NCBI GenBank assembly: GCA_014138725.1
Contig: JACJID010000003.1
Coordinates: forward strand, 62,001 to 126,000
Length of the DNA stretch: 64,000 nt
Source: Kutzneria viridogrisea
GTDB taxonomy: Bacteria; Actinomycetota; Actinomycetes; Mycobacteriales; Pseudonocardiaceae
Reading direction: 5' to 3'
Shown here: positions 1 to 64,000 of the stretch, one piece after another
Layout of the letters: each line of letters begins with the position of its first letter
Numbering within the stretch: position 1 is the stretch's first letter
Notes under the pieces: model-generated
What the model saw: the letters and a program-made list of their open reading frames with translations, nothing else
The model's database searches: none
Told to the model about the DNA's origin: nothing
Translations under genes and position numbers: made by a program

Positions 1-1314
1 CTCCGAGACTGGCCGCGCGTCCGCCGGAAGGTAGTCCAGCACCTTCTCGTACAGCGCTGGATCCTTCACAGCGAGATCGTCGAGCAGTTCCGAACCCTTC
101 TGCGCCCCAAGGCCAAGGACCATCGCGGCCATCATGTGCTCCTTGACCTCGCCGGCCGGGATCGACGGATCGATCGTCAGCGAGCCGTTCTCGAAGCGGA
201 CCAGCAGCCGCCGCCGAGGCTGCCTGGCCTGTCCGGCCTCGGCCGACATGGTCGGCGGCGGCATCGCGGATTCCGGCAACTCCCCGCCAACCGCCTGTAG
301 CATCCGGGCCCACTGGGGCGTCTCAGGATCCCCCACGGTGTAGCCCGTCATCACCATGAACCGGAGCAGCTCAACGTGTTCCGGCCCCGGTCGGCCGCCG
401 AGCCGGGCCGTCAGCTCGACCCTCGCCTCGTCCCAGCGCCTGAGCTCGGTCAACGTCCGGGCGAGCTCGATCACTGTCTCGTCCCGCCGGTCGCCGTGCG
501 CGATCATGTCGCGCAGCAGTGCCAGCCGCGGCTCCCAGTCCCGCACCTCGGCCAGCATGTCCACCAGCTGCTCCAACTCCAGCACGGAGTCGGCGGGCAG
601 GCCGCGCAGCGCCTGAATCCAGCGCGCGATCGCCGCGGCGCGCTCGGGCCGCGGCAGCGCCGCGACCATGGCTGTGCGCAGGATGTTGAGCTCGTCCTCG
701 GCGGCTGCCAGCAGGGTGGACGGCACTGGCCCGCCGTCCATCAGCTCGCGGCCGAGGCGGAGGAACGTGACGTAGTCGTCCACCGGCCCGGTGATCCGCC
801 GTCGGCATTCGGCGTCAACCCTGCCGATGTCCGTGACCGCGCTCAGCAAACCGTCGATGGTCCTGTCATCCCGGATTCGCTCCGGGGTCAAGGACGCTGC
901 CGCCGCGGCCAGGCCCGCCAGCGCGGCCAGCAGCGGTGCCCGGAGGTCGCGATAGGCGACGACCGCGAGCTCGAAGTGCCGTCTGCTCTCGGCGCTGCTC
1001 GACCGCAGTGCGTATCCCACCAGGAAGTGCCCAGCGGCCCGAGCCTCGGCCGCGAGGTGGCCGATCGTGATCAGCACCCGCCCGATCCGCTCGACATCCC
1101 GCCGACCAGCCAACACCTCGGTTCGAGCGTGTGCCAGCAGGTTCGCGCGATGGGCAACGAGCTCGGCTGTCCGGTCACGAACGTAGGAGGTCAGTTGCTC
1201 TGGCGACACCGAGGCCAGTACCCCTTGGACTGTCCGCTCCGCGTCCGGGTTCCGCTCGGGTTCGTCGGCAGCCAGGTTGCGTGCCCACTCTGAGCCGATC
1301 ACTTCAAAAAGCAC
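1..1314 (-). CDS. Helical hypothetical protein, 3' end outside window
   Basis: The frame is open on the minus strand from a GTG at 1312-1314 to the window edge, giving at least 438 residues and no stop. The protein starts MLFEVIGSEWARN and is almost all amphipathic helix with Leu, Arg and Glu heptads. The middle (TLLAAAEDELNILRTAMVAA, then DWEPRLALLRDMIAHGDRRD) looks like TPR-type repeats. The visible end reads LYEKVLDYLPADARPVSE. No signal peptide, membrane segment or catalytic motif is visible. The open frames on the plus strand here are shadows of this gene. Family unknown; the fold is inferred only. Confidence 0.7.
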   Translation of the reverse strand, partial: MLFEVIGSEWARNLAADEPERNPDAERTVQGVLASVSPEQLTSYVRDRTAELVAHRANLLAHARTEVLAGRRDVERIGRVLITIGHLAAEARAAGHFLVGYALRSSSAESRRHFELAVVAYRDLRAPLLAALAGLAAAAASLTPERIRDDRTIDGLLSAVTDIGRVDAECRRRITGPVDDYVTFLRLGRELMDGGPVPSTLLAAAEDELNILRTAMVAALPRPERAAAIARWIQALRGLPADSVLELEQLVDMLAEVRDWEPRLALLRDMIAHGDRRDETVIELARTLTELRRWDEARVELTARLGGRPGPEHVELLRFMVMTGYTVGDPETPQWARMLQAVGGELPESAMPPPTMSAEAGQARQPRRRLLVRFENGSLTIDPSIPAGEVKEHMMAAMVLGLGAQKGSELLDDLAVKDPALYEKVLDYLPADARPVSE

Positions 1315-1906
1315 TGAGACACCCCCGTGCCGGATCTCGTGCCGAAGTCTACTGGCCAGGCCACCCTTGAGTCCGGCGATGTGGTCAGGTCGTGGCCCAT
1401 GATCAGGACGGTGGCCGGCAGGCAGCCTCCGATCAGGTGGGACCGATGCCGGATCTTCTGCGGCTTCCGTCAAGTGGAAGGTCCCCTCAGCCACTTCTGG
1501 TGTTCCTGGGCGAATTTCACCAGCTCGTTGGCCAATCAGCCAGGCAGGGACGTGGATCCGTTGTGGTTGGCCTGGACGCTGAGCCGAACCAATCAATGCC
1601 GAACATGGACCGCGCGGGAGTCGGCGTCGAGCTCACACCGCGCGTAGCCCGTTCAGACGATGTTGGCACGTGCGAGAAGTCGGCCCGTGCCTGCTCAGGC
1701 GCCGGTCGGGGCGGCATCGCCGACTCGCCCTGCCCGGCACCGTTAGCCTGAACGTTGGCCAAGTTCACCTGGTCGTGGGACGTGACGGCAACTGCGTCTG
1801 CGCGCCAGGGTGATGTTTTGCCATCTGGAGTGAGCGGGGCGGAAAACCCGAGCACCTCGTAGTTGCGAGTGAAATCTATCGGTCTGGCCTGGGGAGGACA
1901 GAAACG
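1315..1906. other. Gene-poor spacer between divergent genes
   Basis: No convincing gene is visible. On the minus strand around 1482-1545 about 20 codons ending in WLRGPST plus a stop read like the C-terminus of a lost protein, but a stop lies directly upstream. The spacer must hold the promoters of the two divergent flanking genes. Confidence 0.4.
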
Positions 1907-3514
1907 GTGCCGCACGGAACGCAACCTGTTCGTGTCTTGGGGGCCGACTTACCGGAAACGCTGGCCAGGATCGCCGAGGACCGGGACTGGGCGGCGCTTG
2001 AAGCCCTGTGCGACCAGCACATCCTCGCGGTGGAGGGCGAACTCGCCATTCGGCTGCTTTTCGTGCTTAGCCTGGTGCCGGCTGAGGAGCTACGCGCGCG
2101 CCCACGCTTGATGATCGCGTGGATCGGCGCTTACTACGCGGTGAACCAACCACACTCCAGCGAACTCCGGGCGTACCTTCGCCACTACACGGAACTCGGT
2201 ACCCGCTTGGCCGCGACGTTGGACATACCGGGTGAGACTTCGGTGGCGACATTGGTCACGGTCGGTACCGCGGCGATGATCGGGTTGCGCATGCAAGGGG
2301 CGTGTGCCGAGGCCGAGGAACTGGGAGAACGCCTCACTGTCCGCGCGGCGCAGCTCAGCCCGCTACCCGGCGTCGACGCGGTACCGCGCACTGGCTGGCT
2401 TTCCATGCAACGAGGTCTGACGCGTTCGTTGATGGATGACTTTCCAGCGGCGGTGGAGTTGTACCGCCAGGCGTATCAGCACGCGACGGTCGAGCCGATA
2501 ACGGCGGCCACTGCACTCAACGCGACCGCGAATCTCGCCATGATCTTCGGGCATCTTGGTCACGGTGCCATCGCGCGGCAATGGCTTGACCGAATGCGTG
2601 GCATCGAGTCGCCATCCGAGCGGGTCCGGTTCCTGCTCACTGTGGGCGGGACGATCGCCGAAGGCTGGGACGCGCTGGACCGCTACGACGAGGCGAGTCT
2701 CGCCGACTGCCTGGGGATCACCGGGGACGGTACCAAGCAGCTGGAAGTCTGGCCCTTCGTGGCGGCGTTGGTGTTCGCGCATGGGCTGCGCCTCGGCGAT
2801 CCGGCGACCTCGCTGGCCCATCTCGGCGCGCTCCGGCTCAGTCACGCGCCCGCGATTGTCGAGCAAGGCACCGCCGTCCGGGTGATGCGACGCGCCCAGG
2901 TCGAGCTGCTGATCGCAACCGGCCAAGCCACCCGCGCACTCCAGTTGACCAAGGAGGCGGACCCGCAGGCGTCGTGGCTCGTGCTGCCTGCCGCCCGGCT
3001 CCGCCTGCTCAACAGCGAATACGAGGCAGTCCGCGCGATGGCCTCGCGCACGTCCTGGCACGAAACCACATCGCGCCGGGACGCCAGGCAGATGCTGCTC
3101 CTCAGGGCGATCGCCGCGCTGCGTATGGGTGACAGGGACGAGGCTCGTCAGTCACTTGTGCTGCTCAGCCGCGTGCGTACGCCCGATGAAGTGCTCTCGC
3201 TCGCCTCGTTGTCACCGGCCGATCGCGAGGACCTGTTCCGGCTGGGCGAGATTGCACTGACCGACGAGGCAGCACAGCGTCTGGCGCTGGCCAGGCCGGT
3301 GTTCCCGGAACGCGTCCACCTGGTCGAGCTGACTCACCGCGAGCACGTGGTACTCACCGAACTGGACGCCGGCCTGACCATCGCGGAGGTCGCGCGCAAG
3401 CTCGTCGTGTCCGTCAACACCGTGCGCACGCAGGTGAAAAGCGCTTACCGCAAGCTGGGCGCGTCCAGCCGTGAGGGCGCGCTGATGCGGGCTTACGAGC
3501 TTGGCGTGCTCTGA
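1907..3514 (+). CDS. LuxR-type transcriptional regulator with helical sensor region
   Basis: This 535-residue protein has a C-terminal LuxR/GerE helix-turn-helix at about residues 472-530 (ELTHREHVVLTELDAG, then AEVARKLVVSVNTVRTQVKS). The preceding 460 residues are helical repeats like the arm of MalT/LAL regulators. No receiver domain or N-terminal P-loop ATPase is visible, so it is shorter than full LAL proteins. Start: GTG at 1907 with GGAGGA about 8 bases upstream. It is probably a cytoplasmic DNA-binding regulator. The target is unknown; the nearest candidate is the DyP/surface block downstream. Confidence 0.85.
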   Translation: MPHGTQPVRVLGADLPETLARIAEDRDWAALEALCDQHILAVEGELAIRLLFVLSLVPAEELRARPRLMIAWIGAYYAVNQPHSSELRAYLRHYTELGTRLAATLDIPGETSVATLVTVGTAAMIGLRMQGACAEAEELGERLTVRAAQLSPLPGVDAVPRTGWLSMQRGLTRSLMDDFPAAVELYRQAYQHATVEPITAATALNATANLAMIFGHLGHGAIARQWLDRMRGIESPSERVRFLLTVGGTIAEGWDALDRYDEASLADCLGITGDGTKQLEVWPFVAALVFAHGLRLGDPATSLAHLGALRLSHAPAIVEQGTAVRVMRRAQVELLIATGQATRALQLTKEADPQASWLVLPAARLRLLNSEYEAVRAMASRTSWHETTSRRDARQMLLLRAIAALRMGDRDEARQSLVLLSRVRTPDEVLSLASLSPADREDLFRLGEIALTDEAAQRLALARPVFPERVHLVELTHREHVVLTELDAGLTIAEVARKLVVSVNTVRTQVKSAYRKLGASSREGALMRAYELGVL

Positions 3515-3542
3515 CGCGCAGGTATCCGACTGTCCACTGTGG

Positions 3543-4694
3543 TCAGTGGAACAGTGTGGCGCCAAGCGGGCGTTGTTGGTCGAAACCGGGGAGTACCAGG
3601 AAGGTCGCACTGGCAGTGGTGGTGGTGAACGGCAGCAGTGCGTCGAGGTTGTCCATACGGGTGAGGGTGCTGGTGAACGTTCGTATGTCGTTCTGGAAAC
3701 TGATGAAGAGCAGGCCTGGGGCAGGTTCGTCGATGCTGTAGGAGCGGCGCAGCATGAGGCCGACTCCAACGACGTTGGAGTGCGCTCTGCGAATGTGGGC
3801 GTCTGCCGGGATGTGGTAGCGCCCGTCCGGCGTTTTGGCGCCAAGATCTGCGTCCGAGGCGATGGTGCCACCGGAGAGGGGGATGCCGGTGGCACGGCGT
3901 CGACCGAAGACTGCCTCCTGGTCGGCGACGGACAGCCTGGCGAACCGCGGCAGATCGAGTTCCATGCGTCGGAGTACGGCAATGGTGCCACCGGCAACCG
4001 GGGCCGGCCCGGCCAGCCACAGGTCCTGTTGTTGTTCGGCGGTCGTGTGCGGGCCCACGATGCCGTCGACGAAACCGAACACGTTGCGTGGCGCGGTGAG
4101 GCCCTGACCTGTTGGAATGGTCGAACCGCGGCGCCCGGACTGTCGCCAGCGCTCGTGCATCCGGTCCCCAGCCTGATCCAGGAGTGCGGCAGCGACGATC
4201 GGTACTACCAAGGCGTCGCCGGCGCAGATCTGTATCAGCAGGTCACCGCCACGTGCCTGCGGGGCAATCTGCTCCCGGGAGAACTGTGGGAGATCCGCCG
4301 CGCCGGGCAGGGCAGGATCGACCATGCGCACCAGTCGGGGGCCCACCCCGACCGTCACGGTGAGATCGCCCGGTGGCAGGCCCAGCAGTCGTGCATCGGT
4401 CCCCGCGGTGAGCGCGCGAATGGTTTCGCCGAGTTCGGCCAACAACGGACCGACAGCCACGCCGTCACCGAGGTCGGCCACCACGGCCAGCAGGTTGGGC
4501 TGGGCCGACTGCGGGAGCGTGATGCCCGCCTGATACCGGCCCGTCGGTGACACCGGCGCGGTTGCCGCAGGGGCATCGAGCTGGACCGGCTGAGCGGAAC
4601 CAGATTCGCACCCAGCGGTGAGGCCCGCGGCCAACGCGGTGCCGGTGACACCGAGAAACGCGCGGCGTGACTGGTGACGATCGGCTCGGCGCAC
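3543..4694 (-). CDS. Dyp-type peroxidase, Tat lipoprotein
   Basis: A heme peroxidase of the DyP (EfeB-like) family, 383 residues from a GTG at 4694. The N-terminus has a twin-arginine motif (SRRAFLG, about residues 9-15) and then a lipobox LTAGC with Cys29, so export folded through Tat and lipid anchoring are likely. The DyP signature GxxDG is present as GFVDG, and the distal region carries HIRRAHSN and LMLRRSYSID, which fit the heme-His and Arg segments. It is divergent from the lipoprotein at 4759 with 64 bases between them. The frame extends upstream of 4694, but the Tat motif argues against a longer N-terminus. Known role: H2O2-dependent oxidation of dyes, lignin models or porphyrins. The natural substrate here is unknown. 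Confidence 0.85.
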   Translation of the reverse strand: MRRADRHQSRRAFLGVTGTALAAGLTAGCESGSAQPVQLDAPAATAPVSPTGRYQAGITLPQSAQPNLLAVVADLGDGVAVGPLLAELGETIRALTAGTDARLLGLPPGDLTVTVGVGPRLVRMVDPALPGAADLPQFSREQIAPQARGGDLLIQICAGDALVVPIVAAALLDQAGDRMHERWRQSGRRGSTIPTGQGLTAPRNVFGFVDGIVGPHTTAEQQQDLWLAGPAPVAGGTIAVLRRMELDLPRFARLSVADQEAVFGRRRATGIPLSGGTIASDADLGAKTPDGRYHIPADAHIRRAHSNVVGVGLMLRRSYSIDEPAPGLLFISFQNDIRTFTSTLTRMDNLDALLPFTTTTASATFLVLPGFDQQRPLGATLFH

Positions 4695-4758
4695 GGAGTG
4701 GAGAGTGCCATATCCGCCCGACAGCAGGCGAACCCGGCGTTCGTGCCAGACTGAGATC

Positions 4759-6099
4759 ATGCCTCGTTTCGGTCGTCGCATGATGGTCGCGGTGCTGGGC
4801 ACCCTGACACTCGTACTGATCAGTTGCAGCACTGGGGAAAACGGATCGGACCAGGGCCGGCGACCGACCGGCACACACGTGACGATCCGAGTACCGGCTG
4901 ACGCCCCGACGATCTCGGCCGCGGTCTCCCTCGCTCAGTCCGGTGACCTCGTGCTGGTCGCGCCGGGCGAGTACCACGAGTCGGTGAAGATCTCCACGGC
5001 GCACATCACCCTTCGCGGCGAGTCTCGGGACAAGGTCGTCATCGACGGACGGTTGCAGCAGGCGAACGGCGTCGTCCTCGCCGCACCGGGGGTGGCCGTG
5101 GAGAACCTGACCGTGCAGAACAACACGCAGAACGGGGTCCTGGTCACCGGTTCGGCGGCGGCGGTCGCTGGACTGCCAGGGCACCGCGGCTACAACACCG
5201 GCAACGAGCCCGTCACCTTCCTCAAATCGTTCCTGGTCTCCTACGTGACCGCCACCCGCAACGGGCTGTACGGCATCTACGCCTTCTCCGCGCAGGACGG
5301 GGTCATCGAGCACTCGTACACCTCGGGTGGGGCCGACTCGGGGATCTATGTCGGGCAGTGCAAGCCGTGCCGCATCGTGGTGCGGGACAACATCGCCGAA
5401 CTCAACGCGGTCGGTTACGAGGGCACCAACGCCAGTGGCGACATGTACGTGGTCGGCAACCGTCTGGTCGGCAACCGGGTCGGCCTCACCACCAACTCCG
5501 ACCACCAGGAGAAACTGCTCCCACAGCAGGGTGCCGTCATCGTCGGCAACCTGATCGCGGACAACCAGCAGACACCGACCCCCGAACAGGCCGACGGCGG
5601 GTGGGGCATCGGCGTCGGCATCGACGGCGGCAGCGACAACCAGTTCGTCCGCAACCGGATCGCCGGCAATGCCAACGCTGGGCTGGTGATCACCGCAACC
5701 GCTGACCTTCCGTCAGACGGCAACCAGATCGTGGACAACACCTTCGCCGCCAACGGCGTTGACGTTGGCTGGAAGTTCCCCACCGCAACGCGGGGACGGG
5801 GCAACTGCCTGCGCGGCAATGACCTGCGCACGACGGTGCCCGCCCAGCTCGCGGCGAGCGCGACCTGCCCGCTTCCCGCCGACTCGCCAACGCCTTCGGG
5901 CACGTGGGTGACGCCGAAGGCACCTGGCGGCATCCCGTTCACCGATGTGGCCGCGCCGGGCGCACAGCCGCAGTTCCCGAACGCCACCACCACCGGCGCG
6001 ACCGCTCTTCCGGACGTTCCGGCGCTGCCGGACACCGCGAGCATCCCGCTGCCGTCAGCCTCGCTGCTCGCCGGCAGTGCGCGAGTGCAGACCTCCTGA
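4759..6099 (+). CDS. Right-handed parallel beta-helix lipoprotein
   Basis: A 446-residue secreted protein. The N-terminus MPRFGRRMMVAV leads to lipobox LISC (Cys23), then a flexible linker and VPADAPTISAAVSLAQSGD, the usual opening of NosD/pectate-lyase-like beta-helix domains. Repeating rungs (GVLVTGS, GIYVGQ, GLVITAT) with Asn ladders (NNTQNG) run to about residue 370. The C-terminal 70 residues are Pro/Ala/Thr-rich. The in-frame ATG upstream would bury the signal peptide, so the start at 4759 is chosen. Such proteins bind or cleave polysaccharide, but no catalytic Asp cluster can be assigned. Its gene starts next to that of the DyP lipoprotein, so co-localised extracellular work is inferred. 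Confidence 0.8.
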   Translation: MPRFGRRMMVAVLGTLTLVLISCSTGENGSDQGRRPTGTHVTIRVPADAPTISAAVSLAQSGDLVLVAPGEYHESVKISTAHITLRGESRDKVVIDGRLQQANGVVLAAPGVAVENLTVQNNTQNGVLVTGSAAAVAGLPGHRGYNTGNEPVTFLKSFLVSYVTATRNGLYGIYAFSAQDGVIEHSYTSGGADSGIYVGQCKPCRIVVRDNIAELNAVGYEGTNASGDMYVVGNRLVGNRVGLTTNSDHQEKLLPQQGAVIVGNLIADNQQTPTPEQADGGWGIGVGIDGGSDNQFVRNRIAGNANAGLVITATADLPSDGNQIVDNTFAANGVDVGWKFPTATRGRGNCLRGNDLRTTVPAQLAASATCPLPADSPTPSGTWVTPKAPGGIPFTDVAAPGAQPQFPNATTTGATALPDVPALPDTASIPLPSASLLAGSARVQTS

Positions 6100-6106
6100 G
6101 CGGCGG

Positions 6107-6895
6107 CTACCGCGTCGCGGTGACTCCGGGTACCGGCTGGACGGGAACGTACTTCTGGGTGTCGAAATCGATGACCACCGGCTGCGGCTCGGAAGCCACA
6201 CTGGCCTGAACCCGGTACATGGTGCCGTCCGAGCCGATCCAGTAGCGCACGGTGCCCGCCGTACCGGGCTTGGCACCGGCGCTCGGCCCGGTCATGACGT
6301 CCACCTGATGACCGCCCAACTGGTCCTGGCCAACCCAGCCGGCGCCGTTCTGTTGCAGCAGTTCGACGTTGTCCGGCCGGTCGCCACCGAGACTGAGCGC
6401 GATGGCCAACGAACTGTCCAGCGAACTGCCGGAGGTCTGTAGCGGACGGCTGTGCCAATCCGCCCCTGGCGGCGATGCCGGTGCGTCCGCCGGGGCGTTG
6501 GCCATCGGGTGGACGAGCACGGTCTCGGCCGTCCACTCGATCAGCCCATCGCTGGACGTGTCGCGCCCGGTGCCGTGCACCACGCCGTAACCGAGCTTGG
6601 TGCGGTAGTCGACGGACCCCGTGATGACCAGCTGACCAGCGGTTCCCGGCACGGTGATCCGCACCGCGCGGCCCCCCGCCTGGTAGTTGCGGAACCGCGT
6701 GATCGCCAGCCGGTTCGCCTCATCCGAGGTCAACGCACGCGGACCGGCCGGGCCCGACCCGTTGCCAATGACCAGAAACGTGGCCACCGCGACGGCCACA
6801 ACGCCGATGACGGCTGCCCACCAGCGTGGCCGCGACCATCGGCGCCAGCCAGCCGTGCGCCGCGGGAGACCTTGCTGGGTTCTCTTGCTCCGCAC
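6107..6895 (-). CDS. Membrane-anchored extracytoplasmic protein, possibly LppX/LprG-like
   Basis: 262 residues from a GTG at 6895. A basic N-terminus (RSKRTQQGLPRR) is followed by one transmembrane helix (WWAAVIGVVAVAVATFLVIG), so the rest lies outside the cell. The outer domain has the mix of VRITVPGTAGQLVITGSVDY and repeated VHGTG/WTAETVLVHP strands seen in LolA-fold lipoproteins of actinobacteria, but the match is by eye only. It ends 7 bases beyond the convergent beta-helix gene and diverges from the surface protein at 7091. Upstream in-frame starts exist, so the N-terminus is uncertain. Confidence 0.6.
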   Translation of the reverse strand: MRSKRTQQGLPRRTAGWRRWSRPRWWAAVIGVVAVAVATFLVIGNGSGPAGPRALTSDEANRLAITRFRNYQAGGRAVRITVPGTAGQLVITGSVDYRTKLGYGVVHGTGRDTSSDGLIEWTAETVLVHPMANAPADAPASPPGADWHSRPLQTSGSSLDSSLAIALSLGGDRPDNVELLQQNGAGWVGQDQLGGHQVDVMTGPSAGAKPGTAGTVRYWIGSDGTMYRVQASVASEPQPVVIDFDTQKYVPVQPVPGVTATR

Positions 6896-7090
6896 GCGGT
6901 GCGACGCTAGCAGGTCCGCTGATTCACCCCCTAAATCACCCGAGCTTGCCGCATATGCGGTACGACGTTCTGGTTGTCTGTGTCGGTTCGCGATGGCTTC
7001 TCGTGTCCGGCGCAACACCTTGGGGGCGGGAATCGGCTGTTCAGCCCAAAGCGAACCTTTCGTTCACGCGACAAGGGGACAGCGATAGCT

Positions 7091-9574
7091 ATGAGCCGAG
7101 CCGGTAGACGACGGAGACGGCCAGCCGGGAAGCGTGTGGATCGGCTGGCGCGGGTGGGGTTGTCCGGTCTGTTGCTGTTGGCCAGCGCCACGGGTCTGAC
7201 GGTGGGGACAGCCGGGGCGGCCGGTGCTTCGACCGCTGACGGCACACTGACAGTTCAGGTGCTGCGGGACTTCTTCGGCACCGGCGTGATCAACGCGACG
7301 ATGGATGTGCCACAGCGGGGCATGAACGTCGATATCGCCGACCCTGCTGGCCATCACGTCACCGGCGTCACGGATGCCACCGGAAAGGTCGTGGTGTCGC
7401 GGTCGACCGTGCTGACCGGCGGCCAGTACCGCGTCGATGTCACTGTTCCCGCGCCGTACAGCAATCATCTGCGGGCGGCGCCGGCCTCGACGACGGCGAA
7501 CCACTTCGACAGCTTCACCACGTTCGTCGACGTGTCGGAAGGCAAGAACGCCTCGGTGATCACCGGGGTCTGGGACGCGGCCGACTACGCGCTGCCGGAT
7601 TCACGGTACTTCGTGCCAGTCCAGAACGGCGGTAACGGTAAGGACACCCGGGCACTGGTGGCGTTCGGGATGAACACCCGGGGTACGTGTCCTTCCGGCG
7701 TGGCATGCCCGACGGTGCTCGACACCCAGGACCAGGTGGGCACGACGTTCGGGCTGACCTACGACAAATACCGTCAGCGGCTGTTCCAGAGCGCGTTCGC
7801 CCGCCGGTACGCCTTGTACGGCCCGGAGGGCGGTGACGCGATCTACACCGTTCCGACCGATGGTGGGGGCGCGCCGACGCTGTTCGCGAAGGTGGCGGGT
7901 GCCGCGGTGACTCCGCACGACACCGCCAACATCATCAAGGACCCCGGGTTCACCAACGCGCCGGGCAAGGAGAGCATCGGCGGCCTGGCCCTGTCGGAGG
8001 ACGGCTCGACGCTGTACGCGGTGAACCTGCAAACTGGGTCCCTGGTCAGCTTCAACGCGACCGGCGCCACCGCGGCGGCCCCCGCGGCCGTGGTACCGAT
8101 CCCGGACCCGGGCTGTGCGGCGCCGACCGACTGGCGGCCGTTCGCCGTCGCCACGCACGACAACACGCTCTACGTCGGTGGCGTGTGCAGCGCGGAGAGC
8201 ACGCGCAACCGCGCCGACCTGAAAGCCGTTGTCTACACCTACGACGGCAAACAGTTCAGCACGGTGCTGACCCAGCCGCTGACTTTCGAGCGCGGTGGCG
8301 TCCTCGCCGGTCCCACGCAGATGGCATCGGCCCAGAACACCCACTGGAACCCGTGGAACACCAGCCTGTCGGACTGGGACCAGTTCAACCTCGGCGGTGC
8401 CTTCATCAATCCGCAGCCGGAACTGGCCAGCCTCGCCTTCACCCGTAACGGTTCGATGATCCTGGGGTTCCGCGACCGGTTCATGGACGTTCTCGGTGCG
8501 AACGGGCTGGACCCCCGGCCGGGGAACAACACCCCGCAGCTCGGCATGTCCGGTGGTGACATCAACATGGCCTGCGCCACTCCCACCGGCGGATACTCCT
8601 GGGAGGGCACCGGAAACTGCCCCAACCACGCGACCCCCGCCAACAACGGCGGCGAGCGCGCTGGCGTCGTCGAGTACTTCCCGGGTGACTACTTCTCCGG
8701 TAGTCACCAGGAAACCGCGCTCGGGTCGGTGGCCTACATCCCGCAACAGCAGTGGATCGTCAGCACGGAGTTCGACCCGACCGTCAACATCGAGACCTCC
8801 GGAACCGGTTACCACCACGTCGAGACCGGCGAGGGTCCCGGCAACAAGCCGAACGCCAACGCCTACGAGTTCGTCGGGCGGGAGCAGAACGGATTCGGCA
8901 AGGCAGGTGGGCTCGGCGAGATCGCGTACACGGCGGCGAACGCGCCGATCCAGATCGGCAACATCGTGTGGTTCGACGGCGACCACAACGGGATCCAGGA
9001 CCCCGCGGACGTGCGGTTGCCGGGTGCGACGATCAACCTGTTGGACGCCAACGGCAAGCAGGTCGCCACGACCAAGACCGACGCCGCCGGTGAGTACTAC
9101 TTCGGTGGGGTCGGCGCCGCCTACCAGCTCACGCCGGGTGCGAAGTACACGGTGCAGTTCAATGTGTGCACCGCGGACACCAGCAAGGTGCCGAATCAGC
9201 CGCCGGCCACGGATCTGCGGTTCACGCTCCCGACCGCCGGTGACGACCGGGCACACGACTCCAACGTGATCCCGCCGACCACCGGGCAACTGTGCAACGG
9301 GTACGCACCTGTCACGGCGCCAGCCACCCCAGGAGGGGTTGACCACACGATCGACGCTGGCGTGTACATCCCACAGCCACCGCCGACGACCACGCCGCCG
9401 ACGTCCGCACCGCCGGTGACCACCAAACCGGAGCCAACCAGCCCATCCACGGGTCCGCTGGCCTCCACCGGCATTTCCGGCCTGCCAATGTTGATCCTCC
9501 TCGGTGCCCTGCTCGTCGGCGCCGGTGCGGCATTCGCGCTCGTGAGCCGGCTACGTCGCGCTAGGCGACGCTGA
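7091..9574 (+). CDS. Large sortase-anchored SdrD-like surface protein
   Basis: An 827-residue surface protein. A basic N-terminus and hydrophobic signal peptide (VGLSGLLLLASATGLTVG) are followed by a long beta-rich region that reads like a propeller (SIGGLALSEDGSTLYAVN). An SdrD B-like/Cna-B domain lies at about residues 620-720 (WFDGDHNGIQDP, then TDAAGEYYFGG). A Pro/Thr wall-spanning stretch precedes the cell-wall sorting signal LASTG at about 790-794, a hydrophobic helix and a RRARRR tail. LAxTG is the motif of class E sortases in high-GC Gram-positives. No sortase gene is in the window. ATG 7091 has AAGGGGAC upstream; the longer frame lacks a signal peptide. Probable role: adhesion or polymer binding. 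Confidence 0.85.
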   Translation: MSRAGRRRRRPAGKRVDRLARVGLSGLLLLASATGLTVGTAGAAGASTADGTLTVQVLRDFFGTGVINATMDVPQRGMNVDIADPAGHHVTGVTDATGKVVVSRSTVLTGGQYRVDVTVPAPYSNHLRAAPASTTANHFDSFTTFVDVSEGKNASVITGVWDAADYALPDSRYFVPVQNGGNGKDTRALVAFGMNTRGTCPSGVACPTVLDTQDQVGTTFGLTYDKYRQRLFQSAFARRYALYGPEGGDAIYTVPTDGGGAPTLFAKVAGAAVTPHDTANIIKDPGFTNAPGKESIGGLALSEDGSTLYAVNLQTGSLVSFNATGATAAAPAAVVPIPDPGCAAPTDWRPFAVATHDNTLYVGGVCSAESTRNRADLKAVVYTYDGKQFSTVLTQPLTFERGGVLAGPTQMASAQNTHWNPWNTSLSDWDQFNLGGAFINPQPELASLAFTRNGSMILGFRDRFMDVLGANGLDPRPGNNTPQLGMSGGDINMACATPTGGYSWEGTGNCPNHATPANNGGERAGVVEYFPGDYFSGSHQETALGSVAYIPQQQWIVSTEFDPTVNIETSGTGYHHVETGEGPGNKPNANAYEFVGREQNGFGKAGGLGEIAYTAANAPIQIGNIVWFDGDHNGIQDPADVRLPGATINLLDANGKQVATTKTDAAGEYYFGGVGAAYQLTPGAKYTVQFNVCTADTSKVPNQPPATDLRFTLPTAGDDRAHDSNVIPPTTGQLCNGYAPVTAPATPGGVDHTIDAGVYIPQPPPTTTPPTSAPPVTTKPEPTSPSTGPLASTGISGLPMLILLGALLVGAGAAFALVSRLRRARRR

Positions 9575-9580
9575 CAAACA

Positions 9581-9630
9581 CGTGGTTCTGCCCGCCTGCG
9601 CCGTTCCGGTCGCAGGCGGGCAGAACCACG
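9581..9630. terminator. Perfect 20-bp hairpin terminator
   Basis: Arms 9581-9600 (CGTGGTTCTGCCCGCCTGCG) and 9611-9630 are exact reverse complements with a 10-base loop. It lies 7 bases after the surface-protein stop and before the convergent kinase gene, so it probably ends both transcripts. There is no T-run, as usual in actinobacteria. Confidence 0.85.
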
Positions 9631-9701
9631 TCTGGCGTAGGGGCAGTACGCGGATTGCTGGTGTTGGGCTCTCGCGATTGGCCAAGGGCCTGGGCAGAGC
9701 C

Positions 9702-10439
9702 TCACAGCCGGGATCTCAGCACGGCGATCTCGGGCCACGGGTCGAAGCCGTGCTCGATCAGCCAGCGAACCCCCCGCAGGCTTCGCAACGACCACCACGC
9801 GCGGATCACGTCGAGGTCGACGTCGGTGCCGTAGCCCGCGACAACCTCGCCAAGGTGCTCCTCGTGTCCGAGCGTCAAGGTGGCGAGGTCGAACAGGGCA
9901 TCGCCCTGGCCCGCCTCGGACCAGTCGATCACGCCGGTGATCTCGTCACCGTCGACGAACACGTGGGTGACCTGGAGGTCGCCGTGCGTGAACACCGGTG
10001 TCCACGGCCGGAGCGCAGCCTCGGCAATCCGGCGGTTGCGCGTGACCACCTCGGCGGGAACGACGCCGTTCGTGATGAGCCACTCGCATTCACCGTCGAG
10101 GTGCGATGCGACCTCGTCGAGGCTCCAACCGGGCCATGGCGGCAGCGGCGCGTCGTGCAGCATCCGTGCGGCGGCACCCGCCGCGGCCCATGCCGCCGAG
10201 GACGCGATCGACGGCTCGCCAAGGCGGCCGAGTGCCGTCCCTGGGAGGGCGGCCAGCGCGAGCACGGGCGGCTTGCGCCACAGGACCTCCGGAGTCGGGA
10301 TCGGCGCCATAGCCATCGCCTCGACCTCGACGCCGGTGCGCGTCTGATCAGCGTCGATCTTCAGGAACACCTCGCCCACACGCAGGGTCGCGCGCTCGTG
10401 ATGGGCGACGACAACCTCGACCTCCTCCACGTCGGCCAT
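9702..10439 (-). CDS. APH-family phosphotransferase
   Basis: A 245-residue aminoglycoside-phosphotransferase-fold kinase. The Brenner-type catalytic loop is HGDLQVTH and the metal-binding segment is VIDWSEAGQGD. An early VFLKID supplies the ATP-binding Lys. The His in place of Asn after HGDLxxx is frequent in actinobacterial members. The start is ATG 10439 (MADVEEVEVVV); a longer frame to 10673 overlaps the divergent methyltransferase and has no family-like sequence. The substrate cannot be told; most such genes are small-molecule kinases, not drug-resistance genes. Confidence 0.8.
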   Translation of the reverse strand: MADVEEVEVVVAHHERATLRVGEVFLKIDADQTRTGVEVEAMAMAPIPTPEVLWRKPPVLALAALPGTALGRLGEPSIASSAAWAAAGAAARMLHDAPLPPWPGWSLDEVASHLDGECEWLITNGVVPAEVVTRNRRIAEAALRPWTPVFTHGDLQVTHVFVDGDEITGVIDWSEAGQGDALFDLATLTLGHEEHLGEVVAGYGTDVDLDVIRAWWSLRSLRGVRWLIEHGFDPWPEIAVLRSRL

Positions 10440-10653
10440 TATCGCGGGGATGACCACCGACGTCGCCGGGTTTATCGCGTGCGGCTGCGTGGCGGCCTCG
10501 CTCAGACCAGCCTGCCCCCGGCCACTGGACCGGTCGTCGCGGTCCACCACTGGCCGGTGTGGTGGCGTTGTCCCTTGTATGAGGGGAAGCGTCGCACCGG
10601 CGGGACTGGTGGTCGAGATGATCTCCTGGCGTCCTGATTGATCACTCGGCAGT

Positions 10654-11406
10654 ATGGGAAACATGCCTGCCATTCCCGAGAGTTCCGCCGGGGCCGCCGA
10701 CGTGGCCGTGGAAAACGACTACGACAGCTTCGCTGAGGCTTACACGGTCGAGAACGAGACCAGCCTCATCAACGCCTACTACGCACGGCCCGCGATCCTC
10801 GAGCTGGCCGGGGATGTGGCCGGGCGGCGGATTCTCGACGCCGGCTGCGGCGCTGGCGCCGTGTCCGTGGCGCTGCGTGATCGGGGCGCCCTCGTGAGCG
10901 GCTTCGATCGCAGCGCCAAGATGGTGGAGCTGGCCCGGCAGCGGCTCGGCGAGGACGTGGACCTGCGGGTCGCCGACATCGGCAAGCCGCTGCCGTATCC
11001 CGACGGCGCGTTCGACGATGGCGTCGCCGCCCTGGTGCTGCACTACCTGGAGGACTGGACTGGGCCGCTGGCCGAGTTGCGGCGGATGCTGAAGCCCGGT
11101 GGCCGGCTGATCGTGGTGGTCAATCACCCCATCATCCTCAAGATGGTGCATCGCGAGACCGACTACTTCGCGACCACCAAGTGGTCCGACGAGTACGACT
11201 TCAACGGCCAGAAGGCCGTGCTCACCTACTGGCACCGGCCGCTGCACGCGATGACCGACGCCTTCACCGCGGCCGGCTTCCGCACGGCCGTCATCAGCGA
11301 ACCGCCCCCCGTGCCGGAAGCCCGCGAACTCTTCCCCGACGAGATGGCGAGGTTTCCCTCCGGAGCCTTCCTGAGCTTCCTGTTCTTCGTCCTGGAGGCC
11401 GTCTGA
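10654..11406 (+). CDS. Class I SAM-dependent methyltransferase
   Basis: 250 residues. Motif I is ILDAGCGAGAVSVAL at about residues 59-73, followed by an acidic strand end (VSGFDRSAKM) and motif III-like LAELRRMLKPGGRLIVVV. The N-terminal NDYDSFAEAYTVENE is typical of small-molecule methyltransferases of the UbiE/BioC type. ATG 10654 and ATG 10663 are both possible. It stands alone on this strand, divergent from the kinase at 9702-10439. Substrate unknown. Confidence 0.8.
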   Translation: MGNMPAIPESSAGAADVAVENDYDSFAEAYTVENETSLINAYYARPAILELAGDVAGRRILDAGCGAGAVSVALRDRGALVSGFDRSAKMVELARQRLGEDVDLRVADIGKPLPYPDGAFDDGVAALVLHYLEDWTGPLAELRRMLKPGGRLIVVVNHPIILKMVHRETDYFATTKWSDEYDFNGQKAVLTYWHRPLHAMTDAFTAAGFRTAVISEPPPVPEARELFPDEMARFPSGAFLSFLFFVLEAV

Positions 11407-11412
11407 CTGCGC

Positions 11413-11434
11413 CTGGCACTGGTCCGGCTGCCAG
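11413..11434. terminator. Weak hairpin between convergent genes
   Basis: CTGGCA at 11413-11418 pairs with TGCCAG at 11429-11434 across a 10-base loop and is followed by AAAAAC. It lies in the 48-base gap between two convergent genes. Confidence 0.35.
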
Positions 11435-11454
11435 AAAAACGGGCTCACCCGGGC

Positions 11455-12387
11455 TTATCCACGAGGAGCCGCATTCGCCCGGCGGAGGCGTTCGGCCGCT
11501 TGTGCCCGGAGCGCCTTGCCTGCCACCGGGATGTCGCCGTGCAGCGCTTCCCATCGGGCGTTGTGCGCTGCCGGCCACAAGCTGGCCGCCCACGCGACCT
11601 CCTGCTCCACGGTCGTGAACAAGCGTCCCCGAATATCCTGATAAGCCTCCAGGAACGCCTCGGAACTCTCGATCGGTGCCAGCGTGGGCGGCCCGGCGTT
11701 GGTGAACGCCCCACTCGCCGCTCCCACCAACGCCGCCTCCGGCTGCCATGCCAGGCTGTCCCAGTCGTGCACCGCCCACACCTGCCGACCGTGCCACCGG
11801 AGGTTCTGCGCCTCGAAGTCGGCGTGGCCCAGCACGCACGGCAGGCTGGCGGCCAGTATCCGCCCGCGGGCCCGGTCGGCCGTGTCGACGACGCACGCGG
11901 GCACGGCGCCCTGGTCCCGGTCATCGAGGAAGCCGATCGCCGGCCACAACCCGGAATCCGTGTGGTCCCAACGCGCCCAGCGCGGATTCGGCAGCGGCGG
12001 CGCGACGGCCACCTCGGCCAGTTCGGCCATCAGCTGGGCGAACACCTCCGCGTAGCGCACGGCCACGTCCGGCGAGTCCCCGTGCAACACCTCGCCGCCG
12101 GGCCGGAACTCCTCGGCGTGCACGGCCAGCGAACCGACACCGACCACCGGCGTGAGCGGCCGGGCACACGGAAACCCGCGCTGCGCCAACCGGGCCTGCG
12201 CCGCGACACACGACACGGCCCGACCGTCATCGGCGCGCGTCTTGACCACGACGTCCGTACCATCGGCCAGCCGGAGACCGAACACCGCCGACATCTGTTG
12301 CAGCTGGAACAGCACCTCGGCGGGCTCGCCACCCAGATGGTCCAGACACCAAGCGGGCAACCAGTCCGGCACATCGTCCAACGGCAC
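11455..12387 (-). CDS. APH-family phosphotransferase
   Basis: 310 residues with GTG start at 12387. The N-lobe has VVVKTRADDGRAVSCVAAQ (ATP-binding Lys) and the catalytic loop is GHADFEAQN with the Asn retained, followed by VHDWDSLAW for metal binding. This is the complete kinase fold of the APH/choline kinase group. It is not closely similar to the kinase at 9702. Upstream is only the GAF-ANTAR relic, so it is probably monocistronic. Substrate unknown. Confidence 0.8.
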   Translation of the reverse strand: MPLDDVPDWLPAWCLDHLGGEPAEVLFQLQQMSAVFGLRLADGTDVVVKTRADDGRAVSCVAAQARLAQRGFPCARPLTPVVGVGSLAVHAEEFRPGGEVLHGDSPDVAVRYAEVFAQLMAELAEVAVAPPLPNPRWARWDHTDSGLWPAIGFLDDRDQGAVPACVVDTADRARGRILAASLPCVLGHADFEAQNLRWHGRQVWAVHDWDSLAWQPEAALVGAASGAFTNAGPPTLAPIESSEAFLEAYQDIRGRLFTTVEQEVAWAASLWPAAHNARWEALHGDIPVAGKALRAQAAERLRRANAAPRG

Positions 12388-12507
12388 AGTGAGGACTGTG
12401 CCATGCGCAGGTCAACGTTGCATCAAATTCAAATCGAGCAACTATCATCTACGCACGGAAACCACAACCCTCGAAACCATTCGCGCGCACTCGCCTGGAC
12501 ACCGACC

Positions 12508-13113
12508 ACGGGTGCGGGCGCGCCCTCTGCTCTGTCCAGGGCCGCCTGCTACGCCGCCACCAACTCAACCGACGCCGACACCGTCGAGCAGATGATCGAA
12601 CTCCAGATCACCCTCGGCTAGGGACCAGCCCTGACGGCCATGCACGACGGTCAGCCCGTGCTGGTCGCGGACCTCGCCCACCAACCGCACTACGCGCGGT
12701 GGCCGGTGTTCGGCCCCGCCGCGGTCAGCGAGTCGTTGGTCGCGATCTTCGCGTTCCCCTCGACGATGGGGCAGATCACGCTCGGCGCGCTGGAGGTCTA
12801 CCGGGCACACGCGGATCCACTCTCCGGTGACGAACTGGCCCTGGTGTTCGCCGACGTGCTGACCGGCCAAGTGCTCACCCAGGTGGCCGAGGAGGAGTTC
12901 GTGGTCGAACGGTTCCACGGCCGCTGGCTGACCGTGCACCAGGCCACGAGCATGGCCTCGGTGCATCTGCGCTGCACCCTCACCGAGGCGTTCCTGCGGT
13001 TGTGCGGCCACGCCTACGCCACCCGTCGACGTCTGTCCGATGTCGCTGAAGACGTCGTCGACGGCGTGCTGAGACTATGGCTCGACGACCCGCCGAACAG
13101 CACCGGCGACGGC
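12508..13113 (+). pseudogene. GAF-ANTAR regulator, inactivated by a nonsense codon
   Basis: The reading frame shows a GAF domain and an ANTAR RNA-binding domain, but it is interrupted by TAG at 12619-12621. The residues around it read LQITLG-stop-GPALTAMHDG, where intact relatives have LGEGP, so the stop replaces a Glu codon (GAG to TAG). After it come HYARWPVFGPAA and FPSTMGQITLGALEVY (GAF), then WLTVHQATSMASVHLR and HAYATRRRLSDVAED (ANTAR). The usual stop after the ANTAR domain is missing and the frame runs on into unrelated sequence. No clear start is visible. Intact relatives are transcription antiterminators. A shorter protein from 12640 would lack half of GAF. Confidence 0.75.
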
Positions 13114-13129
13114 TTATCCCGCCCCTGCC

Positions 13130-13783
13130 ACGCAGGCCGACCGGTGGCCGCGTTTGGCCCGATTAGCCAGCACACACGGGATCCGCGCCCTGTACGCGGT
13201 CCCGATGCACGCCTTCGGCGTCGTCGTCGGGACCCTCGTGCTGCTGTGCCGCCGGGTGCCCGTACTGACCGCCGACGAACTCGACACCGCTCAGGGCTGT
13301 GCGGTGATCGTCGCGGCGGGCATGCTGGCCGACACTGTCGCCGACGCCCTTCCCGACACGGCCGCGCCTCTCACCCGGCACCGCGTGTTCCATGACCAGG
13401 TCACCATCTGGCAGGCGAGCGGCGCCCTCGCCGCCCGACTCGGCGTGGACATCCCCACCGCACTGGCCATGCTCCGCCGCCACGCCGTGCAGAACACCCA
13501 GCCGCTGGCGCACAGCGCACGGCACGCCCTGACCTGGACGCCCGAGGTCCGTGACGGTTTCGCGGGCCAGCACCGCGACACCCGCGTCCCGGTGGTCGAG
13601 GCTGACTCGTTTGTCAGCAGTTGCCTGGCAGGGCTCTTGCGCGCGGAGGGCTTCGAGGTCGCCACGACCGCGACGGTGCACGCCGCGCGGGGCCAGCAGG
13701 CGAACCCTGCGCCGGTGGCGATCATCGACCAGTTCCTGCCCGGCGCGGCCGATCTCGGGCGCGACTTGGTGACGGGGTTCTGA
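13130..13783 (+). pseudogene. Second GAF-ANTAR-like relic joined to a truncated receiver domain
   Basis: In the +1 frame relative to the previous relic, DRWPRLARLASTHGIRALYA and MHAFGVVVGTLVLL match the second half of a GAF domain. A helical ANTAR-like part follows (IWQASGALAARLGVDIPTAL), then VPVVEADSFVSSCLAGLLRA, which resembles the first strand and helix of a response-regulator receiver with VAIIDQFLPG at the phospho-acceptor strand. The 5' half of GAF is absent and the receiver stops early. A deletion that joined two neighbouring regulator genes is the simplest explanation. Expression from an internal start near 13154 is possible but doubtful. Confidence 0.55.
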
Positions 13784-13924
13784 GTTCGTGCCTGTGGGAC
13801 TCGTGAAGTCATCGCGCGACAGCAAGTACACCGCCTCTTTCGACGCTGTCCTTGCCGCAGCGACGACTTTTCGAGCCGCACAGGTTCAACGGGGCGTTGT
13901 CCAACGCGCTCGGCAAACTCGGGT

Positions 13925-14548
13925 TCAGCCGAGTTCGGTTCGGCGTCGCCGCAACTCCTCGATGGTCGCATCGACCGTGTCGCGGTGCTGCTGGAGCCGC
14001 CCGATGGCCTTGTCGATCTCGGCACGAAGCTCCTCGACGCCGCCGCGCCCGATCTCCACATGATCGGGGTGGACCCGGTTGCGCTCGCCGACCACCAGTG
14101 GCCGGTCCACGCGAGGCACGTGCGACATCCTGTTGTTGATGAAGTCGTTCAGCTCGTCCAGGCTGTCGTTGAGACGCTCGGTCCAGGACAGGCGCCGGAG
14201 GGCCTCTTTCTCGGGATCGCGCTCGTTCCAGGACGCGTCGGCCATGGTGCGGGTCAACGCCTCGTCGGTGGCGCGGAAGTTCAGTATCAGGCCGGTGATG
14301 GCGTGCCGAACCGACTCCACGTCGGGCGGATCTGATTCCTTTCGGCGCGAGGCGGGCCAGGTCCGTTGTCCGCCGCGTCGTTTGTAGTGCTGCTGCATCG
14401 CCTGCTTGGAGCGTTCGCCGTAGACCGCGCCCAGCCGTTCCCACGACCAGCCGCTGTCCATGATCGATTCGATCAGCACCCGTTCGGCCTGGTCCACCGC
14501 GTCGCGGGCCCAGGGCATCATCCGCAATGCGCTCAAGGATTCGTCCAC
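13925..14548 (-). CDS. Small putative DNA-binding protein with C-terminal coiled coil
   Basis: 207 residues, not matched to a named family. The N-terminal 60 residues look like a helix-turn-helix (VLIESIMDSGWSWERLGAVY) with a basic tail (YKRRGGQRTWPASRRK). The centre is helical, and the last 50 residues form a coiled coil (VEELRAEIDKAIGRLQQHRD) rich in Glu and Arg. The GTG at 14548 is preceded by no proper ribosome site; a 47-bp palindrome ends 3 bases before it. Its -35/-10-like boxes would place transcription start at or next to the GTG, so a leaderless message is likely. An internal ATG pair (MMPW) is the alternative start. Confidence 0.6.
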   Translation of the reverse strand: MDESLSALRMMPWARDAVDQAERVLIESIMDSGWSWERLGAVYGERSKQAMQQHYKRRGGQRTWPASRRKESDPPDVESVRHAITGLILNFRATDEALTRTMADASWNERDPEKEALRRLSWTERLNDSLDELNDFINNRMSHVPRVDRPLVVGERNRVHPDHVEIGRGGVEELRAEIDKAIGRLQQHRDTVDATIEELRRRRTELG

Positions 14549-14550
14549 TC

Positions 14551-14597
14551 CGTCAACGTATCGGTTGACGCTTGATGCGTCAACCGATACGTTGACG
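14551..14597. promoter_or_regulatory. Perfect 20-bp palindrome containing symmetric promoters
   Basis: CGTCAACGTATCGGTTGACG (14551-14570) and its exact reverse complement (14578-14597) flank 7 bases. On either strand it contains TTGACG, 17 bases, TACGTT, which matches a -35/-10 pair. The copy reading leftwards points straight at the gene starting at 14548. A dimeric repressor, perhaps that gene's own product, is the likely reader. Confidence 0.6.
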
Positions 14598-14639
14598 ACG
14601 CTCGGTCAGCGGCAGACAAGCCTGTCGCGCCGAGAGCGG

Positions 14640-15857
14640 CTACCAGTACTGATGCCGTTTTCCGTCGGTGTCGGCGACGAAGATGACCGCGTCGGCGCCG
14701 CCCAACTCTGCCGGGTTGAGCGGAATGTGGCCGGGCACGATCGGTTTGCCCGTGCCGATCGACGGGGGAAGCGCGGCGCGCAGGGCCTGCGCAGGGAACA
14801 GGGCGCGACGGGTGGTCGCCTCGGCCAACACGCGCTGGAGGGTGCCCGGATCGCTGTCGGGGTTGGCGTCAGTTGCCAGGAACACGTAGCGCTCGCCGAG
14901 GGTGAGCCCGACGAGCGCGCCAGCGCTCCCCCAGTTCGCCGCGTCCTCGCTGACCGGCACTTGGGACTGCGCACGCTGGAGGTGCACGTTGTGCGCGAAC
15001 ACCAGGCTAGGCCCGCGTCGCTGCTCCTGGGCAACGATCGCGAGCAGGTTCTCGGCCATCATCTCGGCGCGCAGGCTGAGCAAGCTCGCGATGCGATCAG
15101 GTGCGGGGCTGGCCATCGCCGCGTGATAGCGCAGCAGGCCCTGGGCGGTGCGCGCGTGCATGAGGGCGTGGTCGTAGCCGGTCGGGTCAGCGGGGCGAAG
15201 GCCGGGTGCGGCGCGGCGCAGCGCGCTGGCGAGATCGTCGGCGACGATGCGCAGGGCGCGAGCACGGTCGGAGTCGCCCACGGACGCTGCCGGGTCGAAC
15301 ATGGCCGCCTCGTTCGTCCAGTCCGCGTCCTCTCCGAGCAGCGCGTCGAGGTCGCGGACTGATTCGGGCCGCAGCGCCGCGGGCAGGTAGTCGTTGACCG
15401 AGGACAGTGCGCTTCGCGGGCTCGGCGCCGCCGAGTACTCCGTCGGCGCGTCGAAGCCGTGGAAGCGAACCCGGTCCGACGGTGCGCGGCCGGCGTTGTG
15501 CGCGCGGAGCCATTCGACGAGTTCGCGGTTGCCCGGCACGGCACCGAACCCGTGGCTGAATCCGGTCGCGAGCACCGTGTCGATCTCCGCCGCTGCCCCG
15601 GCCACGTAGTCGTCGACAACGGACGCGGCGAAGACATCGGTCTCCAGCACGATCGACCGGTATCCCCGTTCGACGAGGTGACCGAGGATTTCGTTGCGCA
15701 GCAACGGGAACGCCTCGATCCCGTGTGTCGGTTCGCCAAGGGCGAGCAGGCTCGGCGGCTCGGTCCGCGCGGCGAGCAGTTCGTCGAGGGCACGGCCCAG
15801 GCTGGTCGGGTCGTCGAGTTGGCGGCCGATCTCACGCAGTGATGCGGCAGTGGACAT
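14640..15857 (-). CDS. Erythromycin esterase family protein
   Basis: 405 residues of the EreA/EreB-like fold. The family motifs are visible: LLALGEPTHGIEAFPLLR near the N-terminus (metal/active-site Glu and His), SIVLETD, and LVFAHNVHLQRAQ (HN-H segment) near residue 290. The C-terminal third is the usual mixed domain. ATG 15857 has AGAGG five bases upstream and is preferred over the GTG at 15863. It is divergent from the double-MerR regulator at 15970. Known members open macrolide lactones, but many actinobacterial homologues act on other or unknown esters. Resistance is therefore possible, not shown. Confidence 0.85.
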   Translation of the reverse strand: MSTAASLREIGRQLDDPTSLGRALDELLAARTEPPSLLALGEPTHGIEAFPLLRNEILGHLVERGYRSIVLETDVFAASVVDDYVAGAAAEIDTVLATGFSHGFGAVPGNRELVEWLRAHNAGRAPSDRVRFHGFDAPTEYSAAPSPRSALSSVNDYLPAALRPESVRDLDALLGEDADWTNEAAMFDPAASVGDSDRARALRIVADDLASALRRAAPGLRPADPTGYDHALMHARTAQGLLRYHAAMASPAPDRIASLLSLRAEMMAENLLAIVAQEQRRGPSLVFAHNVHLQRAQSQVPVSEDAANWGSAGALVGLTLGERYVFLATDANPDSDPGTLQRVLAEATTRRALFPAQALRAALPPSIGTGKPIVPGHIPLNPAELGGADAVIFVADTDGKRHQYW

Positions 15858-15899
15858 GAACACCTCTTCCGGAATTGAACTGCCCTCGACCGTATCGTT

Positions 15900-15944
15900 G
15901 AAGACTCGGGTGAGACTTCCGCGATGTCTACCTGGGTTCGGTAG
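15900..15944. promoter_or_regulatory. Candidate MerR operators between ere-like gene and regulator
   Basis: Two inverted repeats lie in the 112-base divergent spacer. One is GAAGACTCGGGTGAGACTTC at 15900-15919 (one mismatched pair). The other is CTACC-7-GGTAG at 15928-15944. Either could be the site of the MerR-type protein encoded at 15970. Confidence 0.45.
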
Positions 15945-15969
15945 TTTGAAGCCTCAATCGGAGGTGTAA

Positions 15970-16689
15970 GTGCGACCCATCGACCTTGCCCGGGAACACG
16001 GGTTGTCCGCCCAGGCGGTCCGCAACTACGACGCCGCGGGCATCCTCCCGCCGACCGAGCGCAGCAAGACCGGCTACCGGCGCTACACGCCCCTGCACGC
16101 GCAGGCCCTGCGCGCCTTCCTCGCGTTGCGCGGCGGCCACGGGCACCAGCAGGCAGTGGAGATCATGCGCGCGACCAACCGCGGCGACACCGAGTCCGCC
16201 TACCGGCTCATCGACGCCGCGCACGTCGCGCTGCTCGCCGAACGCAACACCCGCACCGAGGTCGCGACGGCCCTGGGCAGCCTGTCCACCGCGACACCCG
16301 CCCCTGTCCACGGTCGACCGCTGACCGTGGGCGAGCTCGCGCGCAGGCTCGGCGTGCACCCAGCGACGCTGCGCACCTGGGAGACCGAGGGCATCCTGCG
16401 CCCCGAACGCGACCGAGCAACGGGTTACCGCCAATACGGACCCGACTGCGTGCGCGACGCCGAGATCGCACGGCAGCTGCGCCGGGGCGGCTACCCGCTG
16501 CACCAGGTCGCGCAGTTCATCGATTCGCTGCGCGAGGCGGGCGGAGCGGACGCGTTGACCGCCTTCCTCGACTCCTGGCAGGACCGGCTGATCACGCGCA
16601 GCCGCACCCTTCTCTCCGGCGCGGCCCAGCTCGATGCCTACCTCACCATGCTCGATCAGACGCAGCAGGAGCGGCCGACGACGTCGTGA
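15970..16689 (+). CDS. MerR-family regulator with two DNA-binding domains (TioE-like)
   Basis: 239 residues carrying two consecutive MerR-type helix-turn-helix modules. The first is at residues 1-70 (DLAREHGLSAQAVRNYDAAG, RRYTPLHAQALR), the second at about 117-185 (VGELARRLGVHPATLRTWET, YRQYGPDCVRDAEIARQL). A linker and a short C-terminal helix follow. GTG 15970 has GGAGG 5 bases upstream. This domain doubling is typical of the TioE-like group. The divergent neighbour is the erythromycin-esterase-like gene, so control of that gene, and of itself, is inferred. No ligand-binding domain is obvious. Confidence 0.8.
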   Translation: MRPIDLAREHGLSAQAVRNYDAAGILPPTERSKTGYRRYTPLHAQALRAFLALRGGHGHQQAVEIMRATNRGDTESAYRLIDAAHVALLAERNTRTEVATALGSLSTATPAPVHGRPLTVGELARRLGVHPATLRTWETEGILRPERDRATGYRQYGPDCVRDAEIARQLRRGGYPLHQVAQFIDSLREAGGADALTAFLDSWQDRLITRSRTLLSGAAQLDAYLTMLDQTQQERPTTS

Positions 16690-17024
16690 GAGCAGGGTCG
16701 CCGAGTCCTGGGACCTGGTCAGGTGGTGCGCGATGAACCCGGACTGGTCGGGCAACGCCGGCAGCGCGTTGAGCGCCTTGGCTGGGCAGACCGGCCTCAC
16801 CACCGCCGCAAGCTGATCCACACCACGGTCAACCAGCCGATGAACTCCCGCACGGCCGCGCTGGTGGGCGGCGACGATCGCGGCGGCGTAGTCGGCCTCG
16901 GCGAAACTACGCCGCTCACCTTGCGGCCCCGGTGGACACGCACCCGGTAGAACAGGTGCCCACGATGGCCGAGTGACCCTGTGGGGTGCCAGCAACCGGA
17001 ACCCTTCAGGACTTGAGTTCCACC
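16690..17024. other. Spacer without recognisable gene
   Basis: No supported gene. On the minus strand, codons reading EADYAAAIVAAHQRGRAG look like a protein remnant, but they have no start and no family was recognised. Confidence 0.4.
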
Positions 17025-18599
17025 TCAGGCCGGTCCTTGCGCCCGCTTCTCGTCCTGGGCGCGAAGCAACCCCTTGAGCACCTTTCCGCCCGCGTTGCGG
17101 GGAAGTTCGGGGACCACCACGAGGTCCTTGGGCATCTTGAAGGAGGCGAGCTGTCCGTCGAGGAACCCAGTCAGCTCCCGCAGGGACAGGTCGGCGCCAG
17201 GTGCGAGGGTGACAAACGCGACCGGCACCTGGCCCCAGCGCTCGTCGGACCTGCCGATCACGGCGATCTCCAGCACCGACGGGTGCTCGGCGATGACGTT
17301 CTCCAGTTCGGCGCAGTAGATGTTCTCGCCACCGCTGATGATCATGTCCTTCTTGCGGTCGACCACCCAGACGAAGCCCTCTTCGTCCTGCTTGACCAGG
17401 TCGCCGGAGTGGAACCAGCCTCCCGCGAAGGCCGCCGCGGTCTCCTGCGGCTTGTTCCAGTACCCCTGCGTCACGGTGGGCCCTCGGTAGACGATCTCGC
17501 CTACCTCGCCCACGGCGACGTCGTTCATGAACGCGTCCACGATGCGGTACTGGATGGTCGGGATCGGCCGGCCCACGGAGCCGAGCTTGCGCAGCGAGTC
17601 CTCCCCACGGAGCACGCAGGTGATCGGCGAGGTCTCGGTCTGGCCGAACACGGCCACGTTGAGGGCGTTGGGGAAGCTCTCGGCCATGGCTCGCAGCGTC
17701 GTGTCGCTCGCGGGCGCGGCGCCCCAGCTGATGATCCGTAGCCTCAGATCGCGCTTGCCGATGTCCGGCTGGGCGCAGATCAGGTCCCACTGCTGCGGGA
17801 CATTGAACACCACGGTGGCGCCCTCGCGTTCGTAGGCCTCCAGCACCGCCTGCGGGTCGAAGGCGCCCAGCGGGTGGATCACGACCGTGCCGCCGACCAG
17901 GAAGTTCGCCACGATCGACCCCAGACCCGCGATGTGGAAGAAGGGCGCGGTCAGGAAGCCGACGTCGGAGTCGTCGAAAATCTCCATCGCCCGGATGCAG
18001 GTGATCGCCTGCACCTGCAGGTTGCGGTGGGACAGCAGCACTCCCTTCGGCCGGCCGGTGGTGCCCGAGGTGTACATGATCAGCGCCGTTGACTCCTCGC
18101 TGACGTCGGGCAGCTCCATCGGCGCGCGTGCGGACAGGAACTCCTCGTACGCGGTGCGGCCCTCGGCCTCCTCCGACTCGCCGACGACGATCACCGTGCC
18201 GATCGACGCGGCGGCCGGCACGGCCTGGAGCAGCGACAGCAGCTGTGCGTCGACGAGGATGGCCGATGGCGTGCAGTCGGCCAGGATGTAGTCGAGTTCC
18301 AGCGGTGCGAGCCGGAAGCTGAGCGGGACGGCCATGGCCCCCAGACTGTTCGCCGCGAACACGCTTTCCACGAACCACGGGTGGTTCAGGGTGAGCATCG
18401 CCACGCGGTCGCCCTCGGCGACGCCTCGATCGGCGAGCGCGGCGGCCAGTTGCAACGACCGCCGCGACAACTGCGCCCAGGTCGTGGTCTCCCCGAGGTA
18501 GCGCAGCGCGGGCTTGTTCGGTCGCATCATCGCGTGGGTGGCCGCGTGCGCCATCCAGTGGTGCCGGAAGGACCACGCGGGAGCCGCGTCGGTCGACAT
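17025..18599 (-). CDS. Long-chain fatty-acid-CoA ligase (FadD-type, AMP-forming)
   Basis: 524 residues of the ANL superfamily. The AMP/P-loop motif YTSGTTGRPKGV lies near residues 175-186. FGQTETSP is the acyl-AMP binding A5 motif, GDLVKQDEEGFVWVVDRKKD is A7-A8, and the C-terminal catalytic Lys is in RNAGGKVLKG. It activates a carboxylic acid as CoA thioester for beta-oxidation or lipid synthesis. ATG 18599 has GAGGAG upstream. It is divergent from the tandem TetR gene, which probably controls it, and near the Lcp-like oxygenase, whose products would need such activation after oxidation. Substrate length is not readable. Confidence 0.9.
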   Translation of the reverse strand: MSTDAAPAWSFRHHWMAHAATHAMMRPNKPALRYLGETTTWAQLSRRSLQLAAALADRGVAEGDRVAMLTLNHPWFVESVFAANSLGAMAVPLSFRLAPLELDYILADCTPSAILVDAQLLSLLQAVPAAASIGTVIVVGESEEAEGRTAYEEFLSARAPMELPDVSEESTALIMYTSGTTGRPKGVLLSHRNLQVQAITCIRAMEIFDDSDVGFLTAPFFHIAGLGSIVANFLVGGTVVIHPLGAFDPQAVLEAYEREGATVVFNVPQQWDLICAQPDIGKRDLRLRIISWGAAPASDTTLRAMAESFPNALNVAVFGQTETSPITCVLRGEDSLRKLGSVGRPIPTIQYRIVDAFMNDVAVGEVGEIVYRGPTVTQGYWNKPQETAAAFAGGWFHSGDLVKQDEEGFVWVVDRKKDMIISGGENIYCAELENVIAEHPSVLEIAVIGRSDERWGQVPVAFVTLAPGADLSLRELTGFLDGQLASFKMPKDLVVVPELPRNAGGKVLKGLLRAQDEKRAQGPA

Positions 18600-18819
18600 G
18601 GGGCCGCTCCTCGGGTGCCGGATCGGTGACGGGTCGCGGTGTGATTATGCCCTTCGCGCCGCCGGTCGAGAAGGAATATGTTAATCAGGAGTCACGCCGG
18701 AGGTGTCCAGGGGTCACCTGCGGGCAGCCCGCGTCGTGCCGGTCTCGGGGACCTGGTTCGTTTCGTGGTTGACTGGCGGGCATGGCCCTGTTTCCGCGTA
18801 CGTCTGCTCGGGTGCCGCT

Positions 18820-19983
18820 GTGACCGCCGAGTCGACCGCGGCCGTTCGACCGCGCAACCGCAAGCAACTCATCGTTGAAGCGGCCGGTCGGGTGTTCAGC
18901 GAGCGCGGCTACCACGCGGCGTCCATGGAGGAAATCGCTACCGGCGTGGGCATCACCGCGGCGGCCCTGTACCGGCACTTCCCGAACAAGTACGCGCTGT
19001 TCGCCGAGTGTGCGAACGTCATGGTGGACCGACTCGTCGCCGCGCTCGACGAGGTGCCCCCCAAGGCAGCCTTGGCGGAGGTGCTCGCCGCCGTCACCCG
19101 GGTCACCGTCGCCCATCGTGCGTCAGGTGGCGTGTACCGATGGGAGGCCCGCTACCTCAATCGCGAGGATCGCCAACTCCTCCGGACGAAGTTCGCGCGC
19201 GTCGTCAGGCGGGTGACTGACGCGGTGCGGCGCGAGCACCCGCTCCCCGACGAGCACCTGCGAGCCGCAGCGGCCCTCGGTGCGATCGGGTCCATCACGA
19301 TGCATCGCACCTCGATCGCCCAACGTCGGGTCGAAGACCTGCTGCTAGCCTCCGCCGAGCGCGTGGCCGCGACCGATCCCGCGGCGGCCATCGGGAGCGC
19401 GCGCTCCGTCGAACTGCCTGCCCAACCCGTGCCACGCACTCGGCGCGCGGAGATTCTCGCGGCCGCCATCCTACTGTTCGAGCGGGACGGGTTCGCCAAC
19501 GTCACGAACGGCCGGATCGCCGAGGCAGTGGGGCTGGTCCCATCCGCGCTCTACCGCTATTTCCCCGGCAAAGTCGACATCCTGGCGGCGGCGTGCCTGC
19601 AGGCTGCGGGCCTGTTGGCCCAAGCGGTGGAACAGAACCTTCACGGGGTGACCGACCCGCATGACGCGGTGGTCGCACTGGCAGCGACGTACGTGGCCTA
19701 CAGCTTCGAGCACACCGCGCTCACCAGCGTCGCGAACGCCGAACTCGTCGGCTTGCCAACCACTCTGCAGCGCCCCCTGATCGACGCGCAGCGTGAGCAC
19801 ATCGCTGTCTGGGAACAGCAACTGCGGCTGGCACGTCCGGAGCTCGACTCGCGGCAGGCCCGGGTGCTGGTGCACGCGGGGTTCGGCGTGGTGGTCGAGG
19901 TCGGACGCAGACTGCGGTGGCGGGACAGCCCCGACCACCGTGACGCCGTTGCCGCCCTGCTCGTGGGTGCCTTGGGTCTGTAG
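18820..19983 (+). CDS. TetR-family regulator with two tandem TetR domains
   Basis: 387 residues containing two complete TetR/AcrR units. The first HTH is at about residues 15-60 (FSERGYHAASMEEIATGVG, ALYRHFPNKYAL), the second at about 205-255 (FERDGFANVTNGRIAEAVG, ALYRYFPGKVDI). Each is followed by a helical ligand-binding domain. The frame is unbroken, so this is a genuine gene fusion or duplication that can bind DNA as a monomeric pseudo-dimer. GTG 18820 starts just before the first HTH; an open frame upstream to 18703 looks non-coding. It is divergent from FadD and convergent with the Lcp-like gene. Confidence 0.8.
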   Translation: MTAESTAAVRPRNRKQLIVEAAGRVFSERGYHAASMEEIATGVGITAAALYRHFPNKYALFAECANVMVDRLVAALDEVPPKAALAEVLAAVTRVTVAHRASGGVYRWEARYLNREDRQLLRTKFARVVRRVTDAVRREHPLPDEHLRAAAALGAIGSITMHRTSIAQRRVEDLLLASAERVAATDPAAAIGSARSVELPAQPVPRTRRAEILAAAILLFERDGFANVTNGRIAEAVGLVPSALYRYFPGKVDILAAACLQAAGLLAQAVEQNLHGVTDPHDAVVALAATYVAYSFEHTALTSVANAELVGLPTTLQRPLIDAQREHIAVWEQQLRLARPELDSRQARVLVHAGFGVVVEVGRRLRWRDSPDHRDAVAALLVGALGL

Positions 19984-19996
19984 ATCTCGGATTTTC

Positions 19997-20034
19997 GAGG
20001 TGTCCCGCGCGAATGCGCCGCAGCGGGACACCTC
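19997..20034. terminator. Bidirectional hairpin terminator
   Basis: GAGGTGTCCCGC (19997-20008) pairs exactly with GCGGGACACCTC (20023-20034) across a 14-base loop. It sits between the convergent TetR and oxygenase genes. Confidence 0.8.
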
Positions 20035-20052
20035 ACGGTCGAGTGCGCCGAT

Positions 20053-21252
20053 TCAGGCTTCGGGCCGGTTCGCGGTGGGGATCGTGATGGGGGTGCTCGT
20101 CGGTGAGGTGCCGTTGTTGAGGAACAGCATCGCGATCGCGCGCACGAACTGGTCGAACAGGTAGAACCCGGCGGGCATGACGGGCAGCAGCCCCTCGCGG
20201 AACGCGATGTAGGCCGGCCATCCGGTGCGGATCAGGGCTGCCGCCGCGTAGTCACGTGGCAGTTCGAGCCAGTCGCCGATCTCGTTGCTGAGCACGTAGC
20301 GCACGAACTCGTTGAGGAATCCTCGGGTTACCCCCAGGTCGACCTGCGCGGTCAGCCCGAGCAACTCCTTGGCCAACTCCTTGCCCTCGGGCGTCGGGTT
20401 GAGGATCGGTGTGAGCACCTGCGCCGACTGCGCGTCCGCCTCGGCCCACGTCCTGGGGATGAACTCGTCCCGCACGCCGAGCAGGTGAATGGCGACCTGC
20501 CACATGTGCAGGAAGGCATCCTCGTCCGCAGCCGACATGGGGACGTGCCATTCGAGCAGCTTGCGGTGCACGAAGGTGCCCAGACTGTGGAAGGTGACCA
20601 GGATGTCACCGTTGCTGATCGGGATCTGCTCCTCGTTGGCCGCCCGCCAGTGCGGAGATCGCGGCAGCAGATGACGCACCGCCGCGTGCACCAGGCGCGT
20701 CTTGTTGGCTGTGACCACGAACTGCCCCGTGGGTTCGAAGGCGCTCACCTCGCTCAGGTCGTAGCCGAAGGTGAACGTCTTGGCCGCGCGGTCCTTCATG
20801 TTGGCGCCGCCCGCGGACCAGTAGACCGCCGTGGCCTCACGTGGGATCACCGTGCTCATGATGCCGCTGCCGAGGCCGTACAGCATGAACAGGTAGGTGT
20901 CCTTGCGCCGGTTGAAGTCGGCGGCGAGACGGAGCTTGGTGCGGTCGGCCCAGGAGGGCAACTGGTTGACCTGCTGTAGGTAGGCGGCGAGATCGGCCGG
21001 CAGTCCGCCCGGTAACGGGTCGCTGTTGTTCACCCACGACCGCATCGCGGAGTTGACCGCCGGAACCTGGCCGCTGTCGAGAAGCGCCGCCACCAGACGG
21101 TCCACCGCATCGTCCCAGACCCACCACGGGTCGGTGGCAGTGCTGGTGCCGGCCGCCGCTGACCGCGCCCAGGCCGGGACAGCGCCCGCCACGCTCGCGA
21201 GGCCCAGCGCGGCACCGAGGGACAGGACGCTCCTCCTGCTGAGACTGCTCAT
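20053..21252 (-). CDS. Tat-exported MpaB/Lcp-type oxygenase (rubber-oxygenase-like)
   Basis: 399 residues. A twin-arginine signal (SRRSVLSLGAALGLASVAG) is cut near AWA-RS. The body is DUF2236/MpaB-type, all helical, with TRLVHAAVRHLLPRSPHW at about 165-182 and FHSLGTFVHRKLLEWHVP at about 201-218. These carry His residues that fit the b-type heme ligands and active-site Lys/Thr/Arg area of latex clearing proteins. Lcp K30 has about the same length and is also secreted. Known Lcp enzymes cleave poly(cis-1,4-isoprene) to oligo-isoprenoid ketone/aldehydes. A TetR gene lies next to it, as for known lcp genes. Other MpaB substrates are possible. Confidence 0.75.
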   Translation of the reverse strand: MSSLSRRSVLSLGAALGLASVAGAVPAWARSAAAGTSTATDPWWVWDDAVDRLVAALLDSGQVPAVNSAMRSWVNNSDPLPGGLPADLAAYLQQVNQLPSWADRTKLRLAADFNRRKDTYLFMLYGLGSGIMSTVIPREATAVYWSAGGANMKDRAAKTFTFGYDLSEVSAFEPTGQFVVTANKTRLVHAAVRHLLPRSPHWRAANEEQIPISNGDILVTFHSLGTFVHRKLLEWHVPMSAADEDAFLHMWQVAIHLLGVRDEFIPRTWAEADAQSAQVLTPILNPTPEGKELAKELLGLTAQVDLGVTRGFLNEFVRYVLSNEIGDWLELPRDYAAAALIRTGWPAYIAFREGLLPVMPAGFYLFDQFVRAIAMLFLNNGTSPTSTPITIPTANRPEA

Positions 21253-21430
21253 TTACTTAGCTCGCTTCCTTGGTAGGTGTCAGACGCTGCTTCTCCCGAC
21301 TCGGTGCTGGCCACGGCCTTGTTTCCGACCCTGTCCCAATATGAGATTTCTCGTTAACATAGCGAGGCGCGTCGCCCGTCGGCAAGGGCATCTCGACCCC
21401 GAACCGGTCCGCCACCTCGGAGGAGCTCAC

Positions 21431-21847
21431 ATGACCGCTACGACGACGAGCTCTCGACCTGCGTGGGTGACCGACGAGTTGGTCGCACAGTGGTGTTCGT
21501 GGGTGCGTCAGGACGTGACGCGACACGGGGACTCCGTGCCGGAGCCGGTGATGGCTGTCGCACCGTACGACCTGTCGCCGATCGCGCCCGTCCCCGTGTG
21601 CGCCCCGGAGGATGTCGCGGCCGCGGTTGTCCGCGCCCGGCAGGCCCAACCGGGCTGGGCGGGGACCTCGATCGCGCGCCGTGGCGAGATGGCACTCGCC
21701 TTCCACCACCTGCTGTTGGAGCGGCAGGACCAGGTGCTCGGCGATGAGCGGCGATCCGGCGCCCGTGCCCGAGCGGTGACAGGCACTGCGCGCGGCACCA
21801 GGCCCGATCGACCCGCGGCAGCTCGATGCCCTGTGGGCGGATCTTGA
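21431..21847 (+). pseudogene. 5' fragment of an aldehyde (succinate-semialdehyde type) dehydrogenase
   Basis: From ATG 21431 (AGGAG upstream) the first 100 codons read like the N-terminus of a semialdehyde dehydrogenase: PVCAPEDVAAAVVRARQAQP and RRGEMALAFHHLLLERQDQ. The match stops at about 21742, long before the NAD-binding and catalytic-Cys regions, and the frame continues as nonsense to a stop at 21845. At the break point another gene relic begins, so a deletion joined the two. The enzyme cannot be functional. Confidence 0.7.
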
Positions 21848-22146
21848 GACCGTCAGGGCGGTGTCCATCCTCGGCTCCTGGCGGGGCTTCGCCCTCCCGA
21901 CCGACCTCCCCGTCGAGCGAGTGCTGAACGGAAACCGTTGGCACGGCAAGCGGTTGGTCGCGCTGACACCATCGCGGGCAGGGGTGAAGCCAGCCTGAGG
22001 CCACCGCCACGATGGTGTGCGACGGCATGGCGATGTTCGACCACGTCAAACGCGTGGAGGACAACACCCTGATGGGCGTGATGAACGGCAAGCCGGGCGT
22101 CGTGCTCGCGAACGGCCGCCACTTCCACTTCGGCCTGGAACGCGAA
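21744..22146 (+). pseudogene. GXWXG / DUF4334 protein relic
   Basis: The sequence LDALWADLETVRAVSILGSWRG with WHGKRL is the GXWXG domain, and MVCDGMAMFDHVKRVEDNTL with HFHFGLERE, in another frame, is the DUF4334 domain that normally follows it. An in-frame TGA at 21777 follows a plausible ATG at 21744, and a stop plus frameshift near 22000 separates the domains. Function of the family is unknown. Confidence 0.65.
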
Positions 22147-22260
22147 GGAGGACCTCAGTGCTGCAGTCGTCCTTCGCCACGGCCGCTGCCCTACGTGATC
22201 TTTCCCGGGTTGTGAACGGTCACTCGTCGGCGTCCAAGAACATCGAACCCGGATCGCCGC

Positions 22261-22350
22261 CGGACCACGCAGCAGATCCGCGACCTGCTCATGGATCGTG
22301 CCGACCGCGTCACCGAGTTCCGTTTCCTTGTCCGGGACCGGACCGGTCAG
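22261..22350 (+). pseudogene. Transposase integrase-core fragment
   Basis: Codons reading TTQQIRDLLMDRADRV and EFRFLVRDR correspond to the integrase-core segment RNLLMDLGERxxxFRFLIRDRD of IS3/IS481-like transposases. Only about 30 codons remain, with no ends of the element visible. Confidence 0.6.
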
Positions 22351-22558
22351 GTGGTTGACAGTCCTTGTCAGGGACTTCAGGCCCTGGCGTCGATCTGCTG
22401 GACTGCCGACACTCTGCCGCAATGCCGGGGCACGGGGTCCATGCCGTGCGAGTCCCACACCTTGCCCGATCGGCTGCCGTTGCCCCGCGCCACCGGCGTC
22501 GTAGCGGAAGGAACATGGCCGTGCCCGCACGCAGTGCCCTACTCCCGGTCGTACACCT

Positions 22559-22733
22559 CGACTTCACGACGGACGCCCACACCGATCAGCCGCTCACCCT
22601 CGCCGCAGCGCGGGTGAGCCCACGGGCGTTGCAGGACGCCTTCCACTGCCACGACGACACCACACCAATGGGCCATCTGCGCCGGGTGCGGCTGGACCAC
22701 GCGCACCAGGACCTGACCCACGACTCCCGCTGA
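22559..22733 (+). pseudogene. AraC-type HTH fragment
   Basis: About 57 codons ending in a stop at 22733 read TLAAARVSPRALQDAFHCHD and PMGHLRRVRLDHAHQDL. This matches the first HTH of AraC proteins and closely resembles the same part of the intact AraC gene just downstream (22753). The second HTH is lost. It probably derives from a duplication of that gene. Confidence 0.7.
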
Positions 22734-22752
22734 GCACGGCGCAGGGATCGTC

Positions 22753-23715
22753 ATGGGACTCGTTTTCCACAGCACCGATCTGGACGAGATCCAGGAATTC
22801 CTCAGCGCGGAGTACACGCAGGTACGACTCAAGACCCGCTCCGAGGAACGGCTCCAGTACCAGCTCGTCCAGAATCCGTTGGGGCCGATCAGCCTGGATC
22901 TGGCCGACTGGCGTCTCGGGCTGGACATGGTCGGCAACCCGCTGGGCCACATCGGTCTGGCAGGGCTGGAATCCGGCACCATTGCGCGCGGTGGAGCCGA
23001 GGGCGGACAGGACGGCTATGGCCCGGGCAAGGTGTTCCTGTGGGCCCGGCCTGACCGGCCCTGGGACATCCGGATAGGCCAGGCGCGGTTCAGCTACACC
23101 GTGCTGGATCCCGCGTTGCTGTCCCAGGTGGCCGCGACCGCGCCCGGCCGCACCGAGGCGCCGGTGCGATTGACCGGCTACCGGCCGATCTCCCCAGTCG
23201 CCGGCCAGCACCTGCTGCGCACCATCACCTACCTGCGCGACCACGTCAGCACCGACCCGGCGATCCGGGGCGCTCCGCTGATCGCCTCCACGGCACCGCA
23301 GTTGCTGGCGGCCATGGTGCTGGCCACCTTCCCCCACACCGCACTGACCGATCCCACCATCGAGGACCGCCACGACGCCCACCCCGCCACCCTGCGCCGC
23401 GCCATGGCCTTCATAGACGACCACGCCCACCACGACATCAACCTCGCCGACATCGCCGCCGCCACCCACGTCAGCATCCGCGCCTTGCAGTACGCATTCC
23501 GGCACCACCGCGGCACCACCCCGATGGGCTACCTCCGCCAAGTCCGCCTGCACCACGCCCACCAGGAACTCTTGGCCGCCGACCCCACCACCGGGGTCAC
23601 CGTCACCGAGATCGCCGCCCGCTGGGGCTTCTTCCACCCCGGACGCTTCGCCCACCACTACCGCCACACCTACGGCCACCCGCCATACCGCACCCTGCTC
23701 CGCCACACTCCCTGA
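22753..23715 (+). CDS. AraC-family transcriptional regulator
   Basis: 320 residues. The N-terminal part (FHSTDLDEIQEFLSAEYTQV) is the AraC ligand-binding-like domain seen in regulators of aromatic or hydroxylated substrates. The C-terminal 110 residues hold both HTH units: INLADIAAATHVSIRALQYA with PMGYLRQVRLHHAHQEL, then VTVTEIAARWGFFHPGRFAH. It is probably monocistronic. Targets are unknown; no enzyme gene adjoins it directly. Confidence 0.85.
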   Translation: MGLVFHSTDLDEIQEFLSAEYTQVRLKTRSEERLQYQLVQNPLGPISLDLADWRLGLDMVGNPLGHIGLAGLESGTIARGGAEGGQDGYGPGKVFLWARPDRPWDIRIGQARFSYTVLDPALLSQVAATAPGRTEAPVRLTGYRPISPVAGQHLLRTITYLRDHVSTDPAIRGAPLIASTAPQLLAAMVLATFPHTALTDPTIEDRHDAHPATLRRAMAFIDDHAHHDINLADIAAATHVSIRALQYAFRHHRGTTPMGYLRQVRLHHAHQELLAADPTTGVTVTEIAARWGFFHPGRFAHHYRHTYGHPPYRTLLRHTP

Positions 23716-23804
23716 TGGGAGCTGCTGGGTCGGTGACAGACTCGGCGGAACAATCCACGCGTACTAACCTGCGGCTTGATCTGCGCCATGCACAGGAACA
23801 GCGG

Positions 23805-24074
23805 CTACATGGCGGCTTCCAGCGGTAGGTCGCTGCCGCGCCAGGTGGCTGCCAACTCCTGCACTGGCAGGTTGAGCGCCTCGCCGAGGCAGACGATCGT
23901 GCCGAATCCGGGAGAGGGCAGTCGTCCGGTCTCGATCTTGCGCAGGGTTTCCGGCGAGATGCCAGCCGCGTGCGCGACCTCCGCCAGGTCGCGTCCCGCT
24001 CGCGCGTGGCGCAGCAGGGCGCCGAGACGCCTGCCGGCTTCGATCTGCTCAGGTGTGAGCGGTTGGCGGACCAT
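23805..24074 (-). CDS. Small XRE-family repressor
   Basis: 89 residues, almost entirely one HTH_XRE domain (LAEVAHAAGISPETLRKIET with LPSPGFGTIVCLGEALNLP). ATG 24074 is preceded by GGGGG. It is divergent from the methionine aminopeptidase gene. Two identical-type palindromes in the 86-base spacer are the probable binding sites, so it likely represses both itself and the peptidase gene. Confidence 0.85.
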   Translation of the reverse strand: MVRQPLTPEQIEAGRRLGALLRHARAGRDLAEVAHAAGISPETLRKIETGRLPSPGFGTIVCLGEALNLPVQELAATWRGSDLPLEAAM

Positions 24075-24091
24075 GCCCCCAGGATATGACT

Positions 24092-24137
24092 GGTATTACT
24101 ATACCGGCAAGTGTTAGGGTGCCGGTATAACTATACC
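24092..24137. promoter_or_regulatory. Twin XRE operators GGTAT-4-ATACC
   Basis: GGTATTACTATACC at 24092-24105 and GGTATAACTATACC at 24124-24137 are near-identical palindromes, 32 bases centre to centre (about three helical turns). The space between also forms an inverted pair, TATACCGGCA / TGCCGGTATA. They lie between the XRE gene and the peptidase gene. Confidence 0.75.
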
Positions 24138-24160
24138 AACCCCTGTGACGCGAGGTACTC

Positions 24161-24985
24161 GTGATCGAACTGAAGACGCCTGCGGAGATCCAACGCATGC
24201 ACGTGGCCGGGCGTTTTGTCGCCGAGGTGCTCTCCGAGGTCGGCCAGCTCGCCGACGTGGGCGTCAACCTCCTGGACCTGGAGCACCACGTGCGCGGCAT
24301 GATCAAACGGCGCGGGGCGGAGTCCTGCTACTGGGACTACGCGCCGTCCTTCGGACGCGGCCCGTTCCGCAACGTCATCTGCCTGTCGGTCAACGACGCC
24401 GTCCTGCACGGCCTGCCCCACGACTACACGCTGCGCGACGGCGACGTACTCAGCGCGGACCTCGCGGTCAGCATCGACGGCTGGGTGGCCGACTCGGCGC
24501 GCACGGTCGTCGTCGGGACCGCCACCGAGGAGGACCTGCGGATCATCCGCGCCACCGAGGAAGCGTTGGAGGCTGCGATCGAGATGGCGCGTCCGGGCAA
24601 CAGACTGGGTGACATCTCGGCGGCCATCTGGGCGGTGGCCCGCGACTACGGTTATCCGGTCAACAACGAGTTCGGTGGCCACGGCATCGGCCGCACCATG
24701 CACGAGGAGCCCCACGTTTCCAACAAGGGCCGGACAGGGCGCGGCCTCACGCTCCGGCCGGGCCTGACCCTCGCGCTCGAACCCTGGTTCGCCCGCACGA
24801 CCGACCGGATCGTCTACGACGCCGACGGCTGGACCATCCGGTCGGCCGACGGCTCACGCACGGCCCACTCCGAGCACACGGTCGCCATCACCGAGGACGC
24901 CCCCTTGGTGCTCACCCGGCGCGACACGGAGCACCCTGTAAGGCAGGGTGATTCGGCCAGTCGTCTATCCACAAAGGACGCCTAG
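24161..24985 (+). CDS. map: Type I methionine aminopeptidase
   Basis: 274 residues. All metal and substrate ligands of type I MetAP can be placed by comparison with E. coli: the His in NDAVLHGLP, Asp in SADLAV and Asp in VADSART, His in GGHGIGRTMHEEPHV, Glu in LALEPWF, and Glu in SEHTVAIT. It removes the initiator Met from new proteins in the cytoplasm. The C-terminus has about 25 extra residues. GTG 24161 is preceded by GAGG. Control by a dedicated XRE repressor is unusual for a housekeeping enzyme, so this is probably an additional, inducible copy. Confidence 0.92.
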   Translation: MIELKTPAEIQRMHVAGRFVAEVLSEVGQLADVGVNLLDLEHHVRGMIKRRGAESCYWDYAPSFGRGPFRNVICLSVNDAVLHGLPHDYTLRDGDVLSADLAVSIDGWVADSARTVVVGTATEEDLRIIRATEEALEAAIEMARPGNRLGDISAAIWAVARDYGYPVNNEFGGHGIGRTMHEEPHVSNKGRTGRGLTLRPGLTLALEPWFARTTDRIVYDADGWTIRSADGSRTAHSEHTVAITEDAPLVLTRRDTEHPVRQGDSASRLSTKDA

Positions 24986-25033
24986 CTGTTGCGGGTCATG
25001 ACGTTGGTGACAGCCGGCAGGGCCTGAACGAGC

Positions 25034-25100
25034 GGACGGGTCTTTCAGCGGCAGGAAGAGAAGTACCACCAACTCGTCCGCCGACCCGAAAGACCCGTCC
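25034..25100. repeat. 13-bp inverted repeat pair
   Basis: GGACGGGTCTTTC (25034-25046) and GAAAGACCCGTCC (25088-25100) are exact reverse complements 41 bases apart, in the 177-base gap between the peptidase and SDR genes. They may form a terminator or be the ends of a lost small element. Confidence 0.5.
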
Positions 25101-25162
25101 GTGCTCCACCACACCTTGCCCACCGACATGGGCAGGAGGCGGGATCACCACACCCCGAGGCG

Positions 25163-25963
25163 TCAGAAGGCACTGCGGACGGTGCCGCCGTCAACGCGGA
25201 TCGTCGCGCCGCTGATGTACTCGGCGTACGGGCCGCACAGGTAGGCGACCGCGCCGGCGATCTCCTCAGGCCTGCCGTAGCGGACCCGGTCGTTGGGCAC
25301 GATCTCGCGGACCGAGTTGTACTCGATCTCCTCCCAGGTCTGCCCCCAGCCGCGCTCCGGCGCCAGCGCGGTCAGGAAGTCCTGGACCGCGGGGACGAGG
25401 ATCGCGCCGGGCGCGACAATGTTGGAGGTCACGCGCGTACCGGCCAGGTCGCGAGCCAGCGAGACCCCCAGATTGTGCCGGGCGGCCAGGGACGCGTTGT
25501 AGTGCGGATGACTGTCGAACGGCTGCATGCCCAGACCACCCCCGATGGTGACGACCCGTCCGTAGTCGCGCTCGCGCATGGCGGGGACGAGACGCTGGAT
25601 CATCCGCACGCCCGAGACGACGTTGACGTTGTAGGTGTGCAGCCAGACATCCGGCGTGGCGTCGCCCCAGCTCAGGTGTTCGTAGCCGCCGGCGTTGTTG
25701 ACCAGGATGTCGACGACGCCATTAGCTAGCGCTTGCTCGGCGGTCAAGTCCGCCCCGGCGTCGGTGCCGAGATCGCCCACCGCGACGGCCGCCTGTCCGC
25801 CGTCCTCGATGATCGAGTCGGCGACTGCCTGTGCGCGTTGGGCGTTACGGCCGTGGATCACGACCTCGGCGCCCTCGGCGGCGAGCAGTCGGGCGGTGGC
25901 TTCCCCGAGCCCGGACGTCGAGCCGGTGATCAGTGCCCGACGTCCCGCGAGCTGTAGATCCAT
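25163..25963 (-). CDS. SDR-family protein lacking the catalytic Ser and Lys
   Basis: 266 residues with the Rossmann motif TGSTSGLG, the NNAG motif and the C-terminal GATIRVDGG of classical short-chain dehydrogenases. The active site is odd. The Tyr is present in HYNASLAA, but the Lys four residues later is Leu, and the position 13 residues before Tyr is Gly in TIGGGLG instead of Ser. A reduced or different activity is therefore likely. ATG 25963 has GGAGGA upstream. It is divergent from a TetR gene with a clear palindrome in between. Confidence 0.85.
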   Translation of the reverse strand: MDLQLAGRRALITGSTSGLGEATARLLAAEGAEVVIHGRNAQRAQAVADSIIEDGGQAAVAVGDLGTDAGADLTAEQALANGVVDILVNNAGGYEHLSWGDATPDVWLHTYNVNVVSGVRMIQRLVPAMRERDYGRVVTIGGGLGMQPFDSHPHYNASLAARHNLGVSLARDLAGTRVTSNIVAPGAILVPAVQDFLTALAPERGWGQTWEEIEYNSVREIVPNDRVRYGRPEEIAGAVAYLCGPYAEYISGATIRVDGGTVRSAF

Positions 25964-25989
25964 GAGAACGTCCTCCGATCAAGGGTTAT

Positions 25990-26005
25990 GTATACAGTTG
26001 TATAC
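25990..26005. promoter_or_regulatory. TetR operator GTATAC-4-GTATAC
   Basis: GTATACAGTTGTATAC is two copies of the palindrome GTATAC around AGTT. It is centred between the SDR start (25963) and the TetR start (26043), as for an auto- and divergent-gene repressor. Confidence 0.75.
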
Positions 26006-26042
26006 TACCCTCAGTTAAGTTGCCACCTGTAGACTTGCTGGC

Positions 26043-26648
26043 ATGAGCCGCAGCACACCCCGCGCACGCAACGCGGCCGCGACCCGGCAGGCCATCCTCG
26101 ACTCGGCGATCACGGCATTCACCCGCCACGGATACGACGGCGTCGGCCTGCGCGAGATCGCGGCCGCGGCCGGGGTGACGGCGATCCTGGTCAACCGCTA
26201 CTTCGGCTCCAAGGAAGCCTTGTTCACCGAGGTCGTCGACGTCTCCTTCGCGCAACCCACGATGGTCCCGCAGGAGCCGGCAGACCCGGCCGACCTCGCC
26301 GCCCTGACCGCCCGCGCCCTGGTCACCCGCACCGCCCCGGAGGCCGACCATCTCGGCCCGTTCGAGCTGATGCTCAAGTCGGCGGCCAACCCGAGGGCAG
26401 CGGAGATCATGCGAGCCGGCATCCAGAAGCACGTCGGCGCCCGGTTCACCGGCGCCCTGCGGGGTGCTCATGCCGAGCAACGTGCCGAGCTGGGACTGGC
26501 CCTGCTGGCGGGCACCTGGCTGATGCGCCGGATCATCGGCACCCCCGCACTGCGTGCGGCCGATCCCGAACAGCTGACGACTCAGGTCACCCGCATCCTC
26601 GCGGCGGTCGTCGAGCCACCCGCCGGGTCGGGTCCTGCGATCGGCTAG
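26043..26648 (+). CDS. TetR-family regulator of the SDR gene
   Basis: 201 residues. The HTH lies at about residues 15-60 (FTRHGYDGVGLREIAAAAG, LVNRYFGSKEALFTEV). The rest is a helical ligand-binding domain ending in WLMRRIIGTPALRAADP. Its gene is divergent from the SDR gene with an operator between them. Its last codons overlap by four bases with the convergent TetR gene at 26645. Confidence 0.85.
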   Translation: MSRSTPRARNAAATRQAILDSAITAFTRHGYDGVGLREIAAAAGVTAILVNRYFGSKEALFTEVVDVSFAQPTMVPQEPADPADLAALTARALVTRTAPEADHLGPFELMLKSAANPRAAEIMRAGIQKHVGARFTGALRGAHAEQRAELGLALLAGTWLMRRIIGTPALRAADPEQLTTQVTRILAAVVEPPAGSGPAIG

Positions 26649-27364
26649 GGCCGGCTGAGGTTGTCCATGATCAGGCCGAGGGTGAACTCGAACCGGTCGT
26701 GTCCGGTGCCGGAGGTCAGCTCGGCGGCATAGCGTCGGGTCTGCGGAAACGTGTCGGCCGGCAGCGCGGTGAACCGGCGTAGCAACTCCTCGCGGCTGAG
26801 GACCCATTCGTGGTCCGGATGTTTCCGCCGCTGCTGGACCAGCGACTGCTCCAGGGCGTAGGCGCTGACGTAGAGGGACAGGGCATCGAGGGCCCAGGCG
26901 GCGGTCCGCGGTTCGATTCCGCCCGCGAGCAGGATCGCGAAGAGCCCTTCGCGCACCCGCAGCGTGTGGAGGTTGGTGGGAACCGTGCCCAGTGCGGCGC
27001 GGGAGACTCCGGGGTATTTCAGGTACTGGTCGCGGATCTGCGTGTACACGCCGAGGATCTGCTTGCGCCACGTGGCCGGGTCTGGTTCGGGGAGCACGAC
27101 CTCGGAGTAGAGCCGGCCGACGAGCAGGTCGTCGATGTCGTCCTTGTTGAGGATGTGCGCGTACAGCGAGGACGGCCCGGTGTCGAGCACCGCGGCGACT
27201 CGACGGATGGTCAGCGCGTCATAGCCCTCGGTGGCCACGACCTGTAGGGCGGCGTCGGTGATCCGGTCGACCGTGATGGGCTTCTTGCGCGGCGTCGACC
27301 TTGCGGAGTCCCCAGCTGGCTGGGCGTGACGAGCTGCTCGGCGTTGTCGGGGATCGGAGGACAT
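26645..27364 (-). CDS. TetR-family regulator of the monooxygenase gene
   Basis: 239 residues from ATG 27364 (a GTG at 27373 is possible). The HTH is ITDAALQVVATEGYDALTIR and SSLYAHILNKDDIDDLLVG, at about residues 30-80. The C-terminal domain is of the long TetR_C type (tetracycline-repressor-like). Between this gene and the divergent flavin monooxygenase lie three copies of GAACTNAGTTC, the evident operators. Confidence 0.85.
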   Translation of the reverse strand: MSSDPRQRRAARHAQPAGDSARSTPRKKPITVDRITDAALQVVATEGYDALTIRRVAAVLDTGPSSLYAHILNKDDIDDLLVGRLYSEVVLPEPDPATWRKQILGVYTQIRDQYLKYPGVSRAALGTVPTNLHTLRVREGLFAILLAGGIEPRTAAWALDALSLYVSAYALEQSLVQQRRKHPDHEWVLSREELLRRFTALPADTFPQTRRYAAELTSGTGHDRFEFTLGLIMDNLSRP

Positions 27365-27386
27365 GCCGGCCACTATAGCTTGACAC

Positions 27387-27436
27387 GAACTAAGTTCGCC
27401 CAGTAGAACTTAGTTCGTTCGCGACGAACTAAGTTC
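27387..27436. promoter_or_regulatory. Triple TetR operator overlapping the monooxygenase promoter
   Basis: GAACTAAGTTC at 27387-27397, GAACTTAGTTC at 27406-27416 and GAACTAAGTTC at 27426-27436 are 11-bp palindromes 19 and 20 bases apart. TTGACA at 27380-27385 just before the first can serve as the -35 box for the plus strand, so occupancy would block transcription of the flavoenzyme gene. Confidence 0.8.
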
Positions 27437-27478
27437 GCATCGACTTGGTTCACCCGTGCCCTGTTCAGGAGGTATGTG

Positions 27479-28603
27479 ATGCGAGTTTCCGTTGCCGGAG
27501 CCGGTCTGGGAGGTCTGTGCCTGGCGCAGGGCCTGCGTGGCGCCGGGATCGAGGCCGAGGTGTACGAGCGGGACCCGGCGATCTCCGCGCGGTTCCAGGG
27601 CTACCGGCTCGTGCTGAGCCCCGTCGGGTTCGAGGCGCTGCGCGGCTGTCTGCCGCCGCGGTGGCACCCGCTGCTGGACGCGATCGTCGGTGACGCCTAT
27701 GGCGAGCGGCTGATCCTGGACCCGCGGCTGAACCAGATCGGCGAGCTCGGCCCCGGCAGGCCCGGGATCGTGGTCGACCGGAACGTGCTCCGGCACCTGC
27801 TGCTGACCGGACTCACCGTGCGCACCGGGGCCGCCCTGACCGGCTACGACGTGCTGGCCGACGGCAAGGTCGAAGCCCGGTTCGCGCACGGCGACCCGGC
27901 CACCGCCGACCTGCTCGTCGGGGCGGACGGGGTCGGCTCCGCCGTCCGTGCGGTGCTGTCGCCGCAGACCACCCCGACCGACACCGGCGTCCGGTTCGTC
28001 ATCGGCCGCACGCCACTGACCGAGCGCTTTGCCGGACTGACGCGGGCCTTCGGCTCGAAGATCGCCGGGGACGGGGTGAGCCTGCTGCTCGGAGCGATGC
28101 GTTTCCGCACCCCGCCGAAGGAGGCGGCCGAGGAGCTGGCGCCCGAGGTGACCCTCCCCGATGTCCGCGACTACGTGCGCTGGGCCATGATCCTGCCGCC
28201 GAACGGCTCGCTCGGCGCCACGACCCCGCAGGAGGCCGTGCTGTCCAGGATGGCGGGCTGGCATTCGGACCTGCGGGCGATCATCGAGCAGTCCGACCCG
28301 GACAACAGCACCCTGCTGTCCATCCGGGTGGTCGAGCCCCGCGAGCGCTGGGCGCCCGGTCCGGTCACGCTGCTCGGCGACGCGATCCACGCCACCTCCC
28401 CGACCGGCGGCAACGGCGCGAACACCGCCCTACGCGATGCCGACCTGCTGCGCCGCTGCCTGATCGAGGCCGCCGAGGGCCGCCAGGACCTGCTCGGCGC
28501 GGTCGGCGACTACGAGCGCCAGATGCTCACGTACGGCGCCGAGGCCGTGCGCCACAGCCTCGACGCGCTCCCCGCCTTCGTCCAGGGACCGGCATCGGCC
28601 TGA
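27479..28603 (+). CDS. FAD-dependent monooxygenase (class A, PHBH-like)
   Basis: 374 residues. GAGLGGLCLAQGL at the N-terminus binds the ADP part of FAD; ADLLVGADGVGSAVR is the DG motif and LLGDAIHATSPTGGNGAN the GD motif. This is the layout of aromatic hydroxylases and of TetX-type enzymes. ATG 27479 lies 6 bases after AGGAGG; the GTG at 27476 is too close. Repression by the divergent TetR suggests induction by its own substrate, perhaps a polyketide-like aromatic compound. Inactivation of an antibiotic is one possibility. Confidence 0.9.
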   Translation: MRVSVAGAGLGGLCLAQGLRGAGIEAEVYERDPAISARFQGYRLVLSPVGFEALRGCLPPRWHPLLDAIVGDAYGERLILDPRLNQIGELGPGRPGIVVDRNVLRHLLLTGLTVRTGAALTGYDVLADGKVEARFAHGDPATADLLVGADGVGSAVRAVLSPQTTPTDTGVRFVIGRTPLTERFAGLTRAFGSKIAGDGVSLLLGAMRFRTPPKEAAEELAPEVTLPDVRDYVRWAMILPPNGSLGATTPQEAVLSRMAGWHSDLRAIIEQSDPDNSTLLSIRVVEPRERWAPGPVTLLGDAIHATSPTGGNGANTALRDADLLRRCLIEAAEGRQDLLGAVGDYERQMLTYGAEAVRHSLDALPAFVQGPASA

Positions 28604-28801
28604 CAGCGTGCGTCAGGACCTGCTGAACAGTGTGGATGCCGGACGCCGGGCCTTCGTCGGAACATGTGAGGACATCGCCGAGTTGCGTGACGAGGGCGGC
28701 ATCCCGGAAGCGATGCTGGCCTCGCTGCGCCAACTCACCGTCCATTGTGGCCAGTGCCAAAGCTTGAGGGGACCGTCGCCGATGGCGCACTAGCGGGACG
28801 C
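28604..28801. other. Spacer with a gene fragment also seen near 58.0 kb
   Basis: Plus-strand codons at about 28660-28710 read CEDIAELRDEGGIP and have a near-copy, with a 1-base deletion, at about 57998-58040. No start, stop context or family is clear. Confidence 0.4.
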
Positions 28802-29446
28802 TCAGGGCTCCTGTGGCTTGCGAACCAGCAGGTGGGCCTGTTGGAACCGCTCGCCCTCGTGAGGCTCGCGCAGCAACCGGGCGACCTCGACGAACCCGGC
28901 CTGGCGCAACAGTTCCGCGAGACTGTCGGGCGACCATCGATAGGCGAGCGAGACCTTGTGGTCGAATTCCTGGGGCAGCGGATCGTCACCAGCGAAGAAT
29001 CCGAGCAGCAGGTGGCCGCCCGGCGCCAGCACTCGCTGGAACTCGGTGAACACGACCGGCAGTTGCTGCGGTTGTGTGTGGATAATGGAGTAGAGAGCCA
29101 GAATTCCGCCAAGAACTCCGTCGGCGAGGTCCAGGGCGGTCATCGACCCCTCGTCGAACCGCAGGTCCGGATGCGCTCGGCGGGCCAGGGCGACCATCGC
29201 GGAGGACAGGTCGATGCCGAAGGTGGTCGGCCCGAGCGCGTGCAGGTGTGCCGTCACATGGCCTGGGCCACATCCGATGTCGGCGACCGGTGCGGCGTCC
29301 TGGGCCTGCACAAGTTCGGCGAACGCGGCCAGCAGTGCACGTTCCATCGGTAAGGTCTCAAGCACGTTGCTGAAAAGCTCGGCGTAGCGGGACGCAACGG
29401 CGTCGTAGGCAACCCTGGTGTCGTGCAAGGCGGAGGGCTCGGTCAC
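28802..29446 (-). CDS. Class I SAM-dependent methyltransferase
   Basis: 214 residues. The N-terminal YDAVASRYAELF is followed by motif I VADIGCGPGHVTAHL, TFGIDLSSAMVALARRAHP, a motif-II-like region LGGILALYSIIHT and VLAPGGHLLLGFF. This is the size and order of small-molecule methyltransferases of type 11. GTG 29446 has no strong ribosome site. It runs in the same direction as the genes upstream, with a 35-base gap, so it may be the last gene of the MerR-peroxiredoxin operon. Confidence 0.82.
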   Translation of the reverse strand: MTEPSALHDTRVAYDAVASRYAELFSNVLETLPMERALLAAFAELVQAQDAAPVADIGCGPGHVTAHLHALGPTTFGIDLSSAMVALARRAHPDLRFDEGSMTALDLADGVLGGILALYSIIHTQPQQLPVVFTEFQRVLAPGGHLLLGFFAGDDPLPQEFDHKVSLAYRWSPDSLAELLRQAGFVEVARLLREPHEGERFQQAHLLVRKPQEP

Positions 29447-29481
29447 GGCGGGAAGCTACCATCGTCGGTCCCCCACTCCTC

Positions 29482-30258
29482 TCAGGGCAGTGCACGGATC
29501 AGCACGAGTGAACCGTTCAGATGCGGCTGTCGACGCAGGTGGCCGTACCGGTCCTCCCACGCGCCCGACGCCAGGTCCGCGCGGAGTCGCTCCGTGTACT
29601 CCTCGGCCTGTTCCGGCGGGACGAAGCTCCAGGCCGAGCAGGACTGGCGGGCGGCCGGGTCGAGGAGGCGTTCGGGGCGGGCGTAGTACGCCTCGTTGAA
29701 GCCGTCGACGCAGTCGGCCGGGATGGGCACGGTGGTGACCTCGGTGTGACCGCCCAAGGTCGCGGTGATGTCGCGGATCGCTGGGTACCGGCGCGCCTCG
29801 GTGTCGAGCACCAGCGGGGCATAGTCGTACAGCCAGAACTCGCGGACCCGGTCAGGATCGCAGGTGAGCACGACGACCGGGCCACGCGCTACCCGACGCA
29901 TCTCCAGCAGCCCTGACTCCAGGTCGCTCCACTGGTGCACGCTGAACGTGGTCATCGCGGCGTCGAAGGCGTCGTCCTCGAACGGCAGGTGTTCGGCGAC
30001 CGCGTCGATCGCCACGGGGAGGTGTATCGGCCGTTGGGCGCGCATGGACGCCGACGGCTCCACAGGGGTCACGGTGAAGGCCGCCGACTCGTACGAGCCG
30101 GCCCCGGCGCCCACGTTGACCACCGTGCGCGCACCGGCCAGCGCCTGCTCGATGAGCGCGGCGATCCGCGGCTCCGGGCGCCGGTAGGCGGAGTACGACC
30201 CGCCGATCGTGCCGTAGTCCGCGTCACCCGCGCTGCCGTCCGCCGTACGCCGTGTCAT
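29482..30258 (-). CDS. Class I SAM-dependent methyltransferase
   Basis: 258 residues from ATG 30258, which overlaps the stop of the upstream MerR-peroxiredoxin gene as ATGA and has AAGGGA in front. YGTIGGSYSAYRRPEPRI is the usual lead-in, VVNVGAGAGSYE is motif I (with Val-Asn in place of Leu-Asp), and VTPVEPSASMRAQRP follows. FDAAMTTFSVHQWSDLESGL resembles the substrate-side region of type 11 enzymes. Translational coupling ties it to the redox-sensing fusion upstream. Substrate unknown. Confidence 0.82.
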   Translation of the reverse strand: MTRRTADGSAGDADYGTIGGSYSAYRRPEPRIAALIEQALAGARTVVNVGAGAGSYESAAFTVTPVEPSASMRAQRPIHLPVAIDAVAEHLPFEDDAFDAAMTTFSVHQWSDLESGLLEMRRVARGPVVVLTCDPDRVREFWLYDYAPLVLDTEARRYPAIRDITATLGGHTEVTTVPIPADCVDGFNEAYYARPERLLDPAARQSCSAWSFVPPEQAEEYTERLRADLASGAWEDRYGHLRRQPHLNGSLVLIRALP

Positions 30259-31175
30259 GGGGTTCCCTTCAGCCATGTCAGTACCTGCCCGGCATGTTCG
30301 CCGGGTGAGTCGATGGGATGGAACACGTGCTCGATCACGCCGTTCCGGACGATCAGAGTGATCCTCGCGTACAGCCGCGTCCCGCCGGCCTCGAACGTCG
30401 GCAGACCAAGCAGGGCCGCCAACTCCAGGCCGGGATCGGACAGCATCGAGAACGGCAGCCTCAGCCGCGTGACGACTTCGCGTTGGTAGGCGACGCTCTG
30501 GCTGGACAGGCCGTACACGGCGGTGGCGCCCGCGTCGATGACCTCGCGGTGGTGGTCCCGGAACCCACAGGCCTCGGCCGTGCAGCCGCGCGCACCCGGG
30601 ATGGTGTCCCAGCCTTCCGGCAGATCCACGTCCGGTCTGCCGGTCAGCGGGTACAGGTAGATCACCGACCGGCCGAAACCCAGCTCGGCCAGCCCCACTC
30701 GGGCTCCGGTCGTGGTGGTCAGCGCGACCGCCGGCATGTGCCGCCCCACCAGATCCTCGGCCGCGGCGTTGGGATGTCCGGTCGGCGCGCTCGACGCAGC
30801 ATCAGCTGGCTTCGCACAACTGCTGCGGTAGGCGGCATTGCGGAGACGCACGACCAGTCGATCACGGCGGGCCGTCAGATCCTCGATCCGGTGGGTCAAC
30901 TCCTCGATCGCCGTCCGGTACTCGGCCATCGAGGACGGACAGTCGTCCGCCAGCTCAGCCCCAGACTCCAGGCACTCCAGGAACGGCCGGGTCCGCTCGG
31001 CAGGAATCCCCAACTCGCGCAGGACCCGAAGCTCACACACCACCCGCACGTCCCGCTCGTCAAACGCCCGGTACCCGTTCGCCAGCCGCCGCGGTGCGAT
31101 CAACCCCAGCGCCTCGTAGCGCCGGACCGCCTTCGCGCTTACTCCCGCACGACGCGCCACCTCACCGATCCGCAC
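30255..31175 (-). CDS. MerR regulator fused to a PrxQ/BCP-type peroxiredoxin
   Basis: 306 residues in one frame. Residues 1-115 are a MerR domain (GEVARRAGVSAKAVRRYEAL, dimerisation helix to about 112). After a linker (116-140), residues 141-303 form a thioredoxin-fold peroxiredoxin. GCTAEACGFRDHH holds Cys198 and Cys203, the peroxidatic and resolving pair of PrxQ five residues apart, and VYGLSSQSVAYQREV with LPFSMLSDPGLELA follow as in the family. Further cysteines (47, 68, 79, 120) lie in the MerR part. GTG 31175 follows GGGGAGGGGG. The fusion could sense peroxide through the C-terminal cysteines. It is coupled to a methyltransferase. Confidence 0.88.
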   Translation of the reverse strand: MRIGEVARRAGVSAKAVRRYEALGLIAPRRLANGYRAFDERDVRVVCELRVLRELGIPAERTRPFLECLESGAELADDCPSSMAEYRTAIEELTHRIEDLTARRDRLVVRLRNAAYRSSCAKPADAASSAPTGHPNAAAEDLVGRHMPAVALTTTTGARVGLAELGFGRSVIYLYPLTGRPDVDLPEGWDTIPGARGCTAEACGFRDHHREVIDAGATAVYGLSSQSVAYQREVVTRLRLPFSMLSDPGLELAALLGLPTFEAGGTRLYARITLIVRNGVIEHVFHPIDSPGEHAGQVLTWLKGTP

Positions 31176-31209
31176 CGATCCCCCTCCCCGACAATCGGAG
31201 CGAGCGTAA

Positions 31210-31231
31210 ACCTTGCCCCCAGGGGGAAGGT
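31210..31231. promoter_or_regulatory. MerR operator in a 19-bp-spacer promoter
   Basis: On the minus strand the palindrome ACCTTCCCCCTGGGGGCAAGGT (given here in two halves: ACCTTCCCCCT and GGGGGCAAGGT) overlaps TTGACC as -35. The 19 bases after that box lead to TTACGC as -10. The over-long spacer with a central palindrome is the classic MerR-activated promoter layout. It lies 35 bases before the fusion gene, so autoregulation is likely. Confidence 0.85.
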
Positions 31232-31259
31232 CAATCAGAGGTAGGTTGCCAAGTGCGCG

Positions 31260-32234
31260 TCAGACCTCGAGCGCCCAGCGCACGTACCGCATCTTCGGCG
31301 TGAAGCCGGCCTTCTCGAAGACCCCGGACGCCCCGGAACGGTTCGCCGAGTCCACGCTCAGGCTGGCGCGGTCGTAGTCCTGGTCGGCGGCGGCCCGCAG
31401 TGCGTGCCCGATCAGCGCGCTGGCCACGCCCCGCCTCCGGTAGTCCCGGAGCGTTCCGATGACCATGAAGTGCGCGTCACGGATGCCGGTGGCCACCGTA
31501 TCGGCCTCCCAGGACATGGTCACCAGCATGCCCGCCGGAACCCCGTTCGCCACATCCCGGAGCAGGAAGCTGACCTCGGGCCGGAACGTCTGGTTGATGA
31601 TCTTGTTCTTCCAGGAGTCCACCGGCATCGGCACCGCACCCCAGTGGTCCTTGAACGACTCGTTCCGGGTCAACCGGAAATCCTCGTCGTTGCGCTCCGA
31701 CCACGGCTCGACCCGCAGCCCGTCGGGGATCGCCGCGTCACCGAGCGCGTCGCCGAGCGGGTGCTCCATGCGCTGGTAGTAGCGGACCGGCGCGAAGCCC
31801 TGGGAGCGGAGGAGTTCGGCCACGCCGGCGATGTGCTCGCACTTGTGGACGTCGACCACGAGCTTCAGTGTCGGGTGATGCAGTGCGTGCAGTACCTTCG
31901 CCGCCGCCACCCCGGCCTCCACGAGCGCGGTGCCGACACCCCGGCGGCGGTAGTCGGGGTGGACCCCGCCGTCCATGAAGACCCGATGGACCTCCTCCGC
32001 GGACGGCTTGTAGCGGATCTTCATGTAGCCGACCATCACCTCGCCGTCGAAGGCGGCAAGACTCGCGCGCTCCAGGTCCGCGTAGGGGTCGATCAGCTCC
32101 TGGAGGGTGTCCTCCTCGTTGTAGTTCTCGCCGATCTTGTCCACGGTCTCGATGGCGTTGAGGAGGTCGGCCGACGCCTTGGCGTCCTCGCTGGTGAGCG
32201 GCCGCCACGTGAGGGAGGTGGATCCTTCGTACAT
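31260..32234 (-). CDS. Tandem GNAT acetyltransferase
   Basis: 324 residues with two GNAT domains. Each has the acetyl-CoA pyrophosphate loop: HPDYRRRGVGTALVEAG at about residue 90 and LRDYRRRGVASALIGHALRA at about 265. Each is followed by the usual C-terminal strand with FAPVRYYQRM and FTPKMRYVRW. MshD (mycothiol synthase) has the same two-domain build, but it is not distinctive enough to call this gene MshD. ATG 32234 (MYEGSTSLTW) is chosen; the frame upstream is low-complexity. Head-to-tail with the fusion gene after a 28-base gap that holds the MerR promoter. Confidence 0.85.
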   Translation of the reverse strand: MYEGSTSLTWRPLTSEDAKASADLLNAIETVDKIGENYNEEDTLQELIDPYADLERASLAAFDGEVMVGYMKIRYKPSAEEVHRVFMDGGVHPDYRRRGVGTALVEAGVAAAKVLHALHHPTLKLVVDVHKCEHIAGVAELLRSQGFAPVRYYQRMEHPLGDALGDAAIPDGLRVEPWSERNDEDFRLTRNESFKDHWGAVPMPVDSWKNKIINQTFRPEVSFLLRDVANGVPAGMLVTMSWEADTVATGIRDAHFMVIGTLRDYRRRGVASALIGHALRAAADQDYDRASLSVDSANRSGASGVFEKAGFTPKMRYVRWALEV

Positions 32235-32311
32235 GCGGCCGACGGTAATCCCTGCGCGTGCGGACTGTCGCCTTGTTTCCGGACCGTTGACCACTTCAGT
32301 TCGGCAGGGTC

Positions 32312-32452
32312 GTCCGCCATGTGGAGCCGGTGATCGACATCTCCGGCCGGCTGGCGGGGCCCTCTGTGACACGGGCAGATCTGACCGGCCGCGCGGTCCG
32401 GCGCGGACGCATCCTCGGCGGCCTGATCAACGAGTACCACCTCGCTGCTTGA
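32312..32452 (+). pseudogene. C-terminal transposase fragment
   Basis: About 46 codons end in RGRILGGLINEYHLAA plus TGA. IS3/IS481-like integrase transposases of actinobacteria commonly finish with LGGxxxEYxxAA. Nothing of the catalytic core or of the element ends remains. Confidence 0.6.
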
Positions 32453-32518
32453 CTGGCTTTATGGTGGCGAACTCGCTGGCCACACCGCCAAATCGTGTTT
32501 TCGAGCCCCACACCCTCT

Positions 32519-33148
32519 TCAGTGGGTGAAGATGACCGCGACAAAGCGCGCGATCACGATGGACGCCTCGGCTGGACTGATGTCGCGCCGCGCCAGTTGG
32601 AGCAGGAGACCCTCGACGAGGGAAAGCAATCCGCGCGCATCGCGTTGCGCATCGTCGAGGGAGTGGCGGGGTGCGCTCATGCGGATGGCCGCGGCGATCA
32701 CTTGTGCGAGCCGATCAGAACCGGCGGACAGGCGCGCCGACATCTCCGGGTTTTGCGCGGCCCTACCCACCACGGTCAGCCAGGCCATCACCTGGATCTG
32801 CCAAACGTTGTCCGGCACCGGCGCGGATGACGGGTCGGAGCCCTCGGCAGCCCCGGGGATCATGCTCTGAAGTACCCGGCGCACGGTCGACTGGGCGTGC
32901 TGCGGATCGGCAAGCGTGGTGAGTTGGCCGACGAGCTGGTCGTCGAGGGCGTCGAGTACCCCTCCGACAGCGTAGTTGAGAAGGTCGTCGGTCCCGGCGA
33001 AGTAGTGCTGGACCGACCCAAGCGACAGTCCTGCCTCCGCGGCGACCCTGCGCAGGCTCACCGCACTCCAGCCGTCGCGGTACGCCACTCGCCACAGCGC
33101 GGCCGCCACCTCGTCCCGCCGCTGCTTGCGATCAACGATCTTCGGCAC
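32519..33148 (-). CDS. TetR-family regulator
   Basis: 209 residues. The HTH is at about residues 10-55 (EVAAALWRVAYRDGWSAVSL, SLGSVQHYFAGTDDLL), followed by a helical domain. GTG 33148 sits after AAAGGAGG and is preferred to a longer frame. It diverges from the carboxylesterase gene with a 69-base spacer containing GGTACAGTGACC and A/T-rich sequence, so it probably represses that gene, but no clean palindrome is visible. Confidence 0.85.
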   Translation of the reverse strand: MPKIVDRKQRRDEVAAALWRVAYRDGWSAVSLRRVAAEAGLSLGSVQHYFAGTDDLLNYAVGGVLDALDDQLVGQLTTLADPQHAQSTVRRVLQSMIPGAAEGSDPSSAPVPDNVWQIQVMAWLTVVGRAAQNPEMSARLSAGSDRLAQVIAAAIRMSAPRHSLDDAQRDARGLLSLVEGLLLQLARRDISPAEASIVIARFVAVIFTH

Positions 33149-33217
33149 CGGGCCTCCTTTTTTGGTACAGTGACCTATATTAGAGCTCGGCAAGCCGACG
33201 GCCAAGGGGGGTCACTG

Positions 33218-34663
33218 GTGGATGTGGTTGTCCGCACAGAGTGTGGTGCTGTACGCGGTGAATCGCGCGAGGGATACTCGGTCTTCCTCGCCATTCCGTA
33301 TGCCGCGCCCCTGGACGGCGCCCGTCGCTTCCAGGCGCCGGCTCCAGCACTCCCCTGGGATGGCGTACGCGACGCACAGGCTTTCGGCTCCTCGGTTCCG
33401 CAGCCGACGAGTTGGCAACCCGGCGACGACTCGGAGTGCCTCACCGTCAATGTGTGGACCCCTGATGTCACGTTCTCCGGGCTGCCGGTCATGGTGTGGA
33501 TCCACGGCGGCGCATGCATGGGCGGCACTGCCGCCACCACCGACTTCGACGGCGCGGCCTTTGCCGCTGCGGGAATCGTCCTGGTCACGCTGAACTACAG
33601 GGTGGGATACGAGGGCTTCGGCTGGGTCGACGATGCCCCGTGCAACCGGGGCGTGCTCGATCAGATCGCCGCACTCCGCTGGGTGCACGACAACATCACC
33701 TCCTTCGGTGGAGACCCGGACGCGGTGACCCTGATCGGACAGTCCGCTGGCGCCTCGTCGATTGTGGGCCTGATCGCCGCTGATGGTGCACCAGGGCTCT
33801 TCCGACGCGGAATCGCGCAGAGCCCGGGAAAGATCTTCGTTCCCGCCGACGAGGCCCGCGCCGTGTCGGCGATGATCACGTCCCAACTCGGCGTTCGCCC
33901 GACGGCCGACACCTTGGCGGAGGTGCCGCCCCAGGCAATTCATGCAGTACAGATGGCGCCGGTGGCGATCATGTCGAGTGAACCAGCACGGTGGACCCAC
34001 CCGAACGCGCCGTACTCGCTGATCATCGACAACGAACTGTTCGACGCTCCTCCGTGGCTACGCAAGCATCAGTCCGCATTCGGAGTGAGCCGGGAACTCA
34101 TCTGCGGGTTCACCACAGACGAGGCCCGGATGTTCACCGTCGACACAGACCTGTCGGCAACCGATCCCGCCGATACCGCTCGCGCTTGCGGCCTGGGTGT
34201 GAGCGCAGTTCAGGACTATCGAACCGGGAATCCCGGCATCACCGACGACGAGCTTCACGCCCTGATCCTGTCCGATGCCTTGTTCCGGATACCCGCCCTG
34301 TGGTGCGCCGAGGCCAACGCCGACGCAGGAAGGAGCACCTATCTGTACGAGTTCGCGTGGCCGAGCCCGGCGCGCAACGGTGCGCTGCGGGCCTGCCACG
34401 GCCTCGATATCCCCTTCACCTTCGACACACCCCACAGCCCCCTCGCCGCCAGTCTCATCGGCCCTGAGGTTCCGCCAGACTTCCATCCACTCTCGACCGC
34501 AATGCGCAGTGCCTTCGCCGCGTTCGCCACAACCGGCGACCCGGGCTGGCCGCAGTTCGACAGCACCGAACGAATCCGCCAGATCTGGAAAACACCACCC
34601 GCGCTGGGCAGCGACTCACTGTCGACGTCTCGTCGGATCTGGCCAAAGCCTCGCTCTTCATGA
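33218..34663 (+). CDS. Type B carboxylesterase
   Basis: 481 residues of the alpha/beta-hydrolase carboxylesterase family. FLAIPYAAPLDGARRFQ is the N-terminal signature, WIHGGACMGG the oxyanion hole, and TLIGQSAGASSI the nucleophile elbow with Ser. The catalytic acid is probably in CGFTTDEARMF, and the His in RACHGLDIPFTF. No signal peptide, so it is cytoplasmic. GTG 33218 has AAGGGGGG upstream. Controlled by the divergent TetR; an ester inducer or substrate is inferred. Confidence 0.9.
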   Translation: MDVVVRTECGAVRGESREGYSVFLAIPYAAPLDGARRFQAPAPALPWDGVRDAQAFGSSVPQPTSWQPGDDSECLTVNVWTPDVTFSGLPVMVWIHGGACMGGTAATTDFDGAAFAAAGIVLVTLNYRVGYEGFGWVDDAPCNRGVLDQIAALRWVHDNITSFGGDPDAVTLIGQSAGASSIVGLIAADGAPGLFRRGIAQSPGKIFVPADEARAVSAMITSQLGVRPTADTLAEVPPQAIHAVQMAPVAIMSSEPARWTHPNAPYSLIIDNELFDAPPWLRKHQSAFGVSRELICGFTTDEARMFTVDTDLSATDPADTARACGLGVSAVQDYRTGNPGITDDELHALILSDALFRIPALWCAEANADAGRSTYLYEFAWPSPARNGALRACHGLDIPFTFDTPHSPLAASLIGPEVPPDFHPLSTAMRSAFAAFATTGDPGWPQFDSTERIRQIWKTPPALGSDSLSTSRRIWPKPRSS

Positions 34664-34666
34664 GGC

Positions 34667-34697
34667 GCAGCCCGAGATCCTACAGGCTGCCTTTTTC
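34667..34697 (+). terminator. Hairpin with T-run
   Basis: GCAGCC (34667-34672) pairs with GGCTGC (34685-34690), followed by CTTTTTC. It starts 4 bases after the carboxylesterase stop and is a classical intrinsic terminator, rare in this GC range. Confidence 0.75.
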
Positions 34698-34699
34698 AT

Positions 34700-34812
34700 T
34701 TCGGGCATCAGATCTTGATCGACCGCTGTCTTACCGGGAGCTTCGCCCACCACACATCCCGCCACTCCACCTACGCCATGACCTCCAATGCCACAACGAA
34801 AACGCCCAGTAC
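34700..34812 (+). repeat. 113-bp inverted repeat, left copy
   Basis: This segment matches the reverse complement of 37010-37122 with about ten mismatches and no gap over 113 bases. Both copies start with TTCGGGCATCAGATCTTG and end with GCCCAGTAC. Together they flank the XRE/aldo-keto reductase pair. The opposite strand of this copy has a stop inside the frame that stays open in the other copy. Confidence 0.85.
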
Positions 34813-34889
34813 GTGGCCGCGGCCTGACGAACCTGTCACCTACCTGTCCTGTCCGTGGGGCCCGCCTGCGGACAGGGCACGGTTCGGCA

Positions 34890-35723
34890 TCACCGTGCGC
34901 ACAACCGGTCCAGCGCCGACTGGCTCTCCTCGTCCGCGGCGCGGTAGATCACCAGCAGTTGGTCCGGATCTTGGAGTGGCCGGAGGGTTTCGAACTGCAC
35001 GGCGATCACACCGACCTCGGGATGCCGCATGACCTTGCGCCCGCGGCCGTTGATCCTGACGTCGCGCTCGGCCCACAGTCGCGCGAAGTCCTCGTTGTCG
35101 GCGGTGAATTCGGCGATGAGGTCGGTCAGCGCCCGGTCGTCCGGGTGCGCGGCCCACGCGGCGCGCAGGTGGGCGATCCCTTCCCGCACCACGCGTTCGC
35201 GGTCGAGGTAGAACTCACGCACCTGCGGGTGCATCAGGCACAGCCACATCGAATTGCGCTGCGAGGGCAGCAGGGTGTCGAGGTCCACCAGCAGCCTCGC
35301 CATTTCGGCGTTCCAGGCCAGGATGTCGTAGCGGTGGTTCAGGAGCATGGCCGGCAGCGGTGACAGGTCGTCGACCAGCCGGGCCAGCGGCGGCGTCGCG
35401 GTGGTGACGAGCTTGTCGGCGTCGCGGGGTCGCTGCCGGGCCAGGTCGAAGAGGTAGGCGCGCTCGTCGGGAGCCAGGCGCAGCGCCCTGGCCAGCGCCT
35501 CCACCACGTCCGCCGAGGGCCGCAGCCCGCGCGCCTGTTCCAGCCGCACGATGTAGTCGACGCTGACCCCGGCCAGTTCGGCGACCTCTTCGCGACGCAG
35601 TCCCGGGGTGCGCCGGGTCTGCCTGCGCGGCGGCAGACCTAGATCCCGCGGATCCAAGCGCTCGCGCCGAGTCCGCAGGAACGCAGCCAACTCCCGGGTC
35701 CTGTCCACTGTGGCGGTCGTCAT
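34890..35723 (-). CDS. XRE-family regulator with MmyB-like ligand domain
   Basis: 277 residues. The HTH_XRE is at about residues 40-95 (LRREEVAELAGVSVDYIVRL, VVEALARALRLAPDERAYLF). A C-terminal domain of the MmyB/MLTR type follows (PAMLLNHRYDILAWNAEMAR), which in structures binds a fatty-acid-like ligand. It diverges from the aldo/keto reductase gene and probably controls it. Many actinobacterial genomes have this same XRE/reductase pairing. Confidence 0.88.
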   Translation of the reverse strand: MTTATVDRTRELAAFLRTRRERLDPRDLGLPPRRQTRRTPGLRREEVAELAGVSVDYIVRLEQARGLRPSADVVEALARALRLAPDERAYLFDLARQRPRDADKLVTTATPPLARLVDDLSPLPAMLLNHRYDILAWNAEMARLLVDLDTLLPSQRNSMWLCLMHPQVREFYLDRERVVREGIAHLRAAWAAHPDDRALTDLIAEFTADNEDFARLWAERDVRINGRGRKVMRHPEVGVIAVQFETLRPLQDPDQLLVIYRAADEESQSALDRLCAR

Positions 35724-35753
35724 GATCGCTGCAACAGCCAGGGTGGGACTGGT

Positions 35754-35765
35754 GTTCCCAGGAAC
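35754..35765. promoter_or_regulatory. Candidate XRE operator
   Basis: GTTCCCAGGAAC is a perfect 5-2-5 palindrome in the 117-base spacer between the divergent XRE and reductase genes. Confidence 0.45.
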
Positions 35766-35840
35766 GTCTTTCCCTTACCCCCGCCCCGCCGCGGTCACAG
35801 ACTCGCTGTCGACAACGGATCACAAGCGCAGGAGGACTCC

Positions 35841-36905
35841 ATGTCGCTCACCCTCGACAGCTACCGGCTACTGGGCCGCTCCGGGCTGCGGGTCTCACCG
35901 CTGGCGCTGGGCACGGCGACCTTCGGCACCGAGTTCGGCTGGGGTGCCGAGAAGGACGAGGCGCGCAAGCTGTTCGACACCTACGTCGAGCGTGGCGGCA
36001 ACTTCATCGACACCGCCATCACCTACACCAACGGCAGCTCCGAGCGTCAGTTGGGCGAATTCACCCGCGACAACCGCGAGAGCCTGGTGCTGGCGACGAA
36101 GTACACGACGCTGCGCCGGCCTGGCGACCCGAATTCCACGGGAAGCCACCGCAAGAGCATGTTCGCCTCGGTGGAAGCCAGTCTGCGGCAGCTGAACACG
36201 GACTACCTCGATCTGCTCTACCTGCACGTGTGGGACTTCACGACGCCGGTCGAGGAGATCCTGCGCGGCTTGGACGACCTGGTCCGGCAGGGCAAGGTCT
36301 TGTACCTGGCGATGTCCAACGTCCCGGCCTGGGAGGTCTCGCGCATGCAGGCGATCACCGACCTGCGTGGCTGGTCGCCGCTGGTCGGGCTGCAGGTCGA
36401 GTACAACCTGATCAACCGGGCCGCGGAACGTGACCTGATCCCCATGGCACGGGCGATGGGACTGGGGGTGACCCCGTACTCACCGCTGGCGGGCGGCCTG
36501 CTCACCGGCAAGTACAGCCGCGCGGACCTGACCGCGGCGAACGCCGGATCCGGGGAAAGCACCCGCAAGAGCTTCAACGCTGGCCTGGGCATGGTCACCG
36601 AACGGAACCTCGCCATCGCCGATGTCGTGAAGGAGGTCGCCACGGAGCTGGGCCGCACCCCCGCACAGGTCGGGCTGGCCTGGACCCTGCAGAACCCGGA
36701 CGTGACGGCACCGATCATCGGCGCCCGCACCCCCGAGCAGCTCGAGGGCAACCTGGGTGCCCTGGAGGTCGACTTCACCCCCGCCCAGCTGGCCCGTCTC
36801 GACGAGGCCAGCGCGATCGACCTCGGCTACCCGCACGACCTGCTCGCCAGTGACCACATCCGCGCTGTGACCAAAGGAGACCTGAAGATCGAAACCCGCC
36901 GCTGA
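35841..36905 (+). CDS. Aldo/keto reductase
   Basis: 354 residues of the AKR TIM-barrel family. The catalytic tetrad can be placed: Asp in FIDTAITY with Tyr in ITYTNGSSE, Lys in VLATKYT, and His in YLHVWD. IIGARTPEQLEGNLGALEV is the NADPH-binding C-terminal part. It reduces an aldehyde or ketone in the cytoplasm. AGGAGG precedes ATG 35841. Divergent from its probable XRE regulator, and both are enclosed by the 113-bp inverted repeats. Confidence 0.92.
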   Translation: MSLTLDSYRLLGRSGLRVSPLALGTATFGTEFGWGAEKDEARKLFDTYVERGGNFIDTAITYTNGSSERQLGEFTRDNRESLVLATKYTTLRRPGDPNSTGSHRKSMFASVEASLRQLNTDYLDLLYLHVWDFTTPVEEILRGLDDLVRQGKVLYLAMSNVPAWEVSRMQAITDLRGWSPLVGLQVEYNLINRAAERDLIPMARAMGLGVTPYSPLAGGLLTGKYSRADLTAANAGSGESTRKSFNAGLGMVTERNLAIADVVKEVATELGRTPAQVGLAWTLQNPDVTAPIIGARTPEQLEGNLGALEVDFTPAQLARLDEASAIDLGYPHDLLASDHIRAVTKGDLKIETRR

Positions 36906-37009
36906 TACCCCCTGAACAGGTGGGGTGACGACGTCGGCAACCGAAGTCTCCAGGCGTTCCCCCAACTCGTCGACGTGCTCGGCGAGGTGGCAGCACGGCC
37001 CGAAGCCGA

Positions 37010-37122
37010 GTACTGGGCCTTCTCGTCGTGGCGTTGGAGGTCATGGTGCTGGTGGAGTGGCGGGATGCGTGGTGGGCGAGGCTCCCGGTAAGACAGCGGT
37101 CGACCAAGATCTGATGCCCGAA
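37010..37122 (-). repeat. 113-bp inverted repeat, right copy
   Basis: Reverse-complement partner of 34700-34812. Read on the plus strand it keeps an open frame (LEVMVLVEWRDAWWARLPVR, ending at TGA 37112) that is broken in the left copy. Between the copies lie 2.2 kb with exactly one divergent gene pair. Confidence 0.85.
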
Positions 37123-37144
37123 CCGGGAGCCTCGAGGTGGCACG

Positions 37145-38098
37145 GTGACCAACCACGATGAGGTAGCGGCTGTCCGACCGTTGACACTGGCTTGGGTGAG
37201 CCGGCACCTGGATGCCGGCGAACGGGTCGTCAGAACCCAGGTGCTGCACGGCGGCATCACCGCCGAAATGCGGAGGCTGACCATCGGCACGCGGCACGGA
37301 GGCACCCGCGACCTGGTGCTGCGGACCTTCGTCAACATGGAGCACGCCGAGGATTGGCTGAACAGGGAGGCTGCTGCCCTGACCCTGTGCACGGGGACCG
37401 GCGTGCCGGCTCCTGGACTGGTCGCGGTTGATCCGACCGCCTCGCATTGTGAGTACCCATCGCTCCTGATGACGCATCTGGCGGGCCAGACGGTCCTCGG
37501 CGATGAGGGAGTGGAGACGCGCGTCCCTCTGCTGGCCCGTCAACTCGTAGCGATCCACGCGTTGCGACCCGCGCAGCGGCCCCGGGAGTTTGTGGCGTTG
37601 ACGACCGCCGACACCGTCGTGACCCCACAGGGCGCCGACGCGGCGGCATGGGCCGCGGCGATCGAGGTGATCCGCAAGCCCGCACCGCCCCATGAAGGGC
37701 GGCTCCTGCACCGGGACTTCCAACCCGGCAACGTGCTGTTCGACGTGCCGCCCCCAAGTCCGGCAGGTACCCGGATCACCGGGGTCGTCGACTGGGCAGC
37801 GACCTCCTGGGGCCCGACGGATCTCGATGTGGCGCACTGCTCCACCAATCTCGCGCTGCTGCACGGCCCGGCGTGGGGTCTGCGGTTCGCTGAGGCGTAT
37901 GAGGAGGCTGGCGGGGTGCTGGCGGCGGCCGCGAGCGAGCGGCTGTACTGGCGGGTGCGGAGCGGGCTCGCGTTCTCAGAACAAGTGCGGTTGGTGTCGC
38001 AGCCATGGCGGGAGGCAGGCAGGACAGAGTTGACGACGCGAGCCGTGGAGACGCGGCTGGATGCCTATGTCACCACCCTGATGAACGCACTGGCCTGA
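37145..38098 (+). CDS. APH-family phosphotransferase
   Basis: 317 residues. The catalytic loop HRDFQPGNVLF and the metal site GVVDWAATSWGP are fully canonical, and LVLRTFVN supplies the N-lobe Lys. This is the third APH-fold kinase in the window and the closest to consensus. GTG 37145 is preceded by GAGGTGG. It starts 22 bases after the right inverted repeat. The substrate is unknown; antibiotic phosphorylation is possible but not shown. Confidence 0.88.
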   Translation: MTNHDEVAAVRPLTLAWVSRHLDAGERVVRTQVLHGGITAEMRRLTIGTRHGGTRDLVLRTFVNMEHAEDWLNREAAALTLCTGTGVPAPGLVAVDPTASHCEYPSLLMTHLAGQTVLGDEGVETRVPLLARQLVAIHALRPAQRPREFVALTTADTVVTPQGADAAAWAAAIEVIRKPAPPHEGRLLHRDFQPGNVLFDVPPPSPAGTRITGVVDWAATSWGPTDLDVAHCSTNLALLHGPAWGLRFAEAYEEAGGVLAAAASERLYWRVRSGLAFSEQVRLVSQPWREAGRTELTTRAVETRLDAYVTTLMNALA

Positions 38099-38258
38099 GC
38101 AGACATCGCAGCCTGACTGTGACGACAGGGCATAGTTGGCATCAAAGTCGGCGCTGACCGCAGCGAAGCTGGCTGTCATGCCGAGTTGCGTGTGTTCGCA
38201 CGCGTAAGGCCCACCCGTCCAGGCGCAGGCGCCGCGCCGCTTCACCACCGACGATCGT

Positions 38259-39224
38259 CTACGGTGACAACTCCGGCCCGCGCATTTGGCTGGAACACCA
38301 AAAGGTGCGCCGATAGGCGGTGGGAGTGGTGTCCAGTGCGCGCCGGAAGTGCAGCCTCAGGTTGGCCGCTGTACCCAGCCCGCAGTCCCGCGCCACCCGA
38401 TCCACCGAGTGGTCGGTGGTTTCCAGTAGTTCCCGCGCCCGGCTGAGGCGGGCGTTGAGCAACCACTGCAACGGGGTCGTGCCGGTTTCCTCGGTGAACC
38501 GGCGCATGAAGGTGCGCTGCGAGATGCCGGCGTGCTTGGCGAGCACCCGTAGAGTGAGCGATTCGTCGAGCCGTTGCAGGGCCCAGCCCCGGGTACTGGC
38601 GAGCGAAGCGTCACCGGCCACCGCGACCGGAGCCGGCACGTACTGGGCCTGTCCGCCCTCACGATGCGGGGCAGCCACCAAACCGCGAGCGATCTGATTG
38701 GCCACCGCCGCCCCCAGATCGCGGCGCACCAGGTGCAGACACAGGTCGATGCCGCAGCACACCCCTGCCGAGGTGAGCACGTCACCCTCATCGACGTACA
38801 GCACGTCGCGATCGACCGCGACAGCCGGGAAGTCCCGCTCGAGGTCCTCGATGTGCTGCCAGTGCGTCGTGGCGTGCATCCCGTCCAGCACACCGGCCGC
38901 GGCCAACGCGAAGGCGCCCGTGCAGATCGACACCACCCGCCGACCCTGATCACGGACCTCGGCCAGCACGTCGAGCGCGGCCTGCGGTGGCCGCAGGACC
39001 GGCGCGAATCCCGGCACGATCACGGTGTCGGCGGCGCGCACCTGTTTCAAGCCCCCATCGGCGACAAGGGTGAAACCCGCGTTGGTGGCCACCTTCGAGT
39101 CGAGCGCGCACACGGTCATCTCATAGGGAGTCTCCGGTCGGGCATTGAAGATCTGCGTCGGAATCCCCAGATCGAGCGGGGTGACCCCGTCCAACACCAG
39201 CACCGCGACTCGGTGGACCGCCAT
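38259..39224 (-). CDS. GlxA-type AraC regulator (DJ-1/PfpI plus AraC)
   Basis: 321 residues. The N-terminal 180 residues form a DJ-1/PfpI-like domain with the nucleophile-elbow Cys in SICTGAFALAAAG and the conserved HATTHW segment. The C-terminal AraC domain has LRVLAKHAGISQRTFMRRFT and VDRVARDCGLGTAANLRLHF. Such proteins act as transcriptional regulators, often of amine or isonitrile degradation. It diverges from the HD-domain/RidA pair, the likely target. Confidence 0.9.
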   Translation of the reverse strand: MAVHRVAVLVLDGVTPLDLGIPTQIFNARPETPYEMTVCALDSKVATNAGFTLVADGGLKQVRAADTVIVPGFAPVLRPPQAALDVLAEVRDQGRRVVSICTGAFALAAAGVLDGMHATTHWQHIEDLERDFPAVAVDRDVLYVDEGDVLTSAGVCCGIDLCLHLVRRDLGAAVANQIARGLVAAPHREGGQAQYVPAPVAVAGDASLASTRGWALQRLDESLTLRVLAKHAGISQRTFMRRFTEETGTTPLQWLLNARLSRARELLETTDHSVDRVARDCGLGTAANLRLHFRRALDTTPTAYRRTFWCSSQMRGPELSP

Positions 39225-39296
39225 GGCAAGATCCTAACGGAGTGGGGCAAGTTTGCCACTCGCCAGGTCAGGGCGGGGACGGCAACCCTGGAGAGC

Positions 39297-39986
39297 ATGA
39301 CCGGACCGACACCCACCGCCCCAGCCCGCGAGCCAACCGACCAGCTGATCGAGCTGCCGGGCACACCGTTGGCCGACGCGATCGTGAACCTCATCCGAGC
39401 GGTGGAAACGCCGTCGGTGCTCAACCACAGTGTCCGGACCTTCCTGTTCGCCCGGTTGGTGGCCGCTCGCCTCGCCCTGGTCGTCGACCACGACTACGAC
39501 GCCGACCTGCTCTTCGCCGCGTGCGCGATGCACGACCTCGGCGTGGCCTCGGACGGCCCGCACACTCAACGGTTCGAGGTCGAAGGCGCCGACCGTGCTG
39601 CCGCATTCCTCATCGAGCGCGGAGTGCCCGCAGCCGACGCCGACGAGGTCTGGCAGGCCATCGCCCTGCACACCTCTCCCGGCATCGCGGAACGCCGCGG
39701 CACGCTGTGCGTGCTCGTCCGCGAAGGCGTCGCCCTGGACTTCGGCGGCCCGCTGGGAGCCAACCACCTCGACGCCGTCACCGACGAGCAGGCCAACGCC
39801 GTCCACGCCGTCTATCCACGGCTGGAGATGAGCCGCTCACTCACCGACGCGATCGTCGCCCAGGCCGCGAAGAACCCGAACAACGCTCCCCGGTACGCGA
39901 TTCCCGGTGAATTCCTCCGCGAACGCGAGACCTTCGGCCAGACCCGGCTGGAGCACGCCTGCCGCTCGTCCCGATGGGGCAACTGA
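39297..39986 (+). CDS. HD-domain hydrolase-like protein
   Basis: 229 residues. The HD metal site is formed by LNHSVRTFLFA (first His), CAMHDLG (His-Asp pair) and IALHTSP. The family of single HD proteins of this size includes cyanamide hydratase-like enzymes, to which VLNHSVRTFLFARLVA is similar. ATG 39297 has GGAGA upstream. It is divergent from the GlxA regulator and followed 44 bases later by a RidA-type gene, which suggests a shared role with a nitrogenous substrate (nitrile, cyanamide or imine). This is inference from family and context. Confidence 0.8.
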   Translation: MTGPTPTAPAREPTDQLIELPGTPLADAIVNLIRAVETPSVLNHSVRTFLFARLVAARLALVVDHDYDADLLFAACAMHDLGVASDGPHTQRFEVEGADRAAAFLIERGVPAADADEVWQAIALHTSPGIAERRGTLCVLVREGVALDFGGPLGANHLDAVTDEQANAVHAVYPRLEMSRSLTDAIVAQAAKNPNNAPRYAIPGEFLRERETFGQTRLEHACRSSRWGN

Positions 39987-40030
39987 CTCCCTGACCACGA
40001 CCCAGCCAACAAGGAATCGGACTCACCGCG

Positions 40031-40450
40031 ATGACCATCCACACCGTCACGATCCCCGAGGACAACGCGATCTTCGGACAAACCACCGGCGCCTTCGCAC
40101 GCTTCGGCTATTCGGCCGCGGTCCGCGCGCACGGACTGCTGTTCATCGCCGGCACGATCGGCCGCCGCGCCGACGGAACCATCCCAGAAACCATCGAAGA
40201 ACAAACCGAGATCGCCATCCAGCGCATCAAGGAGATCCTTCGGCTGGAGAACCTCGACCTCACCGCCCTGGTGGATGTCACCAGCTACCACGTCGACATC
40301 CACCAGCACATGCCCGGCTTCATCGAGGCCAAACAGCGTCTCATCAACGCCCCCTACCCAACTTGGACGATCATCGGGGTCAGCGGCCTTGCCAGCCCGG
40401 GTTTGCTCGTCGAAATCCGCGCGACCGCCGTCTACCCCGACAACACCTGA
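40031..40450 (+). CDS. RidA/YjgF-family deaminase-like protein
   Basis: 139 residues, the normal RidA length. HGLLFIAGTIGRRADG, QTEIAIQRIKEILRLENLDL and SGLASPGLLVEIRATAVYP are the characteristic strands, and the final part carries the Arg that binds carboxylates in RidA. The known activity is hydrolysis of reactive enamine/imines. It probably forms an operon with the HD-domain gene. Confidence 0.9.
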   Translation: MTIHTVTIPEDNAIFGQTTGAFARFGYSAAVRAHGLLFIAGTIGRRADGTIPETIEEQTEIAIQRIKEILRLENLDLTALVDVTSYHVDIHQHMPGFIEAKQRLINAPYPTWTIIGVSGLASPGLLVEIRATAVYPDNT

Positions 40451-40854
40451 CTCCCCCGGTCCCGAGTGACATCGGCTCGCGTGGGCCCGTGACGACGGCG
40501 GACGCGTTGGGGCAGCGGAGTCCCAGCGCGTCCGCCCTCATCACGAAACCTGCCCCGTTCCACGAGAGCAGCCGAACATCCGCCCGTGCCGCGAGTCGCG
40601 CGGCGACTGGTGTCCGCACATGCCGACGAGCCAGCAACCTCTCGTGATGTCGGTCCCCAAGCCTCACTGTCCGGTGCGTCGAAGGTGTAGCTGTAGGGCA
40701 GTCCAGCTGCGGAACACCAGTAGTCAACGTGATTCCGGTAGTCCGACCTGGAGGGATCCCGGGGCATGCCTTCGGCGGTCATCTCCTCCGCCACGATCGG
40801 CTCGACCCGCTCGGCGGTGTGCGGGCTCAAGACGACCAACGCGGTCCCACTCAT
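40432..40854 (-). CDS. Doubtful hypothetical protein
   Basis: A 140-codon frame from ATG 40854. The first 60 residues (ALVVLSPHTAERVEPIVAEE, HVDYWCSAAGLPYSYTF) look protein-like, but the rest is Arg/Gly/Thr-rich and overlaps the convergent RidA stop. It may be a truncated gene whose true end was lost. Confidence 0.3.
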   Translation of the reverse strand: MSGTALVVLSPHTAERVEPIVAEEMTAEGMPRDPSRSDYRNHVDYWCSAAGLPYSYTFDAPDSEAWGPTSREVAGSSACADTSRRATRGTGGCSAALVERGRFRDEGGRAGTPLPQRVRRRHGPTRADVTRDRGSQVLSG

Positions 40855-41127
40855 GGTTGGGAGTAGACAACATCCGACCACGCCGCTGCCAGCCGACATC
40901 GAACCTAGCGCCGCCCACGCGATCACGAAACCACAGCGTGCGCTTCTGCTACTGAGAGCGACCTCGCCTCCTCGTTAGCCACGCGTGAGGCCGACTGGAC
41001 GGGTCGCCCCCAGGTAGTCCGTTTCCGAGTAGAACTCGGATTTCACGCGTTGGCCGAAGTCGGGAGGGTCGATCATGAGACCACCACCGAGGCAGAGCCC
41101 GACGTGGTGGATGCTGGCCGGAGTACC
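40855..41127. other. Spacer left of the IS5-type element
   Basis: No gene could be supported here. Sequence up to the TTA target duplication at 41128-41130 shows no domain or hairpin. Confidence 0.4.
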
Positions 41128-41130
41128 TTA

Positions 41131-42137
41131 GTGCCCGTTTTCGAACTGAGGGCCGGGTGTGAAGGTGGGTGACGAGACAGGGGAACTCCTGGTAGATCGG
41201 ACGTTGTCGAAGCGCCGTTCCGCCAGGAGTTCCATTGCTATCGTGCCCGATGCCCGCGGGCGATGCCACCGCGGGTGCCTCGTGCTGCCGGCTGGCCGCA
41301 ACCCACCAGCCCACACGGCGTGCCAACCGGTATCCCTCGGATGTCACCGACGCGCAGTGGGCGGTGTTGGACCCACTGCTGCCGGATCCGGCCTGGCTGG
41401 GTGGCCGGGGTGGCCGTCGAGAGCGGCACTGCCGCCGGGTGATCGTGGACGCGATCTTGTACCTGGTGGACAACGGCATCAAGTGGCGTGCGCTGCCGGC
41501 GGACTTCCCGCCCTGGCCGACGGTCTACAAACGGTTCGCCCTGTGGGAGAAATCCGGTGCGACGCAGCGGATCCTGGACGGGCTGCGGGACCGTGCCCGG
41601 CTGGCGGAGGGCCGGGTGGCGGCGCCGTCAGCGGCGGTGATCGACTCGCAGTCGGTCCGCGCGGCCGAGACCGTGGGACGGGCCACTCGCGGGTGGGACG
41701 CGGGCAAGAAGGTCAACGGCCGCAAGCGCCATATCGTGGTGGACACCGTCGGGTTCGTGCTGGCGGTGCTGGTGACCCCGGCCTCGATCCAGGACCGGGT
41801 CGCCGCCCGCGCACTGCTGCTGCGACTGGGTGCCACGGTCGGCGACCGGATCCGGTTGGTATGGGCCGACGGCGGCTACACCGGCACCTTGCTGGACTGG
41901 GCGCGACAAGCGCTCGGCGTGGTGGTGGAGATCGTCAAACGCCCCGACCTGCCCCACTTCACGGTGCTGCCCCGCCGCTGGGTGGTGGAGCGGAGCCTGG
42001 CGTGGATCACCGGTCACCGCCGCTGTGTCCGTGACTACGAACGACTTCCACACCACCACGAAGCGATGGTCCGCTGGGCCATGATCCGCATCACCAGCCG
42101 CCGATTGACACAGACCCTGTAGATCAGAAACGGGCAC
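41131..42137 (+). mobile_element. Intact IS5-family insertion sequence
   Basis: The element is 1007 bp, with GTGCCCGTTT at the left end (41131-41140) and AAACGGGCAC at the right end (42128-42137) as inverted terminal repeats. TTA is directly repeated at 41128-41130 and 42138-42140 as target duplication. One full transposase gene fills it, so it may still be mobile. The flanking sequence shows no obvious gene broken by it. Confidence 0.85.
41235..42122 (+). CDS. IS5-family transposase
   Basis: 295 residues in a single frame. NRYPSDVTDAQWAVLDPLLP is the typical start of the N-terminal domain. The DDE residues are Asp in AAVIDSQSVR, Asp in LVWADGGYTG, and Glu in WVVERSLAWITGHRR. The true start may be at the ATG at 41250, since the first 30 residues are atypical. 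No frameshift is needed, unlike many IS5 relatives with two overlapping frames. Confidence 0.9.
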   Translation: MLSCPMPAGDATAGASCCRLAATHQPTRRANRYPSDVTDAQWAVLDPLLPDPAWLGGRGGRRERHCRRVIVDAILYLVDNGIKWRALPADFPPWPTVYKRFALWEKSGATQRILDGLRDRARLAEGRVAAPSAAVIDSQSVRAAETVGRATRGWDAGKKVNGRKRHIVVDTVGFVLAVLVTPASIQDRVAARALLLRLGATVGDRIRLVWADGGYTGTLLDWARQALGVVVEIVKRPDLPHFTVLPRRWVVERSLAWITGHRRCVRDYERLPHHHEAMVRWAMIRITSRRLTQTL

Positions 42138-42253
42138 TTAGAGCTTCTCACTTCTCCTGTTGACGCCCACCAGAGCGGAGTTATATGTTCTCACTATAGC
42201 ATGCAGTTCTAACCAGACTGGCTGGGCCGGTCGGCGAACAGAGGAGAAGGACC

Positions 42254-42904
42254 ATGCGCGGCGCCCGCCCGACCATCTCGCGAACCTCTCGTCACCGAAC
42301 CGGCCCGCGGGCCACCCTGCTCGCGGTCCCACTGGCTGTCGCCGGCGCCCTCGGAGCCACCGCCACGCCCGCCCACGCCGCCATCCCCGACCACGGCGCC
42401 GGCCCGGCCTCGCTGACCTGCCAAGGCCAAGGCGTCGACCCGGCCGCCAAGGCCCGCCACCGGGCCGACATCCTCGTCCAGGCGCCGCTGCGCGTGATCT
42501 GGGACCTCCAGACCGATGTGGAGGGCTGGCCCTCCTGGCAGAAACCCGCCGCCCCCATGACCGTGCGGCGCCTGGACCCGGGCCCGCTGCGCAAGCGCTC
42601 ACAGTTCCAGGCGACCGTCCACGTGCCCCCAACCCCCTCGACTCCCCCCAGCACGGTGGTCATCACCTCCACTGTCCAGCAACTCCAGCACGGCAAGTGC
42701 ATCCGCTGGACCGGGCCCGCCGACAGCGCCGGATTCCACATCGAAGGCGTCCACGTCTGGACCTTCAGCACAGTCCCCGGCGGCGTCCTCGTCCGCACCG
42801 AGGAAAGCCACACCGGCCCCCAAGCCGACCCCAACTCCGACATGGGCCTCGAAACCTGGCTCAGCGACCTCAAGACCGCCGCCGAAGCCGACCCCTGCAA
42901 CTGA
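42254..42904 (+). CDS. Secreted SRPBCC-family protein
   Basis: 216 residues. A Sec signal (ATLLAVPLAVAGALGATATP, cleaved about AHA-AI) is followed by a START/SRPBCC helix-grip fold: ADILVQAPLRVIWDLQTDVE with GWPSWQK, then VITSTVQQLQHGKCIRWTGP and HVWTFSTVPGGVLVRTEESH. SRPBCC proteins bind hydrophobic ligands; secreted ones are rare and may bind or sense lipids or steroids. ATG 42254 has AGAGGAGAAGG upstream. TTGACG near 42159 and TATA-like sequence follow in the leader. Confidence 0.82.
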   Translation: MRGARPTISRTSRHRTGPRATLLAVPLAVAGALGATATPAHAAIPDHGAGPASLTCQGQGVDPAAKARHRADILVQAPLRVIWDLQTDVEGWPSWQKPAAPMTVRRLDPGPLRKRSQFQATVHVPPTPSTPPSTVVITSTVQQLQHGKCIRWTGPADSAGFHIEGVHVWTFSTVPGGVLVRTEESHTGPQADPNSDMGLETWLSDLKTAAEADPCN

Positions 42905-43035
42905 CCGCACAAGCGCCGAGCCGCCACCGGACGCGCCGTGCTCAACTGCCGGCGAGCGCGCGGCTCGTGACCGCGGCCCATGGCCCGGCGTTCGGCGGGA
43001 TCACCGCTGGGCGAGGCCGGCGCGGTCACCTGTCC

Positions 43036-43071
43036 GGCGGGCCGGGTCGGATACCACCGACCCGGCCCGCC
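43036..43071. terminator. Perfect 15-bp hairpin
   Basis: GGCGGGCCGGGTCGG (43036-43050) and CCGACCCGGCCCGCC (43057-43071) pair exactly around a 6-base loop, 130 bases after the SRPBCC stop. Confidence 0.75.
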
Positions 43072-43150
43072 TGGGGTGCGGATGGACCGCCACTGCGCCA
43101 CACGGCGACTACAGCGCCTGGCCGGGGTGGCGGTGGTGCGCTAACCGAGG

Positions 43151-43339
43151 CTGCATCCGCACATGCTGCGCCATACCTTCGTGGCCACGATGCTGGATGC
43201 CGGAGTCGACCTCCGTGATGTGCAGATCGCCGCGCGGCATGCCGATCCACGAACCACGATGCGCTACGACCGCGCCCGTAAGAATCTCGATCGCCACCCG
43301 AACTACGTCCTGGCCGCCTACATGGCTTCCGGAACCTGA
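43151..43339 (+). pseudogene. Tyrosine recombinase C-terminal fragment
   Basis: 62 codons read LHPHMLRHTFVATMLDAG, RDVQIAARHADPRTTMRYDR and a C-terminal helix before TGA at 43337. The HxLRHTF and RHADxxTTxxYxR motifs carry three catalytic residues of phage-type integrases. The core-binding and N-terminal parts are gone, and an upstream TAA interrupts the frame. It may mark an old integration site. Confidence 0.75.
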
Positions 43340-43353
43340 CACCCAACACGCTC

Positions 43354-43596
43354 TCATGCCGATGAGCGCGCTACTGCGGTGCCTGGCGGGTGATGTCGCC
43401 TGGCCGCCGTGTCGCCCGCCAGCGTCAGTTCGACCAGGCGGGCACGCTGGTCGTGCGGGTCGGTGGCCCGGCGCACCGGCTCGCGCCGCTGAAGCTCGTG
43501 CAGGTGCCGCGTGACGTGCGGCCCGACGACCCGCGTCCGGGTGGAGATCTCCCCGACGCGCCGGGGTTGGCCCGCCGTCCTCGCAGTGACGCGCAT
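43354..43596 (-). pseudogene. MarR-type regulator fragment
   Basis: VGEISTRTRVVGPHVTRHLH and VRRATDPHDQRARLVELT read as the winged-helix part of a MarR protein. The dimerisation helices are absent and the tail is nonsense. It lies directly downstream of an intact but different MarR gene. Confidence 0.6.
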
Positions 43597-43638
43597 CGCT
43601 GCCCGGCGGTCGGACGGGGGTCTCGTGGTGAGGTGTTG

Positions 43639-44073
43639 TCAGTCGGACTCGAGGATCTCGGCCAGCCAGAGGGTGTCCTCGAGGTAGCGTTCGTAGGGAA
43701 AGCCAGCCGCGACGAGCCCGGCGCGGAATTCGTCGTAGAGCGGTTTTCCGGCGGTGTGGAAGGCTTTCCGGCCGGCATCGGTGAGGCGGACCAGCCGCCG
43801 CCGTGCGTGTTCGGGGTCGATGGTGATCTGCACCAGGCCTTCGGCTTCGAGTGGCCGCAGCGCCCGACTGATCGCCGGGTCGGACACCGACAGCGCCTGC
43901 GCGAGCCGATGCTGCGTCACCGGCTCGACGTCCTCCAGCGTGCCCAGCAGTCGTATCTGGCTGTAGGTCAAGCCGTCGCGGTCATCGGTGCGCCGACGGG
44001 CCGCCTCACCCAGCAGCATGACCACACGGTGCAGCAGGTCTGCGAGTCCATCATCCACGACACCACCATACAT
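43639..44073 (-). CDS. MarR-family regulator
   Basis: 144 residues, complete. A helical N-terminus is followed by the winged helix (TQHRLAQALSVSDPAISRAL, then VQITIDPEHARRRLVRLTDA) and C-terminal dimerisation helix. ATG 44073. It diverges from two membrane-protein genes, and the palindrome GTTAATATTAAC in between is the probable operator. Confidence 0.88.
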   Translation of the reverse strand: MYGGVVDDGLADLLHRVVMLLGEAARRRTDDRDGLTYSQIRLLGTLEDVEPVTQHRLAQALSVSDPAISRALRPLEAEGLVQITIDPEHARRRLVRLTDAGRKAFHTAGKPLYDEFRAGLVAAGFPYERYLEDTLWLAEILESD

Positions 44074-44082
44074 GAGTCTTGA

Positions 44083-44100
44083 CTAGTTAATATTAACCAG
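44083..44100. promoter_or_regulatory. MarR operator
   Basis: CTAGTTAATATTAACCAG is an 18-bp palindrome with one mismatched pair and a perfect GTTAATATTAAC core at 44086-44097. It lies in the 41-base gap between divergent starts, so the repressor would cover both promoters. Confidence 0.8.
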
Positions 44101-44114
44101 ACAACAATGAGGCC

Positions 44115-44639
44115 ATGGACAACTTCTCCTACCTCGCCCAGTCCGCCTTCCCCCTTGTCTGGATCCTGGTGCCGGCCATCGGGGCGTTCGTGCGGGCCCG
44201 CCACGCCCGGTCACCCCAGGAGGCGCTGGAGACCTGGCAGCGCTGGTGGGCCATCGGGGCCCTCGGCTTCGGCAGCCTGTGGATGACGGTCGCGTTCCTC
44301 GCCCTCCCGGACGTCATGGCCACGGCGATCGGCTTCGACCGGACCCCCTTCATGTTCGAGATCGCCTTCGCCAACCTCGGGCTGGCCGTCATGGGCTTCC
44401 GTGCCGCCTCGGCATCCGCGCGCGAGCGCATCACCATCGGACTCGGCGCCGGGATGTTCCTCTGGGGAGCCGTGGTCGGCCACGTCTACCAGTGGTTCGC
44501 CAACGGTGACCACGCCCCCGGCAACACCGGTGGAGTCCTCGTCAACGACATCCTGATCCCGGCAGTCATGATCATGCTGGCCGTGCGGTCCCGGCGACTG
44601 CCGGCCACGCCCCAGCCGACCGTGGAAATCGCCGCCTGA
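44115..44639 (+). CDS. Four-helix membrane protein (DUF6790-like)
   Basis: 174 residues with four transmembrane helices: AFPLVWILVPAIGAFV, WAIGALGFGSLWMTVAFLA, IAFANLGLAVMGFRAAS, and GLGAGMFLWGAVVGHVYQWF, plus a hydrophobic C-terminal segment (NDILIPAVMIMLAV). The conserved GHVYQWFANGDHAPGN loop fits the DUF6790 type, by memory only. Function unknown. First gene of a two-gene unit under the divergent MarR. Confidence 0.75.
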   Translation: MDNFSYLAQSAFPLVWILVPAIGAFVRARHARSPQEALETWQRWWAIGALGFGSLWMTVAFLALPDVMATAIGFDRTPFMFEIAFANLGLAVMGFRAASASARERITIGLGAGMFLWGAVVGHVYQWFANGDHAPGNTGGVLVNDILIPAVMIMLAVRSRRLPATPQPTVEIAA

Positions 44640-44661
44640 CACCGCGGGAGCTGACCTCACC

Positions 44662-45309
44662 ATGGCTACCCATGCCTGCCACCAACCCGACGGCGAGGCC
44701 GGCCTGGCGCGAGCGGCCGCCGCCGAGCGGCTCACCGTGTTCGTCGACGCCGTGATCGCGATCGCACTCACCCTGCTCGCCCTGGAACTGCCCGTCCCCA
44801 CCGGCGACACCACCGACGCCATGCTGGGCTCGGCGCTGGCCCACGGCAAGGAGTACCTGGCCTTCGCGCTCAGCTTCGTGGTGATCTCCGCCCACTGGCA
44901 CGCCCACCACGAGATCTTCCGCTACGTCCACTCGCTGAGCGGCCGCCTGACCAGCCTCACCCTGCTCTGGCTGTTCATGCAGATCCTGATGCCGTTCGCG
45001 ACCCGGGTGCTCACCGCCGAGGGCGCCTTCCCACCCCGGTTCAGCCTGTACGCGCTCGTGCAGGTCCTGGCGTCCGCGTCGTTCGCGCTCATCATCCGGG
45101 AGATCCGACGCGAGCACCTGTACCGCACGGACGTCCCGCCCCGGGTGTTCGCCCAGAGCCTGATGCGCAGCATCTGCCTTGCCGCCGTCTTCGGGGTGTC
45201 CGTTCCCGTCTCGTTCGTGACCACGAGCACCGGCGCGTACCTGTGCTGGCTCGCGGCGCCGATCGTGCTCGCCGTCGCCCGCGGTATCCAGGGCCGTGCC
45301 GTCCAGTGA
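44662..45309 (+). CDS. TMEM175-family membrane protein
   Basis: 215 residues, six hydrophobic segments. The first helix RLTVFVDAVIAIALTLLALE matches the TMEM175 potassium-channel signature RxxxFSDxxxAIxxTLL, except that the pore-lining Ser of FSD is Val. AFALSFVVISAHWHAHHEIF (helix 3) is also typical of the bacterial DUF1211 members. A potassium-conducting role is known for several bacterial homologues; the Ser-to-Val change leaves it uncertain here. It follows the previous gene after 22 bases. Confidence 0.85.
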   Translation: MATHACHQPDGEAGLARAAAAERLTVFVDAVIAIALTLLALELPVPTGDTTDAMLGSALAHGKEYLAFALSFVVISAHWHAHHEIFRYVHSLSGRLTSLTLLWLFMQILMPFATRVLTAEGAFPPRFSLYALVQVLASASFALIIREIRREHLYRTDVPPRVFAQSLMRSICLAAVFGVSVPVSFVTTSTGAYLCWLAAPIVLAVARGIQGRAVQ

Positions 45310-45503
45310 CCGCACATGCCGCTGAGTGGAAGTTCTGAGCGATGCTCGCTCATGCCGGCGACCGGTAGTCCAGCGTGGCCCCAGTAAGCGGGCTGGTCGT
45401 TGGTCCTGGATGCGGGTGAGTGTTCTCAGTGTGCCCCGCGTGCTATGGCGACCTTGCCTGACAGTTCCAGATCCATCCATTTTCCCGATGAACGAGCAGG
45501 ACT
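45310..45503. other. Spacer with short dispersed repeat units
   Basis: CCGCACATGCCGCTGAG (about 45316) and CGCTCATGCCGGCGACCGG (about 45348) resemble the opening of the longer repeats at 51530 and 63620 (CATGCCGCxGACCGGAAGTT). No gene is visible. Confidence 0.45.
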
Positions 45504-46427
45504 CTAGGCGGAATGCGCCCCGGTCATCAGCGCGGCGAGGTCCTCGGGGGCCAGGAACGACGGCGGGGGCGGAGGTCCCCAGCTGTACAAGCCTTTCGTC
45601 CCTTCCCAGACGCCGGGTTTCCAGAGTTGGTCGTCCACGACGCAGTCCAGGTCAGAGTAGTACTCGGAGAAGTTGCCCGCCGGGTCCTTGAGGTACCAGA
45701 AGAAGTTCGATCCGACGTGGTGGCGTCCCAGTCCCCACACGTGGCGGTCGGGGTCGGCGGCGAGCATCGCGGTGGCCCCGCGGCCGACCTCGTCGACGTC
45801 CTCGAGCTGCCATGAGGAGTGGTGCAGGAACTGCACTGGGGCTTGCTGCACCAGGACGTTGTGGTGGTCGGTCGAGCAGCGCAGGAATGCCGCCAGGCCC
45901 TTCACGGTATCGCTGACCTTGAAACCGATCCCTTCGGTGAAGAAACGCTGGCTCGCTTGCTGGTCGGTGGAGCCCAGAACGACGTGCCCCAGCTTGCGAG
46001 GACGCACGGCCTGCGAGCGCAACACCGCATCGGCACGGGCGTCCGCGCGCTCGATCCGTCCGGGACCGTTGTAGTGCGGTGCCGGGGCGGCGCTCTGCCC
46101 CAGCCGGGGCGCGAGCGTCACCTCGACACGGGTGCCGGTACCCGCGTCGACGGCGGAAACCGTGGTGCTGGTGCGTTCCACCGTCACGTCGAGGCGCTGG
46201 AGGCCGGCGGCGACGCGGTCGAGGTCGTCCGGGTCGTCCGCGCCGACGCCCAGCCGCAGCAGGCGGCGGTGGTCGGAGCGGGCGATCCGCAGTTGTTCGC
46301 CGCCGTCGACGGTGCTGAAGCTGTGCCCGTCGGGCAACGGTCGCAGGCCGAATTCCTCGTAGTAGGCGGCTGTTTGCGCGACGTTGGGCACGCCGAGTGT
46401 GATCGAGGTGAGGCGGTGCAACGCCAT
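45504..46427 (-). CDS. Type I extradiol (VOC-fold) ring-cleavage dioxygenase
   Basis: 307 residues with two VOC domains. The N-terminal domain (LGVPNVAQTAAYYEEFGLRP) is non-catalytic. The C-terminal one carries the Fe/Mn ligands His in KLGHVVLGS, His in FLHHSSWQLED and Glu in NFSEYYSD. This is the layout of 2,3-dihydroxybiphenyl/catechol 2,3-dioxygenases, which cut a catechol ring next to the diol. ATG 46427 follows the FAH stop after one base and has AGGAG upstream, so it is the last gene of the operon. The substrate is not readable, but ring cleavage and the FAH hydrolase together suggest a meta-cleavage pathway. Confidence 0.87.
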   Translation of the reverse strand: MALHRLTSITLGVPNVAQTAAYYEEFGLRPLPDGHSFSTVDGGEQLRIARSDHRRLLRLGVGADDPDDLDRVAAGLQRLDVTVERTSTTVSAVDAGTGTRVEVTLAPRLGQSAAPAPHYNGPGRIERADARADAVLRSQAVRPRKLGHVVLGSTDQQASQRFFTEGIGFKVSDTVKGLAAFLRCSTDHHNVLVQQAPVQFLHHSSWQLEDVDEVGRGATAMLAADPDRHVWGLGRHHVGSNFFWYLKDPAGNFSEYYSDLDCVVDDQLWKPGVWEGTKGLYSWGPPPPPSFLAPEDLAALMTGAHSA

Positions 46428-46428
46428 G

Positions 46429-47304
46429 TCACATCTCCTGGGATCCGGGCGCGGGTACGAAGTGGTGACACAGCTCGCCGATGCCATCGATGGTGCTGAC
46501 GAGTCGGTCACCGGGACGCAGGTACCGCGGGGGTGTGCGGGCCGCGCCAATGCCGGCGGGGGTGCCGGTGAAGATCACGTCGCCAGGCTCGAGTGGTAGC
46601 ACTGCCGAGACAGTCGCGATCAGGGCGGGCACTGAGAAGATCATGTCGGCCGTGGTGCCGTGCTGGACCAGTTCGCCGTTGACCGAACAGCTCAGCTTCA
46701 ACGCGTCGGGGTCGAGGCCGCCCGCACGCAGTTCGTCGACGGTGACCAACCAGGGCCCCATCGGCGCGAACCCGGGAAAGGACTTGCCCAGGCTGAACTG
46801 TGGCGCCGGCCCGGCGGTCTGCACCGTCCGCTCGGAGATGTCCTGCCCCACGGTCACCCCGGCCACGTGGTCCCAGGCCTGTGCGCTGTCCACGTCGCGG
46901 GCCGTGCGGCCGATGACCACAACCAGCTCCACTTCCCAGTCCACGGTGTGGCCGGGGAGGGTGATCGGGCCACTCGGGCCGGTGATCGCACCGCGGAACT
47001 TGGTGAACACCGGTGGGAACTGCGGCAGCTCGAATCCTGATTCCGCGGCGTGGTCGCGGTAGTTCAGGCCGATCGCGAACAGCTGGTCGGGTCGTGGCAC
47101 CGGAGACCGCAGCGTGTCGAACTCGACCGGGTGCACCGGTAGTGTCGCGTGGTTCAGACTCCTCACCCACTCGGAGAACTCGTCCCACCGGGCGAAGACC
47201 TCCTGCGGGTCGGACCCGAACCTGCCGTGCGAGGCGGATTCGACGTCCACCGCCCCTCCACGAGCGGCCAGGACGAGTCTGCCGTCGAGATTTCCAATGC
47301 GCAT
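46429..47304 (-). CDS. Fumarylacetoacetate-hydrolase-family protein
   Basis: 291 residues. LFAIGLNYRDHAAESGFELP is the family opening; the metal-binding Glu and Asp residues fit in VDWEVELVVVIG and TVGQDISERTVQ, and GDVIFTGTPAGIG is the C-terminal signature. Members hydrolyse beta-diketone products or act as hydratases/decarboxylases (HpcE/MhpD-like) after meta-cleavage. ATG 47304 has GGAGG. One base separates it from the dioxygenase gene, so the two are expressed together. Confidence 0.9.
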   Translation of the reverse strand: MRIGNLDGRLVLAARGGAVDVESASHGRFGSDPQEVFARWDEFSEWVRSLNHATLPVHPVEFDTLRSPVPRPDQLFAIGLNYRDHAAESGFELPQFPPVFTKFRGAITGPSGPITLPGHTVDWEVELVVVIGRTARDVDSAQAWDHVAGVTVGQDISERTVQTAGPAPQFSLGKSFPGFAPMGPWLVTVDELRAGGLDPDALKLSCSVNGELVQHGTTADMIFSVPALIATVSAVLPLEPGDVIFTGTPAGIGAARTPPRYLRPGDRLVSTIDGIGELCHHFVPAPGSQEM

Positions 47305-47374
47305 TGGCCCTCCTGCCGCTGGCAACGCTGTTGCCAGTAAATGTTGGTGTGCCTGGAGAATCAGGTGGAGCGGA

Positions 47375-47890
47375 CTATTCGACCGTTCCCTCGATGTGCG
47401 CCTTCAGCAGTTCCAGTCCGGGCTGGATGCGTGCCGGGTCTTCGATCGGGTGCGGGCCAGCCGGCTCGGTGTCCGGAACCAGTCGCTCGAACAGCCGGCA
47501 GAACAGGGTCGTTCCGTCGCCGAGGTCGAATGTGGTGAAGGTGGCGATCGCGTGCATCGCCGGTGCCGGGACACCGTTGTCGAGCACGTCCCGGCCGACC
47601 ACCGTCCACAGCTTGCCGGGGACCCGTGCCACCACGGTGTAGAGCTTCGGCTTCTCGTTCAGCTCCGGCACGATGTTCTCGAGCAGCACGTCGCCGAGTT
47701 CGGCGGGAACGCCTTCGTTGCCCCGCCGCACCTCGGTACCCGACGCCATCGGCAGCCATTTCGGCAGGTTCGCCCAGGTGGTCACCCAGTCGTACACGAC
47801 CTGCGCCGGGCGCTCGACGACGATGCGGTTCTCGATGAACCTGATGTTCAGGTTGTACGGGATCGGGGACACGTACAGGTCGGACGTCAC
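47375..47890 (-). CDS. SRPBCC-family protein (cyclase/START-like)
   Basis: 171 residues, no signal peptide. NRIVVERPAQVVYDWVTTWA with LPKWLP opens the helix-grip fold, and VVARVPGKLWTVVGRD and ATFTTFDLGDGTTLFCRLFE are central strands. Such proteins bind hydrophobic ligands or act as polyketide-type cyclases and hydratases. Position between the LDI-like and FAH genes suggests it handles a pathway intermediate. GTG 47890, with AGAGG about 7 bases upstream. Confidence 0.8.
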   Translation of the reverse strand: MTSDLYVSPIPYNLNIRFIENRIVVERPAQVVYDWVTTWANLPKWLPMASGTEVRRGNEGVPAELGDVLLENIVPELNEKPKLYTVVARVPGKLWTVVGRDVLDNGVPAPAMHAIATFTTFDLGDGTTLFCRLFERLVPDTEPAGPHPIEDPARIQPGLELLKAHIEGTVE

Positions 47891-48061
47891 CGTCTTACCT
47901 CTTTCTTCTCGGTTGTGTTGTTCTTTTCCGCCAGAGCGCGCGAGGACGAATCCGGGCAGGAGCGCGGTAGTAGCGCCAGGCGAGCAGGTGGATCTGGCTC
48001 ACCAAGTCGAGCGGCCACGAGATCTCGGTGGCACTGTGCTGATCACGGTGCCGGCGTCGTT
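47891..48061. other. 171-base gap inside the operon
   Basis: One minus-strand frame through the gap reads DLVSQIHLLAWRYYRAPARI and ends with a stop near 47895. It has no good start and may be a remnant, an extension lost from the LDI-like gene, or chance. Confidence 0.4.
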
Positions 48062-49708
48062 TCAGTAAATGGCGGTGCCGTGAAGGCTCAGCGCGAGATC
48101 CGTCGCTGCGCGCAGCGTGCAGTTGAGGACAAGCGCGTTTCCGACGTAATGTGCGCCGACCTTCGACGTGTCGAGGACATCCAGCGTGTCCCGGCCGTCG
48201 GAGGTGACGACCGGACTGCCGTCCAGGAAAAGCGTCCAGTTCCGCCCGGACCGAACGTTGGCGATCTCCATCTGGATGGCGGCGGAGTCCTGCTGAACGG
48301 GGCGGAGGGTGAGCGCGAGCAGCGACTCCGTCGGGTCGTACCAGGCACGGGCCACATCCGCCCGGCCGTCGAGGCGGGCCAGGTTGGGCTGCCGGAAGTG
48401 TTCCGGTCCCCACGGCTCGTTGTACATCTTCCACAGCCCGTCGGTGACATTCAGCCGCGCGTAACCCAACATGGCGTTACCGGTGAGCCGGTCCATGTAG
48501 ACCAGATTCCCGTCCGCGTCATACGAAGTGTCGTTACGCGGGTAGTACAGACCGCCGTCCCGCCAGGTGGGAGTCATGTACCGGTCAGCGTGGGCGAGCA
48601 TACCGCGCAGGTTCTCGGTGTCGCCGAGTTCGGCCATGCAGGCGGCCGTGTACCCGAAGGACGGACTGCTCCACTGGTAGTCGGTGCCGCCGTCGGGCAT
48701 GAGCGGCGCACGGTTCTCCCGCCGTGCCCGCCGCAGCTCCGCGGTCGCCGGTGGCGGCATCAGGGTCACCAGTCCGTCGGCGCTGCGCCGAATCATGTCG
48801 CGGATCTGTTCGGGGTAGAGCTTGTGAACGAGTTCCCGGTTCCAGGCGTTCATGTTCAGTGCGGTCCACTGGGAGCCCGCACCTCCCGCCAGTTGCAGCG
48901 GGCGGTCCTGCTTGACAAGCCAGATGCGCCAGTATTCCCCGTCCTCATCGAGCATGCCTCGCTTGTGCCAGGCATCGGTGAAGGCCCTGGTGACCTCTTC
49001 GGCGACGGACGTTCCCCTGCGCAGGTCCAGGAATCGGAAACCGAGTATCGCGAACTGGTTGCAGACGATGAACAGGCAGTTGGGTTCGCAGACGACGCCG
49101 TACCAGCCGGTCTCGGCCATCTGCCAGTAGAGGTTGTCCGCGATCGAGCTGTACGAGTACTCGTAGACCTCCGGGCCGAGGCCCTGGAACATGGGCTCCC
49201 ACCGCAGCGAGATCGCACCGGGCTCGTCGTACCGGTCGCTGTCGAACAGCATGGAGTGCATGCCCAGCATCGCGAACAGGCGGCCGCTGTACATGATGTT
49301 CTCTTTGACGATGGGGTCTCGCCAGCCTTCGCGCAGTTCGACGATGTCGGGGTCGGTCACCCTGCTGCCCTTGCTGGTTCCGTTCCAGTAGGCCCAGACC
49401 TCCGGGAGTTGCATCTTCCGGATGGCCTGTTCAAAGGTGGGACGGAAGGCGCCTGGCGCGGCCGGAAGGTGGTGGAAGTGGGCGAACCCGAGACAGTAGG
49501 ACATCTGGGCGAACTGGTAACGATAGGAGTCCGACGTCTCCTGGCCCCACTGCGCCGAGCCCATGCCATCCCAGTCATTGTCCTCCTGCGAGACCAGGTT
49601 GTGGATGTGCCGGAGGTGGCCGATCTGCTCGTGGTCCAGCATCGGATAACGGGAGAGGTCAGGCGCGGCGCGCATGGTCCCGCTGGCCATGGTGTTGTCC
49701 TTGCTCAT
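48062..49708 (-). CDS. Linalool dehydratase/isomerase-like (LDI) protein
   Basis: 548 residues, predicted (alpha/alpha)6-barrel. Castellaniella LDI features can be matched by eye: Met147 and His151 four residues apart in FAMLGMHSMLF, and Cys207 and Cys216 nine residues apart in VVCEPNCLFIVCNQF, the same spacing as the catalytic cysteines of that enzyme (from memory). Aromatic residues lead in (DNDWDGMGSAQ, YRYQFAQMSYCLGFAHFHH). There is no signal peptide, unlike the periplasmic Castellaniella enzyme, and it is about 150 residues longer. Its ATG overlaps the SCO gene stop (ATGA), so both are translated together. Dehydration or isomerisation of an alkenol is inferred; the substrate is unknown. 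Confidence 0.8.
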   Translation of the reverse strand: MSKDNTMASGTMRAAPDLSRYPMLDHEQIGHLRHIHNLVSQEDNDWDGMGSAQWGQETSDSYRYQFAQMSYCLGFAHFHHLPAAPGAFRPTFEQAIRKMQLPEVWAYWNGTSKGSRVTDPDIVELREGWRDPIVKENIMYSGRLFAMLGMHSMLFDSDRYDEPGAISLRWEPMFQGLGPEVYEYSYSSIADNLYWQMAETGWYGVVCEPNCLFIVCNQFAILGFRFLDLRRGTSVAEEVTRAFTDAWHKRGMLDEDGEYWRIWLVKQDRPLQLAGGAGSQWTALNMNAWNRELVHKLYPEQIRDMIRRSADGLVTLMPPPATAELRRARRENRAPLMPDGGTDYQWSSPSFGYTAACMAELGDTENLRGMLAHADRYMTPTWRDGGLYYPRNDTSYDADGNLVYMDRLTGNAMLGYARLNVTDGLWKMYNEPWGPEHFRQPNLARLDGRADVARAWYDPTESLLALTLRPVQQDSAAIQMEIANVRSGRNWTLFLDGSPVVTSDGRDTLDVLDTSKVGAHYVGNALVLNCTLRAATDLALSLHGTAIY

Positions 49709-50301
49709 GCCGGCACCGTGTTCACGATGCTCTTGTGCCGGCCCAACGATCCGGCCAGCCGCCGGGCCATCTCGGCGGCCGTCACGGCGTCGGTGAAATG
49801 GGTGATGTAGGCGCCGTCCTGGCCCATCAAGTAGGTGAAGGCGCTGTGCGGAACCTGGTAGCCGTCAGAATCGTCGGGATCCACGGCGCGCCCCGCGAAG
49901 ACGTGGTACGCGGCCTGTGCCGCGGCGACCTGCTCGGCGGAACCGGTGAGCCCGACGAAGCGGGGATGCGCACGTTGTAGGAAAGCGCGCAACACCGCAG
50001 GGGTGTCCCGCTCGGGATCGACGGAGACGTACAGCGGCTGCACGTCGTTCGCCTTCTCGCCGAGCAGATCAAGTGCTTCGTCCATCCGGGACAGTGCCGC
50101 CGGGCAGATCGTCCGGCAGTGGGTGAAGCCGAAGAAAATCAGCAACCGCCTGCCCAGGTACGAATTCTCGGTGACCTGTTGTCCGAAGTGGTCGATCAGC
50201 TCGAAGTGCCCGCCGACGGTGACCGTGGGGCGGTGAACCACGACGGGCAGGGTTTCCTCGAGGTCACCGCAGCAGCCTGAACTCTTCGTGGAATCACTCA
50301 C
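49705..50301 (-). CDS. SCO1/SenC-type thioredoxin-fold protein without membrane anchor
   Basis: 198 residues. FFGFTHCRTICPAALSRMDE gives the CxxxC copper/redox motif and GYQVPHSAFTYLM the conserved His of SCO proteins. Usual SCO proteins have an N-terminal membrane anchor or signal; this one starts SDSTKSSGCCGDLEETLPVV, with an extra Cys pair, and looks cytoplasmic. GTG 50301 follows AAAGGAG. First gene of the operon and translationally coupled to the LDI-like gene. It may load copper or, more likely here, keep cysteines of the LDI-like enzyme reduced (inference). Confidence 0.85.
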   Translation of the reverse strand: MSDSTKSSGCCGDLEETLPVVVHRPTVTVGGHFELIDHFGQQVTENSYLGRRLLIFFGFTHCRTICPAALSRMDEALDLLGEKANDVQPLYVSVDPERDTPAVLRAFLQRAHPRFVGLTGSAEQVAAAQAAYHVFAGRAVDPDDSDGYQVPHSAFTYLMGQDGAYITHFTDAVTAAEMARRLAGSLGRHKSIVNTVPA

Positions 50302-50381
50302 TGGCGCTCACTCCTTTCGGGGTTGGCACCAGGCTAGAAACCCGCACCTATACCTGTCCAATACTCTTTTCGCTTTGAGCC

Positions 50382-50396
50382 ATGCCCGCCGAGCAT
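50382..50396. promoter_or_regulatory. LysR box upstream of the SCO/LDI operon
   Basis: ATGC-7-GCAT (ATGCCCGCCGAGCAT) is a T-N11-A palindrome, the LysR consensus. It lies 80 bases before the first operon gene and 60 bases after the LysR stop, in the only spacer of the unit. Confidence 0.6.
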
Positions 50397-50455
50397 AGTT
50401 CAGGGTGAAAGGAGTTGTGCTGGTGCGGGCGAGTTCGAAACGTGGGCGTCGTCTG

Positions 50456-51415
50456 CTACTTCTGGCCGTACGTTTGCGCTGCCTCCAGGCCACTGCGGAT
50501 GTCGACTGCCGCCTGACGCAGGTACTCGAGCATCTGACGCAAGGCCGGTGTGAGCGGGGATTCCGCCGGGAGGGTGAGTCCGACGGTCTCCGCGATCCCC
50601 AGATCGAGCGGCAGCGGGACCAGGTCCCGCTCCGCTTCGGCCACCAGCTGCGGCAACAGGACCAGAACGTCGGTTTCCAGGGCGAGCGATCGAACGGCGA
50701 GGTAGGAGTTGACTTCGATGCGGTTGCGCGGCAGTGGAAGGCCGTGCCGCAGGAGGAGTTGCTGCACCTCGCGCCGCAACGGAGTGCCGACCATCGGTAC
50801 GGACCACAGGTGGTCGGCGAGATCGGGAATTCGCAGCCTCGACATCGAATGCGCGGGATGCGCAACGCGTGCCACCAGGCGAAGTGGTTCCTGGTAAAGC
50901 GGAACCTGGGTCATTCGCGATGAGTCGGCCATTTCCAGTGTGCCGACCACCAGATCGAGTTCGCCGGTGAGCAGGTCCTGCCGAAGCCCGTCGAGAGTGC
51001 CGTGCCGGACGACCACCGTGATGTCCGGGTGCGCCTCCTTCAGCCGCGCGACGGCGCGGGGCAGCAGGACGTTGGCCCCGGCGAGGTGGGTGCCGATGGT
51101 GACCTGGCCGGTCTGCCCGGCGGCGAGTTCCCGCATGTGTTGGTCGGTGTGCCGCAACTCGGCCAGCACCGCACGGGCGTGATCGACGAAGGCGTGCCCG
51201 AACACCGTGGGCGTCATCCCCCGAGGGCCGCGCTCGAACAGTTCGACGCCCAGGATCGACTCCAACTCCCGCAGGCAGCGGGTCAGCACCGGCTGGGTGA
51301 TCTTGAGGTGATCAGCCGCCGCGATCAGGCTGCCGTGCTCCGCGATCGCCGCCGTGTAGCGCAGGTGCCGCAACTTGAGGTTGCCGTCGAGGAGATTGCC
51401 GTGGGACACGAACAC
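50456..51415 (-). CDS. LysR-type regulator of the LDI operon
   Basis: 319 residues. The N-terminal HTH (LRHLRYTAAIAEHGSLIAAA, KITQPVLTRCLRELESIL, FERGPRGMTPTVFG) is typical LysR, followed by a periplasmic-binding-type co-inducer domain. It sits immediately upstream of the operon on the same strand, so it can be autoregulatory and activate the SCO-LDI-SRPBCC-FAH-dioxygenase genes when the pathway substrate binds. GTG 51415 or 51409. Confidence 0.9.
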   Translation of the reverse strand: MFVSHGNLLDGNLKLRHLRYTAAIAEHGSLIAAADHLKITQPVLTRCLRELESILGVELFERGPRGMTPTVFGHAFVDHARAVLAELRHTDQHMRELAAGQTGQVTIGTHLAGANVLLPRAVARLKEAHPDITVVVRHGTLDGLRQDLLTGELDLVVGTLEMADSSRMTQVPLYQEPLRLVARVAHPAHSMSRLRIPDLADHLWSVPMVGTPLRREVQQLLLRHGLPLPRNRIEVNSYLAVRSLALETDVLVLLPQLVAEAERDLVPLPLDLGIAETVGLTLPAESPLTPALRQMLEYLRQAAVDIRSGLEAAQTYGQK

Positions 51416-51856
51416 AGCATGACAAGGCGTCGGGCATAGCTGGTGCGGCGGGTGGAGACCTGGAGGTCTTCCCGGCCACTTCTGGCTCGTGCCGCCAACG
51501 AGCGTTGGTAGCTGTCGAACACCCGCTCATGCCGCAGACCGGAAGTTGACCGCGGCAGCGCTCAGCGCTCACAAAATATGACCGCATCCGAGAGAATCCG
51601 GCGCGTTCACTCTCGGCCGACGTGTCACGCCGCCGGTCAGAGCTGGTCCGCACCGACATGATCACGGACCTACAGCACCTCGCGACCGGCCCTGCAATGG
51701 CCGCTGCGATGCTCGCTCATGCCGATGAGCGGATGAAAACGGGCTGCGAACGAACGGCCTCCGCGCGTAGCTTCAACACCCTCAACCGCTCGGATGCGAG
51801 GGGCACCTTGGGGCGCGGACGAACTCGGTCCCTTCCTTGTTGGAGAAGATGATCAC
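51416..51856. other. Spacer containing a 134-bp dispersed repeat
   Basis: It holds a 134-bp repeat (separate entry) and the stem CGCTCAT-GCCG-ATGAGCG near 51714-51731. No full gene; a frame through the repeat goes on to a stop near 51850. Confidence 0.5.
51530..51663 (+). repeat. 134-bp dispersed repeat, plus copy
   Basis: Matches the reverse complement of 63486-63620 with a dozen or so mismatches and one base gap. It begins TGCCGCAGACCGGAAGTTGA and ends CACCGACATGATC. Both copies keep a frame encoding ENPARSLSADVSRR-type and SELVRTDMI peptides. Confidence 0.8.
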
Positions 51857-52441
51857 GTGTCCCACGACCACCTGTCAGAGTTGTGGCGGCAGCAGTGGCC
51901 CGGGTGCCCTCCGTTGGCCGGCACCTTGAAGCACGTCTACCGCGATCGATGGGTGCGTTTCCACAGCCTGCCCGCATCCAAGCGCTACCCCGAGCACGAG
52001 GCCGAGTACGACATCGTGCTCCACCGCTACAACTCGGTCCTGGACGAACTGTTCCACGCCCAGGAGGTCCGGATCGTCGCCACCGACTGGTCGCACAATC
52101 CCGAGCCACCGGCCCGGTCTGCGCGGCACGCGCTCTGGCACCCCGACGCCCGCCACTGGACGTCCATCTGTACCAGCGAACGCGAAACAGACCCGGACTT
52201 CATCACCTACGACCACCTCTATGTCAGCCGCACTCGCTGGCAATCCGGCTTGATCGACGACCTGCTCCGCGCCGTGGCTGACGATGCCGCCCACGGAGTG
52301 ATGATCACCAGCCCGTCCTTCGACCGGATCCACCATCCCTACGACGGCGGCGCTGACGTGCTGCTACCGACGACCGACGAGCGCGACGCCCTGAAGCAAC
52401 GTCATACCCACTGGCTCTCCGCCCATCCCGGTAGCCTGTGA
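51857..52441 (+). CDS. DUF3885-like protein
   Basis: 194 residues from GTG 51857 (GGAGAAG upstream). The N-terminal LSELWRQQWPGCPPLAGTLK and VRFHSLPASKRYPEHEAEYD followed by RYNSVLDELF fit the DUF3885 type, by eye. Later WTSICTSERETDPDFITYDH is strand-rich. No signal peptide or membrane segment. Function unknown. It stands alone between the repeat and the AraC relic. Confidence 0.65.
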   Translation: MSHDHLSELWRQQWPGCPPLAGTLKHVYRDRWVRFHSLPASKRYPEHEAEYDIVLHRYNSVLDELFHAQEVRIVATDWSHNPEPPARSARHALWHPDARHWTSICTSERETDPDFITYDHLYVSRTRWQSGLIDDLLRAVADDAAHGVMITSPSFDRIHHPYDGGADVLLPTTDERDALKQRHTHWLSAHPGSL

Positions 52442-52487
52442 GCATCGACATCCGCACATGCCGCCGACCCGTCGTGGTCACAGTGTG

Positions 52488-52583
52488 GGCTGGGCCCAAC
52501 TCGCCACCGACCTGGGCTACCGCGACCAGGCACACCTCGTCCGCGACTTCACCACAACCATTGGGCAACCACCCGCCCACTAA
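52488..52583 (+). pseudogene. AraC C-terminal fragment cut by an IS
   Basis: WAQLATDLGYRDQAHLVRDF with TTTIGQPPA reads as the second HTH of an AraC protein. Its stop (TAA 52581-52583) is provided by the terminal repeat of the IS that follows, so the insertion cut or trimmed this gene. The 5' part is gone. Confidence 0.7.
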
Positions 52584-53482
52584 AGGTTGTCCCGTATTGA
52601 TCAAGAGTGTTGGCGGGCATGGGTGACAGCGGCCTTGTCTGCTGTCGGGGGCCGCTCAGGCCGTCATGGACAGATTGCGCATCTGCGCGATGCCTCGGGT
52701 GGCGTGCCAGACACCGTCGCGTGTGCGGCGGCAGTTGCGCAGGATGTTCCAGGACTTCATGTGTGCCAGGGCGTGCTCTACCCGTGCGCGGACGCTCTTG
52801 TGGACGGTGTTGAGGTCTTCTTTCCATTGCGGCAGCGGTGGTTGTCCCTTGCGGGGCTGGCGGTAGGGCATGATCACCCCTGGGTTGCCCTGGTAGCCGC
52901 CGTCCGCCAGCACGTTCGCGCCCCGGCACTGCTCATCGACGCCGGAGTCGGTGTAGGCGCGGCAGTCGTTGCGGTTGCCCGGCGTGGGTTCGCCGACCGC
53001 GACCACCAGGCGGGTATTGGCGTCGATGACGACCTGCATGGTCACCGAATAGCGGTAGTTCTTCGACGAGGCGGACATGCCGCGGTCGTGGGTGGGCACC
53101 AGCGTGCCGTCCACGATCAGCACGGTGTCCGGGCCGTGCTCGCGGGTCACCGGCGCGAGCGCCAGCAGCGGCGCCAGGTGATCCACCACGCGGTTCGCGG
53201 CCGACTTCGAGATCCCGAACAACAGCGCGACCTGCCGAAACGTTAGATTCGTCCGGTAGTACACCGCCACCAGCAACACCCGATCCGCCAGCGACAAGCC
53301 CCACCGCCGGCCGGTGCCGGTCTGCTCACCACCCCGACGGGCCACGATCCGCACGAGCTTGCGAAACACCCGCACCGACACGCCCGTGAACACCGGCACC
53401 CACTCCGGCCGGTCCGCACTGATCACCTGCTCCACATCAAGATCATCGATCTTGCCGAGACGGCGTTACGGGACAACCTTTA
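52581..53482 (-). mobile_element. IS5-type (DDE_Tnp_4) insertion sequence
   Basis: The 902-bp element has exact 16-bp inverted ends TAAAGGTTGTCCCGTA (52581-52596) and TACGGGACAACCTTTA (53467-53482). TA at the extreme ends may be the target site. It has a single transposase gene on the minus strand and is inserted at the end of an AraC relic. Confidence 0.85.
52656..53435 (-). CDS. IS5-type transposase
   Basis: 259 residues. SLADRVLLVAVYYRTNLTFR and LLFGISKSAANRVVDHLAPL form the HTH_Tnp_4 domain. The DDE residues are in LIVDGTLVPTHD, VLADGGYQGN and VRARVEHALAHMK. This is the short, one-frame transposase group often annotated IS5/IS1031-like. It differs from the transposase at 41235. Confidence 0.9.
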   Translation of the reverse strand: MEQVISADRPEWVPVFTGVSVRVFRKLVRIVARRGGEQTGTGRRWGLSLADRVLLVAVYYRTNLTFRQVALLFGISKSAANRVVDHLAPLLALAPVTREHGPDTVLIVDGTLVPTHDRGMSASSKNYRYSVTMQVVIDANTRLVVAVGEPTPGNRNDCRAYTDSGVDEQCRGANVLADGGYQGNPGVIMPYRQPRKGQPPLPQWKEDLNTVHKSVRARVEHALAHMKSWNILRNCRRTRDGVWHATRGIAQMRNLSMTA

Positions 53483-53597
53483 CGCGGCGGGACACCCCAG
53501 CCCAATGGAGGCATGCCGCCGCCAGCGCACCCGGGTCGCGGTTCACGCCGTCTCATTTCGGCCGGGGCCGAACCGTTGCCCCGCTACCGTCGACCGC

Positions 53598-54908
53598 GTG
53601 CTGACCGACCCGACCTACACCGTCCCGGCCGTGCCGCCCGCCGACACCGGCGTGGCCTGGTTGCGCGCCCATGTCGCCCGGTTCAGCGAGGGCGCCGACC
53701 ACCGACGCCGTCGCGCGCTCGCGGAGGACTTCCTCGCCGCGGTGGACGCCGAATCTCTGCGCCGGCCGGGGAATCCGGTGGCGAACCTCGCCGAGGCACC
53801 TGGCCTGCCGCGCGCGGTCGCGGCCGAGGTCGCCGTGGTCGCCAGGTCCTACCAGCCACACACACCGGTGACCGAGGAGGCCGACGCGGCGGTGGCGCGC
53901 CTGGTCGCGGCCTGCGGCGGCGGGTGGGACGAGGCCACGGCCAACCGGATCGGCCTGCTGGTGCAGGCCTGTGACGCCACCATCGCGTTGATCGTCGGCC
54001 GCCAGCCGCCGGTGCCGGTCACCCGCCGGGTCGCGCCGAGCGGCGAGACCGTCGAGGTCGACCTGGCCGACACGCCGTTCGGGGCCGGCCGACACGCCTG
54101 CCCCGGCCGGGAGCACGCCGAGGCGCTGGCCGACGGCGCGCTGGCCTTCCACCGCCTGCACTGCGGCGAGCAGCCGTTGCTGCTGCCCAACGCGTGGGAT
54201 TTCGCCTCGGCCGCCGCCCTGGCCGGCGCCGGCTTCCCCGCTGTCGGCACGACTAGCCTCGGGGTCGCCGCCGCACACGGCATCCCGGACGCCGCCGGGC
54301 TCACGCTGGCCGAGACCCTCGCGCTGGCGCGGCGGCTGGTCCGGCTGCCCGTGCCGGTCACGGTGGACATCGAGGCGGGCTTCGGCTGCGACCCGCACGA
54401 GCTCGCGGCCCAACTGTGGGAGCTGGGCGTGGCCGGGGTGACCATCGAGGACGGTCGGGGAGCCGGACTCGCCGATCCGGCCGAGCAGGCGAGGCTGGTG
54501 CGCGGCGTGAAGGAGGGCGGCCCCGGCCTGTTCGTCAACGCCCGGGTGGACACCCACTGGCTGGCGGTTGGCCAGGACTCGACCATCGACCGCGCGCTGC
54601 GGTACGTGGACGCGGGCGCGGACGGGGTCTTCGTGCCCGGGCTGCGAGACGAGCGCGGGATCGCCGCCGTCGTCGACGCGGTGCCGGCGCCGGTGAACGT
54701 GCTGGCGCAGTTGGACATCCACACGCTGGCGGGCCTCGGAGTGCGGCGCGTCAGCACCGGCTCGCTGCTGTTCCGCGCGGCGCTCGGGTCCGCCGTCACG
54801 GCCGCGCGCGCCGTCCGGGACGGCGAGCCGGTCGGACACCCGCTGGGCTATCAGGAGGTCCAGGACCTCATCGTGACGGCCACGCCCCGCCGCAGCCGAC
54901 CCCACTGA
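53598..54908 (+). CDS. Fusion of P450-like fragment and PEP-mutase/isocitrate-lyase domain
   Basis: 436 residues. Residues 1-170 contain DTPFGAGRHACPGREHA, the heme-thiolate loop FxxGxxxCxG of cytochromes P450, but only about 170 of the usual 400 residues and no I-helix motif. Residues 180-436 are a PEP-mutase/isocitrate-lyase barrel: LLLPNAWDFASAAALAGAGF, VDIEAGFG (metal Asp/Glu), GVTIEDG and VNARVDTHWLA. In relatives the short P450-like protein and the mutase-type enzyme can be separate neighbours; here one frame joins them. GTG 53598 is chosen because upstream codons lie in low-complexity sequence. Known activities of the barrel: C-C or P-C bond lyase/mutase. Substrate unknown. Confidence 0.8.
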   Translation: MLTDPTYTVPAVPPADTGVAWLRAHVARFSEGADHRRRRALAEDFLAAVDAESLRRPGNPVANLAEAPGLPRAVAAEVAVVARSYQPHTPVTEEADAAVARLVAACGGGWDEATANRIGLLVQACDATIALIVGRQPPVPVTRRVAPSGETVEVDLADTPFGAGRHACPGREHAEALADGALAFHRLHCGEQPLLLPNAWDFASAAALAGAGFPAVGTTSLGVAAAHGIPDAAGLTLAETLALARRLVRLPVPVTVDIEAGFGCDPHELAAQLWELGVAGVTIEDGRGAGLADPAEQARLVRGVKEGGPGLFVNARVDTHWLAVGQDSTIDRALRYVDAGADGVFVPGLRDERGIAAVVDAVPAPVNVLAQLDIHTLAGLGVRRVSTGSLLFRAALGSAVTAARAVRDGEPVGHPLGYQEVQDLIVTATPRRSRPH

Positions 54909-55461
54909 CGCGGCGTCCCCCATGACAGGACCCAGCCGCCGCGCCGTCAGTGGCAACATCCTCATCTGCCGCAGACCGGTTCACACCGCTACGGTCGAGG
55001 TCACGTCCTGTTCGATCGGCGCCTGTTTCCCTCCGATCCCGACCACAGCGACAAGCCCGCGTTCGGATCTCCGGGGAGCCAGCCAACGATCGAGTGGACT
55101 TCCCGGAGCAGGCACGCGGGCCTGTGATGTCTCACGAACGGCTCACCCGAGGGCCAGCCGCGTTACTCGCCGCACCGCCCTGACCAGCGGTCTTGGCCGT
55201 GCCCGGTCTCGCAGTGCCCATCGGGGATGATGCCTCCTGGTGGGTACACCTCGCCACCCAAGCGCATACGCGCTGCCCGTAGCGATTCACCGCCGCCCCA
55301 GTGGCCCCGTGACGACACGGATGCGGGCAGCCAGCGAGTAGTCAGTCAGCCTGTGCGGGAATCGCCCGACATGTCGACGAAGTGATCAGGCGAACGCGAG
55401 TGTGATTGTGTCCCAACAGCGTCATCATTGGGACACAGCCAACACTCGGGCGTGGAATCGG
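54909..55461. other. Decayed intergenic region
   Basis: No gene is supported. Plus-strand codons near 55003-55060 (GHVLFDRRLFPSDPD) vaguely resemble the IS701-type transposase segment around its DRxLYLP motif. No start or element ends were seen. Confidence 0.4.
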
Positions 55462-55665
55462 TTAGTTCGTCGGTGCGGGGGCAGCCGTCGCCTCCGCCGG
55501 GGCGGCGTCGCTCTGGTCGACCGGTTCGGCGTCGATTTCGGTGATCGCCCACAGGTCGGCGGCGCGCCGACCGCCCTCGACGATTCCGGCGGTACGGGTG
55601 ACGCTGCCGTCGGCCGCCCACTTGACGAGGATCTTCTGTGCGGTCGACTTCCCGATCTTCGCCAC
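55462..55665 (-). pseudogene. Winged-helix fragment
   Basis: VAKIGKSTAQKILVKWAADG with EGGRRAADLWAI is the second half of a small winged-helix domain (DNA recognition helix plus wing), followed by a low-complexity Ala/Pro tail. In the same frame upstream, TATDLSG continues the homology to about 55712, but no start precedes it, and the 97-bp repeat begins there. The 5' end appears lost. Confidence 0.5.
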
Positions 55666-55720
55666 CCCGGACAGGTCGGTGGCGGTGCTGACCGTCTCGT
55701 GTGGACCGTGCCGTGATGTG

Positions 55721-55817
55721 ACTTTGCAGGCTAGTCGGCGATGTCGTCATGATGACGCTCACCCGGATCGCCCTGATCCACAATGGACCAGTCGCGGACT
55801 ATGCCGCGTGGCGGCTT
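55721..55817 (+). repeat. 97-bp inverted repeat, left copy
   Basis: Matches the reverse complement of 56809-56905 over 97 bases without a gap and with about 13 mismatches. Begins ACTTTGCAGGCTAG, ends GTGGCGGCTT. Together the copies enclose the DinB gene and recombinase-like relic. Confidence 0.8.
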
Positions 55818-55846
55818 CCGCATGCCGGATACTTGGCACCGAAGTC

Positions 55847-56350
55847 TCACGGGTTTGGCTTTCGATGTGGGGCCTGATCGATCTGTTCGCGAAGGATGTC
55901 GCCATGCCCTGCGTGCCGTGCGAATTCTTCGATCATGGCGAGCAGGGTCCATCGCATGCTGACTGTTCCTTCACGGGGGTTGTCCTTGGTGTCGTCGAGG
56001 TTGAAGCGGGCGGCGATCTCACGTGATCGTTGGCTTGCGCGTTCGAACTCGGTGATCACGTCGGCTAAGAGCTCGTCGCCTGTGACGGTGAAGGTGCCCT
56101 CGTCCCGGTTCGAGTATCCGTCGCATTCGGATTCGTCGAGGCCCGCCCAGAATCGTTGGAACCAGATCCGTTCGGCGGCCGCGGCATGCTTGATCAATGA
56201 GATTGGTGTCGTCAGTGAAGCGACGAGTCGGCGGCGGGCGTCGGCTTCGGAGAGGCCGCGTGCGGTCTCGATCAGGGCTTCGCGGTTGCGATCGAGCATG
56301 TTCTCGATGATCGCTCGTTCGATGCCGTTGGTAATTCTGCTGGTACTCAT
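55847..56350 (-). CDS. DinB-family (DUF664) protein
   Basis: 167 residues. Four-helix bundle with the metal-binding His set: LIKHAAAAERIWFQRF at about residue 52, and IEEFARHAGHGDILREQID at about 145. Actinobacterial DinB proteins of this kind are thiol-dependent (mycothiol/bacillithiol) transferases or hydrolases; the exact reaction is not readable. ATG 56350. It lies inside the 97-bp inverted repeats. Confidence 0.88.
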   Translation of the reverse strand: MSTSRITNGIERAIIENMLDRNREALIETARGLSEADARRRLVASLTTPISLIKHAAAAERIWFQRFWAGLDESECDGYSNRDEGTFTVTGDELLADVITEFERASQRSREIAARFNLDDTKDNPREGTVSMRWTLLAMIEEFARHAGHGDILREQIDQAPHRKPNP

Positions 56351-56616
56351 GGGCTTTCACTCCGTTCTTTTGCGTGACCGAAGAACCCGTGCGGTCTCAC
56401 GTCCGGTCGGTGTGGTTGACGACAAGGCTGCGGTTCGACGCGGGGTTTGCGGACAGGGACGATGCATCCAGAAGCTGGAACGAGTTGGGGACGCCGAGGC
56501 GTTCGATGTGCTCACCGCTTTGATGCGCAGGGAGCGTGTCGATGCGGGCAGAACTGAAACACCGCAGCCGAGATCAGTCGCCGGGAAGATCCGGCGAAGG
56601 CGCCGACGTCATCATC

Positions 56617-56760
56617 CTATGATGTCCTCGAGGGTGGGGTCAATGCGGCGAAGTAGGTGAGTACGCCTTCGGCGGTCATGCCGAAGATGGCGGAGAGCCG
56701 TTTGGGGTCGAGGCTGTTGACCAGGTCGATCAGTCGGGCGGATCGACCACCGCTGTCCGA
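56617..56760 (-). pseudogene. Integrase-like C-terminal fragment
   Basis: About 47 codons read RLIDLVNSLDPKRLSAIFGM with TAEGVLTYFA and end in TAG. This matches the tail seen in some actinobacterial integrase-type proteins (DPxxxAxAFGMxPEGVLxYLAD), by memory only. Upstream it is cut within 50 bases of the right 97-bp repeat. Confidence 0.45.
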
Positions 56761-56808
56761 ACGGCGCGGCTCACAGTCACAAGGACACCACGTTCAGAGC
56801 GCCTACAG

Positions 56809-56905
56809 AAGCCGCCACGCCGCACGGTCCGCGATCGGTCCATTGCGGATCACGGCGATCCAGATACGCGTCATCACGACGACATCGCCAACTAGCCTGC
56901 AAAGT
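56809..56905 (-). repeat. 97-bp inverted repeat, right copy
   Basis: Reverse-complement partner of 55721-55817. About 990 bases lie between the copies. Confidence 0.8.
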
Positions 56906-57054
56906 AACACGTGGAGCTGGGAGTCGTTGCGCCACACGGGTCCACTTCACCATCGACGCGCATGGCGGCATTGACAACCCCCGCCACACGAAGCGTCCAT
57001 ACAGGTCGGCCAATCGGCCACGACCGCCACGGAAACCGAAGGGGCGCATAGACA

Positions 57055-57800
57055 TGCCGACCGACGCTGTCACACCACGGACACCCGAAACGGCTCCCGA
57101 CGGGGCCGTACACGGACTGCGAACCGATCCCGGACCCGAACACACACCAGCGCGCCCATCGAGCCGTCACAGCCACAGGACGAGGCGTCGATACGGGAAT
57201 GGCAGGAACTGCCGCCCGATGCCCTGATTCTCGCCCCGGCGTCGGTCACCGCCACACCGATGCGGTCGCCGGATGGCGTGTGGGCGATGCTCGTGCTGGC
57301 CGTGGACATCATCGGCGACACCGACCCCGACCGCGCGGGCGAGGTGGCCCTGTTCGCCGGACAAGGGATTGGCGACCAGCGACCACGCAGCCGATGTCGA
57401 GATGCTGCTGGCCCACCAGGGCCGTTGGCAGCGAGTCGGCCAGTGGTGCGGTGTCCACGATCGCTGGCCGCTCATCATCACCCCGACTGCCGCCGCCGTG
57501 ATGGGGCTGCACTGCGATCTCAGCGAGGCGGTCGCGGGGTTCGAAGCAACGTTGCCGCTCGACTCCGGGGCGGGCGACGAGTTGGGCTGGAATCGCCGCA
57601 ACCTCGGTGTGCGTCACACGGCGCGGATTCGGGCCGACGGAACGGTCGTCCTCGCTGGCGGGCGAGTGTATGCGACCCCGTCCGGTGCTGCCACGGCCTT
57701 GAGCGGCTACCCGCAAAACGGGTGGACGGTGCTCAGGACGTCCGACGGACGGACCTTGGACGAGACGCGCACCGAACTACGCGCACGGCGCGAGAACTGA
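57055..57800 (+). pseudogene. RAMA-domain (restriction-associated) protein relic, frameshifted
   Basis: Three frames are needed to follow one protein. ATG 57055 opens a Pro-rich start; EASIREWQELPPDALILAPA and AMLVLAVDIIGDTDPDRAGE lie in the next frame; from about 57370 HAADVEMLLAHQGRWQRVGQ and the C-terminal ARIRADGTVVLAGGRVYATP with NGWTVLRTSDGRTLDETR lie in a third. The last part fits the RAMA domain found next to DNA methylases and in restriction-linked proteins. At least two frameshifts, so it is broken. An expressed C-terminal piece is possible. Confidence 0.6.
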
Positions 57801-58166
57801 CGCCGCGAAGACCGTTTCCCCATCGTTCACACCGGGTTGTGTCGCATGGCGATCGCGTCGCCGTGCGGCACAACCCGCCCGCCTGGAAGAGGCTGGCCAT
57901 GACCTACCTGAAGTCCACAGTGGACTGTCTTGTTCCGCGGGGCGCACGAGCCGGGACCGGCCCCGTTACACCTTGGAAGCCGCCGCCGTCAGACTCTGCG
58001 AGGACATCGCGAGTTGCGTGACGAGGGCGGTGTCCCGGACTACGTGCACACCGTCATCGGGATCCTGCCACAGCAGCGGGTGTTGGAGATCCGGGTCAAG
58101 GGCCTGTCGGTCGAGACCGACCCGGACCGCACGACCATCCGCGAGGTGACCAACACGCTGTTCGAG
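57801..58166. other. Relic sequence
   Basis: Codons LEAAAVRLCEDIA, then after a frameshift ELRDEGGVPDYVHTVIGIL and QQRVLEIRVKGLSVETDP, look like a broken gene that shares its CEDIA-ELRDEGG part with the fragment at 28.66 kb. Family not recognised. Confidence 0.4.
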
Positions 58167-58928
58167 TTACGGGTGGACCGGCCCAGCCCAGCAGTCCTGC
58201 TTGCCCAACATCTGGGTCGCGTTGGTGTACACCTCGTCGGCGATGGTGTCGCCCATGATGGACCGCCCGTCGGTGGGACGGTTCCACTGGTAGCACCAGT
58301 GCTGAGCGAAGTAGCCGCCCGGCGCCTCAAGGGTGTCGAAATTGCAGATGCCGTCGGTCTGGATGCAGTAGCGGATAAACGGAATGCCGTTGAAGTCCGT
58401 GCGGCCGGGCCCGAACGACACGTACCCGCCGAATGGCGACGGCGCACCGGTCCCCTGCGGGATCGCCGCACTGATCCCCCGTGGATCCGGCTGCATCGGG
58501 TCGCCGAACAGCTTCGCGCTGATCCGGTCCTTGTTCACGGGGAGGTTGCCGTCAGCGATGTCGTTGAGCACCAGGTTGGCCACGATCGCACCCTGCGAGT
58601 ACCCCACCACGGTGATCGGTGCGTCCGGGTTCTCGTTGTACGCGTCCTGCACCACCTGCCTGGCCACGTCGTGGCCACGCGCGACACTCTGGTCCATCGG
58701 CGTTTGGTCGCAGTTGGGCAAGCCCGCGGCGCCAGCCGGATAATGCACCACCCGCGGGATGCCACCCCGCACCCAGTCGTTGTTGAAGACGGTGGCGTTA
58801 CCGTCGCAGGTCCCACCGATGAGGACGTAGTAGTGCCCCGGCTCCGCGTGCGCCATTGACGCCGTGACGTTGAGTAGTCCGGCAACGAGCGCCGTAACCA
58901 CGGCCACAGCCTTCTTGGGATTCCTCAC
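58167..58928 (-). CDS. Secreted PE-PPE/cutinase-like hydrolase
   Basis: 253 residues. Sec signal (VAVVTALVAGLLNVTASMAH, cut near AHA-EP). The mature part is the alpha/beta-hydrolase PE-PPE domain: YYVLIGGTCDGNATVFNNDW at the start, nucleophile elbow VVGYSQGAIVANLVL with Ser, and FGDPMQPDPRGISA holding a candidate Asp; Cys pairs occur as in cutinases. GTG 58928 follows GAGAGGCGG. Mycobacterial relatives are lipid esterases or thioesterases outside the cell. Confidence 0.87.
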   Translation of the reverse strand: MRNPKKAVAVVTALVAGLLNVTASMAHAEPGHYYVLIGGTCDGNATVFNNDWVRGGIPRVVHYPAGAAGLPNCDQTPMDQSVARGHDVARQVVQDAYNENPDAPITVVGYSQGAIVANLVLNDIADGNLPVNKDRISAKLFGDPMQPDPRGISAAIPQGTGAPSPFGGYVSFGPGRTDFNGIPFIRYCIQTDGICNFDTLEAPGGYFAQHWCYQWNRPTDGRSIMGDTIADEVYTNATQMLGKQDCWAGPVHP

Positions 58929-59494
58929 ATTACCGCCTCTCCCTAGTTGCGCCTGTGGGCGCAACGTAGCGAGCAGCAATGAAATCCCGATGAAACGCCA
59001 GTGGTGCGACGGTGCCGCGGGTCTGGCGCGTCAGGGCGCAGTCCGACCGTGCAACACGCCTCAATCAACTAGATCGCCAGGTTCTGCACGTTTGTGTAGA
59101 GTTTGACCCCGACGCAGCGTCGAGGTACCGCGCTCCACATCCGCAGACTCGTTGTCTGAACAGCCACTTTGGGGTGGCACGGCCGGTCGCGACAGCGGTT
59201 GGACTTCACAAATGAAGCTGACCGGCGGGGCGCGGCAGCCGCGGGTGCTATCAACGCCGACCTCATCGCTGAGGACACCCGCCGCGCCGTGCAGGCCGGG
59301 CAGGGTTCCCTTCTCGCCGGGCCTGGAAGCCTGTCTCTATGAACACATCATGGGCGACCGGCGCCACGGGTTCTGGCCACCATCAAGCGCAGTCAACTTG
59401 TTGAAGTCGGCCGGCTGGAGCCTGCCCCGCACAGGTGATCGGCGTGCTCATCGACCGCGCTGACCACGGTCTGGATCCCGGCCCGGGTCGCCGG
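58929..59494. other. Long spacer, no gene recognised
   Basis: Codons near 59220-59330 read NADLIAEDTRRAVQAGQGSL, but no start, ribosome site or family was found. The left end must hold the promoter of the secreted hydrolase. Confidence 0.4.
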
Positions 59495-60568
59495 TCAGTC
59501 GCGTGTGTCGAGCGGAACGTGCAGCGAGAGGTGCGAGGACAGGGCGCGGAGGAAGTCCGGGGCGTCGAAAACCGCGCCCGCGGAGGCGACACCGGTGGTC
59601 CTGATCCGGCCGGTGAGGATGCGGTCGACGGCCTCCACCGCGAGCGGGGCGCTGACGGCGTAGATGTCCTGACCGGCGGCGACCACCTGACGTTCCGTGC
59701 CGCCGGAGCGGACGAGGACGTCGACGACGAAGGTCTGCGCGGAGCGGCCGCGCTCGTCGACGGCGGTCGGTGCCGAGGCGTCAGTAGCGGACAGGTCGGC
59801 AGCCGCCTTGGCGGTCATGTAGGTGCGCACCTCCCGGACGGCCAGGTGGCTGGGAACGGTGACCACGTCGGCCATGGTGAACTCGCCGATGACGCTCCGG
59901 GGACCGAGCGGAGGCGGAAAGGGCCACTCCAGGGTCGGCAAAGCGTCGTCGTGGTACTCCAACCGTCCGCCGGTGTAGCGGACACGGCGGCCACCCCGTC
60001 GCTGCCCCGATACGGCGCCCGCGGCGAGCGTTCCGGCGGTGGGTTGCCAACTGCTCAGGCCGTAGGCGATGTGCGCCTCGTCCGCCGCCGTCCAGTCGCC
60101 CATCGCGGTGGTGACCAACAGGTCGCCGAGGCCGCCGAAGAAGGCCATCGCCGGGACCACTGTGGTGTCCACGGCGCGGGCGCGCTCCGCGAAGTGCGCG
60201 AACGTGTCAAGGTTCGCCTCGACCTCGGCCGCCACGTCGACATAAGGGATGCCGGCGCGAAGCGCCGCCTCGACCAGCGGGGCGGCGGTCGTGGCGAAGG
60301 GCCCGGCGCAGTTGATCACGGCGGCCGCGCCGTGCAGCGCGCGGTCGAGCGAGGCCGGATCGTCGACCGACGCCTGCCGCGCTTCGAGCCCTGGTTGGGC
60401 CTGTGCCAGCGCCAGCAGCTTGTCCTGGTCGCGACCGAGGAGCAGCGGGACGTACCCGCGCTCGCGCAACTCCGCGACCACGAACCGCCCGGTGTGCCCG
60501 TAGGCGCCGAACACCGCCACGTTCCGACCCGATCCCATGCCTGCTCCCGCGTGCTCGAAGTGATCCAT
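59495..60568 (-). CDS. Saccharopine-dehydrogenase-like NAD(P)-binding reductase
   Basis: 357 residues. VAVFGAYGHTGRFVVAELRE is the Rossmann nucleotide loop, followed by LLGRDQDKLLALAQ and AAVINCAGPFATTAAPLVEA with GIPYVDVAAE. This is the enoyl-reductase/saccharopine-dehydrogenase-like group whose members act on lipids or small ketones. ATG 60568 has AGGA upstream. It diverges from a GlxA-type regulator, which probably controls it. Confidence 0.85.
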   Translation of the reverse strand: MDHFEHAGAGMGSGRNVAVFGAYGHTGRFVVAELRERGYVPLLLGRDQDKLLALAQAQPGLEARQASVDDPASLDRALHGAAAVINCAGPFATTAAPLVEAALRAGIPYVDVAAEVEANLDTFAHFAERARAVDTTVVPAMAFFGGLGDLLVTTAMGDWTAADEAHIAYGLSSWQPTAGTLAAGAVSGQRRGGRRVRYTGGRLEYHDDALPTLEWPFPPPLGPRSVIGEFTMADVVTVPSHLAVREVRTYMTAKAAADLSATDASAPTAVDERGRSAQTFVVDVLVRSGGTERQVVAAGQDIYAVSAPLAVEAVDRILTGRIRTTGVASAGAVFDAPDFLRALSSHLSLHVPLDTRD

Positions 60569-60639
60569 TGCGGAAATCCTGTCTCGATGGACCATCGGTG
60601 CCCAGTGTCCGGAACGACACGACCCATACAATTCCCGAC

Positions 60640-61587
60640 ATGAGCTCTGTCCCGCGCTCCATCGCGGTCGCCGCTACCGACGGGATGCTGCACTTCGAGC
60701 TGGCCCTGGCCTACGAGGTCTTCGGTTCCGCCCCGGCCGCCCTGCCAGGCCCTTGGTACGACGTCAAGGTGTGCGGCACGCGCGCCGTCAGGGTCGGCCG
60801 GTTCCTGCAGGAGCCGGACTGCGGGCTCGAACTGCTGGCGCACGCCGACACCGTGATCGTCCCCGCCTTGGCGGACGTCGACGAGGACCCGCCGGCCGAA
60901 CTTGTCGAGGCGGTGCGCGCGGCCCATGAGTCGGGCGCGCGGGTGGTCTCCCTGTGTACGGGCGTGTTCGTGCTCGCCGCCGCCGGCCTGTTGGACGGAC
61001 TGCGCGCGACCACGCACTGGGCCCACACCGAGGAACTGGCCGCGCGCTATCCCCGAGTGCAGGTCGACCCGGACGTGCTCTACGTCGACAACGGCAACGT
61101 GCTCACGTCTGCGGGCAAGGCCGCAGCGATGGACCTGTGCCTGCATCTGGTCCGCCGCGACCACGGCTCGGCGATCGCCAACGTGGTCGCCCGCCGCCTG
61201 GTCGTACCGCCCCACCGGGCCGGGGGCCAGGCCCAGTTCGTCACCACACCAGTGCCCGCCCAGGACGGCCATCCCCTGGCCGAGCTGCTCCCCTGGGTGA
61301 TGCGGCGGCTGGACCAGCCGCTCACCGTGGAGGACCTGGCCCGCCAGGCGAACATGAGCTCGCGCCATCTGACCCGCCACTTCCGCTCGGTAACCGGCAC
61401 CACCCCGCTGCAGTGGTTGCTGACGCAGCGAATCCGCCGCGCGCAGGAGCTGCTGGAGACCACCGACGACAGCGTCGACACCATCGCCTCGGCCGCGGGC
61501 ATGGGCACGGCGACGACACTGCGCCGCCACCTCCACCGCACGATCGGCGTATCGCCGGACGCCTACCGCCGCACGTTCCGGCCGTGA
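60640..61587 (+). CDS. GlxA-type AraC regulator (DJ-1/PfpI plus AraC)
   Basis: 315 residues, the same architecture as the gene at 38259. DJ-1-like domain with Cys in VVSLCTGVFVLAAAG and RATTHWAH; AraC domain with TVEDLARQANMSSRHLTRHF and VDTIASAAGMGTATTLRRHL. The two GlxA genes of the window are clearly related in the HTH and central parts but differ in their N-termini. Divergent from the reductase gene with a 71-base spacer. Confidence 0.9.
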   Translation: MSSVPRSIAVAATDGMLHFELALAYEVFGSAPAALPGPWYDVKVCGTRAVRVGRFLQEPDCGLELLAHADTVIVPALADVDEDPPAELVEAVRAAHESGARVVSLCTGVFVLAAAGLLDGLRATTHWAHTEELAARYPRVQVDPDVLYVDNGNVLTSAGKAAAMDLCLHLVRRDHGSAIANVVARRLVVPPHRAGGQAQFVTTPVPAQDGHPLAELLPWVMRRLDQPLTVEDLARQANMSSRHLTRHFRSVTGTTPLQWLLTQRIRRAQELLETTDDSVDTIASAAGMGTATTLRRHLHRTIGVSPDAYRRTFRP

Positions 61588-62058
61588 GGCTGCGGTCCTC
61601 ACCGTGACGGCTCTCGGCCGTCTCAGCAGCCGAAGGGCCACCAGCTCTTTGCGGAAGCGGGAAGTCGTGACCCGACTGGCCTAGCCGATCAGGAACCGCG
61701 TCAGAGCGGTGAGCGCTTGGCCCGCGACCCCGCAGCCGCGCTCACGAGGCGCGACGGGGTACCGCACTGTCGCTCGGCCTGTGGCGACAGGTGCGAGGTG
61801 CAGACCGGCCGTCCCAAGCGCCGCCTCGGTGTCTTTGTCCGCCACACAGAAGGAGTAACCACTTCCGGTGTCGAGTTTGCCCGGAGCTGTAGGGTCTCGC
61901 CGCGTCCGACATGTCGATCTTTTACGACCTGGGCTTTCCTGGTTGTCTCACGGCCCTGTCACCATGACCAGTCTCAAGTCCGTGGCATTTCCTCGTCCGA
62001 CACCGGGCAGGTCAGCGGTCGTCCAGCCCATCACCGCTGTTGGCCTATTCCAGGGCGC
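61588..62058. other. Spacer, nothing recognised
   Basis: No gene, hairpin of note or repeat could be supported in this convergent gap. Confidence 0.4.
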
Positions 62059-62976
62059 TCAGGGGCGCACGCGAATGACGGTCTTGCCCTTGCGCCGCTC
62101 GGTCGGGTTGAGCGCAGGGACGGCGTCGTCGAGGGTCGCGACGGTTCCGATGTGCGTGCGAAGGCGCCCGTCCCGCACCCGGTCGACGATCTCCACCAGC
62201 TGACTCGGAACGGACTCGACGACGAAGTCGACCGCCAAGCCGTCGACAGGGCGAGCCTCAACAGGCCCGACCACCGACACCAGCGTCCCGCCAGGCCGGA
62301 TGATGCTCGCCGAGCGCCTTTGGATGTCAGCGCCGATGACATCGAAGACCACGTCGACCCCGCCGATGTCGTCGAGATCCCCGGTGGCGAGGTCGAGGAA
62401 CTCGTTCGCGCCGAAGTCCAGCGCCGCCTGGCGGTCCGCCGCCCGCCCGGTACCGATGACGTAGGCGCCGAACTCCCGGGCGAGCTGCGTCACCACAGAC
62501 CCGACCGCGCCGGCGGCGCCGTGTACGAGGACGCTCTGCCCCGCCTGAAGACGACCGTGCTGGAACAGGCCTTGCCACGCGGTCAGACCGGAGATCGGCA
62601 GGCTCGCACCCACTGTGAAGTCGACGTTCCCCGGCAGCGGCGCAAGGTTGCGTGCCTCCACGGCCGCGTACTCGGCCAGGGTTCCATCGCGGTGCCAGTC
62701 CGTGATCCCGAACACCCGCTGTCCCAGCGAGAGTCCCGTCGTGCCGTAGCCGAGGGAGGTGACCACTCCGGCGAACTCGTGGCCGATGATCGCCTGGGCT
62801 CGATCGTGACCGGCGCGATCGACCCACGTCGAGGGCCACTCCCACTCCGCGGGGACGAAGCCCGACGCATGGACTTCAACGACGACGTCGTTGATCGCCG
62901 GCGTCGGCTCAGGCCGCTCCGCGAGTGTGATCCCGGCTGCTTCCGCGGCCTGATCCGTCGCGACGATTGCCTTCAC
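62059..62976 (-). CDS. NADP-dependent quinone-oxidoreductase-like MDR protein
   Basis: 305 residues of the zinc-independent medium-chain dehydrogenase group. ATDQAAEAAGITLAERPEP starts the GroES-like domain, GHEFAGVVTSLG follows without structural-zinc cysteines, VLVHGAAGAVGSVVTQLARE binds NADPH, and the tail VATLDDAVPALNPTERRKGK is typical. GTG 62976 follows GGAGG. Likely detoxification of quinones or enones. Confidence 0.9.
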   Translation of the reverse strand: MKAIVATDQAAEAAGITLAERPEPTPAINDVVVEVHASGFVPAEWEWPSTWVDRAGHDRAQAIIGHEFAGVVTSLGYGTTGLSLGQRVFGITDWHRDGTLAEYAAVEARNLAPLPGNVDFTVGASLPISGLTAWQGLFQHGRLQAGQSVLVHGAAGAVGSVVTQLAREFGAYVIGTGRAADRQAALDFGANEFLDLATGDLDDIGGVDVVFDVIGADIQRRSASIIRPGGTLVSVVGPVEARPVDGLAVDFVVESVPSQLVEIVDRVRDGRLRTHIGTVATLDDAVPALNPTERRKGKTVIRVRP

Positions 62977-63074
62977 TGGTACCTCCGTGTATCTCGTGCT
63001 CGTCGAGCTCCGGATGGACTCGACGCGTTTCAGTGGCCCATCCGTCTGTGGTGACGGATCTTGTTGCCGTTCCT

Positions 63075-63098
63075 GGAGTGGGCTAATCAGCCCACTCC
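63075..63098. terminator. 10-bp hairpin
   Basis: GGAGTGGGCT (63075-63084) and AGCCCACTCC (63089-63098) pair exactly around AATC. It overlaps the stop of the Tn3 relic. Confidence 0.6.
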
Positions 63099-63215
63099 AT
63101 GGCTTGGGCGCAGAAGTCCGCAGCCAGGGGCTGGGCTTGCAGGTTGGCGTAGGAGTCCGACCCGGCGACTGCGATGTCCCCGGTGCGCAGCTCGGCGGCC
63201 AGGTAGGAGAACACG
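63083..63215 (-). pseudogene. Tn3-family transposase fragment
   Basis: On the minus strand, RVFSYLAAELRTGDIAVAGS with DSYANLQAQPLAADFC matches the segment xYLRSGDLxVxGSxxYADxxxQLLP of Tn3-type TnpA. A TAG at 63083-63085 ends it. The catalytic C-terminal domain is missing and no 38-bp ends were seen. Confidence 0.65.
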
Positions 63216-63696
63216 CGGACCTGCCCCTAGGTGACGTCAACGCGCTGCTACCTCCACAGCTACATCGTCGACGGCAAGAAGGACGAGACCAGCACCGGCG
63301 AGTCGGCGACACCACACGAACGGCCCAGGACAGCAACACCCACCACGCGCTGGTGTCCGTTCTCATTCATCTTGTCCCGCAAGCATCCTGCTGAGCTGTG
63401 CGATGACAACTTCGCTGAGACGAAGTGACCGACAGGGACGCGAGCCGGCACCAAGATCCGGGTTCTCACGGAGGACCGTCTCAACGATCATGTCGGTGCG
63501 GACCAGCTCTGACCAGCGGCGTGACACGTTGGCCGAGACCGAGTGCGCCGGATTCTCACCGAAGCTGTCATATTTTCGTGAGCGCTGAGCACTCCCGCGG
63601 TCAACTTCCGGTCCGCGGCACAAGCCTGCGTCGGCTCCGGTCCGAAGTGACGAGCCCTGTCGTGCGTGCCCGCGTTCGGACTGACGTGGTGGGTGG
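63216..63696. other. Spacer with the second copy of the 134-bp repeat
   Basis: Except for the repeat at 63486-63620 no feature is supported. Plus-strand codons YIVDGKKDETSTGES near 63260 have no context. Confidence 0.4.
63486..63620 (-). repeat. 134-bp dispersed repeat, minus copy
   Basis: Reverse complement of 51530-51663. This copy lies 76 bases before the end of the NmrA-like gene. Confidence 0.8.
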
Positions 63697-64000
63697 TCAT
63701 CCCGTCCATCCGGTGTGGTGCAGCCAATCCTCGAAGGTCATCAAGTCGGGATGCAGGCGCCGCAGGAGGTTGATGTCCCGGTCCCGGGCGTAGAGATCAC
63801 GGTCGGCGAAGAACTGGAACATCGCTGCGTAGTCATGGCCGAAGTCGGGGAAGGCGGCGCGCAGGTCGTCGTGCGGCATCGGGCTGTAGGTGGTGGGAGT
63901 GCCCGTGACCCGAGCGAAGGTAGCGGCGATCTCGTCGCCGGTGAGGCTGTCGCCGATCACCGCGAGGTCGCGGGTGCCCCAGGACTGCCAGTTGTCGAAC
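63697..64000 (-). CDS. NmrA-like NAD(P)-binding protein, 5' part outside window
   Basis: The last 100 codons are present and the frame is open to the window edge. FDNWQSWGTRDLAVIGDSLT with GDEIAATFARVTGTPTTYSP and AAMFQFFADRDLYARD is the C-terminal half of NmrA/HSCARG-type proteins, which bind NAD(P) without turnover or act as reductases. TGA at 63697. The Rossmann loop lies outside the window. Confidence 0.8.
   Translation of the reverse strand, partial: FDNWQSWGTRDLAVIGDSLTGDEIAATFARVTGTPTTYSPMPHDDLRAAFPDFGHDYAAMFQFFADRDLYARDRDINLLRRLHPDLMTFEDWLHHTGWTG

Follow-up and report, generated by a model that had tools for sequence, protein, structure and literature searches.

An LDI-family protein and a SCO1/SenC-family protein without a signal sequence form a widespread two-gene module, one copy of which lies in the window, the 64,000-nucleotide stretch of Kutzneria viridogrisea DNA analysed here. 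We are nearly certain that the two proteins are functional partners. From the sequences, it seems rather likely that the cytosolic SCO protein is a dedicated thiol-redox (or copper) chaperone of the LDI-type enzyme, and that the pair feeds catechol cleavage.

The LDI-family protein

The LDI-family protein (548 aa; 48062..49708, minus strand) matched PF18566 (Ldi) at 403.7 bits against a curated Pfam cut-off of 26.1. Its AlphaFold model (pLDDT 92.6, pTM 0.93) aligned with the LinD structure of Castellaniella defragrans at Z 36.6, with an rmsd of 2.6 over 337 residues and about 20% identity, and its best match to a structure other than LinD had Z 19.9. The family assignment and the (alpha/alpha)6 barrel proposed in the preliminary description were thus borne out. 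The possibility that the gene is a doubtful annotation was ruled out by the PF18566 score and the LinD fold match. The LinD matches stop near residue 440, and a C-terminal beta-strand region (48065..48388, minus strand; from the secondary structure of the model) lies past the matched part.

Alignment identified a three-cysteine active-site motif, C207-EPN-C211-LFIV-C216 (49061..49090, minus strand). C207 and C216 align with the catalytic cysteine pair of LinD, and C211 is extra. This third cysteine (CEPNCxFxxCN) marks the clade of the window LDI and is absent from LinD and other relatives; C207, C211 and C216 are the sole constant or nearly constant cysteines among 67 aligned relatives. At the position of LinD H129 the window protein has R143; most clade members have Y there, and some have H. 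The capping disulfide C48-C101 of LinD is not kept, as the cysteine of KMKCKRVW aligns with a non-cysteine. Inspection of the N-terminal sequence revealed no export signal. The replacement of H129 by arginine and the loss of the cap cysteine mean that the reaction may differ from that of LinD. The window protein was ruled out as LinD itself, of which it retains neither the cap cysteine nor H129 nor the signal.

A distinct clade of SCO proteins

The SCO protein (49705..50301, minus strand) matched PF02630 (SCO1-SenC) at 159.7 bits against a cut-off of 22.8 and is the sole PF02630 match in the 10.2-Mb genome. It carries C62xxxC66 and H152, the CxxxC and the copper-ligand histidine. In a tree that took in 43 paired SCOs, the split between the LDI-paired clade and 25 conventional SCOs had 100/99 support. 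A hydrophobic N-terminal stretch was found in none of 79 clade SCOs, the window protein included, and in 16 of 20 conventional SCOs, when, for both sets alike, the last four ATG/GTG starts inside a span of 110 residues were considered and the best was taken; the nearest start alone fails to separate them (0/79 versus 1/20). CxxxC was present in all 79 clade SCOs and CPDxC in none, and the histidine motif was matched by one regular expression in 73.

Linkage of SCO to LDI across genomes

At 75 of 80 named loci an SCO gene lay within about 10 kb of LDI. These 80, some of them near-duplicates, were kept as the best of 95 relatives. SCO itself was not part of the search patterns; cysteine counts among these loci are biased, because one of the two peptide patterns contained the third cysteine. 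The pairing spans two phyla, Actinomycetota and Pseudomonadota, and SCO was upstream of LDI in 9 pairs and downstream in 64.

Whole-genome searches found SCO in all 36 genomes, which come from 40 chosen loci of the 80 (3 loci were left out and two share a genome). SCO adjoined at least one LDI in 31 genomes; in four others a clade-type SCO shared the LDI contig at a distance of 8-19 kb, and in one it was on another contig. Where a genome had a single SCO match (16 of 36), it was adjacent in 15 cases and 18.5 kb off in one. Several of the 36 genomes had more than one LDI, not each with its own SCO (G506, G522).

For Amycolatopsis, SCO was tested in 23 of 80 genomes. One strong SCO was present in all nine genomes with an intact LDI, in three of them unlinked and even megabases apart, and in none of 14 without one (Fisher p 1.2e-6, uncorrected for kinship; these 14 were a non-random choice, made for an SRPBCC cassette or an LDI fragment). 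In one genome (G047) with a clade-type SCO and no LDI, the SCO gene was immediately preceded by an LDI C-terminal remnant. The idea that SCO is a bystander was rejected on the linkage, the whole-genome searches and the persistence of SCO when unlinked.

The third cysteine occurred together with a clade SCO within 2 kb in 74 of 99 LDIs; eight had the cysteine only, 17 neither, and none the SCO only. All of the eight (L019, L063, L083, L074, L059, L020, L075 and L097) except L019 have a clade SCO further away in the record or genome. For example, L020, L075, L059 and L097 were scored as lacking one within 2 kb because it is 8-11 kb off. L019, with an export-like N-terminus, is on a 29-kb plasmid, and only this plasmid was covered by the SCO search. 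The third cysteine was gained once on the LDI tree (1 change), and therefore its link to SCO is one event; an independent-pairs test on this tree had one pair only. Near-duplicates (L022, L053, L080, L190, L187), partial LDIs (L180-L184) and records with no LDI match (L032, L033) were dropped from the 99-LDI count and from the 83-locus neighbour count used below, which additionally omitted L188, L189, L191 and L192.

The recurrence of the pair in many bacteria of two phyla suggests that LDI needs a private helper for its active-site cysteines. Against a private reductase, the cytoplasm is already reducing and may need none.

Gene organization and regulation

Six ORFs, for LysR, SCO, the LDI-like protein, SRPBCC, FAH and a type I extradiol dioxygenase (VOC), occupy 45504-51415 on the minus strand; their positions were verified and, like the ATGA overlap and the 1-base gap given below, agree with the preliminary description. 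SCO and LDI overlap by 4 bases (ATGA), and 1 base separates FAH from VOC. The gaps between LDI and SRPBCC (171 bases) and between SRPBCC and FAH (70 bases) restrict the tight coupling earlier claimed for the operon to SCO/LDI and FAH/VOC. SCO, which the preliminary description listed and left unused, is the gene most closely tied to LDI. Three Amycolatopsis genomes have the order LysR-SCO-LDI-FAH-VOC-SRPBCC intact; SRPBCC is last there and follows LDI in the window. Because of this intact recurrence, the gene order is not due to chance. The operon consists of two modules, SCO-LDI (A) and FAH-VOC-SRPBCC (B), and its five genes do not make up a single ancient unit. No NCBIfam equivalog scored above its cut-off for any of the six proteins.

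The LysR-type regulator (50456..51415, minus strand; start codon uncertain) has the HTH and substrate domains PF00126 and PF03466. Its nearest NCBIfam model was PcaQ, far under the cut-off of that model, and a relative is found at the same place in Amycolatopsis loci. In an alignment of six sequences of the LysR-SCO gap, a putative LysR box, CTAT-N11-ATGG (50380..50398, minus strand), corresponds to CTAT-N11-ATAG in five Amycolatopsis sequences, with CTAT-N11-ATRG as the consensus of all six. A putative -35 hexamer, TTGGAC (50356..50361, minus strand), was identical in all six, and a putative -10 hexamer, TAGCCT (50331..50336, minus strand), was TAGCNT across them, at a spacing of 18-19. As the five Amycolatopsis sequences are closely related, this footprint rests mainly on the comparison of the window with Amycolatopsis. 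Control of the operon by LysR, as previously proposed, is probable, judging from the conserved putative box and the promoter-like hexamers upstream of SCO.

A ring-cleavage cassette with different front ends

FAH-VOC-SRPBCC is a ring-cleavage cassette. The FAH-family hydrolase or isomerase (46429..47304, minus strand) matched PF01557 (FAA_hydrolase) at 216.6 bits against a cut-off of 23.9, and its best PDB sequence match was 6v77, a putative HpcE. The VOC protein (45504..46427, minus strand; PF00903, Glyoxalase, 42.3 bits) has probable 2-His-1-Glu ligands at H148, H203 (of H202-H203) and E255 in alignment with 1han and 3b59, in support of its earlier assignment as an extradiol dioxygenase; the equivalog models for HpaD, catechol 2,3-dioxygenase, BphC and HsaC all scored far under cut-off. 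The SRPBCC protein (47375..47890, minus strand; PF10604) was a weak match to Polyketide_cyc2 (30.2 bits, cut-off 27.4), is 85% identical to two Amycolatopsis relatives in alignment, and had a predicted structure with pLDDT 39.1. No hydroxylase able to make a catechol was found among the six genes in a Pfam scan.

The expectation that the five genes travel together failed. Close relatives of FAH, VOC, SRPBCC and LysR accompany LDI at three of 83 loci only (the window, A. nivea and A. dendrobii), with the same set in one further Amycolatopsis genome. The SRPBCC gene of the cassette was present in 16 of 80 Amycolatopsis genomes, six with the LysR-SCO-LDI front end, which was intact in three and decayed in three, and ten with a GntR front end, to which an amidohydrolase is added in some genomes. 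A single conserved unit of five genes was rejected on the remaining 80 LDI loci and the Amycolatopsis cassettes lacking LDI. Elsewhere, FAH-VOC is accompanied by FAD monooxygenases; ADH was found at 27 and ALDH at 21 of the 83 LDI loci. In Amycolatopsis, one ring-cleavage core is found with swappable front ends, SCO-LDI or GntR (with amidohydrolase in some genomes), and this swapping narrows the search for a shared intermediate.

Proposed working and alternative explanations

By homology to LinD, the C207/C216 pair would remove a hydroxyl group, or shift it, by acid-base chemistry. The CxxxC and histidine of SCO may keep the LDI cysteines in, or return them to, the reduced state, and C211 might act as the resolving cysteine. 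SCO would thereby let chemistry that needs a reductant in two studied relatives run in an aerobic cytoplasm. The LDI product would be, or become, a catechol-type compound to be opened by VOC, whose ligand residues are seen and whose substrate is presumed. FAH would then hydrolyse or isomerise the ring-opened product, SRPBCC might, at a guess, bind or cyclise an intermediate, and LysR may sense the substrate through its conserved box. We lean towards LDI acting upstream of ring cleavage in the window. We likewise think it fairly probable that the whole LDI clade in both phyla is served by a cytosolic SCO, as a thiol-redox maturase or a copper donor.

Between these two roles, we slightly favour thiol-redox. 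Known SCO proteins handle copper for the CxxxC sites of cytochrome oxidase, and the extra clade cysteine creates a CxxxC in LDI; SCO could therefore be a metallochaperone that loads this site and makes LDI a cytosolic copper enzyme, a role with which the conservation of both SCO cysteines and of most histidine motifs counted above is consistent. However, LinD chemistry is not known to require copper, and such cytoplasmic copper transfer would be unusual. Copper genes were also absent from three annotated plasmid SCO-LDI regions, the only loci searched for them, whereas three conventional SCO regions have PCu(A)C, cytochrome c or CcdA. We regard copper loading as unlikely. More doubtful still is that SCO protects the thiols of the pathway in general, or acts as a small peroxidase for it, with no specificity for the LDI cysteines. 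Its thioredoxin fold and a weak, sub-threshold AhpC-TSA match (E 0.00027) would suit this role, but SCO pairs with LDI while other neighbour genes vary and is retained with LDI even if unlinked. That the two genes are neighbours by descent alone, with no joint function, is very improbable: although the third cysteine and its SCO link go back to one ancestral event, the pairing is kept in two phyla, with either gene order, and in genomes where the genes are unlinked.

As for the operon, the preliminary description saw in all five genes a single dedicated pathway, in which conversion of a terpenoid or aromatic side chain is followed by ring opening. The intact set in three Amycolatopsis genomes and the conserved promoter region favour this explanation. 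It is made improbable by the ten of 16 Amycolatopsis genomes in which the cassette, identified by its SRPBCC gene, lacks SCO-LDI, by the absence of close FAH, VOC and SRPBCC relatives from most LDI loci, and by the lack of any recognised terpenoid gene among 30 window ORFs scanned with Pfam.

SCO proteins are known as envelope helpers of cytochrome oxidase. If a chaperone role for the LDI-paired SCO is true, it adds a new class of client, outside respiration, to the family, and a soluble SCO clade tied to a catabolic enzyme would be a clean test system for it. Enzymes of the LinD type are attractive for the production of alkenes from alcohols, but they depend on a reductant and tolerate oxygen poorly; a natural helper that keeps their cysteines active would be directly useful.

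Comparison with known systems

No report of linalool dehydratase together with SCO1 or SCO was found among open-licence papers. The geo/Atu linalool-geraniol route, as outlined in PMC4847356, likewise has an LDI-type enzyme, which stands beside ADH/ALDH at other loci of the clade; in contrast, no geraniol/geranial dehydrogenase gene was found in the window among ten ORFs scanned at 43639-54908.

LinD/Ldi of C. defragrans (PDB 5g1u, 5hlr, 5i3t) shares the barrel and the catalytic cysteine pair with the window LDI. The window protein differs by its greater length with the C-terminal beta region, C211 and the SCO partner, and by the missing export signal and cap-disulfide cysteine, R143 at the position of H129, and the low identity. 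LinD is oxygen-sensitive and requires a reductant, and its C170/C179 must be reduced, according to PMC6600392. The linalool isomerase of Thauera linaloolentis also requires a reductant and has an LDI-related, cytoplasmic domain (PMC4791888); unlike the window LDI, it has four N-terminal membrane helices, and its gene lies, according to that paper, more than 150 bp from its neighbours.

Actinobacterial FAH-VOC meta-cleavage cassettes share the FAH/VOC adjacency with the window, and in three records examined their VOC has 68-70% identity. They carry GntR and an FAD monooxygenase, where the window has LysR, SCO-LDI and SRPBCC.

The window SCO has PF02630, CxxxC and the histidine in common with SCO1/SenC/PrrC, the copper and thiol chaperones of cytochrome oxidase. 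It differs from them in having no signal or anchor, in belonging to a separate clade and in its LDI neighbour. Its motif is CRTICP, compared with mostly CxxVCPR in its clade and CPDVCP in conventional SCOs.

Operon layout in the window

Six consecutive genes on the minus strand were assigned by Pfam. A LysR regulator gene (50456-51415) comes first in 5′ to 3′ order, followed by genes for a SCO1/SenC-family protein (SCO; 49705-50301), a linalool dehydratase/isomerase-family protein (LDI; 48062-49708; PF18566, 403.7 bits), an SRPBCC protein (47375-47890; weakly, 30.2 bits for a cut-off of 27.4), a FAH-family hydrolase/isomerase (46429-47304) and a type I extradiol dioxygenase (VOC; 45504-46427). 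The SCO and LDI genes overlap in ATGA, and 1 base separates FAH from VOC. None of the six proteins reached an NCBIfam equivalog cut-off. The LysR-SCO gap carries CTAT-N11-ATRG and promoter-like hexamers common to six sequences, five of which are close relatives.

A DDE transposase gene (PF01609, PF13359; 52656-53435, minus strand) lies upstream of the LysR gene, and a TMEM175-like potassium channel gene (44662-45309, plus strand) lies immediately past the operon's downstream end, on the opposite strand. Elsewhere in the window, the PEP mutase family match of a 467-aa ORF (53505-54908, plus strand) is confined to residues 215-437, leaving the first 200 residues without an assignment, and an MpaB/rubber oxygenase (Lcp) catalytic family protein is encoded at 20053-21252 (minus strand). 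A single ORF at 30255-31175 (minus strand) joins a MerR regulator domain to an AhpC/TSA-redoxin domain, possibly as a redox-sensing fusion.

Linkage of SCO and LDI genes

The SCO and LDI genes form a module. Scanning 84,980 species by sequence pattern yielded 138 matches and 95 relatives, of which the best 80 loci were compared. A SCO match was present at 75 of these 80, that of L097 being a conventional SCO, outside the LDI-paired group. When close and on the same strand, SCO was upstream of LDI in 9 loci and downstream in 64, the two domains being a median of 56 bases apart. It also comes directly after the gene of a same-genus homologue with about 40% identity.

In genome-wide searches, SCO was found in all 36 species, and in 31 of them it neighbored one or more LDI genes. 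Four others (G503, G514, G518 and G521) had a clade-type SCO about 8-19 kb away on the same contig, G521 with an adjacent conventional SCO besides; in G513, SCO was on a different contig from LDI, which was at a contig edge. Sixteen of the 36 genomes had a single SCO match; in 15 of them it lay next to LDI, and in G518 it was 18.5 kb distant. The window's genome (10.2 Mb) has one match only.

Nine records of a plasmid collection had a full-length LDI, and the top eight SCO records were eight of these nine. The ninth was Rhodococcus: SCO was not found on the 29-kb LDI plasmid of R. erythropolis BG43. SCO adjoins LDI in the Allorhizobium and Agrobacterium regions viewed and is about 10 kb away in Variovorax paradoxus. 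Among the next-ranked SCO records (four viewed), SCO was beside copper/cytochrome genes in all three annotated ones. The BG43 LDI has a third cysteine and an export-like, twin-arginine-like N-terminus.

Co-occurrence extended to unlinked genes. Nine of 80 Amycolatopsis genomes had an intact clade LDI, and each had one strong SCO (>140 bits), adjacent in six and megabases away in three (G823, G866 and G870), where it was of the same type as the linked ones. No strong SCO was found in the 14 Amycolatopsis genomes examined that lacked an intact LDI (Fisher p = 1.2e-6, kinship ignored); G856 had a 42-bit piece and three others had matches below 25 bits. Among 60 genomes drawn from the window's own family, only G000 and G006 had clade-level LDI scores, and both had SCO. 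SCO exceeded 100 bits in four further genomes, in one of which (G047) the upstream neighbour of a clade SCO is an LDI C-terminus remnant.

The SCO clade and the third cysteine

LDI-group SCOs form a separate clade: among the 72 SCOs placed in a tree, 25 conventional ones are set apart by a branch supported at 100/99. All 79 LDI-group SCOs have CxxxC, mostly as CxxVCPR and never as CPDxC. With a single measure used for both groups, a hydrophobic N-terminal stretch was present in 0 of 79 LDI-group SCOs versus 16 of 20 conventional ones from the same order.

In 99 LDI rows, the third-cysteine motif CEPxC occurred together with a clade SCO within 2 kb in 74, without one in 8, and neither occurred in 17; no row had a clade SCO within 2 kb without CEPxC. 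These counts carry the caveats that the third cysteine is a single change on the LDI tree and that one pattern of the locus scan contained it. The LDIs of Amycolatopsis and G006, found without a cysteine-containing pattern, agree with the link. No clade SCO within 2 kb was found for sphingomonad LDI paralogues with F, A, R or V at this site or at 11 loci of distant LDI relatives.

The main rival explanation for the pairing is copper delivery by SCO to LDI, because SCO proteins serve the CxxxC copper sites of oxidases. We favor a thiol role, in which SCO would be a private thioredoxin-fold partner for LDI, suited to an aerobic cytoplasm. LinD, the linalool dehydratase-isomerase of Castellaniella defragrans, is described as oxygen-sensitive and requiring a mild reductant, with C170/C179 (that paper's numbering) required in reduced form and C48/C101 in a disulfide (PMC6600392). 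Linalool isomerase is likewise described as inactive without reductant (PMC4791888).

The ring-cleavage cassette

Three of the 83 LDI loci, those of A. nivea, A. dendrobii and the window, had close LysR, FAH, VOC and SRPBCC relatives next to the LDI gene; G882 carries the same set with LDI. The SRPBCC gene (83-91% identical) was found in 16 of 80 Amycolatopsis genomes, one copy having an internal stop; a 17th match was weak. Six of the 16 were of the LysR type, five with a tannase-like gene alongside. Three of these six loci were intact, two had both SCO and LDI as fragments while keeping LysR, FAH, VOC and SRPBCC, and one had lost SCO, LDI, FAH and VOC. Joint decay of SCO and LDI is weak evidence for coupling, because one deletion can take out both neighbors.

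The other ten were of the GntR type. In five of them (L250, L253, L255, L256 and L263; E 1e-93 or better against the L256 protein) an amidohydrolase gene, split across two frames in L255, precedes FAH; amidohydrolase under GntR is an alternative front end of FAH-VOC-SRPBCC. VOC relatives beyond E 1e-100 were in 37 of 80 Amycolatopsis genomes. Among the plasmid records viewed, three place FAH-VOC close to an FAD monooxygenase, one has it among other genes, and another has VOC without FAH. Given FAH-VOC-SRPBCC with GntR in Amycolatopsis and FAH-VOC in varied plasmid settings, the core for ring cleavage is generic, with SCO-LDI as one exchangeable front end.

Comparison with known LDI systems

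The SCO and LDI families are each already known; their pairing was not found in the open-licence literature searched for both terms together. Five SCO-LDI loci (L036, L037, L020, L059 and L075), from Bradyrhizobium, Variovorax and Xenophilus, have related TPP enzymes and branched-chain-type ABC transporters; benzaldehyde lyase is nearest in PDB to the L020 TPP enzyme.

Other neighbors at the 83 LDI loci, versus the 11 distant-LDI loci, were a benzyl-alcohol-type zinc alcohol dehydrogenase (27 versus 0), an aldehyde dehydrogenase (21 versus 1) and an AMP ligase (25 versus 2). The dehydrogenase and ligase neighbors resemble the route from linalool through geraniol and geranial to geranic acid, as given in PMC4847356. 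By this analogy, LDI may be an alcohol-forming isomerase in species with those neighbors.

The window LDI was the sole PF18566 match in its genome in a profile search. LDIs of this kind are uncommon: in an even draw from the phylum, 9 of 396 genomes had matches, with a window-level score in the window's own genome alone. LinD chains were its only LDI-like matches in a PDB sequence search, followed by two catechol dioxygenases at E 0.36-0.43. In Foldseek, LinD filled the first 27 rows for a model of the window LDI built from 67 relatives (pLDDT 92.6, pTM 0.93). Structural alignment of this model with LinD gave Z 36.6 and an rmsd of 2.6 over 337 residues, and the best non-LinD entry had Z 19.9. 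C207 and C216 align with the LinD catalytic pair. The window protein differs from LinD in having R143 at the position of H129 and an additional cysteine, C211, in lacking the cap cysteine that LinD carries within KMKCKRVW, and in its C-terminal strands past residue 440, which lie outside the LinD matches.
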